A stretch of 64,000 bases of DNA from an uncultured Tateyamaria sp. (GTDB lineage: Bacteria > Pseudomonadota > Alphaproteobacteria > Rhodobacterales > Rhodobacteraceae). A program made the translations under genes and the position numbers. Shown here in pieces: positions 1-64,000 of the stretch; within the stretch, counting starts at the first letter, position 1, and the number at the start of each line of letters is the position of its first letter. The stretch is from NCBI RefSeq assembly GCF_947487805.1, contig NZ_CANKXW010000002.1, positions 620,001-684,000 of the forward strand. Direction: 5' to 3'. A model generated the notes under the pieces. That model had not been told where the DNA came from, ran no database searches, and was given only the letters and a program-made list of their open reading frames with translations.

Positions 1-2
1 AT

Positions 3-308
3 GACCGGGTCCACGTGTACAAACTCTTCCAGGCAGGTGCCGATGACATCGTGCGCGAAATGTTCGACAGCTCGCTGCGCGCGGGCCGCTACGCATTGGA
101 AAATCTCGGCCTCACCGAATACGAGGCCGCCGAGGCTGAGCGCGTCTTCTACGCCCATGACCGTGACGCCGTGCGCCAACTGGCCGAGGTCTGGGACCCG
201 AACGTGCCCGCCTCCAGAAACGACGCATACGTCGCACGCGCCAAGTCACTGGAAAAAACACTCGAAGCGGCCCTCTCGGCACGCCAGGACGACCCCAAAC
301 GCGCCTGA
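3..308 (+). CDS. KefB/KefC-type cation:proton antiporter, C-terminal fragment
   Basis: This is the end of a gene that starts before the window; about 101 residues are visible in frame 3. The visible part begins with a segment containing HVYKLFQAGADDIVRE, which I recognise from the region after the TrkA-N nucleotide-binding domain of CPA2 (Kef-type) monovalent cation:proton antiporters in Rhodobacteraceae. It ends in a charged helical tail rich in Ala, Glu and Lys. The membrane domain is outside the window, so ion specificity cannot be judged. The gene converges on cobT, and a two-tier hairpin repeat fills the gap. Confidence 0.7.
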   Translation, partial: DRVHVYKLFQAGADDIVREMFDSSLRAGRYALENLGLTEYEAAEAERVFYAHDRDAVRQLAEVWDPNVPASRNDAYVARAKSLEKTLEAALSARQDDPKRA

Positions 309-320
309 GCCATAACGCAG

Positions 321-371
321 GGTCGGTGGGTGGGCGCCTTTTGCGTCAGCAAAACAGACCATCCCACCGGC
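321..371 (+). repeat. Two-tier hairpin repeat, copy A (kef/cobT junction)
   Basis: The outer arm GGTCGGTGGGTGG (321-333) pairs with 359-371, with one bulged T. After the fixed linker GCGCC (334-338) comes an inner hairpin, TTTTGC (339-344) and GCAAAA (349-354), around a GTCA loop, then CAGA (355-358). The same architecture recurs at 28450, 32071 and 52919. It sits between the stop codons of two convergent genes, and cobT stops at 372. Confidence 0.85.
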
Positions 372-1379
372 TCACCCGTCCGACACGCCCGCCTCGGCAA
401 AGGTCGACATGCCCGAATGACAGGCAATGGCACCCTGCAACACGCCGATGGCCAGGGCCGCGCCCGATCCTTCGCCAAGACGCAGGCCCAGCGACAAAAG
501 TGGCGCCTTGCCCAACGCTTCCAGCATGCGCCCATGGGCGCCTTCGGCACTCTGATGCCCGGCCACCACATGATCCAGCGCACCGGCGACCGTCTTTTCC
601 AGACAGGCCGCGGCAGCGGTGCAGATGAACCCATCCATGATCACGGGAATGCGCAGGGCGCGCGCCCGCGCCATGGCCCCGGCCATGCCCGCCAACTCGC
701 GCCCGCCCAGCCGCATCAACACATCAAGCCCGTCGCCTGCATCCGCGTGGCGCAGCAGCGCCTCTTCGACAACGCGCGTCTTCAGCGCCAGCGCGTCGCC
801 CTCGACGCCCGTGCCGCGCCCTGTCCAGTCTGCCGCTGACCCACCAAAGAGGCGCGCGGCAATCGCGGCCGCAGAGGTCGTATTGCCAATCCCCATCTCG
901 CCCACAACCAGCACGTCCGCCTGCGCGTCCACCGCGTCCCAGCCCGCACGCAGCGCCGCGACCACCTCGGCCTCCGACATCGCCGGGCCTGCGGTGAAAT
1001 CGGCCGTGGGTCTGTCCAGATCCAGCGAAACCACATCCATGCGCGCGCCAAAGGCCTTGGCCAACTGGTTGATCGCCGCCCCACCATGTTCGAAATTCGC
1101 CACCATCTGCACGGTCACCTCTGGCGGAAACGCACTCACCCCGCGCGCGGCCACGCCGTGATTGCCCGCAAAGACGATCACTTGCGGCGCAGTGATCCGG
1201 GGCCGCGCATCGCCGCGCCAGCCCGCATACCAGATCGCCAGATCCTCGAGCCGTCCCAAGGCCCCCGGCGGTTTGGTCAGCTGGCCATTGCGCGCCGCCG
1301 CCGCGTCACCCGCCTCGGTGTCCGCGCCCGGCATATCTGCCAGAAGTGCGCGCAGCGCGTCCAATGTGTCGAAACTCAT
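372..1379 (-). CDS. cobT: Nicotinate-nucleotide--dimethylbenzimidazole phosphoribosyltransferase CobT
   Basis: CobT transfers the phosphoribosyl group of nicotinate mononucleotide to dimethylbenzimidazole, making the alpha-ribazole phosphate of the cobalamin lower ligand (cytoplasm). The 335-residue length is normal for the family. Visible motifs are the N-terminal [29 protein letters not shown], the [12 protein letters not shown] loop, and GEGSGAA near the C-terminus, whose Glu (about residue 303) corresponds to the catalytic base. It is divergent from cobS across a 71-bp gap, so the two cobalamin assembly genes share a promoter region. I see no cobalamin riboswitch there. Its 3' end abuts repeat copy A. 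Confidence 0.95.
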
Positions 1380-1450
1380 ATCCGTCGTCCTTGCCTGTTG
1401 GTGCCTTGCTGTTTACCCAATGCGCAGACGCCCGCAAGTCAGGACCGGAC

Positions 1451-2215
1451 ATGGCACACAAAGAAACCGACATGCCCCCCCGCGCGCGCCTGTGGGACCT
1501 GCCCGCGGCCCTCGTCCTGTTGACGCGGCTGCCCCTGCCAACCCTGCCCGACCGCGCCTTCGACGGGGCCGCGCGGGCGGTCTGGGCCTATCCGCTGGTG
1601 GGGCTGATCCTCGGGCTGATCGTGGCGCCGCTGTGCTACGTCCTCCCCGCGATGGGCCTGCCCGACGCGCTGACGGCAGGGCTGGTTCTGGGCGCGCTGA
1701 TCATGCTGACGGGTGCCATGCACGAAGACGGGTTTGCCGACACCGCGGACGGGCTGTGGGGCGGGCACGACCGCGCGCGGAGGCTCGACATCATGAAGGA
1801 CAGCCGCATCGGGGCCTACGGCGTGCTCGCGCTGATCCTCGCACTCGGGCTGCGCTGGACCGCGATGGCAGAGATCACATGGACCGCTTTGGTGGCCGCG
1901 CTGGTCATCAGCCGCGCGATGATGGTGCCACTGATGTGTGCGATGCCCCATGCCCGCGAGGTTGGGCTGTCGCGTCAGGTGGGGCGGGCCACGACCGGGC
2001 CGACCATTGCCGCGATTCTGATTGCGGCGGTCCTGTCCGTCGCATTGCTGGGGGGGCACGCGCTCTGGGCACTGATCATCGCCGCAGGGGTCGCGGGCGC
2101 GATGGGCCTGCTTGCGCGGGCCAAGATCGGCGGGCAAACCGGCGACATACTGGGCGCTACACAGATCGCAACGGAGATCGCCGTGTTGATCACTTTGGTC
2201 GCCCTCGGCGCATAA
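1451..2215 (+). CDS. cobS: Adenosylcobinamide-GDP ribazoletransferase CobS (CobV)
   Basis: This integral membrane enzyme joins alpha-ribazole (phosphate) to adenosylcobinamide-GDP, the last assembly step of cobalamin. From the ATG at 1451 the product is 254 residues and almost wholly hydrophobic. The conserved acidic loop HEDGFADTADGLWGG lies at residues 91-105, and MKDSRIGAYG follows. The frame stays open upstream to 1346, but those codons would overlap the cobT promoter region and do not look like CobS. It pairs with the divergent cobT and ends 5 bp before a strong bidirectional terminator. Confidence 0.93.
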   Translation: MAHKETDMPPRARLWDLPAALVLLTRLPLPTLPDRAFDGAARAVWAYPLVGLILGLIVAPLCYVLPAMGLPDALTAGLVLGALIMLTGAMHEDGFADTADGLWGGHDRARRLDIMKDSRIGAYGVLALILALGLRWTAMAEITWTALVAALVISRAMMVPLMCAMPHAREVGLSRQVGRATTGPTIAAILIAAVLSVALLGGHALWALIIAAGVAGAMGLLARAKIGGQTGDILGATQIATEIAVLITLVALGA

Positions 2216-2220
2216 AAAAA

Positions 2221-2248
2221 CGTGTCCCCGCGGGGACACGTTTGTTTT
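2221..2248. terminator. Bidirectional rho-independent terminator between cobS and carD
   Basis: Positions 2221-2240 are a perfect 20-base palindrome (CGTGTCCCCG and its complement). It is flanked by seven A on the left (T run for minus-strand transcripts) and by TTTGTTTT on the right. It lies between cobS (+) and carD (-) and fits intrinsic termination in both directions. Confidence 0.9.
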
Positions 2249-2269
2249 CAAACACTTAAGTTGCGCGAT

Positions 2270-2782
2270 TTACGCCGCGACGCGGCTGGTCAGCACGTCA
2301 CCGACTTCCTTGGCGGCCGCGATTTCGTCGCCGCCAGAGACGGCTGCCACTTCGCGGGTCAGCCGTTCGAGGGCCGCCTCATAGAGCTGGCGCTCGGAGT
2401 AGCTTTGCTCGCGCTGGTCATCCGTACGGTGCAGGTCGCGCACGACCTCGGCGATGGCGATCAGATCGCCCGAGTTGATCTTTTGCTCGTATTCCTGCGC
2501 CCGACGCGACCACATGGCCCGCTTGACCTTGGCCTTGCCCTTGAGCGTCTTCATCGCCTGGCTGATGACGTCCGGGCTCGACAGCGCGCGCATGCCGATT
2601 TCGGTGGCCTTGTTGGTGGGCACGCGCAGCGTCATCTTGTCCTTCTCGAACGAGATGACGAACAGTTCCAACTCAATGCCGGCCACTTCCTGTTTTTCAA
2701 CAGAGGTGATCTGCCCCACGCCATGGGCGGGGTACACCACGTATTCGTTCGGGCGGAAGTCGAGTTTCTTTGATTTTGTCAT
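2270..2782 (-). CDS. carD: CarD/CdnL-family RNA polymerase-binding regulator
   Basis: The 170-residue protein has the CarD arrangement. An N-terminal Tudor-like RNA polymerase interaction domain (about residues 9-65) contains FRPNEYVVYPAHGVGQI and a central EKDKMTLRVPTNKA. A helical C-terminal domain (about 70-165) contains WSRRAQEYEQKINSGDLIAI. CarD proteins bind the RNA polymerase beta subunit and stabilise open promoter complexes, mainly at rRNA and other growth-linked promoters. It lies downstream of the fdxA gene on the same strand, but a 302-bp gap with a possible own promoter separates them. A bidirectional terminator follows. Confidence 0.92.
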   Translation of the reverse strand: MTKSKKLDFRPNEYVVYPAHGVGQITSVEKQEVAGIELELFVISFEKDKMTLRVPTNKATEIGMRALSSPDVISQAMKTLKGKAKVKRAMWSRRAQEYEQKINSGDLIAIAEVVRDLHRTDDQREQSYSERQLYEAALERLTREVAAVSGGDEIAAAKEVGDVLTSRVAA

Positions 2783-3084
2783 TCCTGATCCTCATGCGAC
2801 CACGGGGTGGCGTGCTTTTTTGACAGTCAAAACCGCATCAGGCGGGGCATGGAATGCCTCGTCCAAGTGCGGTTCACGGTCAAAGATTTTTGTGTCCCGC
2901 CAAAATGGGCGGCGGGCCAGTGCAGCGTCCGTATGTCAGTTGTTCCGATACCATAGCACAAAAAAGGGGGATTCGAAAGCTGACCTAAAGGAAACTTTCG
3001 GAAAGCCCTGCTTTATCAAGCCGTTCCGTCTCGATTATAGCAATGCGCTCAGGGCGAAATCATGCCCATAGGCGATTCGATGCC
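2783..3084 (-). promoter_or_regulatory. 302-bp gap between fdxA and carD; possible carD promoter
   Basis: I see no credible gene here. On the minus strand a consensus-like -10 hexamer TATAAT occurs (ATTATA at 3034-3039 on the plus strand), with only a weak -35 region. If used, it would give carD a leader of about 250 nt. The stretch is richer in A/T than its neighbours, including an A6-G5 run near 2961-2971. Confidence 0.3.
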
Positions 3085-3420
3085 TCAGCCGCCCTCGCCC
3101 GGCGCTTCGGAGAAGAGTTCCATCTTGCCCTCTTTGCCGTCCATCTCGTCGGCGGTAGGCAGCGGGTCTTTCTTTGTGATGATGACGGGCCACATCTCGG
3201 AATACTTGCGATTGAACTCAACCCACTTTTCCATGTCCGGCTCGGTGTCGGGGCGGATGGCGTCGGCGGGGCATTCGGGCTCGCACACACCACAGTCGAT
3301 ACATTCGTCGGGGTGGATCACCAGCATGTTCTCGCCTTCGTAAAAGCAGTCCACGGGGCACACTTCGACGCAGTCGGTGTACTTACAGGCAATGCAGCTG
3401 TCATTGACGATATAGGTCAT
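3085..3420 (-). CDS. fdxA: 7Fe ferredoxin FdxA ([3Fe-4S][4Fe-4S])
   Basis: This 111-residue soluble electron carrier has all cluster ligands of the Azotobacter FdI-type fold. C9, C17 and C50 match the 3Fe-4S site, and C21, C40, C43 and C46 the 4Fe-4S site. C12 and C25 are additional cysteines. After the clusters comes the long C-terminal extension typical of FdxA (from about residue 55), ending in a Gly/Glu-rich tail. It follows the S4 protein gene on the same strand with a gap of about 50 bp, as is common in Rhodobacteraceae. The redox partner cannot be told from the window. Confidence 0.95.
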
Positions 3421-3471
3421 GCGGTTTGTCTCATGTGTCAGTCAGAGGCCTAGCTAAATCAGCAGCCGCCA

Positions 3472-3858
3472 TCATTCAAGGTGGCGCGCACGCGAAAGAT
3501 CACCCTGCCTGCGGTCGCGTTTGGTCGGGCGGCCTTTTCCCTCGAATCGCGGGTTTTCGGGAACGGGCGTTTCCTTGGGCGGCGGTGGCGGGGACATATC
3601 GGTGTAAAGCGCCTGTGCTTCGGGAGCGGGTCCGCGCCGATTTCCCACCGCGGCGACCTCAACGATGCGCACCACACGGCCTTGTGAAAAGGTCAGCACG
3701 TCACCGGGTGCAATCGTGGTGGACCGTTTGGTGACCCGGTCGCCGTTGACGCGGACATCACCGGCAGCCACGCGGGTCGCGGCCAGCGACCGTGTCTTGA
3801 AGAACCGGGCAAACCACAACCACTTGTCGAGGCGCAGCTTGCCCGTGTCTTCAACCAC
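3472..3858 (-). CDS. S4-domain RNA-binding protein (HslR/Hsp15-like)
   Basis: The 128-residue protein has an S4 RNA-binding domain at about residues 8-70 (LRLDKWLWFARFFKTRSLA, then VRVNGDRVTKRS), the pattern of Hsp15. Hsp15 binds stalled 50S subunits carrying peptidyl-tRNA. A basic, proline-rich tail follows (PPPPPKE and several Arg/Lys clusters) and may add RNA affinity. The start codon is GTG at 3858, directly abutting the TAA stop of the helicase gene, so the two are probably translated from one mRNA. Confidence 0.85.
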   Translation of the reverse strand: MVEDTGKLRLDKWLWFARFFKTRSLAATRVAAGDVRVNGDRVTKRSTTIAPGDVLTFSQGRVVRIVEVAAVGNRRGPAPEAQALYTDMSPPPPPKETPVPENPRFEGKGRPTKRDRRQGDLSRARHLE

Positions 3859-6750
3859 TTACTTGCCGTCCTTAAGCCCCATGAGGGCCGCGGCAAATGG
3901 GTTGTCGGGGTCGATCGCCTTTTCCTTGCGCGGCGGGCGGGCCGAGAAGTTCTGCGGCTTGTTGCCGTCCTTGCGGGGGCCCTTGCCCTTGGCGCCGGGC
4001 TTGCCGCCCTTGTTGGGCGCGCCCTTGCCGCGAGGTTTGCCGCCTTGCTGCGAACGGCGATTGCCGCCTGCGTTGCGACCCCAGGTAAAGGTATAGAAGA
4101 CCTCGGTTTCCATCTCGGCGGTGGCCGCGTCGGGTGCGGTGCCGGGATCAATCTCGGTCTCGGAGTTGACCGGGATGCCACCCTCGGCCTCGGTCACTTC
4201 CGCGGCCTCGGAGATGATCGGCGCCTGGCCCGCGTCCACAATGTCGGCGGTCCCTTCGGGCACATCTGCGGGGGCGGGCACGTCGCCTGCGGCCGTGGCG
4301 GGGGCCATGTCGCCCGCATCCATCACCGGTGTATCGGCATCGGGCGCGCCAGACAGTTTGGCATCCACCGGTTTGACCTTTTCACGCTCGCCCTTTTCGG
4401 CCTTGTAGCCAAGACCTTCCATCAGGCCCGCGAACTGTTCGAGCGTCATGCCGGTGATCGAGAGCATGTCATCCTTGGCTTCGAACCCGCCGCGCGAATC
4501 CTCGGCCCGCAGCATGTCGGCCAGCCGTTCCAGCATGTCGATGCGAATGGCCCGGTCACCGGCGTTGCGGTAGCCGGACATCGTGTCGACGCCGCGCGGG
4601 CCATCGGTGATGGCGGGCACGGTTACAAGGCCGGGCGGTGGGGATTCGGGGAATTCGGACAGGCCGTTGACCAGCGACCACAGCACCAGACGCAGGCGCG
4701 TTGGCGCGGGTTTCAGCAGCAGCGGCATGAAGATCGTGAACTGGCCAAACCGGATACCGTGCTTGCGCAGCGCGCCGCGGGCGTCCTGATCCAGCGCCTT
4801 GACGTCCTCGGCCACGGTTACGCGCGGCAATACGCCCAGACCCTCGACCATGCGGAAAGCAAAGCCCTTGGCCAGCCCGGTCAGCGTCTCGTCGCGCTGG
4901 AGGTTCATCAGTGGCTCAAACAGGGCCGCGATCTTGCGGTCGATGAAGTGCTGCAACCGGCGTTGCACCTTTTGCGCAACCTCCGGGCCTGCCACATCGT
5001 CGACAAAGACCTCGACCATGGGTTTGAGCGCATCCGCGCCTGCCACCAGCTTGCCCACGGCGGCAGAGCCCCACATGAGGCCGCCCTGTTCGGTGAAATC
5101 AATCTCTGTGTCCGGCGCGTTGTAGAACCGGTCCGCCCGAAGGTGGAAATGCGGTGCAAGCGCCTGCAATGCGGCGGTCTTGATCGTCTTTGCCTCGGCC
5201 GCGCCCGTTCCCTTGTCCTGGGAAAACCGGAACCCGTCCAACTTGCCGACGAACTCGCCTTCGACAGTCACTTCACCTTGATCATTTACTTCGGCCACCA
5301 TGGCCTCCTTCTGGCCTAGCCGGCGCAGGAGCACTGACGTGCGCCGGTCTACAAATCTTTGCGTCAGCTTCGCATGCAGCGCATCTGACAAGCGGTCTTC
5401 TACATGGCGAGTCTCGTCCCGCCAATGGCTTTCGTCGTCGACCCACCCTTTGCGTTGCGCCACGTAGGTCCATGTGCGGATAAACGCCAATCGCTTGGAT
5501 ATGGCGTCGATATCACCGTCGGCGCGGTCGATACGCTTGATCTGGCGGGCCATCCAGTCGCCCGGAATGGTGCCGCGTTCGTGCAGGTACCTGAACACAA
5601 CGTCCAGAAGGGCGGAATGTTCCTGATGGCTGATGCCGCGGAAATCGGGCACGCGGCAGACATCCCAGAGCAGGCGGACCGAGCGCGCATCCGTGCAGCG
5701 CGCGGTCACCTCGGCGGAGGCCGACAGGGATTTGAGCGCCATGACGTCGTCGGCCTCGCGGGCGCGCACCAGCACTTCGTGATCGGGCGCTGCCTCGAGG
5801 CTGCGTACCAGGGCGTCGATGGTGCCGAATTGCAGCGCGTGGTTGCGCCATTGCAATTTGCTGAGCGGGGTAAAGCGGTGATCCATGATCGCCTGCGCGG
5901 TGCCGTCATCCAGCGGGCGCACGTCGCCCGTGACCCCGAACGTGCCGTCCTTTTGCCCGCGCCCGGCCCGGCCTGCGATCTGCGCCAATTCGTTGGGGGC
6001 CAGAGGCCGCATTCGCCGCCCGTCGAACTTGGTCAGACTGGAGAACGCAACATGGTCGATGTCGAGGTTGAGGCCCATGCCGATGGCGTCCGTGGCCACG
6101 AGGAAGTCCACTTCGCCGTTCTGGTACATGTCGACCTGGGCGTTGCGGGTGCGGGGGCTGAGCGCGCCCATGACGACCGCCGCCCCGCCCTTTTGCCGCC
6201 GGATCAGTTCGGCGATGGCATAGACGTTGTCGACCGAAAACCCGACGATGGCCGACCGGGGGCGCATGCGCGAGACTTTCTTTTGGCCGGAATAGACCAG
6301 CTGTGACATGCGCTCGCGGCGCATGTATTGCGCCTCGGGCACCAGCGCGGAAATCGGCCCGCGCATCGTGTCGGCCCCCAGAAACAGCGTTTCGTGGAGA
6401 CCCCGGCTGCGCAGCAGACGGTCGGTAAAGACATGGCCGCGCTCGGGGTCGGCGCAGAGCTGGATTTCATCCACGGCCAGAAAATCGACCCCCATGCCCT
6501 CGGGCATCGCCTCGACCGTACAGACCCAGTATTGCGTGCGCGGCGGCACGATCCGTTCCTCGCCGGTGACAAGCGCCACGACAGAGGGGCCGCGCAAGGC
6601 CACGATGCGGTCATAGACCTCGCGCGCCAGCAGACGCAACGGCAGGCCGATCACGCCGGTGCGGTGGCCCAGCATACGTTCGATGGCATAGGTGGTCTTG
6701 CCTGTGTTCGTGGGGCCGAGAACGGCCACCACACGTGCGTCGCCCGACAT
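3859..6750 (-). CDS. SUV3-like DEAD/H-box RNA helicase with low-complexity C-terminus
   Basis: The first half is a superfamily 2 helicase of the SUV3 (mitochondrial degradosome) group: Walker A GPTNTGKTT at residues 12-20, DEIQ near residue 100, and QIAGRAGRGQ near residue 260. Conserved SUV3-like C-terminal regions follow. The last 250 or so residues are acidic, then Gly/Lys/Arg-rich, ending in a basic segment. This resembles the disordered RNA-binding tails of alphaproteobacterial homologs. I chose the ATG at 6750 (963 aa, starting MSGDARVV) over 6768 because it leaves the usual short N-terminus before Walker A. It is first in a run with the S4 protein and fdxA. A role in RNA decay or ribosome-linked RNA remodelling is inferred from the family. 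Confidence 0.88.
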   Translation of the reverse strand: MSGDARVVAVLGPTNTGKTTYAIERMLGHRTGVIGLPLRLLAREVYDRIVALRGPSVVALVTGEERIVPPRTQYWVCTVEAMPEGMGVDFLAVDEIQLCADPERGHVFTDRLLRSRGLHETLFLGADTMRGPISALVPEAQYMRRERMSQLVYSGQKKVSRMRPRSAIVGFSVDNVYAIAELIRRQKGGAAVVMGALSPRTRNAQVDMYQNGEVDFLVATDAIGMGLNLDIDHVAFSSLTKFDGRRMRPLAPNELAQIAGRAGRGQKDGTFGVTGDVRPLDDGTAQAIMDHRFTPLSKLQWRNHALQFGTIDALVRSLEAAPDHEVLVRAREADDVMALKSLSASAEVTARCTDARSVRLLWDVCRVPDFRGISHQEHSALLDVVFRYLHERGTIPGDWMARQIKRIDRADGDIDAISKRLAFIRTWTYVAQRKGWVDDESHWRDETRHVEDRLSDALHAKLTQRFVDRRTSVLLRRLGQKEAMVAEVNDQGEVTVEGEFVGKLDGFRFSQDKGTGAAEAKTIKTAALQALAPHFHLRADRFYNAPDTEIDFTEQGGLMWGSAAVGKLVAGADALKPMVEVFVDDVAGPEVAQKVQRRLQHFIDRKIAALFEPLMNLQRDETLTGLAKGFAFRMVEGLGVLPRVTVAEDVKALDQDARGALRKHGIRFGQFTIFMPLLLKPAPTRLRLVLWSLVNGLSEFPESPPPGLVTVPAITDGPRGVDTMSGYRNAGDRAIRIDMLERLADMLRAEDSRGGFEAKDDMLSITGMTLEQFAGLMEGLGYKAEKGEREKVKPVDAKLSGAPDADTPVMDAGDMAPATAAGDVPAPADVPEGTADIVDAGQAPIISEAAEVTEAEGGIPVNSETEIDPGTAPDAATAEMETEVFYTFTWGRNAGGNRRSQQGGKPRGKGAPNKGGKPGAKGKGPRKDGNKPQNFSARPPRKEKAIDPDNPFAAALMGLKDGK

Positions 6751-6771
6751 GGGCAGTCCCCCAATCACTCG

Positions 6772-7329
6772 TCAGAGCGTCCGGCCAATGCCCTTGGCTT
6801 GCAGCTGCTCCAGCGCCTTGGTGGCGTTTTCGTGGTTGGGATGCAAGTCGAGCACCTCGCGAAACGCGGCCTCGGCGCGCGCAAAGTCGCCAAATTCCTG
6901 CAACATCACGCCCAGCCCGAAGATGGCGTTGTAATTGTCGGGGTTCAGGATCAGCGCTCGCTGAAGATCATCGAGCGCCGGACCATAAAGCCCCTTCATG
7001 TAGAACGCCGTGGCGCGCGCGTGCCAGCCTTCGGCAAAATCCGGCGCATGGTCTGTCACGGCGGTCAGATGTTCGATGGCGATATCGACCTGCTCTTCCT
7101 CCAGCGCTTCGCGGCCCCGGCGCAGGAGCATGTCGAGCGAGGTTGACCCCGACTGCGCCCATGTTCGCTCGATCTCGCGCGTGAGGCGTGTGGCCTCGGC
7201 CGGTTTGGCGTCGCGGAGCGCCTGCATCATCTCGTGAAGCGAGGATTGCGCGTGCGCAGGTAAGGAATTCCCTACTGTCAGTAAAAGTGCCGTGACGACA
7301 GGGTAGAGTTTGCGAATACGAGTGCCCAT
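6772..7329 (-). CDS. Periplasmic TPR-repeat protein
   Basis: From the ATG at 7329 the product is 185 residues. An N-terminal signal peptide (basic MGTRIRK, hydrophobic core, AHAQ at the cleavage site near residue 28) points to export. The rest is helical with at least three tetratricopeptide units, the clearest being AEGWHARATAFYMKGLYGPA and the following PDNYNAIFGLGVMLQEFGDF. TPR proteins are protein-protein adaptors, and no specific partner is evident. The frame continues upstream to 7401, but that would put the signal peptide internally. It is 21 bp upstream of the helicase start and could be co-transcribed with it. Confidence 0.8.
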   Translation of the reverse strand: MGTRIRKLYPVVTALLLTVGNSLPAHAQSSLHEMMQALRDAKPAEATRLTREIERTWAQSGSTSLDMLLRRGREALEEEQVDIAIEHLTAVTDHAPDFAEGWHARATAFYMKGLYGPALDDLQRALILNPDNYNAIFGLGVMLQEFGDFARAEAAFREVLDLHPNHENATKALEQLQAKGIGRTL

Positions 7330-7403
7330 AACGGTGAATGTAACAGGCCGGGCTGTAAATTCTAGACACGCCGCCCGGCCACTGACCAAAAAGGGCATCA
7401 AAG

Positions 7404-7694
7404 ATGAGTGACACCGTGACCGAAGCCGTCGCCGTTCTGAACGAAAAGCTGGCTGGCGCAGATTTCGACGGCACCGCGAAATTCGACATTGACGGCGAAG
7501 GCGCCATCATGATGGACGCAAATGGCGCGCGCGCCGGTGACGAGGCCGCTGACGTGACCCTGTCTGCGGACGCCGACACGTTTCGCGCGATCCTTGAGGG
7601 TGACACCAACCCCACAGCCGCCTTCATGACCGGCAAGCTGAAAGTGGACGGTGACATGGGCATGGCCATGAAACTGGCCTCTGTGCTGGCCTGA
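7404..7694 (+). CDS. SCP2 sterol-binding-domain protein
   Basis: This small acidic protein (96 aa) consists of one SCP2-like domain: AVLNEKLAGADFDGTAKFDI, a DVTLSADADTFRAIL strand-helix, and the closing FMTGKLKVDGDMGMAMKL that marks the family. SCP2 domains bind lipids or acyl-CoA in a hydrophobic tunnel; the ligand here is unknown. Its TGA overlaps the ATG of the next gene (ATGA at 7691-7694 area), so it is translationally coupled to the alpha/beta hydrolase, suggesting a joint role in lipid handling. Confidence 0.88.
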   Translation: MSDTVTEAVAVLNEKLAGADFDGTAKFDIDGEGAIMMDANGARAGDEAADVTLSADADTFRAILEGDTNPTAAFMTGKLKVDGDMGMAMKLASVLA

Positions 7695-8635
7695 TGACCC
7701 TGTCGGCCGCGCCCCTTTTCACCGATGTAGGCCCCGCGCCGATCGACGGCGTGGCCTACTGGATCACTGCATCCGATGGCGTGCGACTGCGGATTGGCGT
7801 GTACCATCCGCAGGCCCCCAAGGGCACTGTTCTACTGTTCCCCGGACGCACGGAATATGTCGAGAAATACGCCTCTGCCGCCGGTGATCTGGCCGCGCGG
7901 GGGTTTGCGACGATCGTGATCGACTGGCGTGGTCAGGGGCTGGCGGACCGGCTGCTTGATGACGAGCGGATCGGGCATGTCGAGACATTTGCCGACTACC
8001 AGCTGGACGTGCAGGCGATGATTGCCGCGGCCCACAAGCTGGATCTGCCGAAACCGTTTTACCTGATGGCCCATTCGATGGGCGGGTGTATCGGCCTGCG
8101 GTCGCTGCACGAAGGGTTGGGGGTGCAGGCCGCGGCCTTTACCGGGCCGATGTGGGGCATCCGGATTGCGCCAACCTTGCGGCCCGTGGCATGGGCGCTG
8201 AGCCAGATGATGCCGGTTTTGGGACAGGGGCACCGCCTGCCGCCCGGACGGATCCCGGATTCCTATGTGCTGACCGCGCCATTCGACAACAATTTCCTGA
8301 CCTCTGACCTCGAGATGTTCAACATGATGCGGGCGCAATTGCTGGCCCATCCCGAACTGGGACTTGGGGGGCCAAGCTTTGTCTGGCTGCGAGAGGCGCT
8401 GGATGAAACGCTGGCGCTGGCGCGCATGCCCAGCCCGGCGATACCGTGCGATTCGTTCCTTGGCACAAACGAACGTATCGTGCATGTGGGCCGGATCGAG
8501 GCGCGCATGGACACCTGGGACAACGGTAACCTGCACAGGATGCAGCAGGGCGAACACGAAGTCCTGATGGAAGACGCCAACACACGCAGCGGCATCTTTG
8601 ACACGGTGGCACACAGGTTCGCCGAGGCCGCCTGA
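7694..8635 (+). CDS. Alpha/beta hydrolase, PldB/monoglyceride-lipase type
   Basis: The 313-residue hydrolase has the lipase-like core of the lysophospholipase/monoacylglycerol lipase group. It has the oxyanion region LLFPGRTEYVEKYA (residues 47-60), IDWRGQGLADR (77-87) and the nucleophile elbow AHSMGG with Ser128. The conserved GNLHRMQQGEHEVLME segment near the C-terminus carries the catalytic His. It overlaps the SCP2 gene by the stop/start codon. No signal peptide is seen, so it is probably cytoplasmic. The exact lipid substrate is unknown. Confidence 0.87.
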   Translation: MTLSAAPLFTDVGPAPIDGVAYWITASDGVRLRIGVYHPQAPKGTVLLFPGRTEYVEKYASAAGDLAARGFATIVIDWRGQGLADRLLDDERIGHVETFADYQLDVQAMIAAAHKLDLPKPFYLMAHSMGGCIGLRSLHEGLGVQAAAFTGPMWGIRIAPTLRPVAWALSQMMPVLGQGHRLPPGRIPDSYVLTAPFDNNFLTSDLEMFNMMRAQLLAHPELGLGGPSFVWLREALDETLALARMPSPAIPCDSFLGTNERIVHVGRIEARMDTWDNGNLHRMQQGEHEVLMEDANTRSGIFDTVAHRFAEAA

Positions 8636-8673
8636 GGCTGGCGCTGCGCGGATTGCACGCTAGGTTTGCGCCC

Positions 8674-9675
8674 ATGAGCGCGCTGACCTTTACCCCCGCA
8701 GGAATTTATTGCCCCGCCGGCGATTTCTATATCGACCCGTGGCGGCCCGTGGCGCGGGCGCTGATCACCCATGGCCACGCCGATCATGCGCGGTCGGGCA
8801 TGGGCGCTTATATGGCCACGGATATCGCGGCGCCGGTGATGCGGCATCGGTTGGGCGACATCGATATCGACACGGTGCGCTATGGTGAGGTGCGACAGAT
8901 CGGCGGCGCGCGCGTGTCGTTCCACCCCGCGGGCCACGTGCCCGGATCGGCCCAGATCCGCGTCGAGGTGGCGGGCGAGGTGTGGGTCGCGTCGGGGGAT
9001 TACAAACGTATGGATGACGGGCTGTCGACGCCATTCGAACCCGTACGCTGCCATCACTTCATCACCGAAAGCACCTTTGGCCTGCCGGTATTTCGCTGGC
9101 AGCCGCAGGACGAAATAGCGCAGCAGATCAACGGTTGGTGGCGGGACTGTGCGCAGGCGGGCAAGACGGCGTTTCTGGGCTGCTATGCCCTGGGCAAGGC
9201 GCAGCGGCTGATGTCGATGCTGGATCCGCAGATCGGCCCGATCCTCACGCATACGGCCATCGAGAACACCAATCAGGTGATGCGCGGCCAGGGTATCACG
9301 TTACCGGACACGGTCCGGGCCGGGCCTGATCTGGTGCCCAAGGATCATCCCGGAGCGATTGTGCTTGCGCCGCCCTCGGCGCTGGGATCGGCGTGGGCGC
9401 GCAAGTTTGGCACGCAGGAAACAGGCTTTGCGTCCGGGTGGATGGCGCTGCGCGGCATTCGGCGACGGCGTGCGGGGGATCGCGGCTTTGTCATTTCGGA
9501 TCATGCGGACTGGTCGGACCTTTTGGCGACGATCACTGAAACGGAGGCAGAAAATATATATGTCACCCATGGTTATACAGAGATCTTTACCCGCTACCTG
9601 AACGAAAACGGCTGGAATGCACGCGTTCTGGAGACCGAGTTTGGCGGCGAAGAGATAGAGGAAGACGCGGCATGA
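8674..9675 (+). CDS. Ligase-associated DNA exonuclease (metallo-beta-lactamase fold)
   Basis: The 333-residue protein has the metallo-beta-lactamase/beta-CASP motif THGHADHARSG with H33, H35, D37 and H38 as metal ligands. Downstream are FHPAGHVPGSAQ and FVISDHADW, the latter carrying further metal ligands. This is the ligase-associated exonuclease family, predicted to trim 3' ends in DNA repair. I chose the ATG at 8674 (MSALTFTPAG); the frame opens at 8653 without family similarity. Its stop overlaps the ligase start (ATGA at 9672-9675), which ties the two together. The Lhr-type helicase and PdeM phosphoesterase often found with this pair are absent here. Confidence 0.92.
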   Translation: MSALTFTPAGIYCPAGDFYIDPWRPVARALITHGHADHARSGMGAYMATDIAAPVMRHRLGDIDIDTVRYGEVRQIGGARVSFHPAGHVPGSAQIRVEVAGEVWVASGDYKRMDDGLSTPFEPVRCHHFITESTFGLPVFRWQPQDEIAQQINGWWRDCAQAGKTAFLGCYALGKAQRLMSMLDPQIGPILTHTAIENTNQVMRGQGITLPDTVRAGPDLVPKDHPGAIVLAPPSALGSAWARKFGTQETGFASGWMALRGIRRRRAGDRGFVISDHADWSDLLATITETEAENIYVTHGYTEIFTRYLNENGWNARVLETEFGGEEIEEDAA

Positions 9676-11264
9676 AGCAGTTCGCCGACCTCTTCAACGC
9701 CATAGATCAATCGACCAGGACCACGGTGAAGGTTTCGGCGCTGACCGACTATTTCCAATCGGCGCCCAAAGAGGACCGGATCTGGACCATCGCCATCTTT
9801 TCGGGGCGCAGACCGAAACGGGCGGTGACCACCACGCGGCTACGCGAATGGGGGGCCGAGGTGGCGGGCATTCCGCTGTGGCTGTTCGAAGAGGCCTATC
9901 CGATTGTGGGGGATCTGGCAGAGACGATTGCGCTGGTCCTGCCTCCGGCAGCAACTCATACTGATCTCGGGTTATCCCATTGGATCAACGCGTTGCGCGG
10001 CATTTCTCAGGCGGAAGAAGAAGATCGAAAGGCCTTTGTCCTCGATGCGTGGGCATCGCTGGATCCGACCCAACGGTTCCTGTTCAACAAGCTGCTGACC
10101 GGCGGGTTCCGCATCGGGGTCAGTCAAAAGCTGATGACCCGCGCACTGGCCCGCGCGACGGGGCGGGAAGAGCCGGAAATGGCGCATCGGCTGATGGGGG
10201 ATTGGGATCCGGCGTCGACCACATGGGAGCAGTTGATCCTGGAGGACGACCCGGCGGCGGCGGCCTCGCGGCCCTATCCGTTCTACTTGGCCTATGCGTT
10301 GGAGGGAGAGCCGGAAAATCTGGGCGCACCAACGGATTGGCAGGCGGAGTGGAAGTGGGACGGCATCCGGGGGCAGGTCATTTTGCGGGGTGGCGAACAC
10401 TTTGTCTGGTCGCGTGGCGAAGAGTTGATGACCGACCGCTTTCCCGAACTGGCCCGCATCCGCGATTTCCTGCCCGATGGTACGGTGCTGGATGGTGAAT
10501 TGCTGGCATGGGGGGACGGCGTACCGCAGAACTTCAACGCGTTGCAGAAACGGATCGGGCGCAAGACGGTGCCCAAGGCGCTGCTGCGCGATGCCCCGGT
10601 TATCCTTTACGCCTATGATCTGCTGGAATGGGGCGGTGTTGATTATCGGCAAGTTCCGCTTGCAGAACGTCGCGCAACCCTTGAGAAACTTTGTGAAACC
10701 CTGCCCACAGATGCGCCCGTGAAACTGTCACCGACGGTCGCGTTCGACCACTGGGACGCGCTGGCCGAGATCCGCGCCACTGCGCGCGACGCGCAGGCTG
10801 AGGGGCTGATGCTCAAGCGGCGCGACAGTCCCTATCTGACGGGGCGCAAGAAGGGGGATTGGTGGAAATGGAAGCTGGATCCGCTGACCATCGACGCGGT
10901 CATGATCTATGCGCAATCAGGGCACGGACGGCGCGCGAACCTGTTCACCGACTTTACCTTTGCGGTGTGGAACGGGAACGATCTGGTCCCGTTCACCAAG
11001 GCCTATTCCGGGCTGACCGACGAAGAATTCCGCAAGATCACCGCGTGGGTCAAAAAGAACACGCAGCAGCGGTTTGGCCCGGTGCGCCAGGTCACGCCGG
11101 AACATGTGTTCGAGATCGCGTTCGAGGGGATCCAGGCCTCGCCGCGACACAAATCTGGCGTTGCGCTGCGGTTTCCGCGTATGTCGCGGTGGCGGCACGA
11201 CAAGCCGATTCAAGAGGCCAACAGCCTCGATGACCTGAACCAGATGTTGGAGATCTATGGATAA
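9672..11264 (+). CDS. ATP-dependent DNA ligase (exonuclease-associated type)
   Basis: The 530-residue protein has an N-terminal ligase helical domain (about 1-200), then the adenylation domain with motif I EWKWDGIRGQ, where Lys228 is the nucleotidyl-accepting residue. Motif IV/V regions follow (AEGLMLKRRDSPYLTGRK, WWKWKLDP) and an OB-fold C-terminus ends with the RFPRMSRWRHDK motif. It seals DNA nicks using ATP, complementing the NAD-dependent LigA. It is coupled to the exonuclease upstream and overlaps the amidohydrolase downstream by 8 bp, giving a three-gene unit. Confidence 0.93.
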   Translation: MKQFADLFNAIDQSTRTTVKVSALTDYFQSAPKEDRIWTIAIFSGRRPKRAVTTTRLREWGAEVAGIPLWLFEEAYPIVGDLAETIALVLPPAATHTDLGLSHWINALRGISQAEEEDRKAFVLDAWASLDPTQRFLFNKLLTGGFRIGVSQKLMTRALARATGREEPEMAHRLMGDWDPASTTWEQLILEDDPAAAASRPYPFYLAYALEGEPENLGAPTDWQAEWKWDGIRGQVILRGGEHFVWSRGEELMTDRFPELARIRDFLPDGTVLDGELLAWGDGVPQNFNALQKRIGRKTVPKALLRDAPVILYAYDLLEWGGVDYRQVPLAERRATLEKLCETLPTDAPVKLSPTVAFDHWDALAEIRATARDAQAEGLMLKRRDSPYLTGRKKGDWWKWKLDPLTIDAVMIYAQSGHGRRANLFTDFTFAVWNGNDLVPFTKAYSGLTDEEFRKITAWVKKNTQQRFGPVRQVTPEHVFEIAFEGIQASPRHKSGVALRFPRMSRWRHDKPIQEANSLDDLNQMLEIYG

Positions 11265-12114
11265 CGCGCAGCCTCCATGCCCGCCGAACCGGCCCGCGAC
11301 GCCATTGCCGACAGGCGCATGGGACGCGCATGTACACATGTTGGGCGGGCCGCAACACCCGCTGTCGCCCAACCGCGCCCAGAACCCGGCACCGGGGCAT
11401 GATTTCGACGACTGGCTGGCCTTGTTCGACGCGCATCTGGACGCGCTTGGCTGTGCGCGGACCTTGATCGTGCATTCGATCCTTTATGGCACCGACAACG
11501 CGGTGACGCGCGACGCCGTGGCGGCACTGGGCGGGCGGGCCAAGGGGGTTGGGCTGCTGCCCGATGGGGCCACGCACGCACAGGTGCGCGCATTGGGACA
11601 GGACAACATGGTCGCGGTGCGCCTGAATTATGTGCATGGGGGTGTTCTGACGTGGGACGGCGCCAAGGCGATGGCGCCCGCGCTGGCCGATCAGGGCATG
11701 CACATTCAGATGCTGCTGCATGCGGATCAGCACATCGCACAGATTGCGGATGACGTCCGCGCCCTGCCCGTGCCGCTGGTGATTGATCACTGCGGCTGGC
11801 CCATGGACCTGACCCCCGACACACCGGCGATCGACACGCTGTGCAGTCTGCTGGCCGAGGGGCACGCCTATATCAAGCTGTCCGCGCCCTACCGGCTGGC
11901 GGCGGACATCGCGGGAGTCCAGCCGTTGATGCGGCGGTTGATCGATGCCAATCCGGATGCCTGTCTGTGGGGCTCTGACTGGCCGCACCTGATGCTGAAT
12001 GGGGCGGGCATGCCACGTGCCGCAGCGCTGGCTGATGGGCTGTCTGCGATCACGACTGCGGCAGAGCGCCAGAAAATCCACGTCGACACGCCCAACCGCC
12101 TCTTTGCGCCCTAG
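11257..12114 (+). CDS. Amidohydrolase-family TIM-barrel hydrolase
   Basis: The 285-residue protein belongs to the amidohydrolase_2 group (2-pyrone-4,6-dicarboxylate lactonase-like). It has WDAHVHMLGG near the N-terminus with the HxH metal motif, RLNYVHGG mid-barrel, VIDHCGWPMD, and the end-of-barrel CLWGSDWPHLML carrying the last metal-binding Asp. It overlaps the DNA ligase stop, but no functional link to repair is expected. The substrate is probably a small cyclic ester or carboxylate and cannot be fixed from sequence. The gene is followed by a short gap before pepF. Confidence 0.85.
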   Translation: MDNAQPPCPPNRPATPLPTGAWDAHVHMLGGPQHPLSPNRAQNPAPGHDFDDWLALFDAHLDALGCARTLIVHSILYGTDNAVTRDAVAALGGRAKGVGLLPDGATHAQVRALGQDNMVAVRLNYVHGGVLTWDGAKAMAPALADQGMHIQMLLHADQHIAQIADDVRALPVPLVIDHCGWPMDLTPDTPAIDTLCSLLAEGHAYIKLSAPYRLAADIAGVQPLMRRLIDANPDACLWGSDWPHLMLNGAGMPRAAALADGLSAITTAAERQKIHVDTPNRLFAP

Positions 12115-12179
12115 CGCCCCCTTGCCCCCATGCACCCTGCCCCATACCTATGGGCCAACGCGAAACAGAAGGTAATTCC

Positions 12180-14000
12180 ATGTTCCAACTCCCCTTTCCC
12201 GTCCGTGATGCCAACGCCGCCTCGGGAGATCAGCCGCTGGGCAATCTGCCGGAGTGGAACCTGGACGACCTTTATGCCAGTGAGGACGCGCCGGAGCTGA
12301 AACGCGATCTGGATTGGCTCGAAGAGGCGTGCAAGAGCTTTGCCGCGGATTACGAGAACAGGTTGGAGACGCTGGATGCGGCGGGCCTGCTGGACTGTAT
12401 CCAACGGCAAGAGCGCATCAATCAGGTGGCGGGGCGCATCATGTCTTATGCCGGGCTGCGGTATTACCAGCTGACCACCGATGCGGGCCGGGCCAAGTTC
12501 ATGTCCGACTGTCAGGAAAAGATCACCAACTTCACGACCCCGCTGGTGTTCTTCACGCTGGAGCTGAACCGGCTGGAGGATGATCACCTGTCGGGCCTGC
12601 TGGATCAGAATGCGGATCTGGCGCGCTACCGCCCGATCTTTGACAAGATCCGCGCGATGAAGCCTTACCAGCTGTCCGACGAGATGGAGAAATTCCTGCA
12701 CGATCTGGGCGTTGTGGGCGACGCGTGGGAGCGGCTGTTTGACGAGACGATTGCCGGGCTGACCTTTGATATCGACGGCGAGGCGCTGAACATCGAGGGC
12801 ACGCTGAATTTCCTGACCGATCCGGATCGCAAGAAGCGCGAAACGGCCGCGCGGGAACTCGCGGAGGTGTTTTCCGGCAATATCAAGACCTTTGCCCGTG
12901 TGCACAACACGCAGGCCAAGGAAAAGGAGATCCTGGACCGGTGGCGCGGTATGCCTACGGCGCAGACGGGGCGGCACCTGAGCAACCAGGTGGAGCCGGA
13001 GGTCGTCGAGGCCCTGCGCAACGCCGTGGTCGATGCCTATCCCAAGCTGAGCCACCGGTATTATGAGCTCAAGCGCAAGTGGCTGGGGCTGGAACGGATG
13101 CAGGTCTGGGACCGCAATGCGCCGCTGCCGATGGAAGACCCGCGCATCGTCGGCTGGGACGAGGCCGAGAAGACCGTGATGGACGCCTATAGCGCCTTTG
13201 ATCCGCGTATGGGCGATCTGGCGCAGCCGTTTTTCAAGAAAGGCTGGATCGATGCAGGGGTGAAGCCGGGCAAGGCGCCCGGTGCCTTTGCGCATCCGAC
13301 CGTGACGGACGTGCACCCTTATGTGATGCTGAACTACCTAGGCAAACCGCGGGACGTGATGACGCTGGCCCACGAGCTGGGCCACGGTGTGCACCAGGTT
13401 CTGGCCGCTGAACAGGGCGAGATGCTGTCCTCGACCCCGCTGACACTGGCCGAAACGGCCAGCGTGTTCGGCGAGATGCTGACCTTCCGCAAAATGCTGG
13501 ACGGGGCGCGCGATGACGCGCAGCGCAAGGTGATGCTGGCAGGCAAGGTCGAGGACATGATCAACACGGTTGTGCGCCAAATCGCGTTCTATGACTTTGA
13601 GTGCAAGCTGCACGCGGCGCGGCGTGGCGGTGAGTTGACGCCCGAAGACATCAACGCACTGTGGATGTCAGTGCAAGCCGAAAGCCTTGGGCCGGCCTTT
13701 GACTTCATGGAAGGGTACGAGACCTTCTGGGCCTATATCCCGCACTTCGTGCATTCGCCGTTCTACGTCTATGCCTATGCGTTTGGCGACGGTTTGGTGA
13801 ACGCGCTGTACTCGGTCTATGCCGAGGGTGCGACAGGGTTCGAGGACAAGTATTTCGACATGCTGCGCGCGGGCGGGTCCAAACATCACAAGGAATTGCT
13901 GGCTCCGTTTGGGCTTGATGCGTCTGACCCCAAATTCTGGGACAAGGGCCTGTCGATGATCTCGGGCTTTATCGACGAACTCGAAGCGATGGAGGGCTGA
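12180..14000 (+). CDS. pepF: M3-family oligoendopeptidase F (PepF)
   Basis: From the ATG at 12180 the product is 606 residues. I chose this start because GAAGGTAATT sits just upstream; an alternative ATG at 12150 lacks a ribosome site. The zinc motif LAHELGHGVHQVL has H398, E399 and H402. The third ligand Glu falls in the following TLAETASVFGE, and the C-terminal HFVHSPFYVYAYAFGDG is typical of the M3B clan. It is a cytoplasmic metallopeptidase that degrades short peptides. It converges on the gene at 14010 with a 9-bp gap. Confidence 0.94.
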   Translation: MFQLPFPVRDANAASGDQPLGNLPEWNLDDLYASEDAPELKRDLDWLEEACKSFAADYENRLETLDAAGLLDCIQRQERINQVAGRIMSYAGLRYYQLTTDAGRAKFMSDCQEKITNFTTPLVFFTLELNRLEDDHLSGLLDQNADLARYRPIFDKIRAMKPYQLSDEMEKFLHDLGVVGDAWERLFDETIAGLTFDIDGEALNIEGTLNFLTDPDRKKRETAARELAEVFSGNIKTFARVHNTQAKEKEILDRWRGMPTAQTGRHLSNQVEPEVVEALRNAVVDAYPKLSHRYYELKRKWLGLERMQVWDRNAPLPMEDPRIVGWDEAEKTVMDAYSAFDPRMGDLAQPFFKKGWIDAGVKPGKAPGAFAHPTVTDVHPYVMLNYLGKPRDVMTLAHELGHGVHQVLAAEQGEMLSSTPLTLAETASVFGEMLTFRKMLDGARDDAQRKVMLAGKVEDMINTVVRQIAFYDFECKLHAARRGGELTPEDINALWMSVQAESLGPAFDFMEGYETFWAYIPHFVHSPFYVYAYAFGDGLVNALYSVYAEGATGFEDKYFDMLRAGGSKHHKELLAPFGLDASDPKFWDKGLSMISGFIDELEAMEG

Positions 14001-14009
14001 GCACGGGCC

Positions 14010-14402
14010 TCAGGCCCCCTGCTCTGCCTCGGCCAGCACCTTGCGGGCGACGCGGAAACATTCCAAGGCCTGCGGGACGCCGCAATAGATGCCGATCACG
14101 TGGATGATGGCGCGGATTTCGTCGTGGCTGACCCCGTTGTTGATCGCGCCGCGGCAGTGGATTTCCCATTCGTGCATCTTGCCCAGCGCGCCGATCATCG
14201 ACAGGTTCATCATGGATCGCGTCTTGGCGTCGATCACATCATCGCCCCAGCCAAAGCCCCAGCACCATGTGGTCATCGCCTCCTGAAATGGCCGGGTAAA
14301 ATCGTCGGCGGCGGCGAGGTTGCGGTCCACATAGGCAGCGCCCAGCGTCGCCTTGCGCTGTTCCAGCCCCTTGAGGAACAGATCCTCGTCGAATGCGGTC
14401 AT
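14010..14402 (-). CDS. Carboxymuconolactone decarboxylase-family protein
   Basis: The 130-residue protein has the alpha-helical CMD/AhpD-like fold: TWCWGFGWGDDVIDAKTRS, LSMIGALGKMHEWEIHCRGA, and GVSHDEIRAIIHVIGIYCG, where the conserved Glu/His pair of the 4-carboxymuconolactone decarboxylase group is visible. It lacks an AhpD CxxC. The ATG at 14402 is preceded by AAGGA; an alternative at 14429 has none. It is the last gene of the RpiR-Rieske-CMD unit, only 35 bp after the Rieske gene, so it probably acts in the same pathway. Its exact reaction is unknown. Confidence 0.8.
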   Translation of the reverse strand: MTAFDEDLFLKGLEQRKATLGAAYVDRNLAAADDFTRPFQEAMTTWCWGFGWGDDVIDAKTRSMMNLSMIGALGKMHEWEIHCRGAINNGVSHDEIRAIIHVIGIYCGVPQALECFRVARKVLAEAEQGA

Positions 14403-14437
14403 GGTCTCTGATCCTTGTTCTGCGGGCATGTTCGTTT

Positions 14438-15523
14438 TCAGGCGCGGCCATCGATCGCCGCGCGCATCCAGCGTTGCAGATGCATGACCGGATGTTCGGA
14501 GTTCACGCCCCCCTTGGGGTCCACGACCAGCGGTCCGGGCACGTATCCGCGTGAGCGCAGGCCGCGATGCACGGATTCGACCAGATGGATGTCCTCTTCC
14601 ACCGTGGTTTCGCGGTCCTGCCGGGCCAGTTGCCGGATTTTCGCATCCTCGGCCCCGTCGACCGAATACCAGCCGCGCCAGACCACAACGTGATCAGCAT
14701 CCACCGCGCGCCAGTGATAGGTGTTCAGCACATTGCCCGGATAGACCTGAAACGAGAACATCGGCCACAGGAACCAGCTGGAATATTCGTGGCTGTGGGC
14801 AAAGCCGGAATTGATATCATAGGTCATGTCCTCGAGGCTTTGGCATTCGGTCGTGTGGCGCAGGCACATGCCCTGCGGCTGAATATCATAGGTTTCAGGC
14901 CGCACCACCCCATTGGCAAAGGTCGGGTGGTTCAGGGCGCAGTGATAGCATTCGGAATAGTTTTCGACCGACACCTTCCAATTGCAGTTCTCGGCGATCT
15001 CCACCCATTCCAGCGGCCTGAGATCGGCCCAGTTGGGCACCCAGTCTTCCAGTTCGGCACGGGCGTTTGGAAACCAGTCCTCCATCGGGGCAGCATCCGG
15101 GTCGAGATTGACGAAAACAAATCCGAGAAACTGTTCCACGCGCACTTGCGTCAGGCAGACTGACGCCATGTCAAAGCCCTCGACGGCCCTGAGGTTCGGG
15201 CCTGCGCGCAGCTGTCCGGTCAATTCATAGGTCCAGGCATGGTAGGGGCAGACCACCACGCGGGTTGTGCCGCGTCCCTCGACCAATTGGTGCGCGCGAT
15301 GCTGGCAGACATTGTAGAACACACGGATTTCATCATCACGGCCGCGAATGGCAAACAGGCTTTCGCCCGCGATCTCGAAGGTGGTGTACGCCCCTGGCGC
15401 CGGTACATCCGACACGTGGCAGCCAAATTGCCACGTGCTGGCAAGCAGGCCCGCGTTTTCGGCGCGAAACACCTGCGGATCGGTGTAATAGCGCGCCTCG
15501 AGCGATCTTACCGGCCCGGTCAT
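14438..15523 (-). CDS. Rieske [2Fe-2S] oxygenase alpha subunit (CntA/GbcA-like)
   Basis: The 361-residue protein carries the Rieske centre C73-x-H75 and C92-x2-H95, and a mononuclear iron site H194 and H199. The residue bridging the two centres is Glu191 (ECYHCALNH) in the same spacing as Glu205/His208/His213 of carnitine monooxygenase CntA, whereas most Rieske oxygenases have Asp. This fits a quaternary-ammonium N-demethylase or C-N cleaving enzyme. The ATG overlaps the RpiR stop (ATGA, 15520-15523) and GGAGG lies just upstream. No reductase partner gene is nearby, so electrons must come from an unlinked reductase. The substrate is not identified. Confidence 0.88.
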   Translation of the reverse strand: MTGPVRSLEARYYTDPQVFRAENAGLLASTWQFGCHVSDVPAPGAYTTFEIAGESLFAIRGRDDEIRVFYNVCQHRAHQLVEGRGTTRVVVCPYHAWTYELTGQLRAGPNLRAVEGFDMASVCLTQVRVEQFLGFVFVNLDPDAAPMEDWFPNARAELEDWVPNWADLRPLEWVEIAENCNWKVSVENYSECYHCALNHPTFANGVVRPETYDIQPQGMCLRHTTECQSLEDMTYDINSGFAHSHEYSSWFLWPMFSFQVYPGNVLNTYHWRAVDADHVVVWRGWYSVDGAEDAKIRQLARQDRETTVEEDIHLVESVHRGLRSRGYVPGPLVVDPKGGVNSEHPVMHLQRWMRAAIDGRA

Positions 15524-16407
15524 TTCTCCTCCGTATGATACATGCCCAGTTGGTGGCGCCGCGCATGGAATGTCTCGACACGTTCCACGATTTCGTCACT
15601 GGCGACCGCGACCACAAAGGACAGGAGTGTCTCGAGGAGCGCGATGATGCTGACGGAAGAAGGGAAGAACTGCGGTGTATCGACACTGACGACAAAGCCG
15701 TGATCCGCCATTCGCACGATGGGGCTGGCCGGGCTGTCGGACAGGGCGATGATGGTCATCCCCTGCGCGCGCGCGATCGACACGGCCTCGACCACTTCGG
15801 ACCGGTAGGGTTTGCAGGTGATCGCGATCAGCACATCGTTCTGATCCGCCCAGGCAAGATCGTCCACCGGGGTAGATCCGGGGCGCGGGATGGCGTGGAA
15901 TTCGGTCATCCCGGTCGACGCAAGATAGGTGAAGTTGCGGGCAACCGAATTGTTGACGCCCACTCCAAGGGTCAGCACACGCCGCGCGGACCAGATCGCA
16001 CGGGCCGCCGTTTCAAGATTATCCGTGGAGATGCCCGCGAATGTCTCTTCGATATTGGCCATGACGTCGCGGACCATATCGGCAAAAAGGCCGCCCAGGT
16101 CCCCCGATTTCGAGATATCCTGGAGCCAGCGCGCGCGGTCCGGGAAATCAGCAGCACCCCTGCGGATGGCCTCGCGGAATGGGGCGCGAAAATCCTCATA
16201 GCCTTCAAAACCCACCTGCCGCGCCATGCGCACCACGGTGTTCGGCTTGACGTTCGCGGCCTTGGCGATCTCGCGCACCGTCGAGACACCCACATCGCGC
16301 GGGTTCTCCAGCACATAGGTCGCGGCCTTGCGCGCCTCGGGGGTCAGTTCCGCCAGTTCGCCCGCCAGACGTTGCAGAATCGAGCTTGATACATTTGTCC
16401 CATTCAT
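15520..16407 (-). CDS. RpiR/MurR-family transcriptional regulator
   Basis: From the ATG at 16407 (MNGTNVSS) the product is 295 residues. It has an N-terminal HTH_6 domain (about 8-85, with STVREIAKAANVKPNTVVRMAR as helix-turn-helix) and a C-terminal SIS sugar-isomerase-like effector domain (about 125-265). Upstream codons to 16503 would run into the divergent gene. It is the first gene of an operon with the Rieske oxygenase and is divergent from the DMGDH-like gene across 68 bp, so it is the likely controller of both arms. A direct repeat at 16391 and 16421 is a candidate site. Confidence 0.88.
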   Translation of the reverse strand: MNGTNVSSSILQRLAGELAELTPEARKAATYVLENPRDVGVSTVREIAKAANVKPNTVVRMARQVGFEGYEDFRAPFREAIRRGAADFPDRARWLQDISKSGDLGGLFADMVRDVMANIEETFAGISTDNLETAARAIWSARRVLTLGVGVNNSVARNFTYLASTGMTEFHAIPRPGSTPVDDLAWADQNDVLIAITCKPYRSEVVEAVSIARAQGMTIIALSDSPASPIVRMADHGFVVSVDTPQFFPSSVSIIALLETLLSFVVAVASDEIVERVETFHARRHQLGMYHTEEK

Positions 16408-16430
16408 GATTGACGATGGTACTTTTGTCC
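16391..16430. promoter_or_regulatory. Direct repeat in the rpiR/DMGDH divergent promoter
   Basis: ACATTTGTCC (16391-16400) recurs as ACTTTTGTCC (16421-16430), 9 of 10 identical and exactly 30 bp apart (three helical turns). It straddles the RpiR start codon. It could be the RpiR operator; this is inference from position only. Confidence 0.3.
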
Positions 16431-16475
16431 GCTTAGCCTGTCGAGAGGAAAAGCGACTCGCAAAAGGACGTTCCA

Positions 16476-18926
16476 TTGGCCACTGATTTCCCCAGCCACG
16501 CACGCGTCGTCATCGTCGGGGGCGGCGTCATGGGCGTGGGTCTTGCCTATCACCTCGGGCACGAAGGGTGGGGCCATGACACCGTCCTGCTTGAAAAGGC
16601 CGAGCTGACATCCGGCAGCACGTGGCACGCAGCAGGTCAGATCACCCATTCCACGTCCAGCTTTGGCTTGGGCAAATGCGTCGACTACAACACCGGTCTT
16701 TATTCCGGTGGGCTGGAGGCAGAGACGGGCCAGCCTGTCACATGGCATGGCTGCGGGTCCTTCCGGCTGGCCTATACCCCGGATGAGATGGACTGGCTGC
16801 GGCACACGCTGTCGGTGGGTCGCGCCCTGGGTTTCAATATCGAACTTGTGGGGCCGGAACAGGTCGCGCGGCTGCATCCGTTCTATAACCTCGACGGGGT
16901 GCTGGGCGCGCTGCACACGCCTGATGATGGGCATGTGGACCCGACGAATGTGACAATGGCCATGGCCGCCGGCGCACGACAAAAGTGCGTGCGGATCATT
17001 CGGCGGTGCCGCGCCACAAACATCACGCAACTGCCGTCAGGCGAATGGCAGGTGGAGACGGACAAGGGCACGATCACCTGCGAACATGTTGTCAATGCCG
17101 GCGGGACCTATGCGCGGCAAATGGGCGAATGGTCGGGCCTGCAACTGCCAATGACATCCATGACGCACCACTATTTCGTCACCGAACCGGTCCCTGAATT
17201 TGACGCGCTCGATACCGAGCTGCCGGTGATCCGCGACGACAGGAAAGTGTCGGGCTATATCCGCATGGAACAGAAACGCGGTTTGATCGGGATCTACGAA
17301 AAGGAGAACCCGAATTCCGTCTGGCACGACCATTGTCCGTGGGACTACGAGAATTGGCTGTTCGATGCCGATTACGATCGGGTCATGCCCTATCTCGAAG
17401 AGAGCCTGAACCGCATGCCGATCTTTGCGGAGCTTGGCATTCAGCGCGAAGTACACGGCGCGATCAGCCACCCGCCCGATGGCAACCCGTTGATCGGCCC
17501 GGCACCAGGCGTGCGCAATTACTGGTGCTGCTGCGGGACACAGATCGGCATCGGCTGGGGCCCCGGCCTGACGCGCGAACTGGCGCGCTGGATGGTGCAC
17601 GGCGCAGCGGACATCTCGATGCGCGACTATGACCCGCGCAGATTTGGCAGCTATGCCACGAAGGACTGGCAGGTCGTCAAGGCCGAGGAAGATTATTGTT
17701 TGCGGCACGAAATCCCCTTCCCCCATTTCAACCGGCTGGCCGGGCGGCCGATCAAACCCTCCCCGCTCCATGATGTGCTGAAGGCCAAGGGTGCGGTACA
17801 TGAAGAGGTCTATGGCTTTGAACGGCCGCGGTTTTTCGCACGTGGTATCGCGCAGCAGGATCACTATTCCTTCCATCGCACCCCGGTCGATGACATGGTT
17901 GCCGCCGAAGTGAAGGCCGTCCGCGAACGGGTTGGGCTGATGGATGTCACGGCCTTTACCAAGGTGCTTGTTTCCGGCACGGATGCCTATGCGCTGCTTG
18001 ATCGTCTGACGGCCAACCGGATGCCGCAAAAGGTGGGCTCCGTTAAGCTCGCACATATGCTCAACCAAGCGGGCCGGATTGAGCTGGAGACGACAATCGT
18101 GCGCATGGCGGAAGACCGGTTCTATCTGGTCTGTGCCGCGTTCTTCGAGCAGCGTTTGCTGGATCATCTGGCGCAGCATCGCGGCACCGACGATGTCGAT
18201 GTGACGGCATTGTCCTCGGACTGGTCCGCCCTGTCGCTCAATGGGCCGCGCGCACGCGATGTTCTGGCCGCATGCACGGATGCGGATCTGTCGAATGCCG
18301 GATTTCGCTGGTTGTCCGCGCGGCAAATCCGCGTTGCGGGTCACGACATCTGGGCCTTTCGCATGTCCTATGCGGGCGAGTTGGGGTGGGAATTCCACAT
18401 GCCAAATGCCGCCTGCGTGGACGTCTACACCGCCTTGTGGGCCGCAGGCATGCCACATGGCATCGCGGATTACGGTTCCTTTGCGATGAATGCGATGCGC
18501 ATGGAGAAGGGTTTCAAGGGTGCCGGAGAGTTGACCAACGAAGTGACACTGGCCGAAGCGGACGTGCTGCGGTTTGCCCGCGCGGACAAGGCCTATCTGG
18601 GGCGAGAGCGGACGCTGGACTCCGGCCTGCGGTGGGTCTGCGCCTATCTCGAGATCGAACCGGACGGCAAGGCCGATGGCCATGGCGGTGAGGCTGTGCT
18701 GCGCGACGGGGTGGTGGTCGGGTCCACTGCGTCGGTGGCCTATGGGCCCACTGTCGGCAAGGTACTGGCCTTTGCCTACATCAAACCGGAGGCTGCGACC
18801 CCCGGCACGGCCCTTGAAGTGGTCATTCACGGGCAACCGCGCGCGGCCCGCGTTCTGGATGAACCGGCCTATGATGCACAAAGCCTGCGCCCGCGTGCCG
18901 ATGTGGTGACGGAGCCTGCGCAATGA
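16476..18926 (+). CDS. Dimethylglycine/sarcosine dehydrogenase-like FAD oxidoreductase with GcvT domain
   Basis: The 816-residue protein is two-part. An N-terminal DAO/FAD domain (about 8-390) has VIVGGGVMGVGLAYHL, then SGSTWHAAGQ, in which His51 matches the covalent flavin attachment site of DMGDH. A C-terminal aminomethyltransferase (GcvT-like) half (about 440-800) binds tetrahydrofolate in the family. Such enzymes oxidatively remove N-methyl groups and pass the C1 unit to folate. The start is a TTG at 16476 with AAAAGGA 7 nt before it; no ATG fits. It is first in a four-gene operon with two enolase-superfamily enzymes and an aminotransferase, divergent from the Rieske arm. Likely a second demethylation step after the Rieske enzyme. 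Confidence 0.88.
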   Translation: MATDFPSHARVVIVGGGVMGVGLAYHLGHEGWGHDTVLLEKAELTSGSTWHAAGQITHSTSSFGLGKCVDYNTGLYSGGLEAETGQPVTWHGCGSFRLAYTPDEMDWLRHTLSVGRALGFNIELVGPEQVARLHPFYNLDGVLGALHTPDDGHVDPTNVTMAMAAGARQKCVRIIRRCRATNITQLPSGEWQVETDKGTITCEHVVNAGGTYARQMGEWSGLQLPMTSMTHHYFVTEPVPEFDALDTELPVIRDDRKVSGYIRMEQKRGLIGIYEKENPNSVWHDHCPWDYENWLFDADYDRVMPYLEESLNRMPIFAELGIQREVHGAISHPPDGNPLIGPAPGVRNYWCCCGTQIGIGWGPGLTRELARWMVHGAADISMRDYDPRRFGSYATKDWQVVKAEEDYCLRHEIPFPHFNRLAGRPIKPSPLHDVLKAKGAVHEEVYGFERPRFFARGIAQQDHYSFHRTPVDDMVAAEVKAVRERVGLMDVTAFTKVLVSGTDAYALLDRLTANRMPQKVGSVKLAHMLNQAGRIELETTIVRMAEDRFYLVCAAFFEQRLLDHLAQHRGTDDVDVTALSSDWSALSLNGPRARDVLAACTDADLSNAGFRWLSARQIRVAGHDIWAFRMSYAGELGWEFHMPNAACVDVYTALWAAGMPHGIADYGSFAMNAMRMEKGFKGAGELTNEVTLAEADVLRFARADKAYLGRERTLDSGLRWVCAYLEIEPDGKADGHGGEAVLRDGVVVGSTASVAYGPTVGKVLAFAYIKPEAATPGTALEVVIHGQPRAARVLDEPAYDAQSLRPRADVVTEPAQ

Positions 18927-18945
18927 CGCGGCGCAGGAGGTGCGG

Positions 18946-20052
18946 ATGAAGATCAAACGGATCTCGGTCTATCATGTCGACCTGCCGCTCGAGCATCCCT
19001 ATTGGCTGTCGGGCGGTCGCCTGAAATTTGAAGTGCTGGATGCCACGCTGGTGAAGATCGAAACCGATGCCGGGATCACCGGCTGGGGCGAAGGCACGCC
19101 ATGGGGCCATACTTATGTCCCCGCCCACGGCCCCGGCATCCGCGCGGGGATCGAAACCATGGCACCCTTCGTTCTGGGGCTTGATCCGCGGCGCGTGCTG
19201 GATGTGGAACGGGCCATGGATACGGCCCTGCCCGGTCATCTCTATGCCAAAAGCCCGATCGACATGGCCTGCTGGGATATTGCCGGTCAGGCGGCAGGGT
19301 TGCCGATTGCGGATTTGATGGGCGGCGGGTCGCGCACGCCGCGCTCCATCGCCTCCTCTGTCGGGGCCAAATCCATCGAAGATACCCGTGCCGTCATCGA
19401 CCGATACCGGCAGCGTGGCTATGTCGCCCATTCCGTCAAGATCGGCGGCAATGTGGCCCGTGATATTGCCCGCATTCGGGATGTAGAGAATCTGCGGCGG
19501 GACGGTGAAATCATCCTCTATGACGTCAACCGGGGGTGGAGCCGTCAGCAGGCGCTACGGGTGATGTCGGCGACCGAAGACCTGAACGTGATGTTCGAAC
19601 AGCCCTGCGAAACCCTTGATGACATTGCCGCAATCGCGGGCAAACACGCAGCACCCGTGTCGGTGGACGAGGCGTTGGTGACCTTGCAGGATGCCACCCG
19701 CATCGCCCGCGACGGGCTGGCGGAGGTGTTCGGCATCAAGCTGAACCGCGTCGGCGGTCTGACCAAGGCCGCACGAATGCGCGACGTCGCACTTGCCCAT
19801 GGCATTGATATGTTCGTGATGGCCACGGGCGGCACGGTGCTGGCGGACTGCGAGGCGCTGCATCTGGCCGCGACGATCCCCGACGCGCAGTGCCATGCGG
19901 TGTGGGCCTGTCAGGATATGATCACTATCGACATTGCGGATGGACGCGGCCCGCGCAACACGGACGGGCATCTGCACCTACCGGAGACGCCCGGTTTGGG
20001 CGTGCATCCTGACGAGGCGGCACTGGGCGAACCGGTGGCCGTCTACGCATGA
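18946..20052 (+). CDS. Enolase-superfamily (mandelate racemase/muconate lactonizing) enzyme 1
   Basis: From the ATG at 18946 (AGGAGG 5 nt upstream) the product is 368 residues with a capping domain then a (beta/alpha)7-beta barrel. Metal ligands fall in LYDVNRGW, MFEQPC and VSVDEAL. The catalytic lysines are in HSVKIGG (second Lys of the KxK position) and FGIKLNRVGG. This lysine pair fits 1,1-proton transfer (racemase or epimerase) chemistry, as in hydroxyproline-betaine epimerase. The N-terminal DLPLEHPYWLSGGRLKFE looks like a betaine-type specificity loop. Substrate is inferred only from the demethylase context. Its stop overlaps the next gene (ATGA at 20049-20052). Confidence 0.85.
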   Translation: MKIKRISVYHVDLPLEHPYWLSGGRLKFEVLDATLVKIETDAGITGWGEGTPWGHTYVPAHGPGIRAGIETMAPFVLGLDPRRVLDVERAMDTALPGHLYAKSPIDMACWDIAGQAAGLPIADLMGGGSRTPRSIASSVGAKSIEDTRAVIDRYRQRGYVAHSVKIGGNVARDIARIRDVENLRRDGEIILYDVNRGWSRQQALRVMSATEDLNVMFEQPCETLDDIAAIAGKHAAPVSVDEALVTLQDATRIARDGLAEVFGIKLNRVGGLTKAARMRDVALAHGIDMFVMATGGTVLADCEALHLAATIPDAQCHAVWACQDMITIDIADGRGPRNTDGHLHLPETPGLGVHPDEAALGEPVAVYA

Positions 20053-21152
20053 AGGTCCGCCGCATCACATTATGGTCCCTGGGCCTGACCAGTCACGAGA
20101 CCTATTACATGGCCGAGGGCAAGACCTGTGACACGGTCAAGACGCATGTGCTGTGTCTCGAGACGGATACCGGCCTGTGCGGGTGGGGCGAGGTCTGTCC
20201 GATCCCGCATTACCTGCCCGCTTTTGCCGATGGGGTGCCCAGCGCGATCACGGAACTGGCGCCGCATATCCTCGGCATATCGCCTTTTGGCATCGATGCG
20301 CCCATGCGCAAGCTGGACGGGGTTCTGCCCGGTCACGCCCATGCGAAATCCATCGTCGATATGGCGCTGTGGGATCTGTTTGGTCAGGCGAGCGGTCTGC
20401 CCCTTTATGCGCTGCTGGGCGGTCGGACGCGGGCCGATATGCCGCTTTACCATTCGATCACCTGTATCGCACCAGACGAGATGGCGCGGATCGCACGGGA
20501 GGCATACGCAACCGGCATCCGGCAGTTTCAGGTCAAACTGGGTGCGGACGCGGATTGGCAGGCAGACGCAGAGCGGTTGGCCAAGGTGCGGGCGGCGGTT
20601 GGCGATGGCCCGCTGGTCTATGGCGACTGGAATTGCGGCGCGACCAAGTTGCAGGCGACCCGCACGGGCCGCGCGGTCGCACATCTCGACATCATGCTGG
20701 AACAGCCCTGCAAGCGGCTGGAGGATTGCGCCGACGTCCGCCGCGCCACCGGGCTGCCCATGAAGATCGACGAAGGCGCGCATGACCTCGCCTCGCTCAT
20801 GCGTGCATCGGAACTGGGCGTGCTGGATGCGGTGGCGCTGAAGCTGTCCAAGTTCGGCGGCCTGTCGGCGATGCGCCGCGCGCGGGATCTGACCGTGCAT
20901 CTGGGTGCGGAAATCTGCGCGGAATGCACGTGGGGCTCGGACATCGTGACCGCCGCGTCGCTGCACTTTGCCGCGTCGACGCCACAGGGCGCGTTGCTGA
21001 ACACCTGTGATCTGTCGGGCTATGTCGCGCCCCGGATTGCGCCGGATTGCCCGACGCGCCACAACGGTCGCATCGCCCCACCCGAGGGTCCCGGACTGGG
21101 CGTGGCCCCGGATCGGGACATTCTTGGGCACCCCATTCTGGAACTGGATTGA
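20049..21152 (+). CDS. Enolase-superfamily (mandelate racemase/muconate lactonizing) enzyme 2
   Basis: The 367-residue protein is a second barrel enzyme of the same superfamily, clearly divergent from its upstream neighbour. Metal ligands are in VYGDWNCG, IMLEQPC and MKIDEGA, and lysines in FQVKLGA and ALKLSKFGG. In overall pattern (capping domain, QVKLGA, EQPC, DIVSAA-like ending DIVTAASLHFAAS) it resembles HpbD, the 4-hydroxyproline betaine 2-epimerase. Two family members back to back suggest two epimeric substrates or two steps. It is translationally coupled to enzyme 1 and followed 4 bp later by the aminotransferase. Confidence 0.85.
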   Translation: MKVRRITLWSLGLTSHETYYMAEGKTCDTVKTHVLCLETDTGLCGWGEVCPIPHYLPAFADGVPSAITELAPHILGISPFGIDAPMRKLDGVLPGHAHAKSIVDMALWDLFGQASGLPLYALLGGRTRADMPLYHSITCIAPDEMARIAREAYATGIRQFQVKLGADADWQADAERLAKVRAAVGDGPLVYGDWNCGATKLQATRTGRAVAHLDIMLEQPCKRLEDCADVRRATGLPMKIDEGAHDLASLMRASELGVLDAVALKLSKFGGLSAMRRARDLTVHLGAEICAECTWGSDIVTAASLHFAASTPQGALLNTCDLSGYVAPRIAPDCPTRHNGRIAPPEGPGLGVAPDRDILGHPILELD

Positions 21153-21156
21153 CCCC

Positions 21157-22440
21157 ATGCAGAAACTGAGCACCCAAGCCGAATGGATCGCGCGTGCGCA
21201 AGCCGTGTTGCCCGCGGGCGGATTTGGCAATTTCGACCCCGGCATCGTCATCGCCCGCGGCGAAGGCAGCCGCGTCTGGGACGAGGATGGCAACGAATAT
21301 GTCGACTATCTGATCGGATCGGGGCCGATGCTGTTGGGCCACGGACATCCCGAAGTGCTGGAAGCCGTGTTCGAACAATTGCCCAAGGGCATGACGTTCT
21401 TTGCCAACAACGCCAAAGGTGTCGAACTGGCCGAAGCAATCGTGGATGCGGTGCCGTGCTGCGAACAGGTGCGGTTTGTCGCCTCGGGCGGCGAGGCGGA
21501 CATGTATGCCATCCGCTTGGCGCGCGCCTATACCGGGCGCGACAAGATCCTGAAATTCGAAGGCGGATATCACGGGATGAGTGCGGAGGCGCAGATGAGC
21601 CTGGCCCCCGCCGCGCGCGTCAACTTTCCGCAACCCGTGCCGGATAGTGCGGGCATTCCCCAAAGCGTCGCCGATCAGATGCTGATCGCGCCGTACAATG
21701 ATCTCGCCGCGGTCGAGGCCCTGCTGAGCGAACACGACGACGTGGCCGCCATCATCGCGGAGCCCTTGCAACGCATCATCCCCCCGGTGCCCGGATACCT
21801 GCAAGGATTGCGTGACCTGTGCGACAGGCACGGCGTGCTGCTGATCTTTGATGAAATCGTCACCGGGTTCCGGCTCGCCTATGGTGGCGCTCAAGAACGC
21901 TATGGCGTGACACCCGATATTTGCACGCTGGGCAAGATCATCGGGGGCGGCTTCCCCCTTGCCGCTCTCGGCGCAAGCGCCGACATCATGCGCCATTTCG
22001 ACAAGGCCGTGGTGGGGGCGGACAAATGGCTGATGCAACTGGGCACACTGTCCGGCAACCCCGTGGCCGCTGCGGCCGGGTTGAAAACGATGGAGATCCT
22101 GCGCCGCGAAGGTGCCTATGACCGGCTGCGCGCCATTGGCGGGCAATTGCAGAAGATGCAGAGCGACGCGCTGACACAAGCAGGCATTGCGCACCGGATC
22201 TGCGGTGACGAAACCCTTTTTGACATCTATTTTACCGACCGGCCCTGTCGTGACTACAGGGACGCGCAGCATGACGATCCGGGTCTCTCGGCGCTTTACA
22301 ACGACATGCTGCGGCGGTTGGGGATCTTCAAATCAGCGGGCAAGCTCTATCCGTCGCTGGCGATAACCGAGGCCGATCTGGACCAGACCAAGGCCGCCGT
22401 GCTGGCCGCCGTTCAAGCGTTGGTCATGCGCCGGACGTAG
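21157..22440 (+). CDS. Class III aminotransferase (glutamate-1-semialdehyde aminomutase-like)
   Basis: The 427-residue PLP enzyme has the class III fold: GSGPMLLGHGHPEV (substrate loop), FVASGGEADMYAIRLARAY, the LIFDEIVTGFRLAYGG segment with the PLP-binding Asp, and the Schiff-base lysine in TLGKIIGGGFP. It closely resembles HemL-type aminomutases but lies in a catabolic operon, so it is more likely a transaminase or aminomutase for a pathway intermediate than a heme enzyme. I start it at the ATG 21157; upstream frame to 21007 overlaps enzyme 2. It ends 7 bp before a convergent gene. Confidence 0.85.
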   Translation: MQKLSTQAEWIARAQAVLPAGGFGNFDPGIVIARGEGSRVWDEDGNEYVDYLIGSGPMLLGHGHPEVLEAVFEQLPKGMTFFANNAKGVELAEAIVDAVPCCEQVRFVASGGEADMYAIRLARAYTGRDKILKFEGGYHGMSAEAQMSLAPAARVNFPQPVPDSAGIPQSVADQMLIAPYNDLAAVEALLSEHDDVAAIIAEPLQRIIPPVPGYLQGLRDLCDRHGVLLIFDEIVTGFRLAYGGAQERYGVTPDICTLGKIIGGGFPLAALGASADIMRHFDKAVVGADKWLMQLGTLSGNPVAAAAGLKTMEILRREGAYDRLRAIGGQLQKMQSDALTQAGIAHRICGDETLFDIYFTDRPCRDYRDAQHDDPGLSALYNDMLRRLGIFKSAGKLYPSLAITEADLDQTKAAVLAAVQALVMRRT

Positions 22441-22447
22441 CGCGCGC

Positions 22448-22717
22448 TTACTTCAGCTGGCTGTCTTTTGAGCCACGCCGGTTGATCCCGCCGCGCACCT
22501 TGTGCGCCGCGTCGCGTTCGGCCACGCAATCCACGCAGAGCTTGACACCGGGCAGCGCCGCGCGGCGCGCTTCGGGGATCGGCTCTTCGCATTCGGCACA
22601 GTGGGTCAGGCTTTCGCCCACCGGCTGGCGCCGCGCCTTCATCCGCGCCAGTTCATCCGACACCGACGCTTCGATCTGTTCCGACACTGCGCCGTCCTTG
22701 GCCCATCCGCCTGCCAT
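22448..22717 (-). CDS. DksA/TraR-family zinc-finger protein
   Basis: The 89-residue protein has a coiled segment followed by a four-cysteine zinc finger, CAECEEPIPEARRAALPG then LCVDC, the TraR/DksA C4 type. The N-terminal coiled coil is shorter than in full DksA, so it belongs to the short phage/TraR-like class that can bind the RNA polymerase secondary channel. The gene stands alone, converging on the aminotransferase, and the upstream Gfo/Idh gene end is 21 bp away on the same strand. Confidence 0.85.
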   Translation of the reverse strand: MAGGWAKDGAVSEQIEASVSDELARMKARRQPVGESLTHCAECEEPIPEARRAALPGVKLCVDCVAERDAAHKVRGGINRRGSKDSQLK

Positions 22718-22738
22718 ATGTGACCTCCTTTTGTCGCG

Positions 22739-23716
22739 TTACTGCCCCGCCGCAGCCTTGGCAAAAACCGCATCGATCATCGCCTGCGTGCCCCGCGCGT
22801 CCTCAAGAGTCCACGGATAGGGCGCGCCATCCCGCACATGCGCGGTAAACGCCTCGACCTGGAGCACATAGTGATCGACGCCGGGAAAGCGTTCTTCGGT
22901 CACCACCGTACCCTGGTGCAATTCCAGCCGCGCCGTCGCGAACCGCGCCGGGTTGAAAGGTGCGGTCAGGCGGATAACGCCGTCCGTGCCCACAAAGTTC
23001 ATATCCTGTATCGGGTGCATGCGCATCGAATTGACCCAATGCGCCGAAAAGGATGGAAACCGCGCCGAAACGCGCGCCACGACGTCCACGCCGTTCTCGA
23101 AATCCACGTCCGCATGGGTGATCTCTGCGGGCTCTTGGCCTGTCATCCAGCGGGTGATGCCATAGGTATAGACGCCAATGTCCGGAATACCCCCGCCGCC
23201 GGTTTCGGGGCGGTTGCGCACATTGTCCGTCTCGCTTGCATTGTTGTAGCAAAAGAGCCCCTCGACATGGACCAGATCACCGATGGCACCGTCGCGCAGC
23301 AACTGGCGCGCGCGCTGCCACTGGGGGTGGTTGACGATCATGTAGGCTTCGGTCGCGAAACACCCCGATGCGTCGCGTGCCTCAACCAGCTGCGCGTAGT
23401 CTGCTGCGGCCATCGCCATCGGTTTTTCGCACAGCACGTGTTTGCCTGCCGCCAGCGCCTTGAGCGACCATTCCACATGCAGGTGATTTGGCAGCGGGAT
23501 ATAGACAGCGTCGATCCCCGGATTGGCCAGCAGCGCATCGTAATCCTCGAACACCTGTAATCCGGGGCAGAAGTCCTGGAACGGGGCCGCCTTGGCCGCA
23601 GAAGACGTGGCCAGGGCGACAAGTTCGGCGCCGCGGGCCGCGTGGATGGCTGGGGCCATGTCCTTGCGGGCGAAATTGCTGGCACCCAGGATCCCCCATC
23701 TGATCGGCTGTGTCAT
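22739..23716 (-). CDS. Gfo/Idh/MocA-family NAD(P)-dependent oxidoreductase
   Basis: The 325-residue protein starts at the ATG 23716 (MTQPIRWGILG). It has a Rossmann fold at about 1-120 (GILGASNFARKDMAPAI) with the family motif CEKPMAMAA near residue 95, and a C-terminal dehydrogenase domain. The family oxidises or reduces sugars, inositols and related alcohols. No neighbouring sugar genes reveal the substrate. It is divergent from the dipeptidase gene with 137 bp between start codons. Confidence 0.85.
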   Translation of the reverse strand: MTQPIRWGILGASNFARKDMAPAIHAARGAELVALATSSAAKAAPFQDFCPGLQVFEDYDALLANPGIDAVYIPLPNHLHVEWSLKALAAGKHVLCEKPMAMAAADYAQLVEARDASGCFATEAYMIVNHPQWQRARQLLRDGAIGDLVHVEGLFCYNNASETDNVRNRPETGGGGIPDIGVYTYGITRWMTGQEPAEITHADVDFENGVDVVARVSARFPSFSAHWVNSMRMHPIQDMNFVGTDGVIRLTAPFNPARFATARLELHQGTVVTEERFPGVDHYVLQVEAFTAHVRDGAPYPWTLEDARGTQAMIDAVFAKAAAGQ

Positions 23717-23853
23717 TGCGCGTCCTTCCCTGCATGTGTTTGCGCAACCATACCGCGCGCCGGTCAGGTCACAAGCCCGCGGTGCCGTCCCGTTACACTT
23801 GGACCTGTGCGGGCGGCATGCCAAGGATGGTCCAAACGGACCGGAGCCCCGCC

Positions 23854-25029
23854 ATGCGACTACTGAAACGCGCCCTTTTGACCCTAGTTGTTCTGGCAGT
23901 CATCGCTATCGGGGCGTTTCTGACCTTTGCGCCCGCATATGTCGAAAGCAGCCGCAATACGGTCGTGCCGCATGACCCCTACCCCGTCTCGGACGTCGCC
24001 GAGGCGCTGCACGCAGGCCTCGTGGTGGGTGACTGGCACGCCGACAGCCTGCTGTGGAAGCGCGACATCGCCAAGCGTGGCACACGGGGCCATGTGGACA
24101 TCCCGCGCCTGATCGAAGGCGGGGTAGCGTTGCAGGTGTTCACGGCCGTCACCAAATCGCCCGCAGGTCAGAACTATGCCAGCAATTCGGCGGATGCCTT
24201 TGACAACATCACCCCGCTGGCCATTGGCCAGCTGTGGCCGCCGCGCACGTGGACATCGTTGATTGAACGCGCCGTCTATCAGGCAGAGCGCCTGCACCGC
24301 GTGGCCGAGCGCGCGCCGGACCGGTTACGCGTGATTACGACCCGCGCCGAGTTGGACGCGCACCTTGCCGACCGGGCGCAAGGCGGCACGGCTGTTGGTG
24401 GTTTGCTGGGCATCGAAGGCGCGCACGCGCTGGAGGGCGACATTGCCAACATGGATCGGCTGGAGGCCGCGGGGCACCGGATCATCGGGCTGCACCACTT
24501 CTTTGACAACGCATTGGGCGGGTCGCTGCATGGGCTGAGCAATGGTGGGCTGACCGACTTTGGCCGCGCGGTCGTGCGCGAGATCGAGGCCCGCGGCATG
24601 GTGCTGGATCTGGCGCATTCGCACGCGCAGGTGGCGCGCGACGTGATCGCGATGACGGATATGCCCGTGATCGTAAGCCATACCGGCCTGCACGGTTTTT
24701 GCCCGGTGCAACGGAATTTCGAGGACGACGTGATGATCGCCGTGGCCCAGACTGGCGGCGTGATCGGCCTGGGATACTGGGGGTCGATCCTGTGCCGCGA
24801 CGCCACGCCCGAGGCCATCGCCGCCATGGTTGTGCAGGCGGTGGATACCGTGGGGGCCGATCACGTGTCGCTTGGCTCGGATTTCGACGGGTCGGTCAAG
24901 ACGGCCTTTGATACGTCCGAGCTGCCCGCGCTGACCCATGCGCTGGTCGAGGCAGGGCTGGACACCGAGACAATCGCCAAGGTCATGGGCGGCAACATGG
25001 TGCGGGTTTTGCAGGCGCGGCTGAACTAG
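23854..25029 (+). CDS. Membrane-anchored dipeptidase, peptidase family M19
   Basis: The 391-residue protein has a short basic N-terminus and one hydrophobic segment (about residues 6-28), so the catalytic domain is probably anchored facing the periplasm. Renal-dipeptidase-type motifs are present: VGDWHADSLLWKR (first zinc ligands), LLGIEGAHAL, IIGLHHFFDN, VIVSHTGLHGF and HVSLGSDFDGS. M19 enzymes cleave dipeptides, including those with a D-residue. I use the ATG 23854; the open frame continues upstream to 23710 without a signal. Its TAG shares the CTAG palindrome with the stop of the opposing gene. Confidence 0.88.
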   Translation: MRLLKRALLTLVVLAVIAIGAFLTFAPAYVESSRNTVVPHDPYPVSDVAEALHAGLVVGDWHADSLLWKRDIAKRGTRGHVDIPRLIEGGVALQVFTAVTKSPAGQNYASNSADAFDNITPLAIGQLWPPRTWTSLIERAVYQAERLHRVAERAPDRLRVITTRAELDAHLADRAQGGTAVGGLLGIEGAHALEGDIANMDRLEAAGHRIIGLHHFFDNALGGSLHGLSNGGLTDFGRAVVREIEARGMVLDLAHSHAQVARDVIAMTDMPVIVSHTGLHGFCPVQRNFEDDVMIAVAQTGGVIGLGYWGSILCRDATPEAIAAMVVQAVDTVGADHVSLGSDFDGSVKTAFDTSELPALTHALVEAGLDTETIAKVMGGNMVRVLQARLN

Positions 25030-25943
25030 AGCCCGCAGCGCGCAATCACATGATCGGCGAGGTTCGGATCCATGCTGCTCAGGCATCTGTCGCCGAAATA
25101 CCACCAGATGAACTTGTCATAGGCGCGTTTGCGCGGTGGCCGGGTCAGGATCGCCGCCAGGTCTTCGGGGCTGCGCGCCACGTCGGCGATGTGGTGAAAA
25201 TCGGACTGGCCGCACAGGACAACCGGCTTGCGGTGCAGATAGGCCTCGACCCCCACGGCAGAGTTGATTGTCACCACCCGGTCGGCCGCCGCGATCAGAT
25301 CATGGATATTGCCATCACTGACCTGCAAATGCGGGAACTCTCGTTGTAGTGCGCGCAACTGCCTTGGTGTCGTGCGGTCGGTGTCGCGCGGATGGGGCTT
25401 GACCAGGATGGGGCCGTCAACCGCCGTGCACACGCCGCGCAACATCTGCCACCGGTCGAGATAACAGGTCTCGCCCACGATCCTGTGCCCTTCGGACTGC
25501 AGGAATACGACTGCCCGCGCAGGTGCCACATCGGTCGCGGCGGCGGGCTGTTCATAACGCGAGGTGCGACCGCCCACGATGCGCTGACGCAACCGACGAA
25601 AGAACGGGCGCGCGATGTCCGGGTCGATATCGCCCTGAGGAAACGCCATCTGCCCGATGGAGGAAAAGGCGCGAATGCCTTGTGGGTCAAAGTTCCAGAA
25701 CGGATAGATATAGGCCACATCCGCATTGCGCGCGCGGGGGTGGGCGAACCGTCCGTGATGAATGATGTGCACCGCGGCATCGTCCTCCACGCGCGCAGGC
25801 AGCGTGTCGCGGTCCAGCACTTCGACGTCATAGGGCACACCCCGCGCCTCCAACCCTTCCATCAGGCGCACATAGAACGGGCGAAACCCCTCACCGCTCA
25901 GCGAGAACCAGGATCGGGGCACATGGAAAACGAGGTTGGACAT
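25026..25943 (-). CDS. Capsule polysaccharide biosynthesis-like protein
   Basis: The 305-residue protein looks like the Capsule_synth (KpsC/KpsS-like) family: an N-terminal region of unknown detail, then a phosphorylase-like C-terminal half with ILVKPHPRD (about residue 195), VVTINSAVGVEAYLHRKPVVLCG (about 240-262). In the family such domains are glycosyltransferases (Kdo transfer). No other capsule genes lie nearby. It is a lone gene, tail-to-tail with the dipeptidase, and downstream of the rpoH terminator on the same strand. Function remains tentative. Confidence 0.65.
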   Translation of the reverse strand: MSNLVFHVPRSWFSLSGEGFRPFYVRLMEGLEARGVPYDVEVLDRDTLPARVEDDAAVHIIHHGRFAHPRARNADVAYIYPFWNFDPQGIRAFSSIGQMAFPQGDIDPDIARPFFRRLRQRIVGGRTSRYEQPAAATDVAPARAVVFLQSEGHRIVGETCYLDRWQMLRGVCTAVDGPILVKPHPRDTDRTTPRQLRALQREFPHLQVSDGNIHDLIAAADRVVTINSAVGVEAYLHRKPVVLCGQSDFHHIADVARSPEDLAAILTRPPRKRAYDKFIWWYFGDRCLSSMDPNLADHVIARCGL

Positions 25944-25957
25944 GGCCCCAGATATGC

Positions 25958-25986
25958 AAAAGCCCCGCCGGAAAGGCGAGGCTTTT
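25958..25986 (-). terminator. Rho-independent terminator after rpoH
   Basis: AAAAGCCCCGCC (25958-25969) and GGCGAGGCTTTT (25975-25986) form a 12-bp stem with one mismatch around a 5-nt loop. Read on the minus strand it ends in a short T run. It sits 24 bp after the rpoH stop and before the downstream gene start. Confidence 0.8.
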
Positions 25987-26009
25987 CATCATGGACTGAC
26001 CCGCGCGGG

Positions 26010-26906
26010 TCATGCCGTTGCCAAAAGACCCTTGGCCTTGGCGATATCGCGCATTTTCTTTTGCAGCTTTTCAAACGCGCGCACCTCGATCTGGCGGATG
26101 CGTTCCCGGCTGACGCCGTATTGCGACGACAGATCCTCGAGCGTCACCGCCTGATCGGCCAGACGCCGCTGGGTCAGGATGTCTTTTTCGCGGTCATTGA
26201 GAACATCGAGTGCCTCGGCCAGCATCTCGCGCCGCACTTCCAGTTCATCGCGTGCCTCGTAGTCACCCGCCTGATCCGCGCTTTCATCCTCCAGCCAGTC
26301 CTGCCACTGCATGGACCCTTCGCCTTCGGACCCGACGGTCGCATTCAGCGACGCGTCACCGCCCGACAAACGACGGTTCATGCTGATCACTTCGGCCTCG
26401 GTCACGCCAAGATCGGTTGCAATCTGTGCCACGTTTTCGGGGCGCAAATCGCCCTCTTCCAACGCGCCGATCTTGGCCTTGGCCTTGCGCAGGTTGAAGA
26501 ACAGCTTCTTCTGCGCCGATGTGGTGCCGAGCTTCACAAGGCTCCACGACCGCAGAATATATTCCTGGATCGACGCGCGAATCCACCACATCGCATAGGT
26601 GGCGAGGCGGAAGCCCTTTTCGGGGTCAAAGCGTTTGACCGCCTGCATCAAACCAACGTTGGCCTCGGAAATAACCTCGGCCTGGGGCAGGCCATAGCCG
26701 CGATACCCCATCGCGATTTTCGCCGCGAGGCGCAGGTGGCTCGTGACCATCTTGTGGGCCGCACCTGTGTCTTCTTTCTCAACCCAGGCCTTGGCCAGCA
26801 TGTATTCCTCTTCCGGCTCCAGCAGCGGAAACTTGCGGATTTCCTGCATATAGCGGTTCAAACCGCCTTCGGGTGTGGGTGCGGGCAGATTTGCGTAATT
26901 GGCCAT
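26010..26906 (-). CDS. rpoH: RNA polymerase sigma factor RpoH (sigma-32)
   Basis: The 298-residue heat-shock sigma factor has region 2 with FRLATYAMWWIRASIQEYI and the RpoH-specific box QKKLFFNLR at residues 132-140. Region 4 (VTLEDLSSQYGVSRERIRQIE) contains the -35-recognising helix-turn-helix. An AGGAGG lies before the ATG. Alphaproteobacteria often have two RpoH paralogs; this window shows one, and I cannot say which class it is. A 213-bp leader upstream holds a strong hairpin (26967-26996) that could affect expression. Confidence 0.96.
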   Translation of the reverse strand: MANYANLPAPTPEGGLNRYMQEIRKFPLLEPEEEYMLAKAWVEKEDTGAAHKMVTSHLRLAAKIAMGYRGYGLPQAEVISEANVGLMQAVKRFDPEKGFRLATYAMWWIRASIQEYILRSWSLVKLGTTSAQKKLFFNLRKAKAKIGALEEGDLRPENVAQIATDLGVTEAEVISMNRRLSGGDASLNATVGSEGEGSMQWQDWLEDESADQAGDYEARDELEVRREMLAEALDVLNDREKDILTQRRLADQAVTLEDLSSQYGVSRERIRQIEVRAFEKLQKKMRDIAKAKGLLATA

Positions 26907-26965
26907 GATGTCCCTCCTGTCCCCCTGATTTCCATGTTTAGGGGCTTAACATTGCATATGGGACG

Positions 26966-27000
26966 GCGATCCCCCGCGTTCAAGAGGCGGGGGTCGTCGC
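26966..27000 (-). promoter_or_regulatory. GC-rich hairpin in the rpoH leader / rluD-rpoH gap
   Basis: CGATCCCCCGC and GCGGGGGTCG form a stem of 10 pairs with one bulged T around a 9-nt loop. No T run follows, so it is not a classical terminator. It lies about 65 nt upstream of the rpoH start codon, within the 213-bp gap after rluD, which otherwise holds no gene. Confidence 0.45.
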
Positions 27001-27119
27001 AAAGTGAATATGACATGCGCGGCGCCGGATGTGCAGTGTTACACCGGTGCTCTCACGCGCATGTGCTGTTCGTTACAGCGTTGGGTAAAGAATGCATTAA
27101 TCGTCCGGGCGGTTCCCGG

Positions 27120-28145
27120 TTAATTGGTCAACGCCGCAATCAGATCAGCCAGATCCTCCGGAATCGGGGCCTCGAACCGCAACATTTCCCCGCTGACCGG
27201 GTGCACGAAACCCAGTACGGCCGCATGCAGCGCCTGTCTGGAGAATGCCTGCACGGCGGCGGTGGCGGCGTCGCTCAACGCGCCCTTGGCCAGCTTGCGC
27301 CGCCCGCCATAGACCGGATCCCCAACCAACCCGTGCCCTGCATGCGCCATGTGCACTCGGATCTGGTGCGTGCGCCCGGTTTCGAGCCAGCATTCGACCT
27401 GCGCGATGACTTCCGGCGTGCCGTAACGCGCAACCAGCCGCGCGCGCGTCACGGCGTGGCGCCCGCCTTGAAACAGCACCGCCTGCCTCTGGCGGTCCGT
27501 CTTGTGCCGGGCCAGCTGCGTCGTCAGCTTGAGAACATTGCCCGGCTCGAAACTGGTGCCCTTGACCCCGCGCAGGCGTGGATCATTCGCATCGGGCACG
27601 CCGTAGACAAGCGCCCTGTAATACCGCTCGACCGTGTGCGCGGCAAATTGTGCGGCCAGCCCGTGATGCGCGGCATCGGTCTTGGCCACCACCAAAAGCC
27701 CACTGGTGTCCTTGTCGATCCGGTGCACGATGCCGGGCCGTTTCATCCCCCCCACCCCGGACAGATCATCACCGCAATGGTGCATCAGCGCATTGACCAA
27801 AGTGCCAGAAGGTGACCCGGGGGCGGGATGCACGACCATGCCCGCAGGCTTGTTGGCAACAATCAGGTCGCTGTCCTCAAACACGACGTCCAGAGGGATG
27901 TCCTCGGGCGCGATATGGCTTTCCACTGCCGCTTCGACCAATACGTCGATCACCGCACCTTCGCGGACCCGCGCCTTGGGATCCTCCGCCACCACGCCAT
28001 CGACTGTGACGGCCCCGTCCGCCAACAAACGCGCAAGCCGCGTGCGCGACAGCGCGGCCGCCTCTGGCACGTCGCGAGCAATCGCCTTATCAAGGCGCGG
28101 CGGCGGATCAGCGGCAATCACAAAGGACACGGACGTGGACGACAT
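27120..28145 (-). CDS. rluD: RluD-type 23S rRNA pseudouridine synthase (RluA family)
   Basis: The 341-residue enzyme has an N-terminal S4 domain (about 15-70) and the RluA-type catalytic domain with PGIVHRIDKDTSGLLVVAK, where Asp144 is the catalytic residue. LETGRTHQIRVHM follows near residue 240. The family isomerises uridines in 23S rRNA helix 69 (RluD) or similar sites. I start it at the ATG 28145 (MSSTSVSFVI), since upstream codons to 28577 run through an intergenic repeat and tRNA. Its first 11 bp overlap the divergent DUF6476 gene, an unusual head-to-head overlap. Confidence 0.9.
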   Translation of the reverse strand: MSSTSVSFVIAADPPPRLDKAIARDVPEAAALSRTRLARLLADGAVTVDGVVAEDPKARVREGAVIDVLVEAAVESHIAPEDIPLDVVFEDSDLIVANKPAGMVVHPAPGSPSGTLVNALMHHCGDDLSGVGGMKRPGIVHRIDKDTSGLLVVAKTDAAHHGLAAQFAAHTVERYYRALVYGVPDANDPRLRGVKGTSFEPGNVLKLTTQLARHKTDRQRQAVLFQGGRHAVTRARLVARYGTPEVIAQVECWLETGRTHQIRVHMAHAGHGLVGDPVYGGRRKLAKGALSDAATAAVQAFSRQALHAAVLGFVHPVSGEMLRFEAPIPEDLADLIAALTN

Positions 28146-28434
28146 GGGCACCCCAGAAGAACCGGCCAACCTCGCATTCCTGCGCAGGCTGGTCACGGTG
28201 TTGACGATCATCATGATCGGTGGCGTTGTAACGGTGGTTGGCCTGCTTGTCATCCGGCTCAACGAAGAGCCAGCGGCAATTCCCCTGCCCGACCGTGTGA
28301 CACTGCCGGATGGCACGACCGCAACCGCGTTCACGGTCGGATCGGACTGGTTCGCTGTTGTCACCGAGGCCGAGGAAATCCTGATCTTCGACCAGGTCAC
28401 AGGCACGCTGCGCCAGACACTCACAATCGACTGA
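28135..28434 (+). CDS. DUF6476-family single-pass membrane protein
   Basis: The 99-residue protein begins at GTG 28135, with AAAGGA 7 nt upstream; the ATG at 28144 is too far from that site. It has a short acidic N-terminus, the conserved NLAFLRRLVTVLT, one transmembrane helix (about 20-44), and a small C-terminal beta-rich domain ending in an EEILIFDQVTGTL motif that looks like one blade repeat. I recognise it as the Rhodobacteraceae family DUF6476, of unknown function. It overlaps rluD head to head and ends 15 bp before repeat copy B. Confidence 0.8.
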   Translation: MDDMGTPEEPANLAFLRRLVTVLTIIMIGGVVTVVGLLVIRLNEEPAAIPLPDRVTLPDGTTATAFTVGSDWFAVVTEAEEILIFDQVTGTLRQTLTID

Positions 28435-28449
28435 CACCGACCCACAAGG

Positions 28450-28507
28450 GGTCGGTGGGTGGGCGCCTTTTGCGCCGGCAGGGCGCAAAACAGACCAGCC
28501 AACGACC
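28450..28507 (+). repeat. Two-tier hairpin repeat, copy B (DUF6476/tRNA-His junction)
   Basis: Outer arms 28450-28462 (GGTCGGTGGGTGG) and 28495-28507 pair with two mismatches. The linker GCGCC precedes a longer inner stem TTTTGCGCC (28468-28476) / GGCGCAAAA (28482-28490), then CAGA. Compared with copy A the inner stem is three base pairs longer and the loop is GGCAG. Confidence 0.85.
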
Positions 28508-28532
28508 AACAGTCAATCATTACATTTAGGGG

Positions 28533-28609
28533 TGGTACCACCTCCCCGGCTCGAACGGGGGACCTCCTGATCCACAATCAGGCGCTCTAACCTACTGAGC
28601 TAAGGCGGC
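28533..28609 (-). tRNA. tRNA-His (GTG)
   Basis: The 77-nt gene folds as a standard cloverleaf. The acceptor stem is GCCGCCT with AGGTGGT, the anticodon loop is TTGTGGA with anticodon GTG, the T-loop is TTCGAGC, and CCA is encoded. The base before position 1 is T, so no G-1 is encoded, and the discriminator is A73. This matches the alphaproteobacterial group whose tRNA-His lacks G-1, instead of the usual G-1:C73 pair. Confidence 0.97.
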
Positions 28610-28668
28610 ACTGCGGACCAAATACCCATGCGCCGCACCGATTGCAAGACCGTCGCAACCGATAAAAC

Positions 28669-29151
28669 TCAGAACCGGCAGACCCAGGTCTGCTCCACCA
28701 GATCCTGACCAAAGGAATGCACCGGCGTCGCACTTTCCAACGCAAACCCCGCCCTGGCATAAAGCGCACAGGCCGCGCGGTGGCTCTCATGGGTCCAAAG
28801 CGTCATACCGCTATACTTGCAGTCACGCGCAAACCCCATGCACGCCTCGAGCAGCATCCTCCCCACCCCCTTGCCACGCGCCTCCGGCACCAGCAGGAAC
28901 AGCCGCAACTTGGCCAGCTCCGCGTTGTGCCGCACACAAAAGATCGACCCCAACCGATGCCCGCCCTGCATCGCAATCCAACCGCGCTCGCAAGCCGGAT
29001 CATGGCCAGACGCAAACCCGTCAAGGATCGACCGGACCAAGGGCCCAAAACTGTCGTCGAACCCTTCATCGCGGGCATAAAGCCTGTCGTGCTGATCCAC
29101 CAGCCAGTCCGTGTCCGCTGGCGCGAAAGGGCGCAAAATCACCTCCGTCAT
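28669..29151 (-). CDS. GNAT-family N-acetyltransferase
   Basis: The 160-residue protein is a single GNAT domain. The acetyl-CoA pyrophosphate-binding loop is VPEARGKGVGRMLLEACMG (about residues 88-106), followed by the typical ALYARAGF near residue 133. GNAT enzymes acetylate amines on small molecules or proteins; the substrate is not predictable. In some genomes such domains are fused to MarR-type regulators, but this one is free-standing. It is divergent from the DUF6324 gene with an 81-bp gap. Confidence 0.88.
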   Translation of the reverse strand: MTEVILRPFAPADTDWLVDQHDRLYARDEGFDDSFGPLVRSILDGFASGHDPACERGWIAMQGGHRLGSIFCVRHNAELAKLRLFLLVPEARGKGVGRMLLEACMGFARDCKYSGMTLWTHESHRAACALYARAGFALESATPVHSFGQDLVEQTWVCRF

Positions 29152-29232
29152 CGCGCAAGCATGCCCGCATGGCGCTTGCCTTTCAAGCGGGCGCAGGCTA
29201 GCACGTCGCCTCTGTCAGCACCGGAGACATCC

Positions 29233-29421
29233 ATGGGTATCAACAGCGAACGCGACATCGAAGCCAACATGCAGATCGGACCCACCGACCAAGGCATGGT
29301 ACGCATCTATATCGAAGCCAAGGGTGTGGAAATCCCGATGGATTTCGACCCCGAGGAAGCCAATGAAATCGCTGACGAAATCCGTGCAGCTGCCAAAGCA
29401 GCCGGTGCACTGAAACGCTGA
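29233..29421 (+). CDS. DUF6324-family small acidic protein
   Basis: The 62-residue protein contains IGPTDQGMVRIYIEAKGVEI and a helical DFDPEEANEIADEIRAAAK, which I recognise as the small Rhodobacteraceae family DUF6324 of unknown function. Length matches the family. Composition is acidic with no signal peptide, so it is cytoplasmic. It ends 13 bp before the convergent mmcB gene. The short length lowers confidence, but codon use and motif pattern are consistent with a real gene. Confidence 0.75.
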   Translation: MGINSERDIEANMQIGPTDQGMVRIYIEAKGVEIPMDFDPEEANEIADEIRAAAKAAGALKR

Positions 29422-29434
29422 TCGGCGCCCGAAA

Positions 29435-29893
29435 CTACCAGCCCAGTCCCGCGCCCGGATCGCGCAGCGCTTGCAGCCGCCGCGCCGCGTGGGTCGCGAA
29501 TTTCTGCACCATGACCTTGCGCCGCGCCGCCGCCAGCTTTGTCTCCGGTGCCATGCGGATGATCTCCGCATCATAGGCGTCCGCGATGATCAACCCGGTG
29601 CCCTCCGGCAAAAGATCCACCGGGAAATCACTGTCCACCGCCCAGAAAAACCGGTCGCACCACTCAAGATATCCCTGCCATTTGCCGTCGGACATGAAAT
29701 CCGCACGGCTTGACTTGCACTCGACCACCCAGACTTCACCCTTGGGTCCCAACGCCATCACGTCTACGCGCAACCCGCGCGCCGGCACCAATTCCTCGAC
29801 CGTGACCCAGCCAAGGGACGCCATGTGCCGCGACACGCCGCGCGCCAACATCTGTCCGGGCATCAGGGTGGCGGTATCCGTGATCTGCTCCAT
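29435..29893 (-). CDS. mmcB: MmcB-family DNA repair protein
   Basis: The 152-residue protein is a PD-(D/E)XK-like nuclease-fold member: RVDVMALGPKGEVWVVECKSSRADF, where the Asp and ExK form the catalytic core, and DGKWQGYLEWCDRFFWAV. In Caulobacter, MmcB is an SOS-induced protein linked to mitomycin C tolerance. A perfect GTTC-N7-GTTC LexA box lies 13 bp upstream of the ATG (29906-29920), so SOS control is expected here too. Confidence 0.92.
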   Translation of the reverse strand: MEQITDTATLMPGQMLARGVSRHMASLGWVTVEELVPARGLRVDVMALGPKGEVWVVECKSSRADFMSDGKWQGYLEWCDRFFWAVDSDFPVDLLPEGTGLIIADAYDAEIIRMAPETKLAAARRKVMVQKFATHAARRLQALRDPGAGLGW

Positions 29894-29905
29894 GGCTCAG
29901 TTTAT

Positions 29906-29920
29906 GAACAAAGTGTGAAC
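29906..29920 (-). promoter_or_regulatory. LexA (SOS) box upstream of mmcB
   Basis: The plus strand reads GAAC-AAAGTGT-GAAC, that is GTTC-N7-GTTC on the minus strand, the alphaproteobacterial LexA site. It is 13 bp upstream of the mmcB start codon, where LexA would block transcription. A second box precedes imuA at 58822. Confidence 0.85.
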
Positions 29921-29958
29921 AAACGCAAGATATCATCCATGTGAGCGCGCCCCTTTAC

Positions 29959-29978
29959 ATGATACCAAAAAGTATCAT
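29959..29978. promoter_or_regulatory. Perfect inverted repeat, candidate ArsR operator
   Basis: ATGATAC (29959-29965) and GTATCAT (29972-29978) are perfect inverted arms around a 6-nt A-rich spacer, in an A/T-rich stretch 51 bp upstream of the ArsR start. The position and symmetry fit autoregulation by a winged-helix dimer. Inference from position; no binding data. Confidence 0.5.
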
Positions 29979-30029
29979 ATTAAAGATAACACCAAATGGA
30001 ATCACTTTTGGAAGGAATGATCTGACACC

Positions 30030-30350
30030 ATGCCAGACCCAACACAAAACGCCTTTCGCGCCCTGGCCGACCCGACGCGCCGCGACATCCTGCGTCTGCT
30101 GTCCGCACAAGACATGACGATCGCGCAGGTCTCCGACCGTTTCGAAATGACGCGTGGCGCGGTGAAAAAACACCTCACCGTCCTGAGCGATGGCGGCCTC
30201 ATCCATGTCGAAGCCCGCGGACGGGAACGGATCAATCGCCTGAACCCCGCTGGCCTGACGCCGGTTCTGGGATGGCTCGAATTCTTCGATCGCTTCTGGG
30301 ACGACCGCCTCGCTGATCTCAAATCAAACATAGAACAGGAAATCCAATGA
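30030..30350 (+). CDS. ArsR-family winged-helix regulator
   Basis: The 106-residue protein has the ArsR fold: FRALADPTRRDILRLLSAQ, then the recognition helix region RFEMTRGAVKKHLTVLSDGGL and a basic wing VEARGRERINRL. No cysteine metal-binding motif is present, so it belongs to the non-metal group that is typically paired with AHSA1-type proteins. Its stop overlaps the start of the next gene (ATGA at 30347-30350). A perfect inverted repeat at 29959 is a likely operator. Confidence 0.92.
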   Translation: MPDPTQNAFRALADPTRRDILRLLSAQDMTIAQVSDRFEMTRGAVKKHLTVLSDGGLIHVEARGRERINRLNPAGLTPVLGWLEFFDRFWDDRLADLKSNIEQEIQ

Positions 30351-30766
30351 CCGACACACATCTCCGCAAAACGATCTTTCTCAAAGCGCCACGCACGTTG
30401 GTCTGGGACTATCTGACCCAACCCGAAAAGCTTGCGAAATGGTTCCACGCCCCCAAATCGGCGCTGGCGGAAGGCGAGACATTGGAAATGTTCGGAACCA
30501 CCAGCGGTGACCTGCTGATCTGGGGCAAGGTGGTTGCGGCGCACCCGCCCGAGTACCTGGAATATACGTTCACTGTCGGCCCGATGGGCGACGCGGTCAG
30601 CACGGTGCGCTGGACACTGGCGGATGTGCCCGGCGGCACGGAACTTGCACTTGTCCATGACGGCCTCCCGCAGGGCGAGCATGCCTTCGGTCTGATGCTG
30701 GCACTCGACAAGGGTTGGGACGATCACCTCATGCGGATGCGCGTCGACATTCACGGCGATCCCTGA
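30347..30766 (+). CDS. SRPBCC-fold protein, AHSA1 family
   Basis: The 139-residue protein is an SRPBCC (Bet v 1-like) ligand-binding fold of the AHSA1 group: RKTIFLKAPRTLVWDYLTQPE, LAKWFHAPKSALAEG, and the closing helix HAFGLMLALDKGWDDHLMRM. Such proteins are often encoded with an ArsR repressor, exactly as here with overlapping codons, and may bind a small hydrophobic molecule. The ligand is unknown. Confidence 0.88.
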   Translation: MTDTHLRKTIFLKAPRTLVWDYLTQPEKLAKWFHAPKSALAEGETLEMFGTTSGDLLIWGKVVAAHPPEYLEYTFTVGPMGDAVSTVRWTLADVPGGTELALVHDGLPQGEHAFGLMLALDKGWDDHLMRMRVDIHGDP

Positions 30767-30833
30767 TCACCCCTCTCCGCCCGGAAAACCATGAAACCCG
30801 GCATAGACGCACGTTTCCATTTCACGCCACGCC

Positions 30834-30862
30834 TTGCCCCGCCGCGTTACCGCGCCTATGTA
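30834..30862 (+). promoter_or_regulatory. Sigma-70-type promoter for the candidate ncRNA
   Basis: TTGCCC (30834-30839) and TATGTA (30857-30862) are separated by exactly 17 bp. The predicted start, about 6 nt after the -10 element, coincides with the first base of the closing stem of the structured element at 30868. Confidence 0.5.
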
Positions 30863-30867
30863 TCGCG

Positions 30868-31029
30868 GTGACGGGCTCTGCCCTTCTTGTGGACGGTTGC
30901 ATTCCGGTGGCCTTAAGCAATTCCGAGGGAGCTGGCTCTGTCTGGACCCTGGTCCATTTACCTGGCGCCCACCTGTATATACAGGTCCTCGGGAATGAGA
31001 GAACCGCACGGTTGTGGTGGTCCCGTCAC
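30868..31029 (+). ncRNA. Candidate 162-nt structured RNA (possibly 6S-like)
   Basis: No reading frame here looks coding. The ends pair as GTGACGGG (30868-30875) with CCCGTCAC (31022-31029). Inside, AATTCC-GAGG pairs with CCTC-GGGAAT. Local hairpins include TGGACC-CT-GGTCCA, the 16-base palindrome ACCTGTATATACAGGT, and AACCG-CA-CGGTT near the 3' side. A promoter lies directly upstream. Length, closing stem at both ends and a 3'-side hairpin recall 6S RNA (SsrS), but the multi-hairpin interior is not a clear 6S rod, and I cannot confirm the family. It could also be a long leader of the pirin gene, which starts 113 nt later. Confidence 0.5.
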
Positions 31030-31142
31030 TTTGCCCATCCCGTTTTGCACATTTGCGCACAGTCCCCGCGCATGTCCGCTGGTTGAGGTCGCACAGCGCC
31101 GCGTTACTTATGCGTCAACGCACGCCAGCAAAGGAGACACGC

Positions 31143-32054
31143 ATGTCCCTCAGACCCACCATCGAAACCCGTCGCGCACAACCCACGCTGGAAGGGGCTG
31201 GTGTTCATCTACACCGTGCGTTCGGTTTCCAGGACCCGACAGAACTTGACCCCTTCCTGCTCTTCGACGACTTCCGCAACGACCTGCCGGAACATTTCGA
31301 AAAAGGGTTCCCATGGCACCCCCATCGCGGCATCGAGACAATTACTTACGTCCTCGAAGGCACGGTGGAACACAGCGACTCGCTGGGCAATGCAGGCACT
31401 CTGGGCGCAGGCTCGGTGCAGTGGATGACCGCAGGCTCCGGCATTCTTCACCAGGAAATGCCGCACGGCAACGCATCAGGCCAGATGCATGGCTTTCAAC
31501 TCTGGGGCAACCTGCCCGCCGCACAGAAAATGACCGCGCCGCGCTACCAGGACATCGAGGGTGCCGACATCCCCGAAGTCACCGATGACGACGGCACCCA
31601 TGTGCGCATCATCACCGGATCGTTCTGGGGCAAAACCGGCCCGGTGGATGGTATTGCAGCGGACCCCCAATATCTCGACATCACCGTGCCCGCGGGCGTA
31701 AAAAAGACGTTCCACATCGACACGTACCGCCGCGCCTTTGCCTACGTGTTCCAAGGTGCAGGTGCCTTTGCCTACGCATCCTCCCCTGCGGGCGTGCTCC
31801 TCGAAAAGGAAATCGCAGGCCAGGAGGTCAACATTCGCGACCTCTCGGGCGACCGCACCCTGATCCGCTTCGGCACCGGCGACGAAGTCACCGTGCAAGC
31901 CGGCCCGGACGGCATTCGTTTCCTGCTGATCTCCGGCGCGCCCATCGACGAACCCGTCGCCTGGCATGGGCCAATCGTGATGAACACCCAGGCCGAATTG
32001 ATGCAGGCAATGCAGGATTTGCGCAACGGCACCTTCATCAAACCGGCCCACTGA
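31143..32054 (+). CDS. Pirin-family protein
   Basis: The 303-residue bicupin protein starts at ATG 31143 with AAAGGAG 9 nt upstream. The first cupin holds the metal-binding motif FPWHPHRGIETITYV and later MTAGSGILHQEMP, whose His and Glu residues ligate iron in pirins. The second cupin begins at about residue 180. Pirins are metal proteins linked to quercetin dioxygenase-like or redox-sensor roles. It follows the candidate ncRNA and ends 16 bp before repeat copy C, converging on a TetR gene. Confidence 0.9.
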   Translation: MSLRPTIETRRAQPTLEGAGVHLHRAFGFQDPTELDPFLLFDDFRNDLPEHFEKGFPWHPHRGIETITYVLEGTVEHSDSLGNAGTLGAGSVQWMTAGSGILHQEMPHGNASGQMHGFQLWGNLPAAQKMTAPRYQDIEGADIPEVTDDDGTHVRIITGSFWGKTGPVDGIAADPQYLDITVPAGVKKTFHIDTYRRAFAYVFQGAGAFAYASSPAGVLLEKEIAGQEVNIRDLSGDRTLIRFGTGDEVTVQAGPDGIRFLLISGAPIDEPVAWHGPIVMNTQAELMQAMQDLRNGTFIKPAH

Positions 32055-32070
32055 CCAAAGCGCGCCCCAG

Positions 32071-32125
32071 GGTCGGTGGGTGGGCGCCTTTGACCGTCAG
32101 GTCAAACAGAGCCACCCACCGATCC
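32071..32125 (+). repeat. Two-tier hairpin repeat, copy C (pirin/tetR junction)
   Basis: This is the most symmetric copy. Outer arm GGTCGGTGGGTGG (32071-32083) pairs with CCACCCACCGATCC (32112-32125), needing only one bulge. The inner stem is TTTGACC (32089-32095) / GGTCAAA (32100-32106) around GTCA, then CAGAG. Its right half overlaps the last 24 bp of the TetR gene, so it encodes that protein's final residues. Confidence 0.88.
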
Positions 32126-32701
32126 CACCATCCGCCGCACCATCTGCCAATACTGGTCCTGCACCCGATCAAGGCTCAAGCGCCCCCCGGACCGAAACCA
32201 GGTGTTCACGCCCGTCAGCATTGCAATAACGGCCCACGTGGTCACTTTGGCATCCGCCACTGCGAAATCCCCGCGCGCCATCCCGGCGTCCAAAATGCGC
32301 TCCAGCACTCCCTCGTACCGACGCCGCAAGGTCTCGATCTCCGCGAAATTCTCCGGCTCGAGATTGCGCAATTCCATATATGCGATGAAAACCGCATCCG
32401 GCCGCTCGTGGTGAAACCCGATATGGAACCGCACGAACCGTTCCAACCGGACCACCGGCGCCGCCCGGTCATCGTCCTGAACGGCCGCCAACAACTCGAC
32501 CATGTGGTCCCGCATTAACTCTACCAGCAGGCTCTGCTTGTCAGGCGTATAATTGTACAGCGCCCCGGCCTGCACCCCCACTTCCTTGGCGATCTGGCGC
32601 ATGGACACGGCCGCAAACCCATATCGCGCAAAAAGCGTCAAGGCCGCCGCGCGAATGCGAGGGCCGGTGATGTCGGAATGAGAACCAGTGGTGCGCGCCA
32701 T
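32102..32701 (-). CDS. TetR/AcrR-family transcriptional regulator
   Basis: The 199-residue protein has an N-terminal TetR helix-turn-helix (about 12-60: IRAAALTLFARYGFAAVSMR, then VGVQAGALYNYTPDKQSLL) and a helical ligand domain. YNYTPDK is a variant of the usual Y-x-Y-F-x-x-K. Its regulon is unknown; the neighbour divergent from it encodes a small lipoprotein. The final residues (VGGSV) are encoded within repeat copy C. Confidence 0.9.
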   Translation of the reverse strand: MARTTGSHSDITGPRIRAAALTLFARYGFAAVSMRQIAKEVGVQAGALYNYTPDKQSLLVELMRDHMVELLAAVQDDDRAAPVVRLERFVRFHIGFHHERPDAVFIAYMELRNLEPENFAEIETLRRRYEGVLERILDAGMARGDFAVADAKVTTWAVIAMLTGVNTWFRSGGRLSLDRVQDQYWQMVRRMVGSVGGSV

Positions 32702-32807
32702 GGGCGGGATTTATCTGAACAACCGTTCCAAACCAAGCGGTGCTTGCACCATGCAGCCCCTTGGTGCATCACCATGGCAACAGTTCTCGATGCGGATCAT
32801 CCCTGCA

Positions 32808-33092
32808 ATGCGCGCCTTCCACGTTTTTTTCTTCCTTGCCTTGGCCGCATGCACCCAGTTTCCCGAATTAGACGGCACGGTTGCACCCGATCTCGAAAAC
32901 GCGGACTTTCCGGCCCTCGTGCCACTTGACACGGTGCGCTCAATCTCCGATCCGCTGGTCGCTGACCCGGTCGCGACAACCGAAACCCTCAACGCGCGTG
33001 TCGCGGCGTTGCGGGCCCGCGCCCGCGCATTGCAAAGCAGACCCATCCTGGATCCGGCGACCCGCGCCCGGCTGAGGCGCGGTGTCAGCTGA
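32808..33092 (+). CDS. Small lipoprotein of unknown function
   Basis: From the ATG at 32808 the product is 94 residues with a short signal peptide and lipobox LAAC (FFFLALAACTQF), so the mature protein is probably lipid-anchored at the cell envelope. An ATG at 32790 in frame is an alternative start. The mature part is short, with an acidic half followed by an Ala/Arg-rich helix (VAALRARARALQ). No domain is recognised. It is divergent from the TetR gene with about 106 bp between starts. Confidence 0.65.
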   Translation: MRAFHVFFFLALAACTQFPELDGTVAPDLENADFPALVPLDTVRSISDPLVADPVATTETLNARVAALRARARALQSRPILDPATRARLRRGVS

Positions 33093-33229
33093 AAACATGG
33101 GCATATGCCCATGACCAAAGCGCTTGCGACCGCGCAGCACCCTGCCGCGGCAATTGCACCCCCGCCCGGAACCCGCTACATCGCCCTCAACACCGGGCCT
33201 GTGGTCCGTACCCAACAAAGGACCACGAC

Positions 33230-34516
33230 ATGACGACGCCGCTGCGCCTGGGCATTGCAGGATTGGGAACTGTAGGGATCGGGGTGGTGCGGATTGTCCG
33301 CCAACAGGCCGCGTTGCTCAGCGCCCGAACCGGTCGCGACATCTCGATTTCCGCCGTCAGCGCACGCAGCCGCGACAAGGATCGCGGCGTCCCGCTGAGC
33401 AGCTACGCGTGGGAAGACGATCCCGTCGCTTTGGCGACCCGCGATGACGTCGACGTCTATGTCGAGCTGATGGGCGGCACGGACGGCCCCGCCAAGGCAT
33501 CCGTCGAGGCCGCAATTGCCGCTGGCAAGGACGTGGTCACCGCCAACAAGGCGATGCTCGCCATACATGGTCAGGCGCTGGCGGAGGCGGCAGAGGCCGC
33601 TGGCGTCTCGCTGCGCTACGAGGCGGCCGTTGCGGGCGGGATCCCCGTGATCAAGGCCCTGACCGAAGGTCTCGCGGGCAACGAGATCAAGCGTATCGTC
33701 GGGGTGATGAACGGGTCGTGCAACTACATCCTGACCCGCATGGAAAGTGCCGGCCTGTCCTATGAAGAGGTCTTTGCCGAAGCCGACGGATTGGGATATC
33801 TCGAGGCCGACCCGCAGCTGGACGTGGGCGGTATCGATGCCGCACACAAACTGGCCATCCTGTCATCCATCGCCTTTGGCACACGGGTGGACTTTGACGG
33901 GATCGAGCTGGAAGGCATCGAGCGCGTCAGCATCGAGGACATTCGCCACGCCGCCGATATGGGCTACAAGATCAAGCTCTTGGGCGTGGCACAACGCACC
34001 GGACGCGGCCTCGAGCAGCGCATGATGCCCTGCCTTGTCCCCGACACCTCGCCCATGGGGCAGTTGCAGGGCGGCACCAATATGGTCGCCATCGAAGGGG
34101 ACGCCGTCGAACAGGTCGTTTTGCGTGGTCCCGGCGCAGGTGAAGGGCCAACGGCGTCTGCCGTCATGGGCGACGTCTGTGACATTGCGCGGGGCACCCG
34201 CCTGCCCGTCTTCGGACAGCCTGCCGCGGGCCTCGACACGGCTCCGCGTGCTGCGTCCGTGCTGCCCGCGCCCTACTACCTGCGCATGGCTCTGGTCGAC
34301 AAACCGGGTGCCCTGGCCAAGATCGCCACTGTGTTGGGCGAGGCGGGCGTCAGCATCGACCGTATGCGCCAGTACGGCCATGACGATACGTCAGCCCCCG
34401 TGCTGATCGTAACGCATACCTGTACACGGGCGGCGGTGGATGACGCGCTGGCCTCCATGCAATCCACTGGGGTTCTAACATCGGACCCTGTCGTTCTGCG
34501 CATCGAATCCGTCTGA
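33230..34516 (+). CDS. hom: Homoserine dehydrogenase
   Basis: The 428-residue enzyme reduces aspartate semialdehyde to homoserine in threonine and methionine synthesis. It has an N-terminal NAD(P) Rossmann domain (GIAGLGTVGIG at about 8-18), the catalytic domain with VVTANKAMLA and the signature segment beginning GYLEADPQLDVGGIDAAHKLAI, and a C-terminal ACT domain (about 350-428), which usually gives threonine feedback inhibition. The order hom-glpX-recJ is typical of Rhodobacteraceae, and glpX follows after 33 bp. Confidence 0.95.
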   Translation: MTTPLRLGIAGLGTVGIGVVRIVRQQAALLSARTGRDISISAVSARSRDKDRGVPLSSYAWEDDPVALATRDDVDVYVELMGGTDGPAKASVEAAIAAGKDVVTANKAMLAIHGQALAEAAEAAGVSLRYEAAVAGGIPVIKALTEGLAGNEIKRIVGVMNGSCNYILTRMESAGLSYEEVFAEADGLGYLEADPQLDVGGIDAAHKLAILSSIAFGTRVDFDGIELEGIERVSIEDIRHAADMGYKIKLLGVAQRTGRGLEQRMMPCLVPDTSPMGQLQGGTNMVAIEGDAVEQVVLRGPGAGEGPTASAVMGDVCDIARGTRLPVFGQPAAGLDTAPRAASVLPAPYYLRMALVDKPGALAKIATVLGEAGVSIDRMRQYGHDDTSAPVLIVTHTCTRAAVDDALASMQSTGVLTSDPVVLRIESV

Positions 34517-34549
34517 CGGCCCGCATTTCCAATCAAAAGGACTTTTACC

Positions 34550-35518
34550 ATGACTGCCACCGCACAATTCCAGGATCGCCTCCTGTCGCTCGGCCTTGCT
34601 CGGGTCTCCGAAGCCGCCGCACTCGCATCGGCGCGGCTGGTAGGCCACGGGGACGAGAAGGCAGCCGACCAGGCGGCGGTGAACGCCATGCGCGAGCAGT
34701 TGAACATGCTCGACATCGCGGGCGTTGTCGTGATCGGCGAAGGTGAGCGTGACGAGGCGCCGATGCTCTATATCGGCGAAGAGGTCGGCACCGGTAATGG
34801 GCCGGGCGTCGACATTGCGCTGGATCCGCTGGAAGGCACGACCCTGACCGCCAAGGACATGCCCAACGCCCTGACAGTCATCGCGATGGGCCCGCGCGGA
34901 TCGATGCTGCACGCGCCGGACGTCTACATGGACAAGCTGGCCATTGGTCCGGGTTTTCCGACAGACACGGTGACCCTGGACATGTCGCCCGCAGAACGGG
35001 TGTCTGCGCTGGCCAAGGCCAAGGGCTGCGAAACCGCGGACATCACCGTGTGTATCCTGGAACGCCCCCGGCACGAAGGGATCATCGACGCGGTTCGTGG
35101 CACAGGTGCGGCCATCCGCCTGATCACCGACGGCGATGTGGCCGGCGTCATGCACTGCGCTGACCCTTCCACGGGGATCGACATGTACATGGGAGAAGGC
35201 GGCGCACCCGAGGGGGTTCTGGCAGCCGCAGCGCTCAAATGCATGGGGGGCCAGATCTATGGTCGGTTGCTTTTCCGTAACGAAGATGAAAAGGGCCGCG
35301 CCGCCAAAGCCGGGATCACCGATCTGGACCGTGTCTACCGCCGCGATGACATGGTCACGCAGGATGTAATCTTTGCCGCGACGGGCGTGACGGACGGTTC
35401 GCTCTTGCAGGCCGTGCACCGCGAACCCGGCTGGCTGACCTGCGAGACACTGTTGATGCGGTCCAAGACCGGCTCGGTGCGGCGCATGAGCTACCGGACC
35501 CCTACGCACACCGTCTGA
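34550..35518 (+). CDS. glpX: Class II fructose-1,6-bisphosphatase GlpX
   Basis: The 322-residue enzyme removes the 1-phosphate of fructose-1,6-bisphosphate (gluconeogenesis and possibly the Calvin-type sedoheptulose step). Conserved metal and substrate motifs are GEGERDEAPML (63-73) and DIALDPLEGTT (88-98), with DGDVAG and GGAPEGVLAAAAL further on. Length is normal. It lies between hom and recJ, probably co-transcribed with hom. A short GCCTCCGGCGGAGGTATTT hairpin motif follows its stop. Confidence 0.94.
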   Translation: MTATAQFQDRLLSLGLARVSEAAALASARLVGHGDEKAADQAAVNAMREQLNMLDIAGVVVIGEGERDEAPMLYIGEEVGTGNGPGVDIALDPLEGTTLTAKDMPNALTVIAMGPRGSMLHAPDVYMDKLAIGPGFPTDTVTLDMSPAERVSALAKAKGCETADITVCILERPRHEGIIDAVRGTGAAIRLITDGDVAGVMHCADPSTGIDMYMGEGGAPEGVLAAAALKCMGGQIYGRLLFRNEDEKGRAAKAGITDLDRVYRRDDMVTQDVIFAATGVTDGSLLQAVHREPGWLTCETLLMRSKTGSVRRMSYRTPTHTV

Positions 35519-35540
35519 GCCATCCGGCAGATGATTTCGT

Positions 35541-35559
35541 GCCTCCGGCGGAGGTATTT
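35541..35559 (+). terminator. Short hairpin with TATTT tail after glpX
   Basis: CCTCC-GGC-GGAGG forms a 5-bp stem followed by TATTT. From memory, similar CTCCGGCGGGAGTATTT strings are common between genes in Rhodobacteraceae. Whether this one terminates transcription is uncertain, since recJ begins 21 bp later. Confidence 0.4.
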
Positions 35560-35579
35560 GAAGCGAAAGGAAGCAGCGC

Positions 35580-37319
35580 GTGGCGTTCTTGGGGGTCGAG
35601 CAATCGTTGACCGGACGCCGATGGGTCGGGCCGGATGCCGCGACCGACCGTGCCGCCGAGGCAATCGTGCAGCAGACCGGCCTGCCGCGCCCCGTCAGCC
35701 AGGTCCTCGCGCGCATGGGGGTGCCTGCGGAGGCGGCAGAGGCCTACTTGGCGCCGACACTGCGCGGCCTGATGCCGGACCCGCGCAGTTTGCGGGACAT
35801 GGAGACCGCCGCGGCACGGATTCTGGCTGCCGTAACGCGGCGCGCGCGCATTGCGGTTTTTGCGGATTACGATGTGGATGGTGGCAGTTCGGCGGCACTG
35901 TTGCTCAGCTGGATGCGTGCCCTTGGGCACAGTGCGACGCTGTATGTACCGGATCGCATCGACGAAGGGTACGGCCCCAATGACGCGGCCATGGCAGCCT
36001 TGGCGGCCGATCATGAGCTGATCATTTGTGTCGACTGCGGGACGGTCTCGCACGGGCCGATTGCCGCCGCCGCCGGAGCGGATGTGATTGTTCTGGACCA
36101 TCACCTGGGCGCCGAGACACTGCCCCCTGCCCGCGCCGTGGTGAACCCAAACCGACAGGACGAGGATGGATCGCTGGCGCATCTGTGCGCAGCGGCGGTG
36201 GTGTTTCTGCTCTTGGTCGAGGCGGGGCGTCAATTGCGCGAAGCAGGACGGCAGGCGCCCGATCTGATGGCGATGCTGGATCTTGTAGGGCTGGCCACGG
36301 TGGCGGATGTTGCCCCATTGATCGGGGTGAACCGCGCCTTTGTTCGGCAGGGATTGAAAGTCATGGCCCGGCGCGCAAGGCCGGGCCTCGTGGCTCTGTC
36401 TGATATTGCGGGCCTGGATACCGCGCCCTCGACCTATCACCTGGGCTATGTACTTGGACCGCGCATCAACGCGGGGGGCCGCATCGGGCAGGCAGATCTG
36501 GGGGCGCGCCTGTTGTCCACCTCCGATCCGCACGAGGCGGACGCGTTGGCAGAACGGCTTCATGCCTTGAACGCGGAACGACGCGATATCGAGGCGCAGG
36601 TGCGCGCCGAAGCTCTGGCGCAATGCGGGGCACGTGGACCCGACGGTGCGCTGGCATGGGCGGCGGGTGCAGGTTGGCATCCGGGTGTGGTGGGCATCGT
36701 GGCCTCACGGCTCAAGGAGGCGACAAACCGTCCCAGCATCGTGATCGGAATCGAGGACGGGATCGGCAAAGGGTCGGGGCGCTCGGTGTCGGGCATTGAC
36801 CTTGGCGCGCCGATCCAGCGCCTTGCGGCCGAGGGTCTGTTGATCAAGGGGGGCGGTCACAAGATGGCCGCCGGCTTGACGGTCGCCGAAGACAAGATCG
36901 AAGCGGCCATGGCGCGGCTGGAAGACCTGCTGACGCGGCAAGGTGCGGGCGCGCTGGGGCCTGCGGATTTGCGGCTGGACGGCACGCTGATGCCCGGTGC
37001 AGCGACCGTGGAACTGCTGGATCAGATCGACACCGCCGGACCATTCGGCGCGGGCGCGCCGGGCCCGCGCTATGCGTTTTCGGCGACGCGTATCCTGCAT
37101 GCCCGCCGGGTTGGGGAAACCCATCTCAAGATCACCTTTGGCGAACCTGGCGGCGCACGGTTGGACGCGATCGCCTTTGGCGCGTTTGATGGCCCCCTTG
37201 GTCCTGCCCTTTCCGACCATGGCGGCGCCGCGTTTCATCTGGCCGGGCGGCTGGAGATCAATACGTTTCGTGGCCGCCAGTCCGTGCAACTGCAATTGCA
37301 GGACGCGGCACCCGCCTGA
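35580..37319 (+). CDS. recJ: Single-stranded-DNA-specific exonuclease RecJ
   Basis: The 579-residue DHH-family 5'-3' exonuclease acts in recombination and mismatch repair. Catalytic metal residues lie in ADYDVDG (95-101), VDCG (151-154) and DHHLG (173-177). The C-terminal DHHA1 domain has IKGGGHKMAAGLT near residue 420. The start is GTG at 35580, with AAAGGA 8 nt upstream. It is the last gene of the hom-glpX-recJ run and is followed by tRNA-Glu on the same strand. Confidence 0.95.
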   Translation: MAFLGVEQSLTGRRWVGPDAATDRAAEAIVQQTGLPRPVSQVLARMGVPAEAAEAYLAPTLRGLMPDPRSLRDMETAAARILAAVTRRARIAVFADYDVDGGSSAALLLSWMRALGHSATLYVPDRIDEGYGPNDAAMAALAADHELIICVDCGTVSHGPIAAAAGADVIVLDHHLGAETLPPARAVVNPNRQDEDGSLAHLCAAAVVFLLLVEAGRQLREAGRQAPDLMAMLDLVGLATVADVAPLIGVNRAFVRQGLKVMARRARPGLVALSDIAGLDTAPSTYHLGYVLGPRINAGGRIGQADLGARLLSTSDPHEADALAERLHALNAERRDIEAQVRAEALAQCGARGPDGALAWAAGAGWHPGVVGIVASRLKEATNRPSIVIGIEDGIGKGSGRSVSGIDLGAPIQRLAAEGLLIKGGGHKMAAGLTVAEDKIEAAMARLEDLLTRQGAGALGPADLRLDGTLMPGAATVELLDQIDTAGPFGAGAPGPRYAFSATRILHARRVGETHLKITFGEPGGARLDAIAFGAFDGPLGPALSDHGGAAFHLAGRLEINTFRGRQSVQLQLQDAAPA

Positions 37320-37399
37320 AGAGCGACAAACTGGGTCAAAGGCGATTTTTCCGCTTGCACCGGAAAAGCTGATTGCCTAGATACGCGCTCACACCATGT

Positions 37400-37474
37400 G
37401 TCCCGTTCGTCTATCGGTTAGGACGCCAGGTTTTCAACCTGGAAAGAGGGGTTCGATTCCCCTACGGGATGCCA
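37400..37474 (+). tRNA. tRNA-Glu (TTC)
   Basis: The 75-nt gene has a complete cloverleaf. The acceptor stem is GTCCCGT with ACGGGAT, the anticodon stem is CCAGG/CCTGG with loop TTTTCAA (anticodon TTC), and the T-loop is TTCGATT. G73 and CCA are encoded. It follows recJ by 80 bp. A short T run (ATTTTTC) directly after CCA could aid termination. Confidence 0.97.
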
Positions 37475-37510
37475 TTTTTCCGGCATGACCATATCACCGC
37501 GCACCCCAGT

Positions 37511-38584
37511 TCAGGGAACGCCGCGCATAGCCCAGAAAAACAAATCCAGCTTCTGGCTCTTTGGTGTTTCCCCGAATGTTGCGATGAATGCGCGATCCAG
37601 CAATGACGCCGAAGTGGCGATCTCGCGGCTCAGCACTTCGTAGAAACGACTGATCAACTGCGCCTTGGCCTCGTCATTTCTGTAGTCGATCTTGGCAAAG
37701 ATCGCATAACGGTCGGTCGTAAAGCTCTTGGCGCCGCTGGTGAATTCACATCCTGGCACGGCGCGGGCGTGTTCGGTGATGATTTCAAGATCGCCGACAT
37801 AATACGTCACCTCGCCCGAACAGAACCGGCGTGCGACGTCCGAGTGATTGGGCCCTGCATAAAACAGCCCGCCGTCACCGTTAATCCCATAGGGTGGCGG
37901 GCAAACGCTGACGCCTGCACCACTGTCGCGCAAGGCGGCTGTCACCTTGTCCTTGGTGTTGCGCCATTCTCCGGCATTCACGATCGTCCGGATTCCGGTG
38001 CTGGCCGCATTCGTGGCGCCGACGAACCCAATCAGCGCCTTATCCGCCTGACACGCATTGCGGGGCGGTACCGCGTCCTTCAGTGTCAGATATCCGATGC
38101 CCGCGATGAACAACGGCGGAGAAACGGCAAACCGCTTGACCCGTTCGGCGTTGATCGTGGCCGGATCGCACAGAATGTCGATCTTGCCCCCCAGCAGATC
38201 AAGTCGGTCAAATTCGAACTGCGCGTCGGGAAAGCGTTCGCGCTCTGCCTTGATCAGGGCGTCCATATCCTCGACGACGATCTGGCTTGCGTCGAAATTG
38301 GGAGCATCGTCCTGATTGATCAGCATCTGCTTGAGCACTTCATCGCAGACATAGACCAGATAGCCGTCGAACCCTTCGGCCCGGATCGGACCGGCCCCGG
38401 TCGATATCGACAGCCCCTTGGGCGCGCGGGTGGATTTATAGGAGAACGGCCGTGCATGAGAGCGCACGCCGATACGCAATAGTGGCTTGTCCTCGTTGGC
38501 CCCCGGCGGGACCGACGCGTCCTGCGCACCAACCGCGCCAGCCGCGAGCAAAGCCGCGCAGATCAATGCAATCATCCGCCTCAT
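37511..38584 (-). CDS. Periplasmic solute-binding protein (SBP family 3-like)
   Basis: The 357-residue exported protein has a signal peptide (MRRMIALICAALLAAGAVGAQ, cleavage near residue 20) and a family-3-like binding fold. It begins RIGVRSHARPFSYK and includes EGFDGYLVYVCDEVL, GGKIDILCDPATIN and GLFYAGPNHSDVARRFCSGEVTYYVG. Compared with amino-acid-binding proteins it has extra Cys residues and inserts. The ATG overlaps the stop of the upstream membrane protein (ATGA, 38581-38584), so the pair is translationally coupled. There is no ATPase or ABC permease, which suggests a sensor or accessory role instead of transport. Confidence 0.7.
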   Translation of the reverse strand: MRRMIALICAALLAAGAVGAQDASVPPGANEDKPLLRIGVRSHARPFSYKSTRAPKGLSISTGAGPIRAEGFDGYLVYVCDEVLKQMLINQDDAPNFDASQIVVEDMDALIKAERERFPDAQFEFDRLDLLGGKIDILCDPATINAERVKRFAVSPPLFIAGIGYLTLKDAVPPRNACQADKALIGFVGATNAASTGIRTIVNAGEWRNTKDKVTAALRDSGAGVSVCPPPYGINGDGGLFYAGPNHSDVARRFCSGEVTYYVGDLEIITEHARAVPGCEFTSGAKSFTTDRYAIFAKIDYRNDEAKAQLISRFYEVLSREIATSASLLDRAFIATFGETPKSQKLDLFFWAMRGVP

Positions 38585-40611
38585 GTCGTCGCCGCCTTTG
38601 TACCACGTGTTTGCGCCCGCTTGCGCTTGCGTTTCTCCGCTGCGCTCTCTTCGGTCACTTCAAGGAAGACCGCAAAGAAAAGGATGAAGAAGAACGGCTG
38701 CACCGCATAGACCAGCGCCTCTCGCATCTCGAAGTTGAACGGGAAATTGTCCGGGGTTGGCCTGATGAACGTGGGTGGATAGCTGGCCACGATGGTCAGG
38801 TAATACCACCCCACAATCAACACGGAGAAGATGAGACCGATCACAATCGTCCACGCGGCGTTCAGTTGATCATGTTGATCGGTCAAGATCAAAACCGCGA
38901 TGGCCACCAAAAAGCCAACGCCTGCATGCATGACGAAGAAGGCCCATTTGCTGTTCAAAAAGAACTGGATCTGGTTCTCTGTCGCGTCAAAGCCGGTCTT
39001 GACGTAGAATTCGAGGAAAGAGCCGATGAATACGCCGAGAACAGCCATGATCGCCGGTATCACCGCCATGGAAAACAGGCGCAGGAACGGAATGCGGCGC
39101 AGCTCCCAATCGGGCCAGGAATTGTCTTCCTTGCGCACCTCGCGGCCGAAAATTGCCGTGACGGCCGCCAAGGCGGTCGCAAAGAACACCGCGACGCACC
39201 ACCAGAAGGAAAGGGCCAGAATGCTTTGCCGCCGCTCAGCCGACTGCGTCTTGATCACGCTACGCCAGATCGCGGCGCAACTGCGCGCAGCGGCCCGTTC
39301 CGAGCGGTCCAATCCCGCCTGCTTGGCCGCGTCACTGTCCTGCGGGGCTTGGGCGATGTCGTCCCGATCCGTCCCGCGGTTCAGATCAAAGGGCACATAA
39401 TCGGCCGGATCCGCGCCATCAGGTATCGTCCGGCCGGGGTCAAGCCCCCAGCGTTCCGCGTCATATCGATCAAATGGCAGACTATCCGAAGCAGACAATG
39501 TGCAGCGTGTCTCGAACCCGATGGGCATTTGCCGCAGCTGGATGCTTTCGCGCACATCTGCCTGCGCAAGCCGCGGAGAGATCGGTGACGCCGCGACATT
39601 CCACGTCAGGATCACCGCGTAGGCCGCGGGGACCGCCATAAGTGAGAATAACAGCCCCATCGCAAAGGAATTCATCTCAACCCGGTACGTCCGTTTTATC
39701 CGTTCGTTGATAATGGAAATCGCGCTTTTTTCGTCCATGTTTTTGATGGCACGGTTGTTGCGCAAGAAATGGACAGCAAAGAGAGCGATGGTGTCATTCG
39801 CGACGGCATTAGCGGTGTCGAAGAGTTTTTTGCGCTCCGCTGCATCATCCGGCAGCTTGACCTTGAGCAGATCCTTGAGGTTCTCAACATCGTATTCCAG
39901 TCGGGTGGACAGCTCACTCATCGTGGACAATTGGCTGAACGGGAAGTGCTGGATGCGCTGTTTTCCCGTTATAGCTGGCGCCAGGTAGTCAATGGTGCGC
40001 AGCGAGCTGAGGATCGAGGGGATCTGGCTCTTGTCATAGCTCGCCTTGAATGTGGCGTCGGCATTTTCCAGGAACATGTCCGACAACGGCTTTTGGCAGG
40101 CCACATCGAAGGTTTCGAAGGGGATCGCGTGCAATTCCTCAATCACCGCATAGACGCCGCGCGGCACACCTGCGAGCCTGTGTGCCAGCGATCGCATGGT
40201 GCTCTCGACCGGGCGCAACGCACCGATGGAAAAGATCGAGATGATGGCCGCCGAAATGAAGATGGGCTTGCCATATTGCGTGTTCAGCAGGTTCAGCGGA
40301 TCCTGGTTCGTCCCGATAATATCGTCCGTCGGCCCGATTTCGGAGTTGGACGCCGCGGCCTGGGCCACCAATTCGTAAATCTCGGTCGAGCTCAGCACGA
40401 CGACATAGGTGACCAGATAGAGCAGCGAATAAAACAGGAACCCGATGTTTTTTTCACGCGGCGTGCACAGCTTGGCGACCTCCACGTTCTGGAGGATCGG
40501 ATGCTCCTTGAAGGGGATGGACGTCAGCGAGGAGTTATAGTTGCGATACGCCTCGATCATGAGCGTAATCGCCCCCGCGATAACGACGCCCGCGAAGATC
40601 AACGAATTCAT
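38581..40611 (-). CDS. Polytopic membrane protein of unknown function
   Basis: I do not recognise this 676-residue protein. Hydrophobic segments suggest about nine membrane helices: 4-20, 55-77, 114-132, 312-335, 462-485, then four more up to about residue 655. A soluble region of about 180 residues lies between helices 3 and 4 (contains CQKPLSDMFLEN and a charged DVENLKDLLKVKLPDDAAERKK). A second of about 120 residues lies between 4 and 5 and has Cys residues that could pair if periplasmic. The C-terminus is a basic tail (KRKRKRAQTR). It is coupled by overlapping codons to the binding protein downstream. Its A/T content looks somewhat higher than its neighbours, and it may be accessory. Confidence 0.65.
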   Translation of the reverse strand: MNSLIFAGVVIAGAITLMIEAYRNYNSSLTSIPFKEHPILQNVEVAKLCTPREKNIGFLFYSLLYLVTYVVVLSSTEIYELVAQAAASNSEIGPTDDIIGTNQDPLNLLNTQYGKPIFISAAIISIFSIGALRPVESTMRSLAHRLAGVPRGVYAVIEELHAIPFETFDVACQKPLSDMFLENADATFKASYDKSQIPSILSSLRTIDYLAPAITGKQRIQHFPFSQLSTMSELSTRLEYDVENLKDLLKVKLPDDAAERKKLFDTANAVANDTIALFAVHFLRNNRAIKNMDEKSAISIINERIKRTYRVEMNSFAMGLLFSLMAVPAAYAVILTWNVAASPISPRLAQADVRESIQLRQMPIGFETRCTLSASDSLPFDRYDAERWGLDPGRTIPDGADPADYVPFDLNRGTDRDDIAQAPQDSDAAKQAGLDRSERAAARSCAAIWRSVIKTQSAERRQSILALSFWWCVAVFFATALAAVTAIFGREVRKEDNSWPDWELRRIPFLRLFSMAVIPAIMAVLGVFIGSFLEFYVKTGFDATENQIQFFLNSKWAFFVMHAGVGFLVAIAVLILTDQHDQLNAAWTIVIGLIFSVLIVGWYYLTIVASYPPTFIRPTPDNFPFNFEMREALVYAVQPFFFILFFAVFLEVTEESAAEKRKRKRAQTRGTKAATT

Positions 40612-40824
40612 AATTTTGGACCAACACTGGCCTACCGCCGATCAGAGGCAGCGGCTCACTTCAGGGTTGCATGGGCCCGCTTGGGGCAATGACGGATCAC
40701 TTGTCTGGAATGAGCCGGTCCCAAAAATCAGGGCTGACAACAAAAAAGCACTGTAAAAATGTGACATGGCGAGAACCTGCATCGATAAAACAATAACAAA
40801 GGTTAACACGCCTTGCGCGAAAAT

Positions 40825-40857
40825 TCAACGCAGCGTTGAGGTCAGGCATTCCTGACC
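40825..40857 (-). terminator. Double-hairpin terminator after the HNOBA-GGDEF gene
   Basis: On the minus strand GGTCAGG-AATG-CCTGACC (40840-40857) is followed at once by TCAACG-CTG-CGTTGA (40825-40839) and then ATTTT. It lies 6 bp after the cyclase stop and probably ends the H-NOX operon transcript. Confidence 0.7.
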
Positions 40858-40863
40858 CTTGCG

Positions 40864-41901
40864 TCAAGCACTGTCCACTGTGGACCGGCCCGCAGGCGGG
40901 GTGAGGTTCTTGGCGTCCATCCGCAGATCTTCGGTATAGATCGTCTGCTGCGCGCGGCCACGATTTTTGGATGCGTAGAGAGCGACATCCGCATTATCCA
41001 TCACCTGAGCTATGGTTTCATCGCCGTCCGGTTCGAAGATCGCGGTGCCGATGCTGGCGGAAATACGGCACACCTCGCCCTGGAACGGGATGGGTTGCGA
41101 CAATCGCGCAATGATCCGCGCGCCGATCGATTCCATCGCATCCCAACCCTTGGCGTAAGGTAGGATGATGACGAATTCATCGCCGCCCACGCGGCAAACC
41201 GTGTCGGTGTCGCGCGTCTCATCCACCATGACGCGCGCCACGGTCTGCAATACGTGATCACCAGCCGCATGTCCAAGCGTGTCATTGACCGCCTTGAACC
41301 AGTCCAGGTCGACTTGCATCAATCCGAACCGGGTGCCCCATTGCTGATGCCTGGCCAGCACGTGATCCATAGCCCTGCGGTTTTTCAGACCCGTGAGCGT
41401 ATCGGTAAACGCCTGTTCTTCGGCAGCGATCATCGCGCCCTGCAATCGCAGGTTTAATTTGCGCGACGCATCCATCGCTGCGGATTTTGCCTCAACCAGG
41501 TAGAGCATTTCGATTGTGAGGTCGGTAGCTGCGAAATCGGCGCTGGTGAGCGCATAATCCGTCACCGCGTCAACCACCGAAATGCCAAAGGACAGATTGA
41601 CAATACATTGCCCGGATATGGGGCCCGCCACCAGAACGCCCTTGATCTCGGTGTGGGGCGCATCCCGCAATTGCAGGTGCAGCTTGGTGCCTGCCGTGGC
41701 GCGCAGACCGTCGATGCTGGTGATTGCACGCGGGCGTTTCAGATCGAATATTTCAAGGAAACGCCGTCCGACCAGCGGCACATCGGGGCGCAGTTTCTGC
41801 ACTGTCGGCCCGGCATGGATCACGTGACCGGTATGCGACAGGACCACGTGCATGGGACACAAAACATCCAACGCTTCTGTCATCATCGCAACCCCACTCA
41901 T
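40864..41901 (-). CDS. HNOBA-GGDEF diguanylate cyclase
   Basis: The 345-residue protein has an N-terminal HNOBA (heme-NO-binding associated, PAS-like) domain, about residues 10-130 (HVVLSHTGHVIHAGP, GRRFLEIFDLKRPRA). A coiled-coil-like linker (about 130-165) and a GGDEF domain follow. The active-site motif RVGGDEF is intact and an inhibitory I-site RDTD lies exactly five residues before it, so it should make c-di-GMP with product feedback. Its ATG overlaps the stop of the H-NOX gene (ATGA, 41898-41901). In NO-signalling systems H-NOX controls a partner cyclase or kinase; here the partner is fused to HNOBA. Confidence 0.9.
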   Translation of the reverse strand: MSGVAMMTEALDVLCPMHVVLSHTGHVIHAGPTVQKLRPDVPLVGRRFLEIFDLKRPRAITSIDGLRATAGTKLHLQLRDAPHTEIKGVLVAGPISGQCIVNLSFGISVVDAVTDYALTSADFAATDLTIEMLYLVEAKSAAMDASRKLNLRLQGAMIAAEEQAFTDTLTGLKNRRAMDHVLARHQQWGTRFGLMQVDLDWFKAVNDTLGHAAGDHVLQTVARVMVDETRDTDTVCRVGGDEFVIILPYAKGWDAMESIGARIIARLSQPIPFQGEVCRISASIGTAIFEPDGDETIAQVMDNADVALYASKNRGRAQQTIYTEDLRMDAKNLTPPAGRSTVDSA

Positions 41902-42485
41902 CCCGCACGTGCCCCAAGATCAAATGTCCGGCCTTCGGCGAACTCTGTTTCGACCAGCGTGATTGAAATCGTTTCCTTGCCCTGCCCGCCGCCGGTATGT
42001 TCGAGCAATGCCAGCGCGCCATAGTCATCCGCCATTGCCCGCAAGATACCCATCATCACATGGCCATATCCCGCCACCGGGCTGTCACAGATCAGGCTGA
42101 ACTGGCTGGGCGAATGGTCCCGCAATTCGATCTTGGGCAGGTTCAGATCCGAGACCGCGAGACGCGCACGATCCGGCAGGTCGTCGAGTGAATGCAGGAA
42201 TTCGACAAAGCTTACACCGCCAAAGCGCAGCAGTCTGCGCAGTGCTTCGACATTGGGATGGGATACGAGGTAGGTACCGATATCTTCCATCACTTCGTCG
42301 CGGGGACGTTTCAGGACTTGGCTGACCGCATCCAGCAGGTTTGGCGTGATCTCGTCATCATAAATCAGCATCGCCTCAAATTCGACAAAGGAAAGGTCAG
42401 CGACACGGGTCGTTTCAACCCATTTGTCGCTGCCGTAACTGTCAGTGACGAAACACTGAATCGCGCGATTGATCAGCCCATGCAT
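41898..42485 (-). CDS. H-NOX (HNOB)-family protein lacking heme-ligand residues
   Basis: From the ATG at 42485 (MHGLINRAIQ) the product is 195 residues, a normal H-NOX length with the usual start sequence. The region that should hold the heme ligand reads HSLDDLPDRARL. Aligned without gaps to the Shewanella protein (anchored on the downstream LPxI), Pro104 replaces the proximal His. The YxSxR motif that holds the heme propionates is CDSPV (133-137): Tyr and Arg are gone. Heme binding in the standard way is therefore unlikely. It is coupled to an HNOBA-GGDEF cyclase, so it probably still regulates c-di-GMP. An upstream frame to 42512 is ignored. Confidence 0.85.
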   Translation of the reverse strand: MHGLINRAIQCFVTDSYGSDKWVETTRVADLSFVEFEAMLIYDDEITPNLLDAVSQVLKRPRDEVMEDIGTYLVSHPNVEALRRLLRFGGVSFVEFLHSLDDLPDRARLAVSDLNLPKIELRDHSPSQFSLICDSPVAGYGHVMMGILRAMADDYGALALLEHTGGGQGKETISITLVETEFAEGRTFDLGARAG

Positions 42486-42582
42486 CGTTCTATCCCAAAT
42501 CCTCGGACGCACTTTGCGCGTGCAGCCCTAAAGAATCCGATAACAGATACAATTCGATCTATTTGCGCGCCCGGTCGCTGGC

Positions 42583-44145
42583 TCAGAAATCGGTCGGCGC
42601 CCCGCCCTCGGCCTTGCGACGTGCCACAAACTCCTTGAGCTCTTCGTGCAGGTTCTCCGCCATGGGCGGCGCTTCGAAATTTGCGATGATGTCCTTGAAC
42701 ATTCGGTGGGCGCGTTCCTGCGTCCACACACCCCCTGCGGCTTCCCAGCCCTCGTAATTCTTCCAATCGCTCAGAAACGGTTGGTAGAAGGCCGTCGTGT
42801 ACCTGTCCTGGGTGTGCTGAATGCCAAAGAAGTGGCCTTCGTTTCCGACCGATTTGATAGCGTCCAACGCAATGTCATCAGGACCAGTCCCGGTGATCGC
42901 AGGGTTCAGATACCGCTGTATTTGCTGCAATATCTCGCAATCCATGATGAACTTTTCAGGGCTGGCGATCAGCCCCCCCTCAAGCCACCCGGCCGCGTGG
43001 TAGACCATATTCGTCCCGGACTGCACGGCAGCCCAGAGACTGTTGGAGGTTTCCCACATCGCCTGTCCGTCTGGCACATTGGCTGCACACACACCCGAAG
43101 ACCGCATCGGCAGGCCGTAAAAGCGCGCCAGTTGCCCGGTCATTTGAGTGGCACGCATGTACTCGGGCGTACCAAAGGCAGGCGCGCCGGTTTTCATGTC
43201 GACATTCGATGTGAACGTGCCGATCGCACAGGGCGCGCCGGGCCTGACATATTGAAAGAGGGCAATCGCGCATAACCCTTCGGCAATCGATTGCGCAACC
43301 GCACCCGCCATGGTCACCGGCGCCATGGCCCCCGCAAGGGTAAAGGGCGTGACCACCACGGCCTGTCCACGCCGCACCAGCCGCAAACAGCCATCGATCA
43401 TCGGGTGATCATGCTTGAGTGGCGAGGTCGAATTGATATTCGTATACATGCGCGGGCTGGCTTCGAATTCTTCATCCGTAAGGCCACTTGCGATACGCAC
43501 CATCTCCATCACGTCTTCGACGCGTTCCTTGCCGAGGCTATAGGCGTGCATGACCTTGTCCGTCAGCGTCAGCTTGTCATAGACCACGTCGAGGTGCCGC
43601 ACGCTGGCGTGGATATCCACCGGCTCGACCGGGTAGCCGCCTGCGAAATGGATACAGTTGAAATACTGCGTCAGCTTCAGCAGGTTGCGGCACATCTCGC
43701 GATTGCCGGGCACCTTGGTGCCAATCTCCATGTCCCAATAGTTGGGCGGCGATGACACATTGCCAAAGGTCAGATGATTGCCGCCGATGGTGATCTTGCG
43801 ATCCGGGTTGCGCGGGGTCAGCGTGAATTCGGACGGCGCCTTGCCGATCATCTCCATGACCCAATGACGGTCCATACGCACGATGTCGCCGTCAATCCGG
43901 CACCCCGCCTCGCGCAGTATGCCAAGGGCTTCCTCGTTCAGGAACTGCACGCCGATCTCTTCGAGAATGCGCATAGCGCCGTCGTGAATTGCTTCGACCC
44001 CTTCCGGGGTCAGCGGCTCTACCGGCAGGTCGGTCATCACCGGCGGGTTCCACGGCATCTGTTCGATCACCGCCCCGCCCCGGCGCGCCGCTGCACCGGC
44101 GCGGCCGCCTCCGCGTGTTCTGCGCTTTTGTTCTGTCCCGGCCAT
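42583..44145 (-). CDS. MttB-family (non-pyrrolysine) methyltransferase
   Basis: The 520-residue protein belongs to the trimethylamine methyltransferase (MttB) superfamily: GAMRILEEIGVQFLNEEAL, FGNVSSPPNYWDME, FAGGYPVEPVDI, VTPFTLAGAMAPVTMAGA, and GNEGHFFGIQHTQDRY. The frame runs through with no in-frame amber, so it is a non-pyrrolysine homolog, like the glycine betaine methyltransferases. The ATG at 44145 has GGAGG 8 nt upstream. No corrinoid protein or activator gene is adjacent, so partners would be elsewhere. A quaternary amine substrate is inferred from the family. Confidence 0.9.
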   Translation of the reverse strand: MAGTEQKRRTRGGGRAGAAARRGGAVIEQMPWNPPVMTDLPVEPLTPEGVEAIHDGAMRILEEIGVQFLNEEALGILREAGCRIDGDIVRMDRHWVMEMIGKAPSEFTLTPRNPDRKITIGGNHLTFGNVSSPPNYWDMEIGTKVPGNREMCRNLLKLTQYFNCIHFAGGYPVEPVDIHASVRHLDVVYDKLTLTDKVMHAYSLGKERVEDVMEMVRIASGLTDEEFEASPRMYTNINSTSPLKHDHPMIDGCLRLVRRGQAVVVTPFTLAGAMAPVTMAGAVAQSIAEGLCAIALFQYVRPGAPCAIGTFTSNVDMKTGAPAFGTPEYMRATQMTGQLARFYGLPMRSSGVCAANVPDGQAMWETSNSLWAAVQSGTNMVYHAAGWLEGGLIASPEKFIMDCEILQQIQRYLNPAITGTGPDDIALDAIKSVGNEGHFFGIQHTQDRYTTAFYQPFLSDWKNYEGWEAAGGVWTQERAHRMFKDIIANFEAPPMAENLHEELKEFVARRKAEGGAPTDF

Positions 44146-44251
44146 GGCATGATCCTCCGCCCTGTTGGTGAGGCCTACCTCACCGCAGGGCCCGTGGGTG
44201 CACATCTCCGTTTGCGACGGCTTGTGTCGTTTTTCGGGGGCAAGAGGCCGT

Positions 44252-44980
44252 TTACGTTGGACGCACGCCCACCTGCATATCGATCCACCCAGGGATGTGA
44301 CCGATATCCGGCAAGACCACGCTCGCGTAAGGAGCCAGTTCCGAAGCCTCGGCAAGTCCGGTCAAAACAGCGATACGTCGCATTCCAGCGGCCTGCCCTG
44401 CGCGCAGGTCATGCAGGCTGTCGCCCACCATCACCACAGTTTCCGGCACAAGGCCGGTGGCTTCGCAGAATCCCAGCAACTGGCCTGGATCCGGCTTGCC
44501 GCCATATCCACTGTCCGATCCGGCGATGAAATCGAAACACGGCACGACATGCGCGGCCTCAAGATGCGCACGGGCCGGAGCTTCGGCATCATTGGTCGCC
44601 ACGCCCAGACGCAGATCACGCGCCCTGAGCGCGGTGAGAAACGGCAAGAGCGGCACCGCCTCGGCCTGCGGTGCAAGCGTTGCTTCGTCATTGAGAATGC
44701 TCAGCAATTCGGCCCGTGCCATGTCCGGAAATTGTGACTGCAGCGCATCGGCGATGTCCTCGGGCGTGCCCGCGATCACGACGCTGGTGCGGTCAAAGCG
44801 GCGCTGGTCAAGGTCGAAGCCTATTGCAGCACCCACACGCCGCGCACGGTCGAGATCCTGTCCGCATATGCGCACCAGAAACCCGGCCGCCCAAGCTTCC
44901 CACGTAGTGCCGAAATCAAACAGCGTGCCGTCCTTGTCAAAGATGATACCACGGATCGGGACATGTGCGTTCACGTCCAA
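44252..44980 (-). CDS. HAD-family phosphatase (phosphoglycolate phosphatase-like)
   Basis: The 242-residue haloacid-dehalogenase hydrolase has motif I IIFDKDGTLFDF (Asp nucleophile and general acid), motif II GVATND, and motifs III-IV GKPDPGQLLGFCE plus VMVGDSLHDLRAG. This is the Gph/PGP-like subgroup that dephosphorylates small phosphoesters such as 2-phosphoglycolate. It overlaps the DUF3572 gene by 10 bp, so the two are probably co-transcribed. The substrate is inferred from family only. Confidence 0.88.
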   Translation of the reverse strand: MDVNAHVPIRGIIFDKDGTLFDFGTTWEAWAAGFLVRICGQDLDRARRVGAAIGFDLDQRRFDRTSVVIAGTPEDIADALQSQFPDMARAELLSILNDEATLAPQAEAVPLLPFLTALRARDLRLGVATNDAEAPARAHLEAAHVVPCFDFIAGSDSGYGGKPDPGQLLGFCEATGLVPETVVMVGDSLHDLRAGQAAGMRRIAVLTGLAEASELAPYASVVLPDIGHIPGWIDMQVGVRPT

Positions 44981-45258
44981 TGCATCTGCTCCCCACCGGG
45001 CAGGGCCGCGCGCGCCTGCATCGGCTGATCATAGGGCAGACCCGCCCTATCACAGAATTCCGTCACCCAGGCATCGTCCATCATTATGAAATCCAGCAAT
45101 GCACCAAGAAACGCAGGATCGGTCGCCCCGGCCCGCACATCCGCTTCGCTGGCGCCTGTCGCCCCGAGGAAAACGGGCAGCAACTCTTCGTTTCCGGCCA
45201 TCCACGTCAGCGCCTGCAGGCCCACAACTTCGGCGGTTTCTCGCTTCATCGACATCAC
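44971..45258 (-). CDS. DUF3572-family protein
   Basis: The 95-residue protein is recognised by EVVGLQALTWMAGNEELLPV and FLGATGASEADVRAGATDP, the DUF3572 pattern in alphaproteobacteria. Function is unknown, and it is predicted to be cytoplasmic and helical. It overlaps the HAD phosphatase by 10 bp, an order seen often in related genomes. Met4 (45249) is an alternative start. It is divergent from the PleD-like gene (92-bp gap). Confidence 0.85.
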   Translation of the reverse strand: MMSMKRETAEVVGLQALTWMAGNEELLPVFLGATGASEADVRAGATDPAFLGALLDFIMMDDAWVTEFCDRAGLPYDQPMQARAALPGGEQMHWT

Positions 45259-45350
45259 AAACGCTCCTTCACCGCCATTTGGAAACCCTTTGTTAACCTA
45301 AAGGGTCAAGAACCGATTACACACTCTTTGTTACGAATTGGAAATGTCGG

Positions 45351-46748
45351 ATGCATGGCAAGGTTCTGGTTGTTGATCCCATCGCTACAAATCGCATTGT
45401 GCTGCGGGTCAAACTGGCGGCCAGCCACTATGACATGGATCAAGCAGGCAGCATCGCCGACGCCATTCGTGCCATGGGCAAGAGCCGCCCCGATATCATT
45501 CTTTGTGCAGACACGTTGCCCGATGGCGGACCCCTCAAGCTGATGAACCGGATGCGCAAGGCGGGATTGCATGGCAAGGTGCCTCTGATTGTCCTTGGCA
45601 ATGGCTGTGACGGCGATACACGGATCCGGCTTTTGGGCGCTGGCGCCGAAGACGTGCTGGAAAAACCGCTCGACGACAGCTTTTTGCTGGCCCGGATCCG
45701 CAGCGTCATCCGTGCCTTTGCATCCGCAACGGAATGGAAGCTGCGCGACGGCACCTCGCGCGCGCTTGGATTTGCAGAGCCCAGCACGCAGTTTGGCCCG
45801 GCGCAATCCGTGCGCGTTGTTGCCCGAGATCAGGCCCGACTTGAAAGCTGGCGACCCGCCTTGTGCGAAAATACACGTGCCACGGTGGCAAGCTGTACCC
45901 CCGCAGCCGCCGTCGAACACCGCTCCAAGGACAAGGCCGCGGACGGTTTCGTGCTGGTCGTGGAACCGGATGCGAGTGCAGACATGCTTGGTCTGCTGGC
46001 CACGATCCGAAGCAACGCGAGCACGCGACACAGCGTCATCCTCGTGGTGCAGGTCGATCCCGACTGCAAGCTTGGCGCGCAAATGCTGGACATGGGCGCC
46101 AATGACGTCATGGCGTTCCACCGTGACCCATCCGAAGTCGCGTTGCGCCTCGAAACTCTGCTGGCACGCAAGCGCATGTCCGATGCGCTGCGCGACACGG
46201 TGCGCACCGGGATCGAGGCGGCGCTGATCGACCCGCTGACCGGGCTGCACAATCGACGCTATGCCATGCCGCACCTGGCCCGAATTGCAGACCGGGCAAC
46301 CCGGTCGGGCAGACCCTTTGCCGTCATGGTCGCTGACATGGATCACTTCAAAAAGATCAACGACACACACGGGCACGCGGCAGGAGATGCAGTGCTGGTC
46401 GACACTGCCCGCAGGCTGCGCGAGAACTTGCGCGCTGTTGATATGGTGGCTCGTATCGGCGGCGAAGAATTCCTGATTGTCATGCCTGGAGCGGGCCTTC
46501 AGGATGCCAAGAACGCCGCCCAGCGTCTGTGTCAGATCGTGCGGGACACGCCCTTTGAGGTGCCCGGTTCGTCCGCAGATGTCACCGCAACCATTTCCAT
46601 CGGAATGACAGTGTGCGATCCCGCGAAAACCGCGGCCCTGACCGTAGCTCACACACCCGAAAGCCTTCTCGACCGGGCGGACAAGGCGCTTTACGGAGCC
46701 AAGGCCAAGGGGCGCGATTGCGTCACGCTCAGCCGCCCGGCGGCCTGA
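45351..46748 (+). CDS. pleD: PleD-like diguanylate cyclase with degenerate first receiver
   Basis: The 465-residue protein has the PleD layout: receiver 1 (about 1-125), adaptor receiver 2 (about 150-290) and a GGDEF domain (about 295-460) whose active site is ARIGGEEF, with I-site RAVD five residues before it. Receiver 1 has VVDPIATN in place of the acidic DD pair. Where Caulobacter PleD has the phospho-accepting Asp (IILLD), this protein has Ala with an Asp shifted by one (IILCADTLP). The conserved Thr is also lost, while the KP motif (EKPLD) is kept. Ordinary phospho-activation is therefore doubtful. It is divergent from the DUF3572-HAD pair. Confidence 0.9.
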   Translation: MHGKVLVVDPIATNRIVLRVKLAASHYDMDQAGSIADAIRAMGKSRPDIILCADTLPDGGPLKLMNRMRKAGLHGKVPLIVLGNGCDGDTRIRLLGAGAEDVLEKPLDDSFLLARIRSVIRAFASATEWKLRDGTSRALGFAEPSTQFGPAQSVRVVARDQARLESWRPALCENTRATVASCTPAAAVEHRSKDKAADGFVLVVEPDASADMLGLLATIRSNASTRHSVILVVQVDPDCKLGAQMLDMGANDVMAFHRDPSEVALRLETLLARKRMSDALRDTVRTGIEAALIDPLTGLHNRRYAMPHLARIADRATRSGRPFAVMVADMDHFKKINDTHGHAAGDAVLVDTARRLRENLRAVDMVARIGGEEFLIVMPGAGLQDAKNAAQRLCQIVRDTPFEVPGSSADVTATISIGMTVCDPAKTAALTVAHTPESLLDRADKALYGAKAKGRDCVTLSRPAA

Positions 46749-46761
46749 ACGCAGCAGTGGC

Positions 46762-47244
46762 TCAGCGCTTGGGCCCGCCCTTTTTCCGGTCCGGGCCACG
46801 TCTCAATACATCCTTGATCCGCCCGGCATAGGCAATGCGCTCTTCATCCGACATCGCCGACACGATGGACAGCCATTCCGATTGCGCCCGTTTCTGAACA
46901 CGCGTGACCCCGTCGGCCTGGCTGGCAAGGACCGCCTCGATCGCAGGGACGTCCAGCGGCGTGGTCTGCAACGCGTCAATCATGGCATTGAATTGTGCAC
47001 GGCGATCCCTGCGGTTCGGCAGGGCATCATCCCGCCGGACCGCATTGAACACACCGCGCCGATCCTCGTGCGGCAGTGCCAGCACATAGGGCATGGCATA
47101 CCCCATTGCACCGGGGCCCTTGCCGCCCAAGGGGCCGCCGCGCAGGACAAAGCCCGCCACCAGCCCGATGATCGCAAGGTTCGCGGCGAGGGAGATCCCA
47201 AGCAAAAGCTTGATCCACAGCGGTGTTCCAGATGTATCGCTCAT
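46762..47244 (-). CDS. Periplasmic heavy-metal-sensor-like protein (CnrR/CpxP type)
   Basis: The 160-residue protein has one N-terminal membrane helix (about residues 9-33) and a periplasmic helical domain with charged heptad-like segments (NRRDRRAQFNAMIDALQ, AIEAVLASQADGVTRVQKRAQSEW), as in the heavy-metal-sensor/CpxP-like family. No metal-binding His/Met cluster is obvious. It is the last gene of a sigma-factor unit, starting 2 bp after the upstream stop. I chose the ATG 47244 over a TTG at 47250 that overlaps that stop. Basic C-terminus (DRKKGGPKR). Confidence 0.75.
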   Translation of the reverse strand: MSDTSGTPLWIKLLLGISLAANLAIIGLVAGFVLRGGPLGGKGPGAMGYAMPYVLALPHEDRRGVFNAVRRDDALPNRRDRRAQFNAMIDALQTTPLDVPAIEAVLASQADGVTRVQKRAQSEWLSIVSAMSDEERIAYAGRIKDVLRRGPDRKKGGPKR

Positions 47245-47246
47245 GC

Positions 47247-47618
47247 TCAACCCTCATCCCAATCCCAGCCGAAGGCATCAAGCCCGCCCGTTTCTTCAAA
47301 CAGGGTGTCATAGCCAAGCGACCAAAGCGCATCCGTACCGGTGGGGTCAATCCCACCCAGCCCAACCGCAAACCCGGTGGCCGCCGCGGCAACCAGACCG
47401 CCAACGGCGCCCCAACCGCCCAGTCCCTGAACCATCTGCTGCCACCAAGGCCGCGCCGGTCTGACACCGCCCGGGGCGGGCAACATCGTCTCCGCATCCG
47501 CAAGAACACGCGCCATCAGCTGCGGCGAAGGTGCCGCCACCGGCGCCTGCGCCAGATCGTCCAAGATGTCATCAAGCCAACGCGGATCCGATGGTTCGGG
47601 GGGGCGGTTCTGTGTCAT
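47247..47618 (-). CDS. Putative membrane anti-sigma factor-like protein
   Basis: From the ATG at 47618 (AAGGA about 10 nt upstream) the product is 123 residues. An acidic, proline-rich cytoplasmic N-terminus (SDPRWLDDILDDLAQAP) precedes one Gly/Ala-rich membrane helix (about 65-88) and a short acidic tail (GLDAFGWDWDEG). There is no HxxxCxxC zinc motif. Because it is encoded directly after an ECF sigma factor and before a periplasmic sensor-like protein, an anti-sigma role is the simplest guess, but I recognise no domain. A TTG at 47642 is a less likely start. Confidence 0.6.
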   Translation of the reverse strand: MTQNRPPEPSDPRWLDDILDDLAQAPVAAPSPQLMARVLADAETMLPAPGGVRPARPWWQQMVQGLGGWGAVGGLVAAAATGFAVGLGGIDPTGTDALWSLGYDTLFEETGGLDAFGWDWDEG

Positions 47619-47625
47619 CGCATGT

Positions 47626-48213
47626 TCATCCTTCGTATCCAAGGGCAGCGACCTGCCCTTTGAGTGCCTGTGCCAATGCCCGCTTGCCGCGCGCCGTGAG
47701 GCTTTCGACAGCCTCTGTACTGATGTCCAACCGCGCCGCGATCTCCGGGTTCGACGCCCCTTCGAAATGGCGCAGCATCACCGCGAGACGCTGGCGCTCC
47801 GGCAGTTCTGCCAAGGCGCGGCGCAATGCGTCGTGGCGGGCTTGCGTCTGCAATTGCGCTTCTGCCGATGGCGCAGGATCTTCGGGCTCTGCCGCCTCGT
47901 CCAGCCCAACCGGTCCGCGCGACCGTGCCCGCAGCCGGTCGGTGCACAGGTTGGCGACAACACGGTACAACCACGTCGTCACCTTTGCCTCGCCCGTCCG
48001 CCACTCCGGCGCAATCCGCCACAAGCGCATCATCGCCTCTTGGGCCACATCCTCGGCCGCTGCCTGATCGCCCAGCATCCGCATCGCCTGCGCATGGACC
48101 CGCGGCACAAGGCGCGCGGTCAGTGTCCGGGCCGCACCGGCATCACCACGCGCAAAGCGCGCCAAAAGCGCGGCATCGTCCGTCTGCGGATCCGTATCGA
48201 GCGGCATAGTCAT
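47626..48213 (-). CDS. ECF-type RNA polymerase sigma factor
   Basis: The 195-residue sigma-70-family ECF factor has region 2 (RMLGDQAAAEDVAQEAMMRLWR, then VTTWLYRVVANLCTDRLR) and region 4 (ELPERQRLAVMLRHFEGASNPEIAARL with the recognition helix near STEAVESLTAR). It is first in a three-gene unit with a single-pass membrane protein and a periplasmic sensor-like protein, a layout typical of envelope-stress control. A strong hairpin at 48233 separates it from the EF-hand gene upstream. Confidence 0.92.
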   Translation of the reverse strand: MTMPLDTDPQTDDAALLARFARGDAGAARTLTARLVPRVHAQAMRMLGDQAAAEDVAQEAMMRLWRIAPEWRTGEAKVTTWLYRVVANLCTDRLRARSRGPVGLDEAAEPEDPAPSAEAQLQTQARHDALRRALAELPERQRLAVMLRHFEGASNPEIAARLDISTEAVESLTARGKRALAQALKGQVAALGYEG

Positions 48214-48232
48214 CAAACCCCGGCTACCCCTG

Positions 48233-48259
48233 CCCTGCCCCTTATTGCAAGGGGCAGGG
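48233..48259 (-). terminator. Strong hairpin between the EF-hand gene and the ECF sigma operon
   Basis: CCCTGCCCCTT (48233-48243) and AAGGGGCAGGG (48249-48259) form a perfect 11-bp stem around a 5-nt loop. It lies 16 bp after the EF-hand stop. There is no T run, so it may slow RNA decay or attenuate read-through instead of being a full terminator. Confidence 0.55.
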
Positions 48260-48275
48260 TCTGAGGCGGCTGTGA

Positions 48276-48716
48276 TCAGTTTTTGGACTTGCGCTTACCA
48301 CGCATCTTGTCACGGGCCTCGGCGAATTCCTCTTCGCTGATGCCACCGCTTTTGTCCGCGTCCATACGTTCAAAGAACCGAGCGGGATCACGGCGCGGGT
48401 GTTTCAGTTCGTCCGCCGACAGTTTGCCATCCGCATTTGCATCCATGCGCTCGATCATCTTGGCGGCACGGTCTTCGGCACGACCCTTGGCCGCTTCGAT
48501 CAGCTCCGCCTCAGTCAGGAACCCATCGCCATCCGCATCCGCGCGGGCAAAGCGGGCATTCCCGGCCTCTTGCAGTTCGGCAAGCGAGATTTCACCGCTG
48601 TTGTCTGCGTCCAGCGTTGCGAAATCCGGGCCACCACGACCTGCCGCCATAGCAGCGACTGTGGAAATCCCGATGGCAGCTGCCGCGATACCTGCGATAA
48701 ATGTGCTTCGTTGCAT
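48276..48716 (-). CDS. Secreted EF-hand calcium-binding protein
   Basis: The 146-residue protein has a signal peptide (MQRSTFIAGI, hydrophobic core, cleavage near AMAAG) and four EF-hand loops: DADNSGEISLAE, DADGDGFLTEAE, DANADGKLSADE and DADKSGGISEEE. The acidic positions are mostly intact, so calcium binding is likely. It ends in a very basic tail (RGKRKSKN). It lies upstream of the ECF sigma operon on the same strand, separated by a hairpin. Similar EF-hand genes often sit beside heavy-metal-sensor sigma units in this family. Confidence 0.9.
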   Translation of the reverse strand: MQRSTFIAGIAAAAIGISTVAAMAAGRGGPDFATLDADNSGEISLAELQEAGNARFARADADGDGFLTEAELIEAAKGRAEDRAAKMIERMDANADGKLSADELKHPRRDPARFFERMDADKSGGISEEEFAEARDKMRGKRKSKN

Positions 48717-48914
48717 TTTGATACTCCGTTTTTTTGCCTCATGGCGCAGGTCCTTTTCTGCGCCGGGTACAGGTCAAACGGGGGGCCGTCGCATTTCCGT
48801 CGAAAAAAGTTTTGGCGTCACCAACGCGACATCGGGACGCAAGGACAGATTGCGGCATTCCGCTTTGCTGCACCAACCCCCAGTTTGGCGGCACCAATAC
48901 AGAAAGCTGTTCAC

Positions 48915-49322
48915 ATGCAGACCCAGTCAAATGCCGAAGTGGCACATTCCGAAGATGCCCGACACCCCGTCCGCCCTGCGTTGTGGCGCGGCTGGCGCAA
49001 CCGTTGCCCGCGCTGCGGGCAAGGCCGCTTGCTCAAGGGTTATCTCAAGGTGGCGCCCGGCTGCCCCGTTTGCAAACTCGACTATTCGCACCATCGTGCG
49101 GATGACGGGCCTGCATATCTGACGATCCTCTTGGTTGGGCACCTGATGGCACCGCTCTTGCACTGGGTCTTTGTCACATGGCGGCCCGAGCCCCTGGTGC
49201 TGTTCACCATTTTTGCGGTTGGCTGCGTGGGCTTGTCGCTCTACCTTCTGCCCAGGCTCAAAGGGGCCATTGTCGGCTTTCAGTGGGCGCGCGGCATGGG
49301 TGGTTTCGCCCGCGCCGGTTAA
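48915..49322 (+). CDS. DUF983-family membrane protein
   Basis: The 135-residue protein has the DUF983 signature: WRGWRNRCPRCGQGRLLKGYLKVAPGCPVC, a rubredoxin-like CxxC...CxxC pair, then the conserved HHRADDGPAYLTILLVGH and two membrane helices (about 65-88 and 95-113). Function is unknown. I use the ATG at 48915; the 198-bp gap upstream, between this gene and the divergent EF-hand gene, shows no other gene. A Nudix gene follows after 50 bp on the same strand. Confidence 0.88.
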   Translation: MQTQSNAEVAHSEDARHPVRPALWRGWRNRCPRCGQGRLLKGYLKVAPGCPVCKLDYSHHRADDGPAYLTILLVGHLMAPLLHWVFVTWRPEPLVLFTIFAVGCVGLSLYLLPRLKGAIVGFQWARGMGGFARAG

Positions 49323-49372
49323 ACACCGCGCCTTGCAGCGGGCCGGATCCAAGCACAGATCAGGGGCCCGCA

Positions 49373-50077
49373 ATGGCACAGGATATATCTCAGGACAAAT
49401 CGGCCATCCGCAACGCATCCACGGTGATCGTGTTGCGGGACCGGCATGTCGCACCGCGCATCCTGATGGGTCAGCGTGGGGCAAAGGCGGTGTTCATGCC
49501 GAACAAGTTCGTCTTTCCGGGTGGCGCGGTGGACGCGGGCGATCATCACGTACCGCTCGCAACCGCGGTAACGGCCCCGAATGATGCGCGCCTGCGCGAC
49601 GACAGCGCCACGGATCTGGGCTCGGCCCTCGCCGCAGCGGCCATTCGCGAGCTGTTTGAAGAAACTGGCCAGGTCCTGGGCACCAGGGACCACTGGCCCG
49701 ATGCACCGCCCGATTGGCAGGACTTTGCCGCGACCGGCCACCGCCCGCACGCCGCACCGTTGCAATTCGTGTTCCGCGCGTTGACCCCTCCGGGCCGCCC
49801 GCGCCGCTTCGATGCGCGATTTTTCCTGATCGACGCGGACACTCTGGCCTCTGACCCTGACGATTTTTCTGCGGCCTCTGACGAGCTGTCGCATCTGCAA
49901 TGGGTCGCACTGGACGACGTGCGGTCCTATGACATGCCGTTCATCACCGAAGTCGTCCTGAGCGAAATCGCCGCCCGCGTCACGGACCCGGCCCCCCCCG
50001 CAAGCGTGCCATTCTTCAAGAACAACGAAGAAGAAAGCCTGTTCTTGCGTCTGCGCGGCTACGCCCAGCCCGACTGA
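49373..50077 (+). CDS. Nudix hydrolase (NUDT7/NUDT19-like)
   Basis: From the ATG at 49373 the product is 234 residues. The Nudix core contains FVFPGGAVDAGD and the box portion AIRELFEETGQV (REx2EExG intact), with an insertion between the two halves as in coenzyme-A-type NUDT7/NUDT19 enzymes. This placement suggests an acyl-CoA or nucleotide-diphosphate substrate. It follows DUF983, an arrangement I recall from other Rhodobacteraceae. It converges on the EamA gene with a 6-bp gap. Confidence 0.88.
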   Translation: MAQDISQDKSAIRNASTVIVLRDRHVAPRILMGQRGAKAVFMPNKFVFPGGAVDAGDHHVPLATAVTAPNDARLRDDSATDLGSALAAAAIRELFEETGQVLGTRDHWPDAPPDWQDFAATGHRPHAAPLQFVFRALTPPGRPRRFDARFFLIDADTLASDPDDFSAASDELSHLQWVALDDVRSYDMPFITEVVLSEIAARVTDPAPPASVPFFKNNEEESLFLRLRGYAQPD

Positions 50078-50083
50078 TCCCCG

Positions 50084-50983
50084 TCAGATCACCGCGATCA
50101 GCATCAGAATGGACGCCAAAAGCACCGCCATGCCCAGCCATTCGCGCCCGCTGATCGCCTCGCGGAAGACCAGCACCGACGCCAGCGCGCTCAGGATCAA
50201 TTCGACCTGCCCGACCGCGTTGACATAGGCGGCGTTCTGCAAGGTGAAGGCCGTGAACCAGCAGAATGACCCGGCCATCGACATCAAACCGACCCAGACC
50301 GCTACCCGCCGCGCCCCCCAGACGGCACCGATTTGCCCCGGATCGCGCCACCGCAGCCAGATCAGCATCGCAATCGTCTGCATCGCCGTCACGACCGCGA
50401 GGGTCAGCCCGGCGCGTGCGAGCGGATCCTCAAGGTCAAGGCTCAACGACGCGCCGCGGTAACACACGCCCGAGACTGCAAAGAGCAATCCCGCCACCAA
50501 CCCGAGCCCTGCGGACGGGTTCGCCATGTCGCGCCACCCGAACCCGCGCCCGGGCGGGACCGACAGAAGGACCACGCCCACCAGCCCAAGTCCAATGGCC
50601 ATTAGGCCCCAACCGCTGACCGCATCTCCCAGCAGGACCCAACCAACCAAAACGGCCTGCATCACCTCGGTTTTCTTGAATGTGATGCCCACCGCAAAGT
50701 TGCGCGCCTGAAACAGGCGCACCGTGGCCACGGTCGCAAGGATCTGCGCCAACCCACCCAACATGCCAAAGCCCCACAAGGCAGGCCCAAACACAGGGAC
50801 GCTCTGCTCTGTGGCCCACAGGTAGATGCTGATCAGAACCGCCACGAGTGGCGCGGAATACACAAACCGCGCCAGCGTCGCGCCAGACGCGCTCAACGTG
50901 CCCAGCGACAACTGCCGTTGCAACATGAACCGCAACGTCTGAAAGAAGGCAGCGGCGAGTGTAATGGGAATCCAGAGGGTCAT
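50084..50983 (-). CDS. EamA/DMT-family transporter
   Basis: The 299-residue protein has about ten membrane helices in two EamA halves, with small and aromatic residues at helix ends, and a conserved NAAYVNAVGQVELILSALASV near the C-terminal half. Drug/metabolite transporters of this family usually export amino acids or other small metabolites by proton exchange. No substrate can be assigned. It stands between the convergent Nudix gene and the desaturase gene on the same strand (16 bp upstream). Confidence 0.85.
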   Translation of the reverse strand: MTLWIPITLAAAFFQTLRFMLQRQLSLGTLSASGATLARFVYSAPLVAVLISIYLWATEQSVPVFGPALWGFGMLGGLAQILATVATVRLFQARNFAVGITFKKTEVMQAVLVGWVLLGDAVSGWGLMAIGLGLVGVVLLSVPPGRGFGWRDMANPSAGLGLVAGLLFAVSGVCYRGASLSLDLEDPLARAGLTLAVVTAMQTIAMLIWLRWRDPGQIGAVWGARRVAVWVGLMSMAGSFCWFTAFTLQNAAYVNAVGQVELILSALASVLVFREAISGREWLGMAVLLASILMLIAVI

Positions 50984-50999
50984 GGCCCTCTATCCCGTA

Positions 51000-51929
51000 T
51001 CAGCGGTCGGAGGACCAGAGCGGATGCGGCACGCTGTCCTTGGCGCGCAGGAAATGACGGGCGAAAACCTGCATATAGGATCGATATCGATAGCCTTCGT
51101 TGCAGGCCAGGTACCGCGACGCACTGGCCCGGTAAAGCGCGGGCAAACGGTACCACGGCACCCGCGGATGCATGTGATGTACCACGTGGAAATTGTTGTT
51201 CAGAAACAGGAACGCCAAAAGCCCCCGATCCTCGATGATGACCGTGCGCCCGCGTGCCTTTTGATGCGCCTGATGCTCAAGGAACGTCCGGATTTTCAAT
51301 ACCGACAGCGCCCCGTAACACCCCAACAGATAGGCCCAGAACGGGATTGGCGCCCATACCACCAACATCAGCACCACGATGCATCCCGGCACATGCAACG
51401 CCCAACCCAGTGCCACCTGGCGATCGCCCATCCGCACAGCTTGCCAATCGCTCCGCATGAACATCACCTGCGCCAAGACGGGACCAATCAGCATCCGACC
51501 GGCCAGCGTGTTGTTGACCTCCAACAACACCCGCACCCATAGAGCGAGCCGCAGCCAGACCACGGGATCGAGGTAATTCGTCTCGGGATCATCGTAAGGA
51601 TCGGTGAGGTTGGCGTCCTGATGATGCGCCAGATGCGTGTCGCGAAACCGCAGATAGGGGATGAATAGCCCCGGATTGACGATGACCAAGGCCTCGCTGA
51701 GGCTGCGGGACGGAAAGGGGTGCCCATGCAGGACTTCATGTGTCAGCGACGCGTGCAAGACCAGCGAAACCGCCAGGACCAGGATGGCCAGAGGCAAGGA
51801 CACGGAAGGCAACCAAAGAATCGACGCACCCCAAGTCAGAATACAGGCGAGGAACAACGTCAGAGTGATCCATTCAACCACAAAGGGCCGTTCTGACGGC
51901 AGGTACCGCGTCGTCCGTTTACGATGCAT
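51000..51929 (-). CDS. Fatty acid desaturase-family membrane enzyme
   Basis: The 309-residue protein carries the three histidine clusters of the membrane desaturase/hydroxylase superfamily: THEVLHGHPF, THLAHHQDANL, and FHVVHHMHPRVPW. Four hydrophobic segments place the di-iron site on the cytoplasmic face. It may act on fatty acids or carotenoid-like lipids. I start it at the ATG 51929 (MHRKRTTRYL), since the upstream frame to 51971 adds a basic stretch with no support. It is divergent from the XRE regulator gene, which could control it. Confidence 0.82.
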   Translation of the reverse strand: MHRKRTTRYLPSERPFVVEWITLTLFLACILTWGASILWLPSVSLPLAILVLAVSLVLHASLTHEVLHGHPFPSRSLSEALVIVNPGLFIPYLRFRDTHLAHHQDANLTDPYDDPETNYLDPVVWLRLALWVRVLLEVNNTLAGRMLIGPVLAQVMFMRSDWQAVRMGDRQVALGWALHVPGCIVVLMLVVWAPIPFWAYLLGCYGALSVLKIRTFLEHQAHQKARGRTVIIEDRGLLAFLFLNNNFHVVHHMHPRVPWYRLPALYRASASRYLACNEGYRYRSYMQVFARHFLRAKDSVPHPLWSSDR

Positions 51930-52048
51930 TGCGTGCGGTTTCCTTTCACGGGCGTGTGGGCGTACCGTCAAACCCTAGCGATGCATCGCCCTGCTGCGCA
52001 GTTGGCAAGTGGTTAACAAAGACCGCGTTTCGTGATATTTGTCACCAC

Positions 52049-52909
52049 ATGGTAGGAATTATCGACAAACGAGACCGCGCTGCCCAGTTCCGCCAGCGGC
52101 TGGCCGCGGCAATGCGTGAACAGAAAATGTCGCAAAGCGCACTGGCCCGAACGATCGGTACGGACAGATCAACGGTCAGCCAAGCCCTTGCCGATGACGG
52201 CGCCCGCCTGCCCGGCGCTCAGACCGTCGGGGCCTGCGCCCAGGCCTTGGGCGTGTCGGCTGATTGGCTTCTGGGCCTCTCCGACCGCCCCGAAAGCGCC
52301 GCCGCTCTCACAGCCGCGGCCCTCACCCTGACCGAAGCCCCCCGTGCCCTGATTGATGAACGTATCTTTGGTTGGCACCAGGAGGCCGCAGGCTACAAGA
52401 TACGCCATGTGCCCGCCGGGCTGCCCGATATGCTCAAGACCAACGCCATGCTGGAATGGGAATACGGGCCTCATCTTGGCCGCACCACGACCCAGGCGAT
52501 CAACGCGTCCAGGGACCGCCTGAACTGGATGCGCAGCGCGCAGTCCGACTACGAGATCGCCCTGCCCCTGCACGAACTGGACAGTTTCGCCACCGGCACC
52601 GGCTATTACTCAGGCTTGCCCAAACACATCCGCGCCGACCAGCTGAATCAACTGCTCACCCTCAGCACACAGCTCTATCCGAGGCTCCGCCTCTACCTTT
52701 ATGACGCCCGCATGCTCTATTCCGCGCCCATCACGGTCTTCGGCCCGCTGCTTGCCGTGATCTACACCGGCGGCCACTACATGGCCTTTCGAGACCGCGC
52801 GCGCATCGAAACCCTGTCGCTCCATTTCGACGATCTTGTACGGCGCGCGGCCTTTACCGCTCGCGATATCCCCGATCACGTCGAAACCCTGCGCCGCAAA
52901 ATGACATAG
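52049..52909 (+). CDS. XRE-type helix-turn-helix regulator with C-terminal effector domain
   Basis: From the ATG at 52049 the product is 286 residues. The N-terminal Cro/C1-type HTH (about 12-70: RLAAAMREQKMSQSALARTI, TDRSTVSQALAD) is followed by an unrecognised domain of about 200 residues with aromatic residues and a conserved-looking YLYDARMLYSAPITVFGP. This resembles regulator proteins with a built-in sensor domain rather than phage repressors. It is divergent from the desaturase gene and ends 9 bp before repeat copy D. Confidence 0.85.
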   Translation: MVGIIDKRDRAAQFRQRLAAAMREQKMSQSALARTIGTDRSTVSQALADDGARLPGAQTVGACAQALGVSADWLLGLSDRPESAAALTAAALTLTEAPRALIDERIFGWHQEAAGYKIRHVPAGLPDMLKTNAMLEWEYGPHLGRTTTQAINASRDRLNWMRSAQSDYEIALPLHELDSFATGTGYYSGLPKHIRADQLNQLLTLSTQLYPRLRLYLYDARMLYSAPITVFGPLLAVIYTGGHYMAFRDRARIETLSLHFDDLVRRAAFTARDIPDHVETLRRKMT

Positions 52910-52918
52910 CGCCAAACG

Positions 52919-52969
52919 GGTCGGCGGGCGGGCGCCTTTGCCGTCAGGCAAACAGAGCCGCCCCCGACC
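52919..52969 (+). repeat. Two-tier hairpin repeat, copy D (XRE/SDR junction)
   Basis: Outer arms 52919-52931 (GGTCGGCGGGCGG) and 52957-52969 pair fully except for one bulge. The inner stem is TTTGCC (52937-52942) / GGCAAA (52947-52952) around GTCA, followed by CAGAG. The two T-to-C changes in the left outer arm are met by matching G/C changes on the right. It ends directly at the SDR stop codon. Confidence 0.86.
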
Positions 52970-53716
52970 TCACAGCTTGGGATCAGGATTCTCCGTATGG
53001 CAGTCCACCGCGATCACCTGCCCAGACACGCGCCGCGCGGCATCTGATCCAAGAAACACCGCCATATCCGCAATGTCCGAAGCCTCCACAAAACTGCGCA
53101 TCGACGTGCCCTGCGCATAGCCCGCATATACCGCGTCGCGGGTCATGCCCTTGGCCGTCGCCTCGCGCGCCAGAACACCCTCCATCCGCGCGCCTTCCAC
53201 AGCACCGGGGCAAATGGCATTTGCCCGCACGCCAAACGGCCCAGCTTCCATCGCGACCGTCTTCATCAACCCGATCACGGCCCACTTCGCCGCCGCGTAA
53301 GGCGCGCGATTGGGATAGCCATATATCCCGGCCGTCGACGAGGTGAACACAATACTGCCCTGCCCCGCGGCCTTCATCGCGGGCAACCCATGCTTGACCG
53401 CAAGGAACGCCCCTTCGAGATTGACCGACACACAGGCCCGCCACTCCGCGAGGTCGACATCCTCAACACGCGCGGTCGGGCCCGCAATGCCGGCATTGGC
53501 ACAGAGCACATCCAATGGGCCCGCCGCTTCCATCACCGCCGCAACGCGTGCCTCGTCCGCCGCATCGCACAAATGCGCGTTCCAGGATGCGGGCACCTTC
53601 TCCAGGGCGGCGGCATCGACATCCGTCACCCGAACCGAAAACCCAGCAGCCTCAAAAGCGTGCCCCATGGCAAGGCCGATCCCCGACGCGCCTGCCGTGA
53701 CCAGAACACGCTTCAC
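52970..53716 (-). CDS. Short-chain dehydrogenase/reductase of the carnitine operon
   Basis: The 248-residue SDR has TAGASGIGLAMGHAF (NAD(P)-binding glycine motif), NAGIAG, catalytic Ser in VFTSSTAGIYG, and YAAAKWAV with catalytic Tyr and Lys. Its GTG start at 53716 overlaps the TGA of the carnitine dehydrogenase gene (GTGA), so it is translationally coupled. It probably oxidises or reduces a hydroxyl intermediate in carnitine or related metabolism. It is the last gene of the operon and abuts repeat copy D. Confidence 0.85.
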   Translation of the reverse strand: MKRVLVTAGASGIGLAMGHAFEAAGFSVRVTDVDAAALEKVPASWNAHLCDAADEARVAAVMEAAGPLDVLCANAGIAGPTARVEDVDLAEWRACVSVNLEGAFLAVKHGLPAMKAAGQGSIVFTSSTAGIYGYPNRAPYAAAKWAVIGLMKTVAMEAGPFGVRANAICPGAVEGARMEGVLAREATAKGMTRDAVYAGYAQGTSMRSFVEASDIADMAVFLGSDAARRVSGQVIAVDCHTENPDPKL

Positions 53717-55200
53717 GGCCGCTGCCCCACAGCGCGCCCCGCACCGTCGGGTCGGGGCAAATCCGCATGCGCGCCCGACACACGGGCAAGTGCGGCCAAA
53801 ATCGCCTCCGACGGGTCGGACGGACGGCGCGTCTCAAGGCTCACATGCAGCAGGAAATGTTCTCCCGTAGCCAGCAAACGGTCCCCGTCGTACATCTCGT
53901 GGAACAGATGCAGCTTCTTGCCAGCGCCCGCCAGCACCTGCGTCCGCACCTCGATTAAAGTGCCCGCCAGGGCCTCATCCACGTGTCGGATATGCGTCTC
54001 GGCCGTGAAATAGCTGCCCCCCGTCGCGATATAGGCCGCATCACAGCCCACCATCTCCATGAACCGGTCCGTCGCGTCGCCAAAGGCCTGCAAGTACCGC
54101 GCTTCGTTCATGTGACCGTTGTAATCCGTCCAATCAAGCGGCACCGCACGCCGGACCGTCAGCAACGGGGCGGATACATCCTCCAGCTCATCCAGATGCG
54201 CGCCCAGCACCGTACCGGCGCGCAAGCTCGCCTCATGGGCGTTCATCACCGCGCCAGCACCCCAATCATTGGCCTTGAGACTGCGCATCATGCCGACAAG
54301 GTTGTCGTCGCGCGCGCGCAACATCTCCGAGATGGTCATGTGCCCGGACTGCGCATCGGACTGCCCCGCGATCAGGTCCACCAATTCGTCGGTAAACTCA
54401 GGCACATCCATGAGCTTGGTCCACGGCCACTGTAGCGCCGGACCAAACTGCGCCATGAAATGCCGCATCCCCGCTTCGCCACCCGCCGTTCGGTAAGTGT
54501 CGAATAGCCCCATCTGCGCCCAGCGAATGCCAAACCCCATGCGGATGGCCTCGTCGATCTCTTCGGTGGTGGCGACCCCGTCCTTGACCAGCCACAGTGC
54601 TTCGCGCCACACGGCCTCAAGAAACCGGTCCGCAATATGTGCATCAATTTCCTTGCGCACGCGCAGCGGATAATGCCCAAGCGACCGCAGGATACCTTCG
54701 GCCTTTTCCACCAAAGCTAAATCCGTCGCCGGTGACGGAACCACCTCAATCAGCGGCATCAAATACACGGGGTTGAAGGGGTGGCACACCATGATCTGTT
54801 CCGGTCGCGTCGCACATCCCTGCAACTGCGATGGCGTGAACCCGGAGGTGGAAGAAGCCAGGATCGCGTCAGGCGACATCGCCGCCTGCGCCGTCTGGTA
54901 GACCTTGCGCTTTAACTCCAATCGCTCAGGCACGCTTTCCTGGACCCAAATCGCACCGTCGACCGCTTCGGACATGGTATCGCAAAAGGTCAACCGCCCT
55001 TCGGAAGGCAGGGCCACATCCGTCAGGCTGGGCAAGGCCCGCCGCGACTGCGCCAGAACCGGCGCCAACTTTTCCTCGGCCTGCGGGTCCGGATCAAACA
55101 CCCGCACATCCCATCCATTTAAAAGAAACCGCGCGGCCCAGCCGCCACCAATAACGCCGCCACCGATGATGGCCGCCGTCTTCACTGTACCTTGTTCCAT
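53713..55200 (-). CDS. lcdH: L-carnitine dehydrogenase fused to a hotdog thioesterase
   Basis: The 495-residue protein joins two enzymes. Residues about 1-320 form a 3-hydroxyacyl-CoA dehydrogenase-type NAD domain (IIGGGVIGGGWAARFLLNG, STSGFTPSQLQ, HPFNPVYLMPLIEVV), as in L-carnitine dehydrogenase. Residues about 345-475 form a 4HBT hotdog thioesterase (DWTDYNGHMNEARYLQAFGDATD). The dehydrogenase makes 3-dehydrocarnitine, and the thioesterase should release glycine betaine from betainyl-CoA made by the BKACE enzyme upstream. Fused LcdH-thioesterase proteins are known in rhizobia. Its ATG is inside the lipoprotein gene (19-bp overlap). Confidence 0.9.
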   Translation of the reverse strand: MEQGTVKTAAIIGGGVIGGGWAARFLLNGWDVRVFDPDPQAEEKLAPVLAQSRRALPSLTDVALPSEGRLTFCDTMSEAVDGAIWVQESVPERLELKRKVYQTAQAAMSPDAILASSTSGFTPSQLQGCATRPEQIMVCHPFNPVYLMPLIEVVPSPATDLALVEKAEGILRSLGHYPLRVRKEIDAHIADRFLEAVWREALWLVKDGVATTEEIDEAIRMGFGIRWAQMGLFDTYRTAGGEAGMRHFMAQFGPALQWPWTKLMDVPEFTDELVDLIAGQSDAQSGHMTISEMLRARDDNLVGMMRSLKANDWGAGAVMNAHEASLRAGTVLGAHLDELEDVSAPLLTVRRAVPLDWTDYNGHMNEARYLQAFGDATDRFMEMVGCDAAYIATGGSYFTAETHIRHVDEALAGTLIEVRTQVLAGAGKKLHLFHEMYDGDRLLATGEHFLLHVSLETRRPSDPSEAILAALARVSGAHADLPRPDGAGRAVGQRP

Positions 55201-55676
55201 GTGTCCGTCCGGTATCCGTTGAAATCCAAAACCTGCCGCGCCGCCGTCACCTGATCACGCCGCACGCTGTCTGTCCGCGTCACCACAAAGCCAAAGTCGC
55301 CCTCAGGCGTGCCCAGCGCTGCCGTACGATGATCGGGGTCGATCCACACGACCCAGATATCGCGCTGCACGCCGTCCTCATATGTGACGCGCAATATGCC
55401 CGGCGCACGCAGATTGATGCGCCCGTGCGCAGGCCCGGCGCCGCAGACCTCGCGCCAGTCCATACTGTCAGCGTCAACCGAAAAACGCGTCAGGATCCAC
55501 GCCCCGCCCGCACTCTCCCGCACCTGCCAGTCACCCGCGAACGCGCCCAGGTCAAATCGGGAAATCGCGCCGATCGGCACCGTCGGATTGCGCAATGGCA
55601 GCTCAAAGGCCTCCTGCGGCGCAGGCGCACAGGCGCCAAGCGCCAACCACAACAGCAGAGCGCGCGCCGCCCTCAC
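55182..55676 (-). CDS. Lipocalin-like lipoprotein inside the carnitine operon
   Basis: The 164-residue protein has a signal peptide with lipobox (LALGACAP), so the mature protein starts at a lipidated Cys. The rest looks beta-rich with a lipocalin-like opening, DLGAFAGDWQVRESAGGAW, and a closing Trp (DTWNKVQ). The start is GTG at 55676, overlapping the TGA of the BKACE gene. Its 3' end overlaps lcdH. An envelope lipoprotein in the middle of a cytoplasmic catabolic operon is odd; a ligand-binding role is inferred only. Confidence 0.7.
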   Translation of the reverse strand: MRAARALLLWLALGACAPAPQEAFELPLRNPTVPIGAISRFDLGAFAGDWQVRESAGGAWILTRFSVDADSMDWREVCGAGPAHGRINLRAPGILRVTYEDGVQRDIWVVWIDPDHRTAALGTPEGDFGFVVTRTDSVRRDQVTAARQVLDFNGYRTDTWNKVQ

Positions 55677-56587
55677 CCCTTGGGGGCCTGCTTGGTCAAG
55701 CCCAATTTGGCGCGGACCTCATCCGGGCCAATGACCCGCGCACCCATGTTCTCGATGATGGTGCCCGCACGCTCGACAAGCTGCCAGTTCTGCGCCAGCT
55801 CTCCCTTGCCCAGCCACAGATTATCCTCAAGCCCCACGCGAACGTTGCCCCCCGCCAGCACAGCCGCCGCCACATAGGCCATCTGATTGCGTCCAAGCGC
55901 AAATGCGGAAAACGTCCAGTCCTCGGGCACATTGTTCACCATCGCCATAAATGTGTTCAGGTCATCCGGCGCGCCCCATGGCACACCCATGCACAGCTGC
56001 ACCAGCGCAGGCGCATCCAGAACACCATCCTTCACCAACTGCTTGGCATACCAAAGATGCCCGGTGTCAAAGGCCTCGATTTCCGGCTTGACCCCAAGCC
56101 CGGTCATCATGCGCCCCATTGCCGTCAGCATGCCCGGCGTGTTCGTCATGACATAATCAGCCTCGGCAAAGTTCATCGTGCCACAGTCCAGCGTGCATAT
56201 CTCCGGCAGACACTCCGCCACATGCGCCACACGTTCCGTGGCCCCGATCATGTCAGTGCCTGCGTTTTTCAGCGGCAAGGGGGCCTCGACATCTCCAAAC
56301 ACCATGTCGCCCCCCATACCCGCGGTCAGGTTCAACACAACATCGACATCCGCATCCCGGATGCGATCCGTCACCTCGCGGTAGTAAGACAGGTCGCGCG
56401 ACGGCGCACCTGTCTCGGGGTCGCGCACGTGGCAATGAACAATCGCCGCCCCGGCCTTGGCCGCCGCGATCGCGCTGTTGGCAATCTGCTCGGGGCTGCG
56501 CGGCACATGCGGACTGCGGTCCTGCGTGCCCCCAGACCCGGTCACGGCACAGGTGATAAACACCTCACGGTTCATCGACAAAGGCAT
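55673..56587 (-). CDS. BKACE-family beta-keto acid cleavage enzyme (3-dehydrocarnitine cleavage)
   Basis: The 304-residue DUF849/BKACE TIM-barrel enzyme has the zinc motif AIVHCHVRDPETG (two His), CAVTGSGG at the start, and a downstream SLDCGTM-like DCGTMNF. BKACE enzymes condense acetyl-CoA with a beta-keto acid and cleave it. In carnitine pathways they turn 3-dehydrocarnitine and acetyl-CoA into acetoacetate and betainyl-CoA. Operon context with LcdH-thioesterase supports that substrate. It is first in the operon and divergent from the GlxA/CdhR-type regulator with a 71-bp gap. Confidence 0.88.
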   Translation of the reverse strand: MPLSMNREVFITCAVTGSGGTQDRSPHVPRSPEQIANSAIAAAKAGAAIVHCHVRDPETGAPSRDLSYYREVTDRIRDADVDVVLNLTAGMGGDMVFGDVEAPLPLKNAGTDMIGATERVAHVAECLPEICTLDCGTMNFAEADYVMTNTPGMLTAMGRMMTGLGVKPEIEAFDTGHLWYAKQLVKDGVLDAPALVQLCMGVPWGAPDDLNTFMAMVNNVPEDWTFSAFALGRNQMAYVAAAVLAGGNVRVGLEDNLWLGKGELAQNWQLVERAGTIIENMGARVIGPDEVRAKLGLTKQAPKG

Positions 56588-56658
56588 CTGCGGTCTCCTT
56601 GCGTTTTTTCACACATTGGCGAGAATTCCATGTCAACCTTGGCAAAAAGCGAAGTGAT

Positions 56659-57603
56659 ATGGCAAAAACCGAAATTCTCGTCCTGCAAAATACGAACACC
56701 CTGTCTCTCGCCGCGGCGGTGGACCCGCTGCGCGCCGCAAACCGTCACAGCCGGCGGCACGCGTTTGACTGGCGCTTTGCCACGCCCGACGCCCGGGATG
56801 TCGTTCTCACCAGCGGCCTTACCGTTCCGGCGGCCCCGGTTCACCGCGTGACCGACTGCGACGTCCTGATCATCGTGGCGGGATTTGATCTGCAGTCCCA
56901 GGCGACACCGCGCCTCATGGCCAGCCTCCGGCGTCTGAACCGATCCGGCACGCGCATTCTGGCGATCGACGGCGGGCCCTGGATTGCCGCAAAGTCGGGC
57001 ATCCTGAACGGCCACCGCGCCACCACGCACTGGGAAGACCTGACCGCGTTTTCCGAAACCTTCCCCGAGGTGCACGTCGTCAATGCCCGCTACGTGGTAT
57101 CAGACCGCCTCTGGACCAGCGGCGGCGCGGCCCCGGCCCTCGACATGGTGCTGCACCTGATCGCAACTGTCCACGGCGCGGGCCTTGCGCAAGCCGTGGC
57201 GGCCAGCTTCATTCACACCCATCACCCGGATGCGTCGGAACCACAGTTGCGCCACCCGCCAGCCCACCGCCATACCCGTATCACGGCGCGGGCGCATCAC
57301 CTGATGGAAGCGCATCTCGACCAGCCACTCCCATTGCCGGACATCGCAGGCAGGCTCGGCCTGAGTGCGCGCACGCTGCAACTCCACTTCCGACGGACGT
57401 TAGGCACGACGGCCAAATCCCACTACCTCGGCCTCAGATTGGCCGAAGCACAGCGGCTGTTGCTGCACACCGACACCCCCTTGCAGGACGTCGCCCTCGC
57501 CACAGGCTTTCCTGCGGTGGCCAGCCTCACACGCGCCTACACCAAGACCTACGGTACGCCACCGAGCAGCGCCCGCACCGCCAGCATAACGGGGTCGGCC
57601 TGA
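56659..57603 (+). CDS. GlxA/CdhR-family AraC-type transcriptional regulator
   Basis: From the ATG at 56659 (MAKTEILVLQ) the product is 314 residues. An N-terminal DJ-1/PfpI-like domain (about 1-175) lacks a convincing catalytic Cys and probably acts as effector sensor. The C-terminal AraC helix-turn-helix pair (about 215-312) includes LPLPDIAGRLGLSARTLQLHFRR split over two helices and QDVALATGFPAVASLTRAY. CdhR, the carnitine regulator of Pseudomonas, is of this type. Divergent position next to the carnitine operon supports control of it. Confidence 0.88.
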   Translation: MAKTEILVLQNTNTLSLAAAVDPLRAANRHSRRHAFDWRFATPDARDVVLTSGLTVPAAPVHRVTDCDVLIIVAGFDLQSQATPRLMASLRRLNRSGTRILAIDGGPWIAAKSGILNGHRATTHWEDLTAFSETFPEVHVVNARYVVSDRLWTSGGAAPALDMVLHLIATVHGAGLAQAVAASFIHTHHPDASEPQLRHPPAHRHTRITARAHHLMEAHLDQPLPLPDIAGRLGLSARTLQLHFRRTLGTTAKSHYLGLRLAEAQRLLLHTDTPLQDVALATGFPAVASLTRAYTKTYGTPPSSARTASITGSA

Positions 57604-57612
57604 ATTCTTCTT

Positions 57613-57631
57613 CCTTCCCCCGAGGGGAAGG
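57613..57631. repeat. Short GC hairpin between regulator and aldo-keto reductase genes
   Basis: CCTTCCCC-CGA-GGGGAAGG is a perfect 8-bp stem with a 3-nt loop, in the 78-bp gap between convergent genes. No T run follows on either strand, so a terminator role is uncertain. It does not share the two-tier architecture of copies A-D. Confidence 0.5.
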
Positions 57632-57681
57632 CCAGGTAGGGGGTCACCGGCAATCACGTGCACCGCAGGTGCGCAAGGGGA

Positions 57682-58725
57682 TCAATACGGCATCGGATGG
57701 GCCCGGTGGGCGGCATCCAGATCGGCCAGCACCTCCCCGTCCAACTCCAGGTCGGCGGCACCCAGCGCCACCTCCAGCTGATCCATCGACGTGGCCCCAA
57801 AAATCACCGAACACATGAAGGGCCGCGTCATGCACCAGGCCAGCGCCATCTGCACCGGGTCCAGCCCGTGCTTGCCCGCTACCCCCAGATAGGCATCCAC
57901 CGCCTCAAAGGCCCGCTGCGTCTTGCGCCCGCCCAGATCCGCATTCAGCGACAGACGCGATCCCTCGGGCACCGCACCTGCCTGATACTTGCCCGTCAAA
58001 AGACCTGCCGCCAAAGGCGAAAACGCCAACAGCCCCACGTCCTCGTTCACGCCCAGCTCGGCCATATCCGTGTCATAAAGCCTGCACATCAGCGAGTATT
58101 CGTTCTGCGTGCTTGCGACGCGCGGCCCGCCCGTGCGTTCTGCGGCGGCCAGCCACTGCGCAGTACCCCATGCGCTTTCGTTTGACAGGCCAAATGCGCG
58201 GATGCGCCCGCGCGTCACCTCGTCCTGCAACGCACCCAGGCAGTCTTCCATGTTCTGGCGCACCGCGACCGGGTCCTGCCCGCTGGGATCATGGGTCCAG
58301 TTCTTTCGAAACATGTAGCTGCCGCGATTGGGCCAATGAAACTGGTAGAGGTCGATGTAATCGGTCTGCAACCGGCGCAATGATCCCTCGATGGCCTCCG
58401 GAATGCTCTGCGCCGTGATCGGCGCACCGCCGCGCACGTGGCGCATGCCCTCGCCGGAATGCTTGGTGGCCAGCACCAGATCATGGCGCGTGCCCCCTTT
58501 TTCCAGCCACAGCCCGATGATCCGTTCGGTGCGGCCAATGGTGGCCTTGCTGATCGGGTTGACCGGGTACATCTCGGCGGTGTCGACAAAATTGATGCCC
58601 GCCGCGATGGCGCGGTCGATCTGCGCATGCCCCTCTGCGGCGGTGTTCTGGGTGCCCCATGTCATGGACCCCAGGCACAAGGCCGATACTTCGATATCCG
58701 TGCGGCCAAGTCTGCGTCGTTCCAT
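57682..58725 (-). CDS. Aldo/keto reductase (Tas/YajO-like)
   Basis: The 347-residue AKR barrel has the catalytic set: Asp and Tyr in NFVDTAEMYP, Lys in LVLATKHSGEG and His in LYQFHWPNRG. The NADP-binding C-terminal SVIFGATSMDQL segment is also present. Length and extra loops match the Tas group of NADPH-dependent aldehyde reductases. The substrate is unknown. It converges on the GlxA-type regulator and is divergent from imuA by 127 bp. Confidence 0.88.
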   Translation of the reverse strand: MERRRLGRTDIEVSALCLGSMTWGTQNTAAEGHAQIDRAIAAGINFVDTAEMYPVNPISKATIGRTERIIGLWLEKGGTRHDLVLATKHSGEGMRHVRGGAPITAQSIPEAIEGSLRRLQTDYIDLYQFHWPNRGSYMFRKNWTHDPSGQDPVAVRQNMEDCLGALQDEVTRGRIRAFGLSNESAWGTAQWLAAAERTGGPRVASTQNEYSLMCRLYDTDMAELGVNEDVGLLAFSPLAAGLLTGKYQAGAVPEGSRLSLNADLGGRKTQRAFEAVDAYLGVAGKHGLDPVQMALAWCMTRPFMCSVIFGATSMDQLEVALGAADLELDGEVLADLDAAHRAHPMPY

Positions 58726-58821
58726 GGGTTTTCTTCCTTGTCAGTGTCTTATGCGGACCCTAGCGGCGCGGTCCTGACGGGCAAGTTAAATTTCCAGTTG
58801 GCATTGTCAGAGAATTATTGA

Positions 58822-58836
58822 GAACATATGGGGAAC
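58822..58836 (+). promoter_or_regulatory. LexA (SOS) box upstream of imuA
   Basis: GAAC-ATATGGG-GAAC (58822-58836), which reads GTTC-N7-GTTC on the other strand, is a perfect alphaproteobacterial LexA site. It ends 16 bp before the imuA start codon. Confidence 0.88.
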
Positions 58837-58852
58837 ATGTATATTCCAAACC

Positions 58853-59512
58853 ATGCCAGTCCCCCAGTCCCTCATGGCCCGCAGCAAGGCCGCGCAGTGT
58901 TTGAACATCCTGCCCGACGCTCCGGATCAGACGGGCACCAACACGGGCACCAACACCGGCATCGACGGGCTTGCGCTCGGGCGGGTGCACGAAGCCTGCG
59001 GACCCGCACGCCACCGTCTGGCCCTGTGGCTGGCGGCACAGACAACCGGCCCGGTGATCTGGATTGCGCCCGAATGGGGGGGCGAACAGCTGCACGCCTG
59101 CGGCTTCATGCCCTTCATCAACCCCGCCCGGCTGATCATGGTCCACGCAAAACGGGCCGATGACATGTTGTGGAGCATGGAGGAAGCGCTGCGCTCAGGC
59201 GCGGTTGCCTGCGTGATTGCGGACCTTCCGGGCCTGCCCGCGCTGACGCCGGTGCGGCGGATGCACCTGGCGGCTGAAACCGGGGGCAAGGGCACGGTCG
59301 CGCCACCCCTGGGCGTCTTGCTGACCCCCGGTATGGGTGGGGCGCAAGGGGTGGAAACCCGCTGGCACCTGGCCCCCGATCACAAGGGCACCCCCGGCGC
59401 ATGGACCCTGACCCGCCTGCGCGCGCGCACGGCCCCGCCCAAGGCATGGCGCGTCACCCGCACGCCCGGACAGCCGCTGCCGCATATCTCCGGATCCATC
59501 AAGGCTGCGTGA
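58853..59512 (+). CDS. imuA: ImuA-like RecA-fold protein of the SOS mutasome
   Basis: The 219-residue protein is RecA-like: ALGRVHEACGPARHRLALWLA, VIWIAPEWGGEQL in the position of a degenerate Walker A, and MLWSMEEALRSGAVACVIADL. In other bacteria ImuA works with ImuB and DnaE2 in SOS mutagenesis. Here no imuB or dnaE2 follows; a YceI-family gene does, so this is an orphan imuA in the window. A perfect LexA box lies 16 bp upstream. A Thr/Asn/Gly run (GTNTGTNTG) near residue 28 looks like a small in-frame repeat. Met8 (58874) is a possible alternative start. Confidence 0.85.
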   Translation: MPVPQSLMARSKAAQCLNILPDAPDQTGTNTGTNTGIDGLALGRVHEACGPARHRLALWLAAQTTGPVIWIAPEWGGEQLHACGFMPFINPARLIMVHAKRADDMLWSMEEALRSGAVACVIADLPGLPALTPVRRMHLAAETGGKGTVAPPLGVLLTPGMGGAQGVETRWHLAPDHKGTPGAWTLTRLRARTAPPKAWRVTRTPGQPLPHISGSIKAA

Positions 59513-59574
59513 TCGGATGCATGATTTTTGACGTTGCCGTGTTAGCGTCCTGTCACCCGATCAAGGATACGCCC

Positions 59575-60159
59575 ATGCATCGCCGCCATTTCATCGGCCT
59601 CAGCCTCGCCAGTCTCGCCACGCCCGCGCTTGCCGTCCCCCGCGCCTACCGGCTGAGCGGCGCAGGCGCGACAATCACCTACACGTTTCACCTCAACGGC
59701 GCGCCGATCAAGGGAACCGTCCCCATCGACACCGCCAACCTCAGCGTCGACACCAGCAACCTCGCCGCCTCCACCGCGGACGTCACGGCCGATGTGCGCC
59801 GCGCCCGCACCGGGCTGATCCTCGCGACCGAGGCGCTGAAATCCTCCAGCGTCCTGAATGCCGCGGCTTTCCCGCTGGCGCGCTTTACCTCGACCCGCAT
59901 CCGGCTGGGATCACGGTCGCGGCTCTCGGACGGCGCGGTGATCGAAGGGCTGTTGACCCTGCGCGGCGAAACCCGCCCTGTCCGGTTTGACGCCAACCTC
60001 TTTCGCCCGCGCGGCTCTGCCCCCGACGACTTCACCGCACTGACCGTAAACCTCTCCGGCACGATCAACCGCCGCGACTTTGGCGCCACCGGCTATGGCG
60101 ATCTCGTGAACGACACAGTCGCCATCGCCATCAGCGCAGAAATATCCGCCCCGGCCTGA
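59575..60159 (+). CDS. YceI-family exported lipid-binding protein
   Basis: The 194-residue protein has a signal peptide (MHRRHFIGLSLASLATPALA) and the YceI lipocalin-like beta-barrel, seen in SGAGATITYTFHLNGAPIKG, FPLARFTSTRI, and LTLRGETRPVRFDANL. YceI proteins bind isoprenoids such as polyprenyl lipids in the periplasm. It lies between imuA and an MFS gene on the same strand, but the 62-bp gap from imuA makes a shared transcript uncertain. Confidence 0.88.
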   Translation: MHRRHFIGLSLASLATPALAVPRAYRLSGAGATITYTFHLNGAPIKGTVPIDTANLSVDTSNLAASTADVTADVRRARTGLILATEALKSSSVLNAAAFPLARFTSTRIRLGSRSRLSDGAVIEGLLTLRGETRPVRFDANLFRPRGSAPDDFTALTVNLSGTINRRDFGATGYGDLVNDTVAIAISAEISAPA

Positions 60160-60225
60160 AAACGACAACCCACCGTCGAATAATGGCATGGGGCCCGCCG
60201 CACGATGGCGCACAAGGGGCACGTC

Positions 60226-61449
60226 ATGCGCATGATCATCTCCTTCGCGGCCCTGTTCCTCTCGGTCATCCTGCTCCAGCTCAGCTCCGGCTCCCTTGGT
60301 CCACTGGACGCGCTGTCCGGACTGGCGCTCGACTTTACACGGCAGGAAATCGGCCTGCTCGGCTCGGCGCACTTCCTGGGGTTCTTCATCGGGTGCTGGT
60401 GGGCGCCACGCCTGATGGGCAGCGTGGGCCACTCGCGCGCCTTTGCCGCCTTTACCGCAGCAGGCGCTATCGGACTACTGGCCCATATGCTGATCGTCGA
60501 TCCCGTGGCCTGGGCCGTGATGCGGGTCGCCTCGGGCATGTGCGTGGCGGGCTGCTACACTGTGGTCGAGGCCTGGTTGCAGGCCAAGGTCACCAACGAA
60601 ACACGCGGTCGCACGATGGGCGTCTACCGGGTCATTGATATGGGCGCGTCGCTCGCGGCACAGCTGGTGATCGGCGTGCTCGAACCCGCCAGCTATGTCA
60701 GCTACAACATCCTCGCCATCGTGTGCTGCGCCGCTCTGCTGCCGCTGACCCTGACCAAGGTCAAACAGCCCGAAACGCCCGCCTCCCCCAGGCTGAGGCC
60801 CCGCCTTGCCTTCGACCGGTCTCCGCTCGCCGCCGCCGGCGTTCTGGTGGCCGCCCTGTCCAGCGCGTCGTTCCGCATGGTCGGCCCCGTTTATGGCCAG
60901 GAAGTCGGCCTGACCACAGCGCAGATCGCGTGGTTCATGGCCGCTTTCGTGCTGGGCGGCGCAATCGCGCAATACCCAATGGGCTGGCTGGCGGACAAAT
61001 ATGACCGGCGATGGGTGCTGATCTGGCTGTCTGCCGCAGCCATGGCCAGCTGCGCCATCACCGCGTTCGCTGGCGGGGCCGGAACAGCAATGATCATGCT
61101 CACCGCAGGGCTGTTCGGTCTGACGACTTTCCCGATCTACTCTGTCGCCGCGGCACACGCCCACGATTTTGCTGATGCCTCCGAGCGTGTCGAACTGTCG
61201 GCGGCGCTGATGTTCTATTTCGCTCTTGGCGCGATTGCCGCCCCCCTGACCGCCTCCGCCCTGATCGATGCCTTTGGTCCCCCTGCGCTGTTTGCGATGA
61301 TCGCCCTGGGGCACGGTGCGCTGATCGTATTCGGGCTGGCCCGGATGCGCGCGCGCGCGGCGCCCACGGACAGGACCCGCTATGTCTACAGCCCCCGCAC
61401 GTCCTTTCAGATCGGCCGCCTGACCAAGCACTTTCGCGACGACAAATAA
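60226..61449 (+). CDS. MFS transporter
   Basis: From the ATG at 60226 (AAGGGG upstream) the product is 407 residues with about twelve membrane helices in two six-helix halves. The MFS intracellular loop appears as ETRGRTMGVYRVIDMGAS between the halves' first part. A second loop, GWLADKYDRRWVL, has the classic G-x-x-x-D-(R/K) signature. It resembles the YcaD-like multidrug group, but no substrate can be assigned. It lies upstream of metG by 75 bp. Confidence 0.85.
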   Translation: MRMIISFAALFLSVILLQLSSGSLGPLDALSGLALDFTRQEIGLLGSAHFLGFFIGCWWAPRLMGSVGHSRAFAAFTAAGAIGLLAHMLIVDPVAWAVMRVASGMCVAGCYTVVEAWLQAKVTNETRGRTMGVYRVIDMGASLAAQLVIGVLEPASYVSYNILAIVCCAALLPLTLTKVKQPETPASPRLRPRLAFDRSPLAAAGVLVAALSSASFRMVGPVYGQEVGLTTAQIAWFMAAFVLGGAIAQYPMGWLADKYDRRWVLIWLSAAAMASCAITAFAGGAGTAMIMLTAGLFGLTTFPIYSVAAAHAHDFADASERVELSAALMFYFALGAIAAPLTASALIDAFGPPALFAMIALGHGALIVFGLARMRARAAPTDRTRYVYSPRTSFQIGRLTKHFRDDK

Positions 61450-61524
61450 CGCGCAGGTCATCAGGGCCTTTTCCCGGCTGCACCGCGCTGCTACATGGGG
61501 CGCAACATGCCAAAAGGCCACCCC

Positions 61525-63237
61525 ATGCAGCGTCACCTGATCACATCCGCCATTCCCTATATCAACGGGATCAAGCACCTCGGCAATCTTGTCGGCAGCC
61601 AGTTGCCCGCCGATCTCTATGCCCGCTACCTGCGCGCGCGCGGGCACGAGGTGCTGTTTCTGTGCGCCACCGACGAACACGGCACCCCGGCCGAACTGGC
61701 CGCCGCCAAGGCGGGCAAACCGGTCGCCGAATATTGCGCCGAAATGCACGCTGTTCAGGCGGACATCGCCAAAGGGTTCGGCCTGTCCTTCGATCACTTT
61801 GGCCGGTCCTCATCGCCGCAAAACCACACGCTGACCCAGCATTTCGCCGGACGGCTGGCCGATGCCGGTCTGATCCGCGAAGTGTCCGAACAGCAGGTCT
61901 ATTCCAACGCGGACGGAAGATACCTGCCGGACCGATATATCGAGGGGACCTGCCCGAACTGCGCCTATGACAAGGCACGCGGCGATCAATGCGAGAACTG
62001 CACCAAACAGCTTGATCCCACCGACCTGATCAATCCGCGTTCCGCCATCTCCGGCTCGACCGATCTGGAGGTGCGTGAAACCAAACACCTCTACCTGCGC
62101 CAATCCGCGCTCAAAGACGACCTTGATGCCTGGATCGACAGCAAGACCGATTGGCCGATCCTGACCACGTCCATTGCCAAGAAATGGTTGCATGACGGCG
62201 ACGGCTTGCAGGATCGCGGCATCACGCGAGATCTGGACTGGGGCATCCCCGTGCGGCGCGGGAACGAAGACTGGCCCGGCATGGAAGGCAAGGTGTTCTA
62301 TGTCTGGTTCGACGCCCCCATCGAATACATTGCCTGCGCCGGGGAATGGGCGGACGCAAACGGCGATGCGGATTGGGAACGCTGGTGGCGCACGGACAAA
62401 GGTGCAGATGACGTCCGCTACACCCAGTTCATGGGCAAGGACAATGTCCCCTTTCACACGCTGAGCTTTCCGGCAACAATCCTGGGGTCGGGCGAGCCGT
62501 GGAAGATGGTCGATCACCTCAAGTCCTTCAACTACCTTACCTATGATGGCGGGCAGTTTTCAACCAGCCAGGGGCGCGGCGTGTTCATGGACCAGGCGCT
62601 GGAGATCCTGCCCGCCGACTACTGGCGCTGGTGGCTTTTGTCCAATTGCCCGGAAACCTCGGATTCCGAATTTACGTGGGAGTTGTTCCAACAGGGCGTG
62701 AACAAGGATCTCGCGGACGTGTTGGGTAATTTCGTCAGCAGGGTGACAAAGTTCTGTCGCTCGAAATTCGGTGAGACCGTGCCCTCGGGCGGAACCTATG
62801 GCGATCGCGAGACCGCTTTGATCGAAGAGCTGCAAGCGCGGGTGACGCGTTACGGTGCTTTGATGGAAGCCATGGAAGTGCGCAAATCCGCTCAGGAGTT
62901 GCGCGCGATCTGGGTGGCAGGCAATGAATACCTGCAAGCCGCGGCACCCTGGGCCACGATCAAGGTAGACGAAGCGCAAGCGGCCATGCAGATCCGTATG
63001 GCCTTTAATCTCATCCGCCTTTACGCAACCATATCAAGCCCCTTCATCCCAACGGCGTCCGATCGGATGCAGAGCAGTCTCGGCATGGAAAGCGCGGACT
63101 GGCCCGAGGACGTGGCTTCAGCGTTGTCGTCGGTGCAGGCGGGTCAGACATTTGCTGTGCCCGAAAACCTTTTTGCCAAGATTTCCGACGATGATCGCGC
63201 CGACTGGCAATCGCGGTTTGCCGGCACGCGCGGCTGA
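61525..63237 (+). CDS. metG: Methionyl-tRNA synthetase
   Basis: From the ATG at 61525 (AAAGG upstream) the product is 570 residues. The class I catalytic domain has the HIGH-like IKHLGN (16-21). A zinc-binding knuckle [17 protein letters not shown] lies near residue 145. The KMSKS-like site reads [11 protein letters not shown], without the usual lysines, which fits the MetRS subgroup of this family. The helical anticodon domain follows and there is no C-terminal dimerisation extension. Earlier ATGs at 61495 and 61507 lack ribosome sites. Confidence 0.94.
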
Positions 63238-63251
63238 TCAAGCCCGTTCGA

Positions 63252-63350
63252 CCTGTCTGAATTGGTCGAGGTCGCGCTTCGCTGAGAAACAGACAGGCCT
63301 GTTGTACCTGGATCTAACTGACATGGGCCCAACTGGCATGGGCCAGTGTG
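63252..63350. repeat. Two hairpins in the metG/chemoreceptor junction
   Basis: CCTGTCTG (63252-63259) is the exact inverse of CAGACAGG (63290-63297), enclosing 30 nt. Further right, ACTGGC-ATGG-GCCAGT forms a second hairpin and CATGGGCC occurs twice. The 134-bp gap between the two convergent genes shows no gene. No T runs follow. Confidence 0.5.
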
Positions 63351-63371
63351 ACCCGCCCAGAGCCCTGCGCG

Positions 63372-64000
63372 CTAGAACTCTTCCCACCCGGCCTGCGGAT
63401 TCGTGTCCTCGGCCGGATCCACAGCCAAAGCGAGCGCGCCCTCGGTGATTGGCATATCTGTGGCGGGAGCGGCCTGACTAAGCGGCCGCACCTTGATCGC
63501 CGGCGCATTTTTCAACCGGAATTTCGCAACCGCTGCTGCAAGGCTATCGGCTTCCGCAGTCAAAGCGTGGCTGGCAGCAGTGGTTTCTTCGAACATCGCC
63601 GCGTTTTGCTGGGTTACATGGTCCAGTTCATTGACGGCCACGTTGATTTCGTTCAGCCCCGCCGCCTGCTGCCGCGCGGAACTGGCGATTTCCGACACCC
63701 GCTCCGAAATTTCCGCAACCGATGTCACAATCGCAGAGAGCGCTGTTCCCGTCCGTCCAACCAAATCGACACCCTGTTGCACCTGATCCGAACTAGTGGA
63801 GATCAGCGTATTTATCTCGCGCGCCGCGTCCGATGACCGAAGCGCCAAGGCGCGTACTTCTGTTGCAACGACAGCGAACCCGCGCCCCGCTTCTCCTGCG
63901 CGGGCCGCTTCGACACCGGCGTTGAGCGCAAGCAGGTTTGTCTGGAACGCGATATCATCAATGACCGAGGTGATCTTGGAAATTTCCTGCGACGATGCCT
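63372..64000 (-). CDS. Methyl-accepting chemotaxis protein, C-terminal part
   Basis: The gene runs off the right end of the window; about 208 residues of its C-terminus are visible. The visible part is the cytoplasmic signalling coiled coil. It includes the hairpin tip [20 protein letters not shown] and [15 protein letters not shown], which contact CheA/CheW, and a later [16 protein letters not shown] methylation-helix pattern. The C-terminus (after residue about 170 of the visible part) is a low-complexity acidic tail ending NPQAGWEEF; the final aromatic EEF resembles a receptor tether for CheR. The sensor domain is outside the window. Confidence 0.92.

Follow-up and report, generated by a model that had tools for sequence, protein, structure and literature searches.

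A chromosomal hairpin repeat of Rhodobacteraceae that lies at gene 3′ ends and is oriented with replication

Several described systems share features with the repeat analysed here. KOPS are octamers of duplex DNA found on the leading strand. The Ter sites of the Tus-Ter and RTP fork traps do not need a hairpin. REP hairpins carry alongside a conserved tetranucleotide of the GTAG or GGAG type, and the CCUCCUCCC ('cuckoo') sRNAs of alphaproteobacteria are structured and C-rich on one strand. To our knowledge, bacterial signals oriented by replication (KOPS, Chi, Ter) are recognised either as duplex DNA or by an enzyme travelling along it, and we know of no dispersed fork trap in this bacterial group. 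A structured, covarying repeat that follows the fork and ignores the flanking gene would tie nucleic-acid folding to the direction of replication.

The window, that is the whole stretch of 64,000 bases analysed (G000:C2:620001-684000), contains four hairpin copies, all on the + strand. A sequence-only reading had proposed four copies with differing yet paired inner stems, and both positions and stems are as it gave them. The limits below are those of the covariance-model matches.

Copy A: 319-374, + strand, hairpin with inner stem TTTTGC/GCAAAA; a + strand ORF stops at 308 and cobT (PF02277), on the - strand, ends at 372.
Copy B: 28448-28510, + strand, hairpin with inner stem TTTTGCGCC/GGCGCAAAA; a + strand ORF ends upstream at 28434 and a tRNA-His gene lies downstream on the - strand, 28536-28609.
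Copy C: 32069-32126, + strand, hairpin with inner stem TTTGACC/GGTCAAA; a pirin gene on the + strand ends at 32054 and a TetR-family gene lies on the - strand.
Copy D: 52917-52972, + strand, hairpin with inner stem TTTGCC/GGCAAA; an HTH gene on the + strand ends at 52909 and an SDR gene on the - strand ends at 52970.

A search for GGTCGGYGGGYGGGCGCCTTT with up to three mismatches gave four matches in the window against 0.04 expected from 100 shuffles, and in the predicted fold of every copy two stems are stacked about an internal loop (z -3.5 to -6.6). The outer arm of copy D has two T-to-C changes, both of which had been read as matched on the other side; in the predicted fold this holds for the second, pyrimidine (Y) position, while the other C is bulged, at a position where copy C has a paired T. 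The stop codon of the TetR-family gene (32102-32104) lies within the inner stem of copy C, where hairpin and coding sequence overlap. Upstream of copy B, CACCGACCC (28435-28457) could form an alternative hairpin by pairing with the beginning of the 5′ arm; no such pairing was noticed at the other three copies.

An exact pattern found 18 copies in the whole genome (reversed control, 0). The covariance model built from these 18 gave 28 matches at E up to 1 (0.006 to 0.16 for the last five); four more came from a model of a second sub-type, for about 32 in total (C1, two -; C2, 16 +; C3, five +; C5, six -; C8, two +; C9, one -). Covariance search of 61 relatives recovered the element in 19 of 20 genomes of the same genus, Tateyamaria (not G019; G018 has 30 copies), in two of 17 other family members (G021 and G025) and in none of 24 genomes from other bacterial families. 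Within a family-wide set of 246 genomes, 30 matched model R2 and 38 model R3 at E 1e-4, and 208 gave no match under strict filters with few candidates scored. Among named records at least 107 stretches bear the element, mainly from Tateyamaria and Mameliella, but also from Roseobacter, Tropicibacter, Arenibacterium, Pseudoponticoccus, Albimonas and others. A pattern match in an Immundisolibacter MAG (L170) was not among the model hits and was taken as chance; another, in Sagittula (L138), matched the model weakly.

The element is found on the 3′ side of cobT in 18 of the 20 genus genomes compared (absent from that locus in G013 and G019), with stems that differ but pair, and whole inner stems are replaced between orthologous sites. 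At the copy D site, next to the orthologous SDR gene, seven of 10 genomes carry an intact element, one an apparently interrupted one and two none. The interrupted orthologue (L207, in G009) seems to be broken up between GGGTG and GGCGCA by a segment resembling a hairpin. Plasmid and phage collections gave no match to copy D as single query, and spread by plasmid or phage was rejected on this result. On our best reading, the element is a structured repeat that belongs to the chromosome of Rhodobacteraceae and is inherited for the most part vertically.

Least probable among the alternatives we considered is a mobile element of REP/RAYT or IS200 type, single-stranded and non-autonomous, with the lagging-strand template as its insertion target. 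Insertion of this kind would give strict fork polarity as well as the hairpin form, according to the portions consulted of PMC6006769 and PMC8266576. This reading is already weakened: the site common to 18 of 20 species is orthologous, the single-query search of plasmid and phage collections was empty, and the Y1 transposase PF01797 was detected at E 0.001 in only four of 20 genus genomes (three of them over the cut-off), neither in the genome studied nor in the 30-copy G018. With the transposase absent from 16 of 20 genus genomes, REP/RAYT was rejected. A flanking tetranucleotide of REP type was likewise missing, with 0 conserved bases in the 12 positions on each side of 147 elements.

The element measures about 55 bases and consists of a 5′ arm GGGTCGGYGGGYGGG, CGCC, TTT, a variable stem and loop, AAA, CAGA or CAGT, and a 3′ arm. 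The 5′ arm is G-rich and nearly invariant; the 3′ arm pairs with it yet varies. The second sub-type, GGGACGGYGGGYGGGGCGCC-TTT..AAA-CAGCGCC.., was the form of 17 of the 20 loci retrieved from 16 other genera and coexists with the first in the genome studied. In six species the loop at the cobT locus takes a third form, with CGAA and GAGA or GAGT instead of CGCC and CAGA. We collected 154 distinct pattern matches, of which seven were excluded before counting because their inner stem was not clear. In the 147 elements left, Watson-Crick pairs fill 1,007 of 1,024 inner-stem cells, and the left arms come in 46 different sequences. The covariation score exceeded all 500 shuffles in each of three alignments (A2, A5 and A6; A5 omits L138, L181, L186 and L187 by choice) and also all slid pairings, and the covariation first seen in four copies is real; the count of pairs changed on both sides is weaker in A6, where 23 of 500 shuffles reach it. 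The accompanying claim that the folded form, not the sequence, is kept did not survive, because almost every base of the 5′ arm is conserved: GGGTCGGYGGGYGGGCGCCTTT and AAACAG hardly change, and it is the inner stem and the 3′ arm that vary.

Quasipalindrome template switching makes imperfect repeats perfect, and covariation could be its by-product with no selection on the fold. Replacement of whole inner stems at orthologous sites would fit this. Against it, the internal loop remains an imperfect, conserved feature, reading CGCC with CAGA or CAGT in 126 of 147 elements, and the rarer CGAA form with GAGA or GAGT differs on both sides together; we consider this explanation very unlikely.

Which strand folds was approached through wobble pairs. 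Inner stems contain 10 G.T and no A.C among the 1,024 cells, six of the 10 falling on the fixed TTT. The outer Y-R pair, counted in the 91 of 147 elements with right arm [GC]CC[AG], is CG in 65, TA in 20, TG in six and CA in none; among the 56 right arms left out of this count, four have C at Y and CCAGC or CCACC, where the pairing is ambiguous. A.C-type cells do occur in the alignments (5 against 101 G.T in A5; 11 against 33 in A6, many of the latter in the ragged outer stem). The G-rich strand is predicted to fold better than its complement in 120 of 147 elements as RNA and in 135 of 147 as DNA. The wobble pairs thus moderately favour a fold of the G-rich strand, with some contrary cells, and part of the bias is inherent, given how little the 5′ arm varies. 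The G-runs are nearly invariant and the left arm has a G4Hunter score of 1.56. Across sub-types in A6, positions 5-67 (AU 12, UA 3, 11 unpaired) and 13-58 (CG 14, UA 5, 7 unpaired) covary; therefore pairing is kept too, beside a possible G-quadruplex.

We then compared gene context with that of other gaps of at least 40 bases in the same loci. The 144 de-duplicated copies, elements lying 300 bases or more from a locus end and including orthologues that are not independent events, fell into 92 convergent, 21 +/+, 24 -/- and three divergent gaps, as assigned by a custom gene caller; the remaining four overlap a called gene (three convergent, one +/+). The background comprised 62 convergent, 157 +/+, 171 -/- and 162 divergent gaps. 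Four -/- cases were read by hand, and copy B is wrongly among the 24, its + strand ORF having been overlooked by the caller. Copies hug stop codons on either side and often fill the whole convergent gap, as at copy A, where it is filled from stop to stop (308 to 372). Gene-directed orientation was rejected, +/+ and -/- being about equally common (21 and 24). The element thus sits at gene 3′ ends, and its orientation is independent of the adjacent gene. At L011 and L017 a shared palindrome, CTGTCCCCGCGGGGACAG, lies just downstream of the element; it also occurs as TGTCCCCGCGGGGACA in convergent gaps.

An intrinsic terminator, GC-rich stem then T-run, does not describe the element: flank composition of the 147 elements showed no T-run downstream of the hairpin when read in the G-rich direction and, in the opposite direction, a weak one (about 40% T-equivalent over 3-4 positions). 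A terminator scan of 45000-64000, a range that contains only copy D, did not call it. These results weigh on a reading in which the element acts in head-on transcripts, as a terminator or 3′-end structure read only as G-rich RNA that stops transcription against the fork. The G.U-type wobbles on the G-rich strand speak for it, as does a head-on gene upstream of 117 of 144 copies by the gene caller. Yet for 24 copies, copy B wrongly included, all neighbours are co-directional, a number close to that of the +/+ class and in line with background; the wobble carriers L077 and L175 are of this kind; and the T-run is missing in the G-rich direction, copy D not being called a terminator in the scan of 45000-64000. 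We regard this reading as unlikely.

Orientation follows replication, not the neighbouring gene. Among 150 copies listed, 29 of 30 contigs with at least two copies show a single orientation. Orientation was also uniform within contigs for 88 matches in six genomes and for 67 matches in six genomes (three shared with the former set), one switch on G003:C1 excepted. We used parS, present twice per genome in 20 genomes, as origin marker. On parS-bearing contigs of 11 Tateyamaria genomes, 45 of 45 copies among the matches listed point towards parS: 13 in G003, nine in G018, five each in G004, G012 and G015, three in G013, one each in G001 and G010 and, among the matches listed, at least one each in G005, G007 and G016. 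G003:C1 (3,861,636 bases; treated here as a circular chromosome) has parS at 3.305 Mb and a strand change of the KOPS-like octamer GGGCAGGG between 1.40 and 1.45 Mb; four - copies lie at 0.42-0.88 Mb and nine + copies at 1.74-2.91 Mb, so that 13 of 13 agree with both parS and the GGGCAGGG switch. GC skew in G003 agrees in 18 of 20 sampled stretches (wrong sign in L245 and L255).

The same held in other genera, where 15 of 17 contigs with at least two copies are uniform among the matches listed. The two others, G164:C1 and G174:C5, contain both orientations; in each, GGGCAGGG and GC skew change over in the interval that separates the - from the + copies, with the sense seen in G003. Sign changes thus occur on three contigs, each of a different genus, and always where GGGCAGGG changes too. 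G164:C1 and G174:C5 both cross the terminus, which strengthens the polarity and has no bearing on mechanism. In 20 loci and the window, GGGCAGGG is the most strand-skewed octamer, as expected for KOPS, and lies on the strand opposite to the element 71 times against eight on the same strand. Element-strand GC skew was negative in 21 of 21, 79 of 80 and 20 of 20 stretches (some copies are in more than one set; the 80 are taken from the at least 107 element-bearing stretches). The sole wrong sign among the 80, +0.043, is that of L108 (Tateyamaria sp. ANG-S1 contig_1); local noise, an inversion or an extra replicon are candidate causes. It follows that forks from the origin have the G-rich strand as their leading-strand template, whereas forks running back have it as their lagging-strand template.

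Copies are also scarce near the origin. On parS contigs of ten genomes (G005, G007 and G016 left out), one of 42 copies lies within 0.3 Mb of parS against 14.5 expected, and 15 of 42 within 0.6 Mb against 24.3. In a five-genome set, which excludes G001 and its copy at 0.19 Mb, the figure within 0.3 Mb is 0 of 35 against 9.6 expected, with one copy at 0.3001 Mb. G001, G005 and G007 have copies at about 0.2 Mb from parS. A simple rise in density towards the terminus was not seen and only the gap at the origin is strong; the 1.06 Mb sampled at 1.6-2.0 Mb from parS held one copy, and densities far from parS rest on few contigs.

Polarity could also be left behind by an orientation filter. The element would then be an ordinary bidirectional 3′-end hairpin, a terminator or stabiliser of mRNA 3′ ends, whose other orientation is deleted or broken more often, the lost orientation being the one in which the lagging-strand template carries the G-rich, more stable hairpin. 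The better folding of the G-rich strand agrees with this, as do convergent gaps that can be filled from stop to stop (308 to 372, for example). So do hairpins other than the element in convergent gaps, which lean the same way (27 against 11, two equal, n=40), although some of them resemble decayed copies; part of the polarity may thus reflect a general filter. The 45 of 45 among the matches listed is nevertheless far stricter than 27 against 11, and the near-invariant 5′ arm requires sequence-specific selection. Furthermore, another hairpin family in the same material is not replication-polar (four same, seven opposite, a small sample of 11 copies). This different 3′-end hairpin, roughly AAATACYTCGGGGGTYYGGGGGCTGGCCCCC, was observed at L040, L077, L084, L160, L174, L253, L255 and L257. 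We rank the filter as a close second, possible though on the unlikely side.

Our first preference, still a tentative one, goes to a chromosomal, fork-polar structured site that doubles as a transcript boundary. We read its position as set by gene ends and its orientation by the fork, with the 5′ arm held in sequence and the inner stem in structure. The sequence-only reading was in part borne out; it had missed the orientation set by replication, the placement at gene 3′ ends and the related sub-types. Function and mechanism we infer throughout. The element would act when the G-rich strand is single-stranded, or would be recognised by a protein in a manner that depends on the fork. As a polar replication site it would let forks from the origin pass easily; for forks running towards the origin it would be restrictive, or would serve as a signal for restart or handling. 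The same hairpin would separate the transcripts of convergent genes. A bolder proposal, to which we give rather little credence, is a new class of fork-polar DNA element whose folded G-rich strand is the signal, possibly through a choice between hairpin and G-quadruplex; passing forks from the origin and stopping or marking returning ones, it would form a dispersed fork trap on both chromosome arms. The copies and their orthologues provide ready natural sites for work on fork-polar barriers and on the sharing of convergent gene ends between replication and transcription.

We recognised no description of the element in the literature searched, a scope outside which most subscription journals fall. 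The sequence-only reading had not recognised it as a named RNA or repeat family; in Rfam, the window and seven loci match only tRNA at gathering score; the best sub-threshold match at copy A reached 9.6 bits against 37 needed, and a known RNA family was rejected. The 'cuckoo' sRNAs differ in motif and loop, and the element is without Rfam match. Like REP/BIME palindromes with RAYT, the element is an intergenic imperfect palindrome at gene ends; unlike them it is fork-oriented, present in tens and not hundreds of copies, and found in genomes of which 16 of 20 lack PF01797. With bidirectional intrinsic terminators it shares a hairpin between convergent stop codons, and it differs by the missing T-run in the G-rich direction, the conserved arm sequence and the fixed polarity. 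KOPS/AIMS, the FtsK-orienting octamers (e.g. GGGNAGGG; see the portion of PMC7901474 on dif and KOPS), are also repeated, replichore-polar, G-rich and chromosomal. The element, in contrast, is a 55-base hairpin mostly between genes, on the opposite strand, and its polarity runs not from ori to ter but towards ori, opposite to GGGCAGGG. From Ter sites it is set apart by being a hairpin and by copies that reach 0.2-0.3 Mb from parS. It resembles them, as in Tus-Ter, in having one polarity per replichore and some tens of copies at most, in an orientation that would suit the stopping of forks leaving the terminus.
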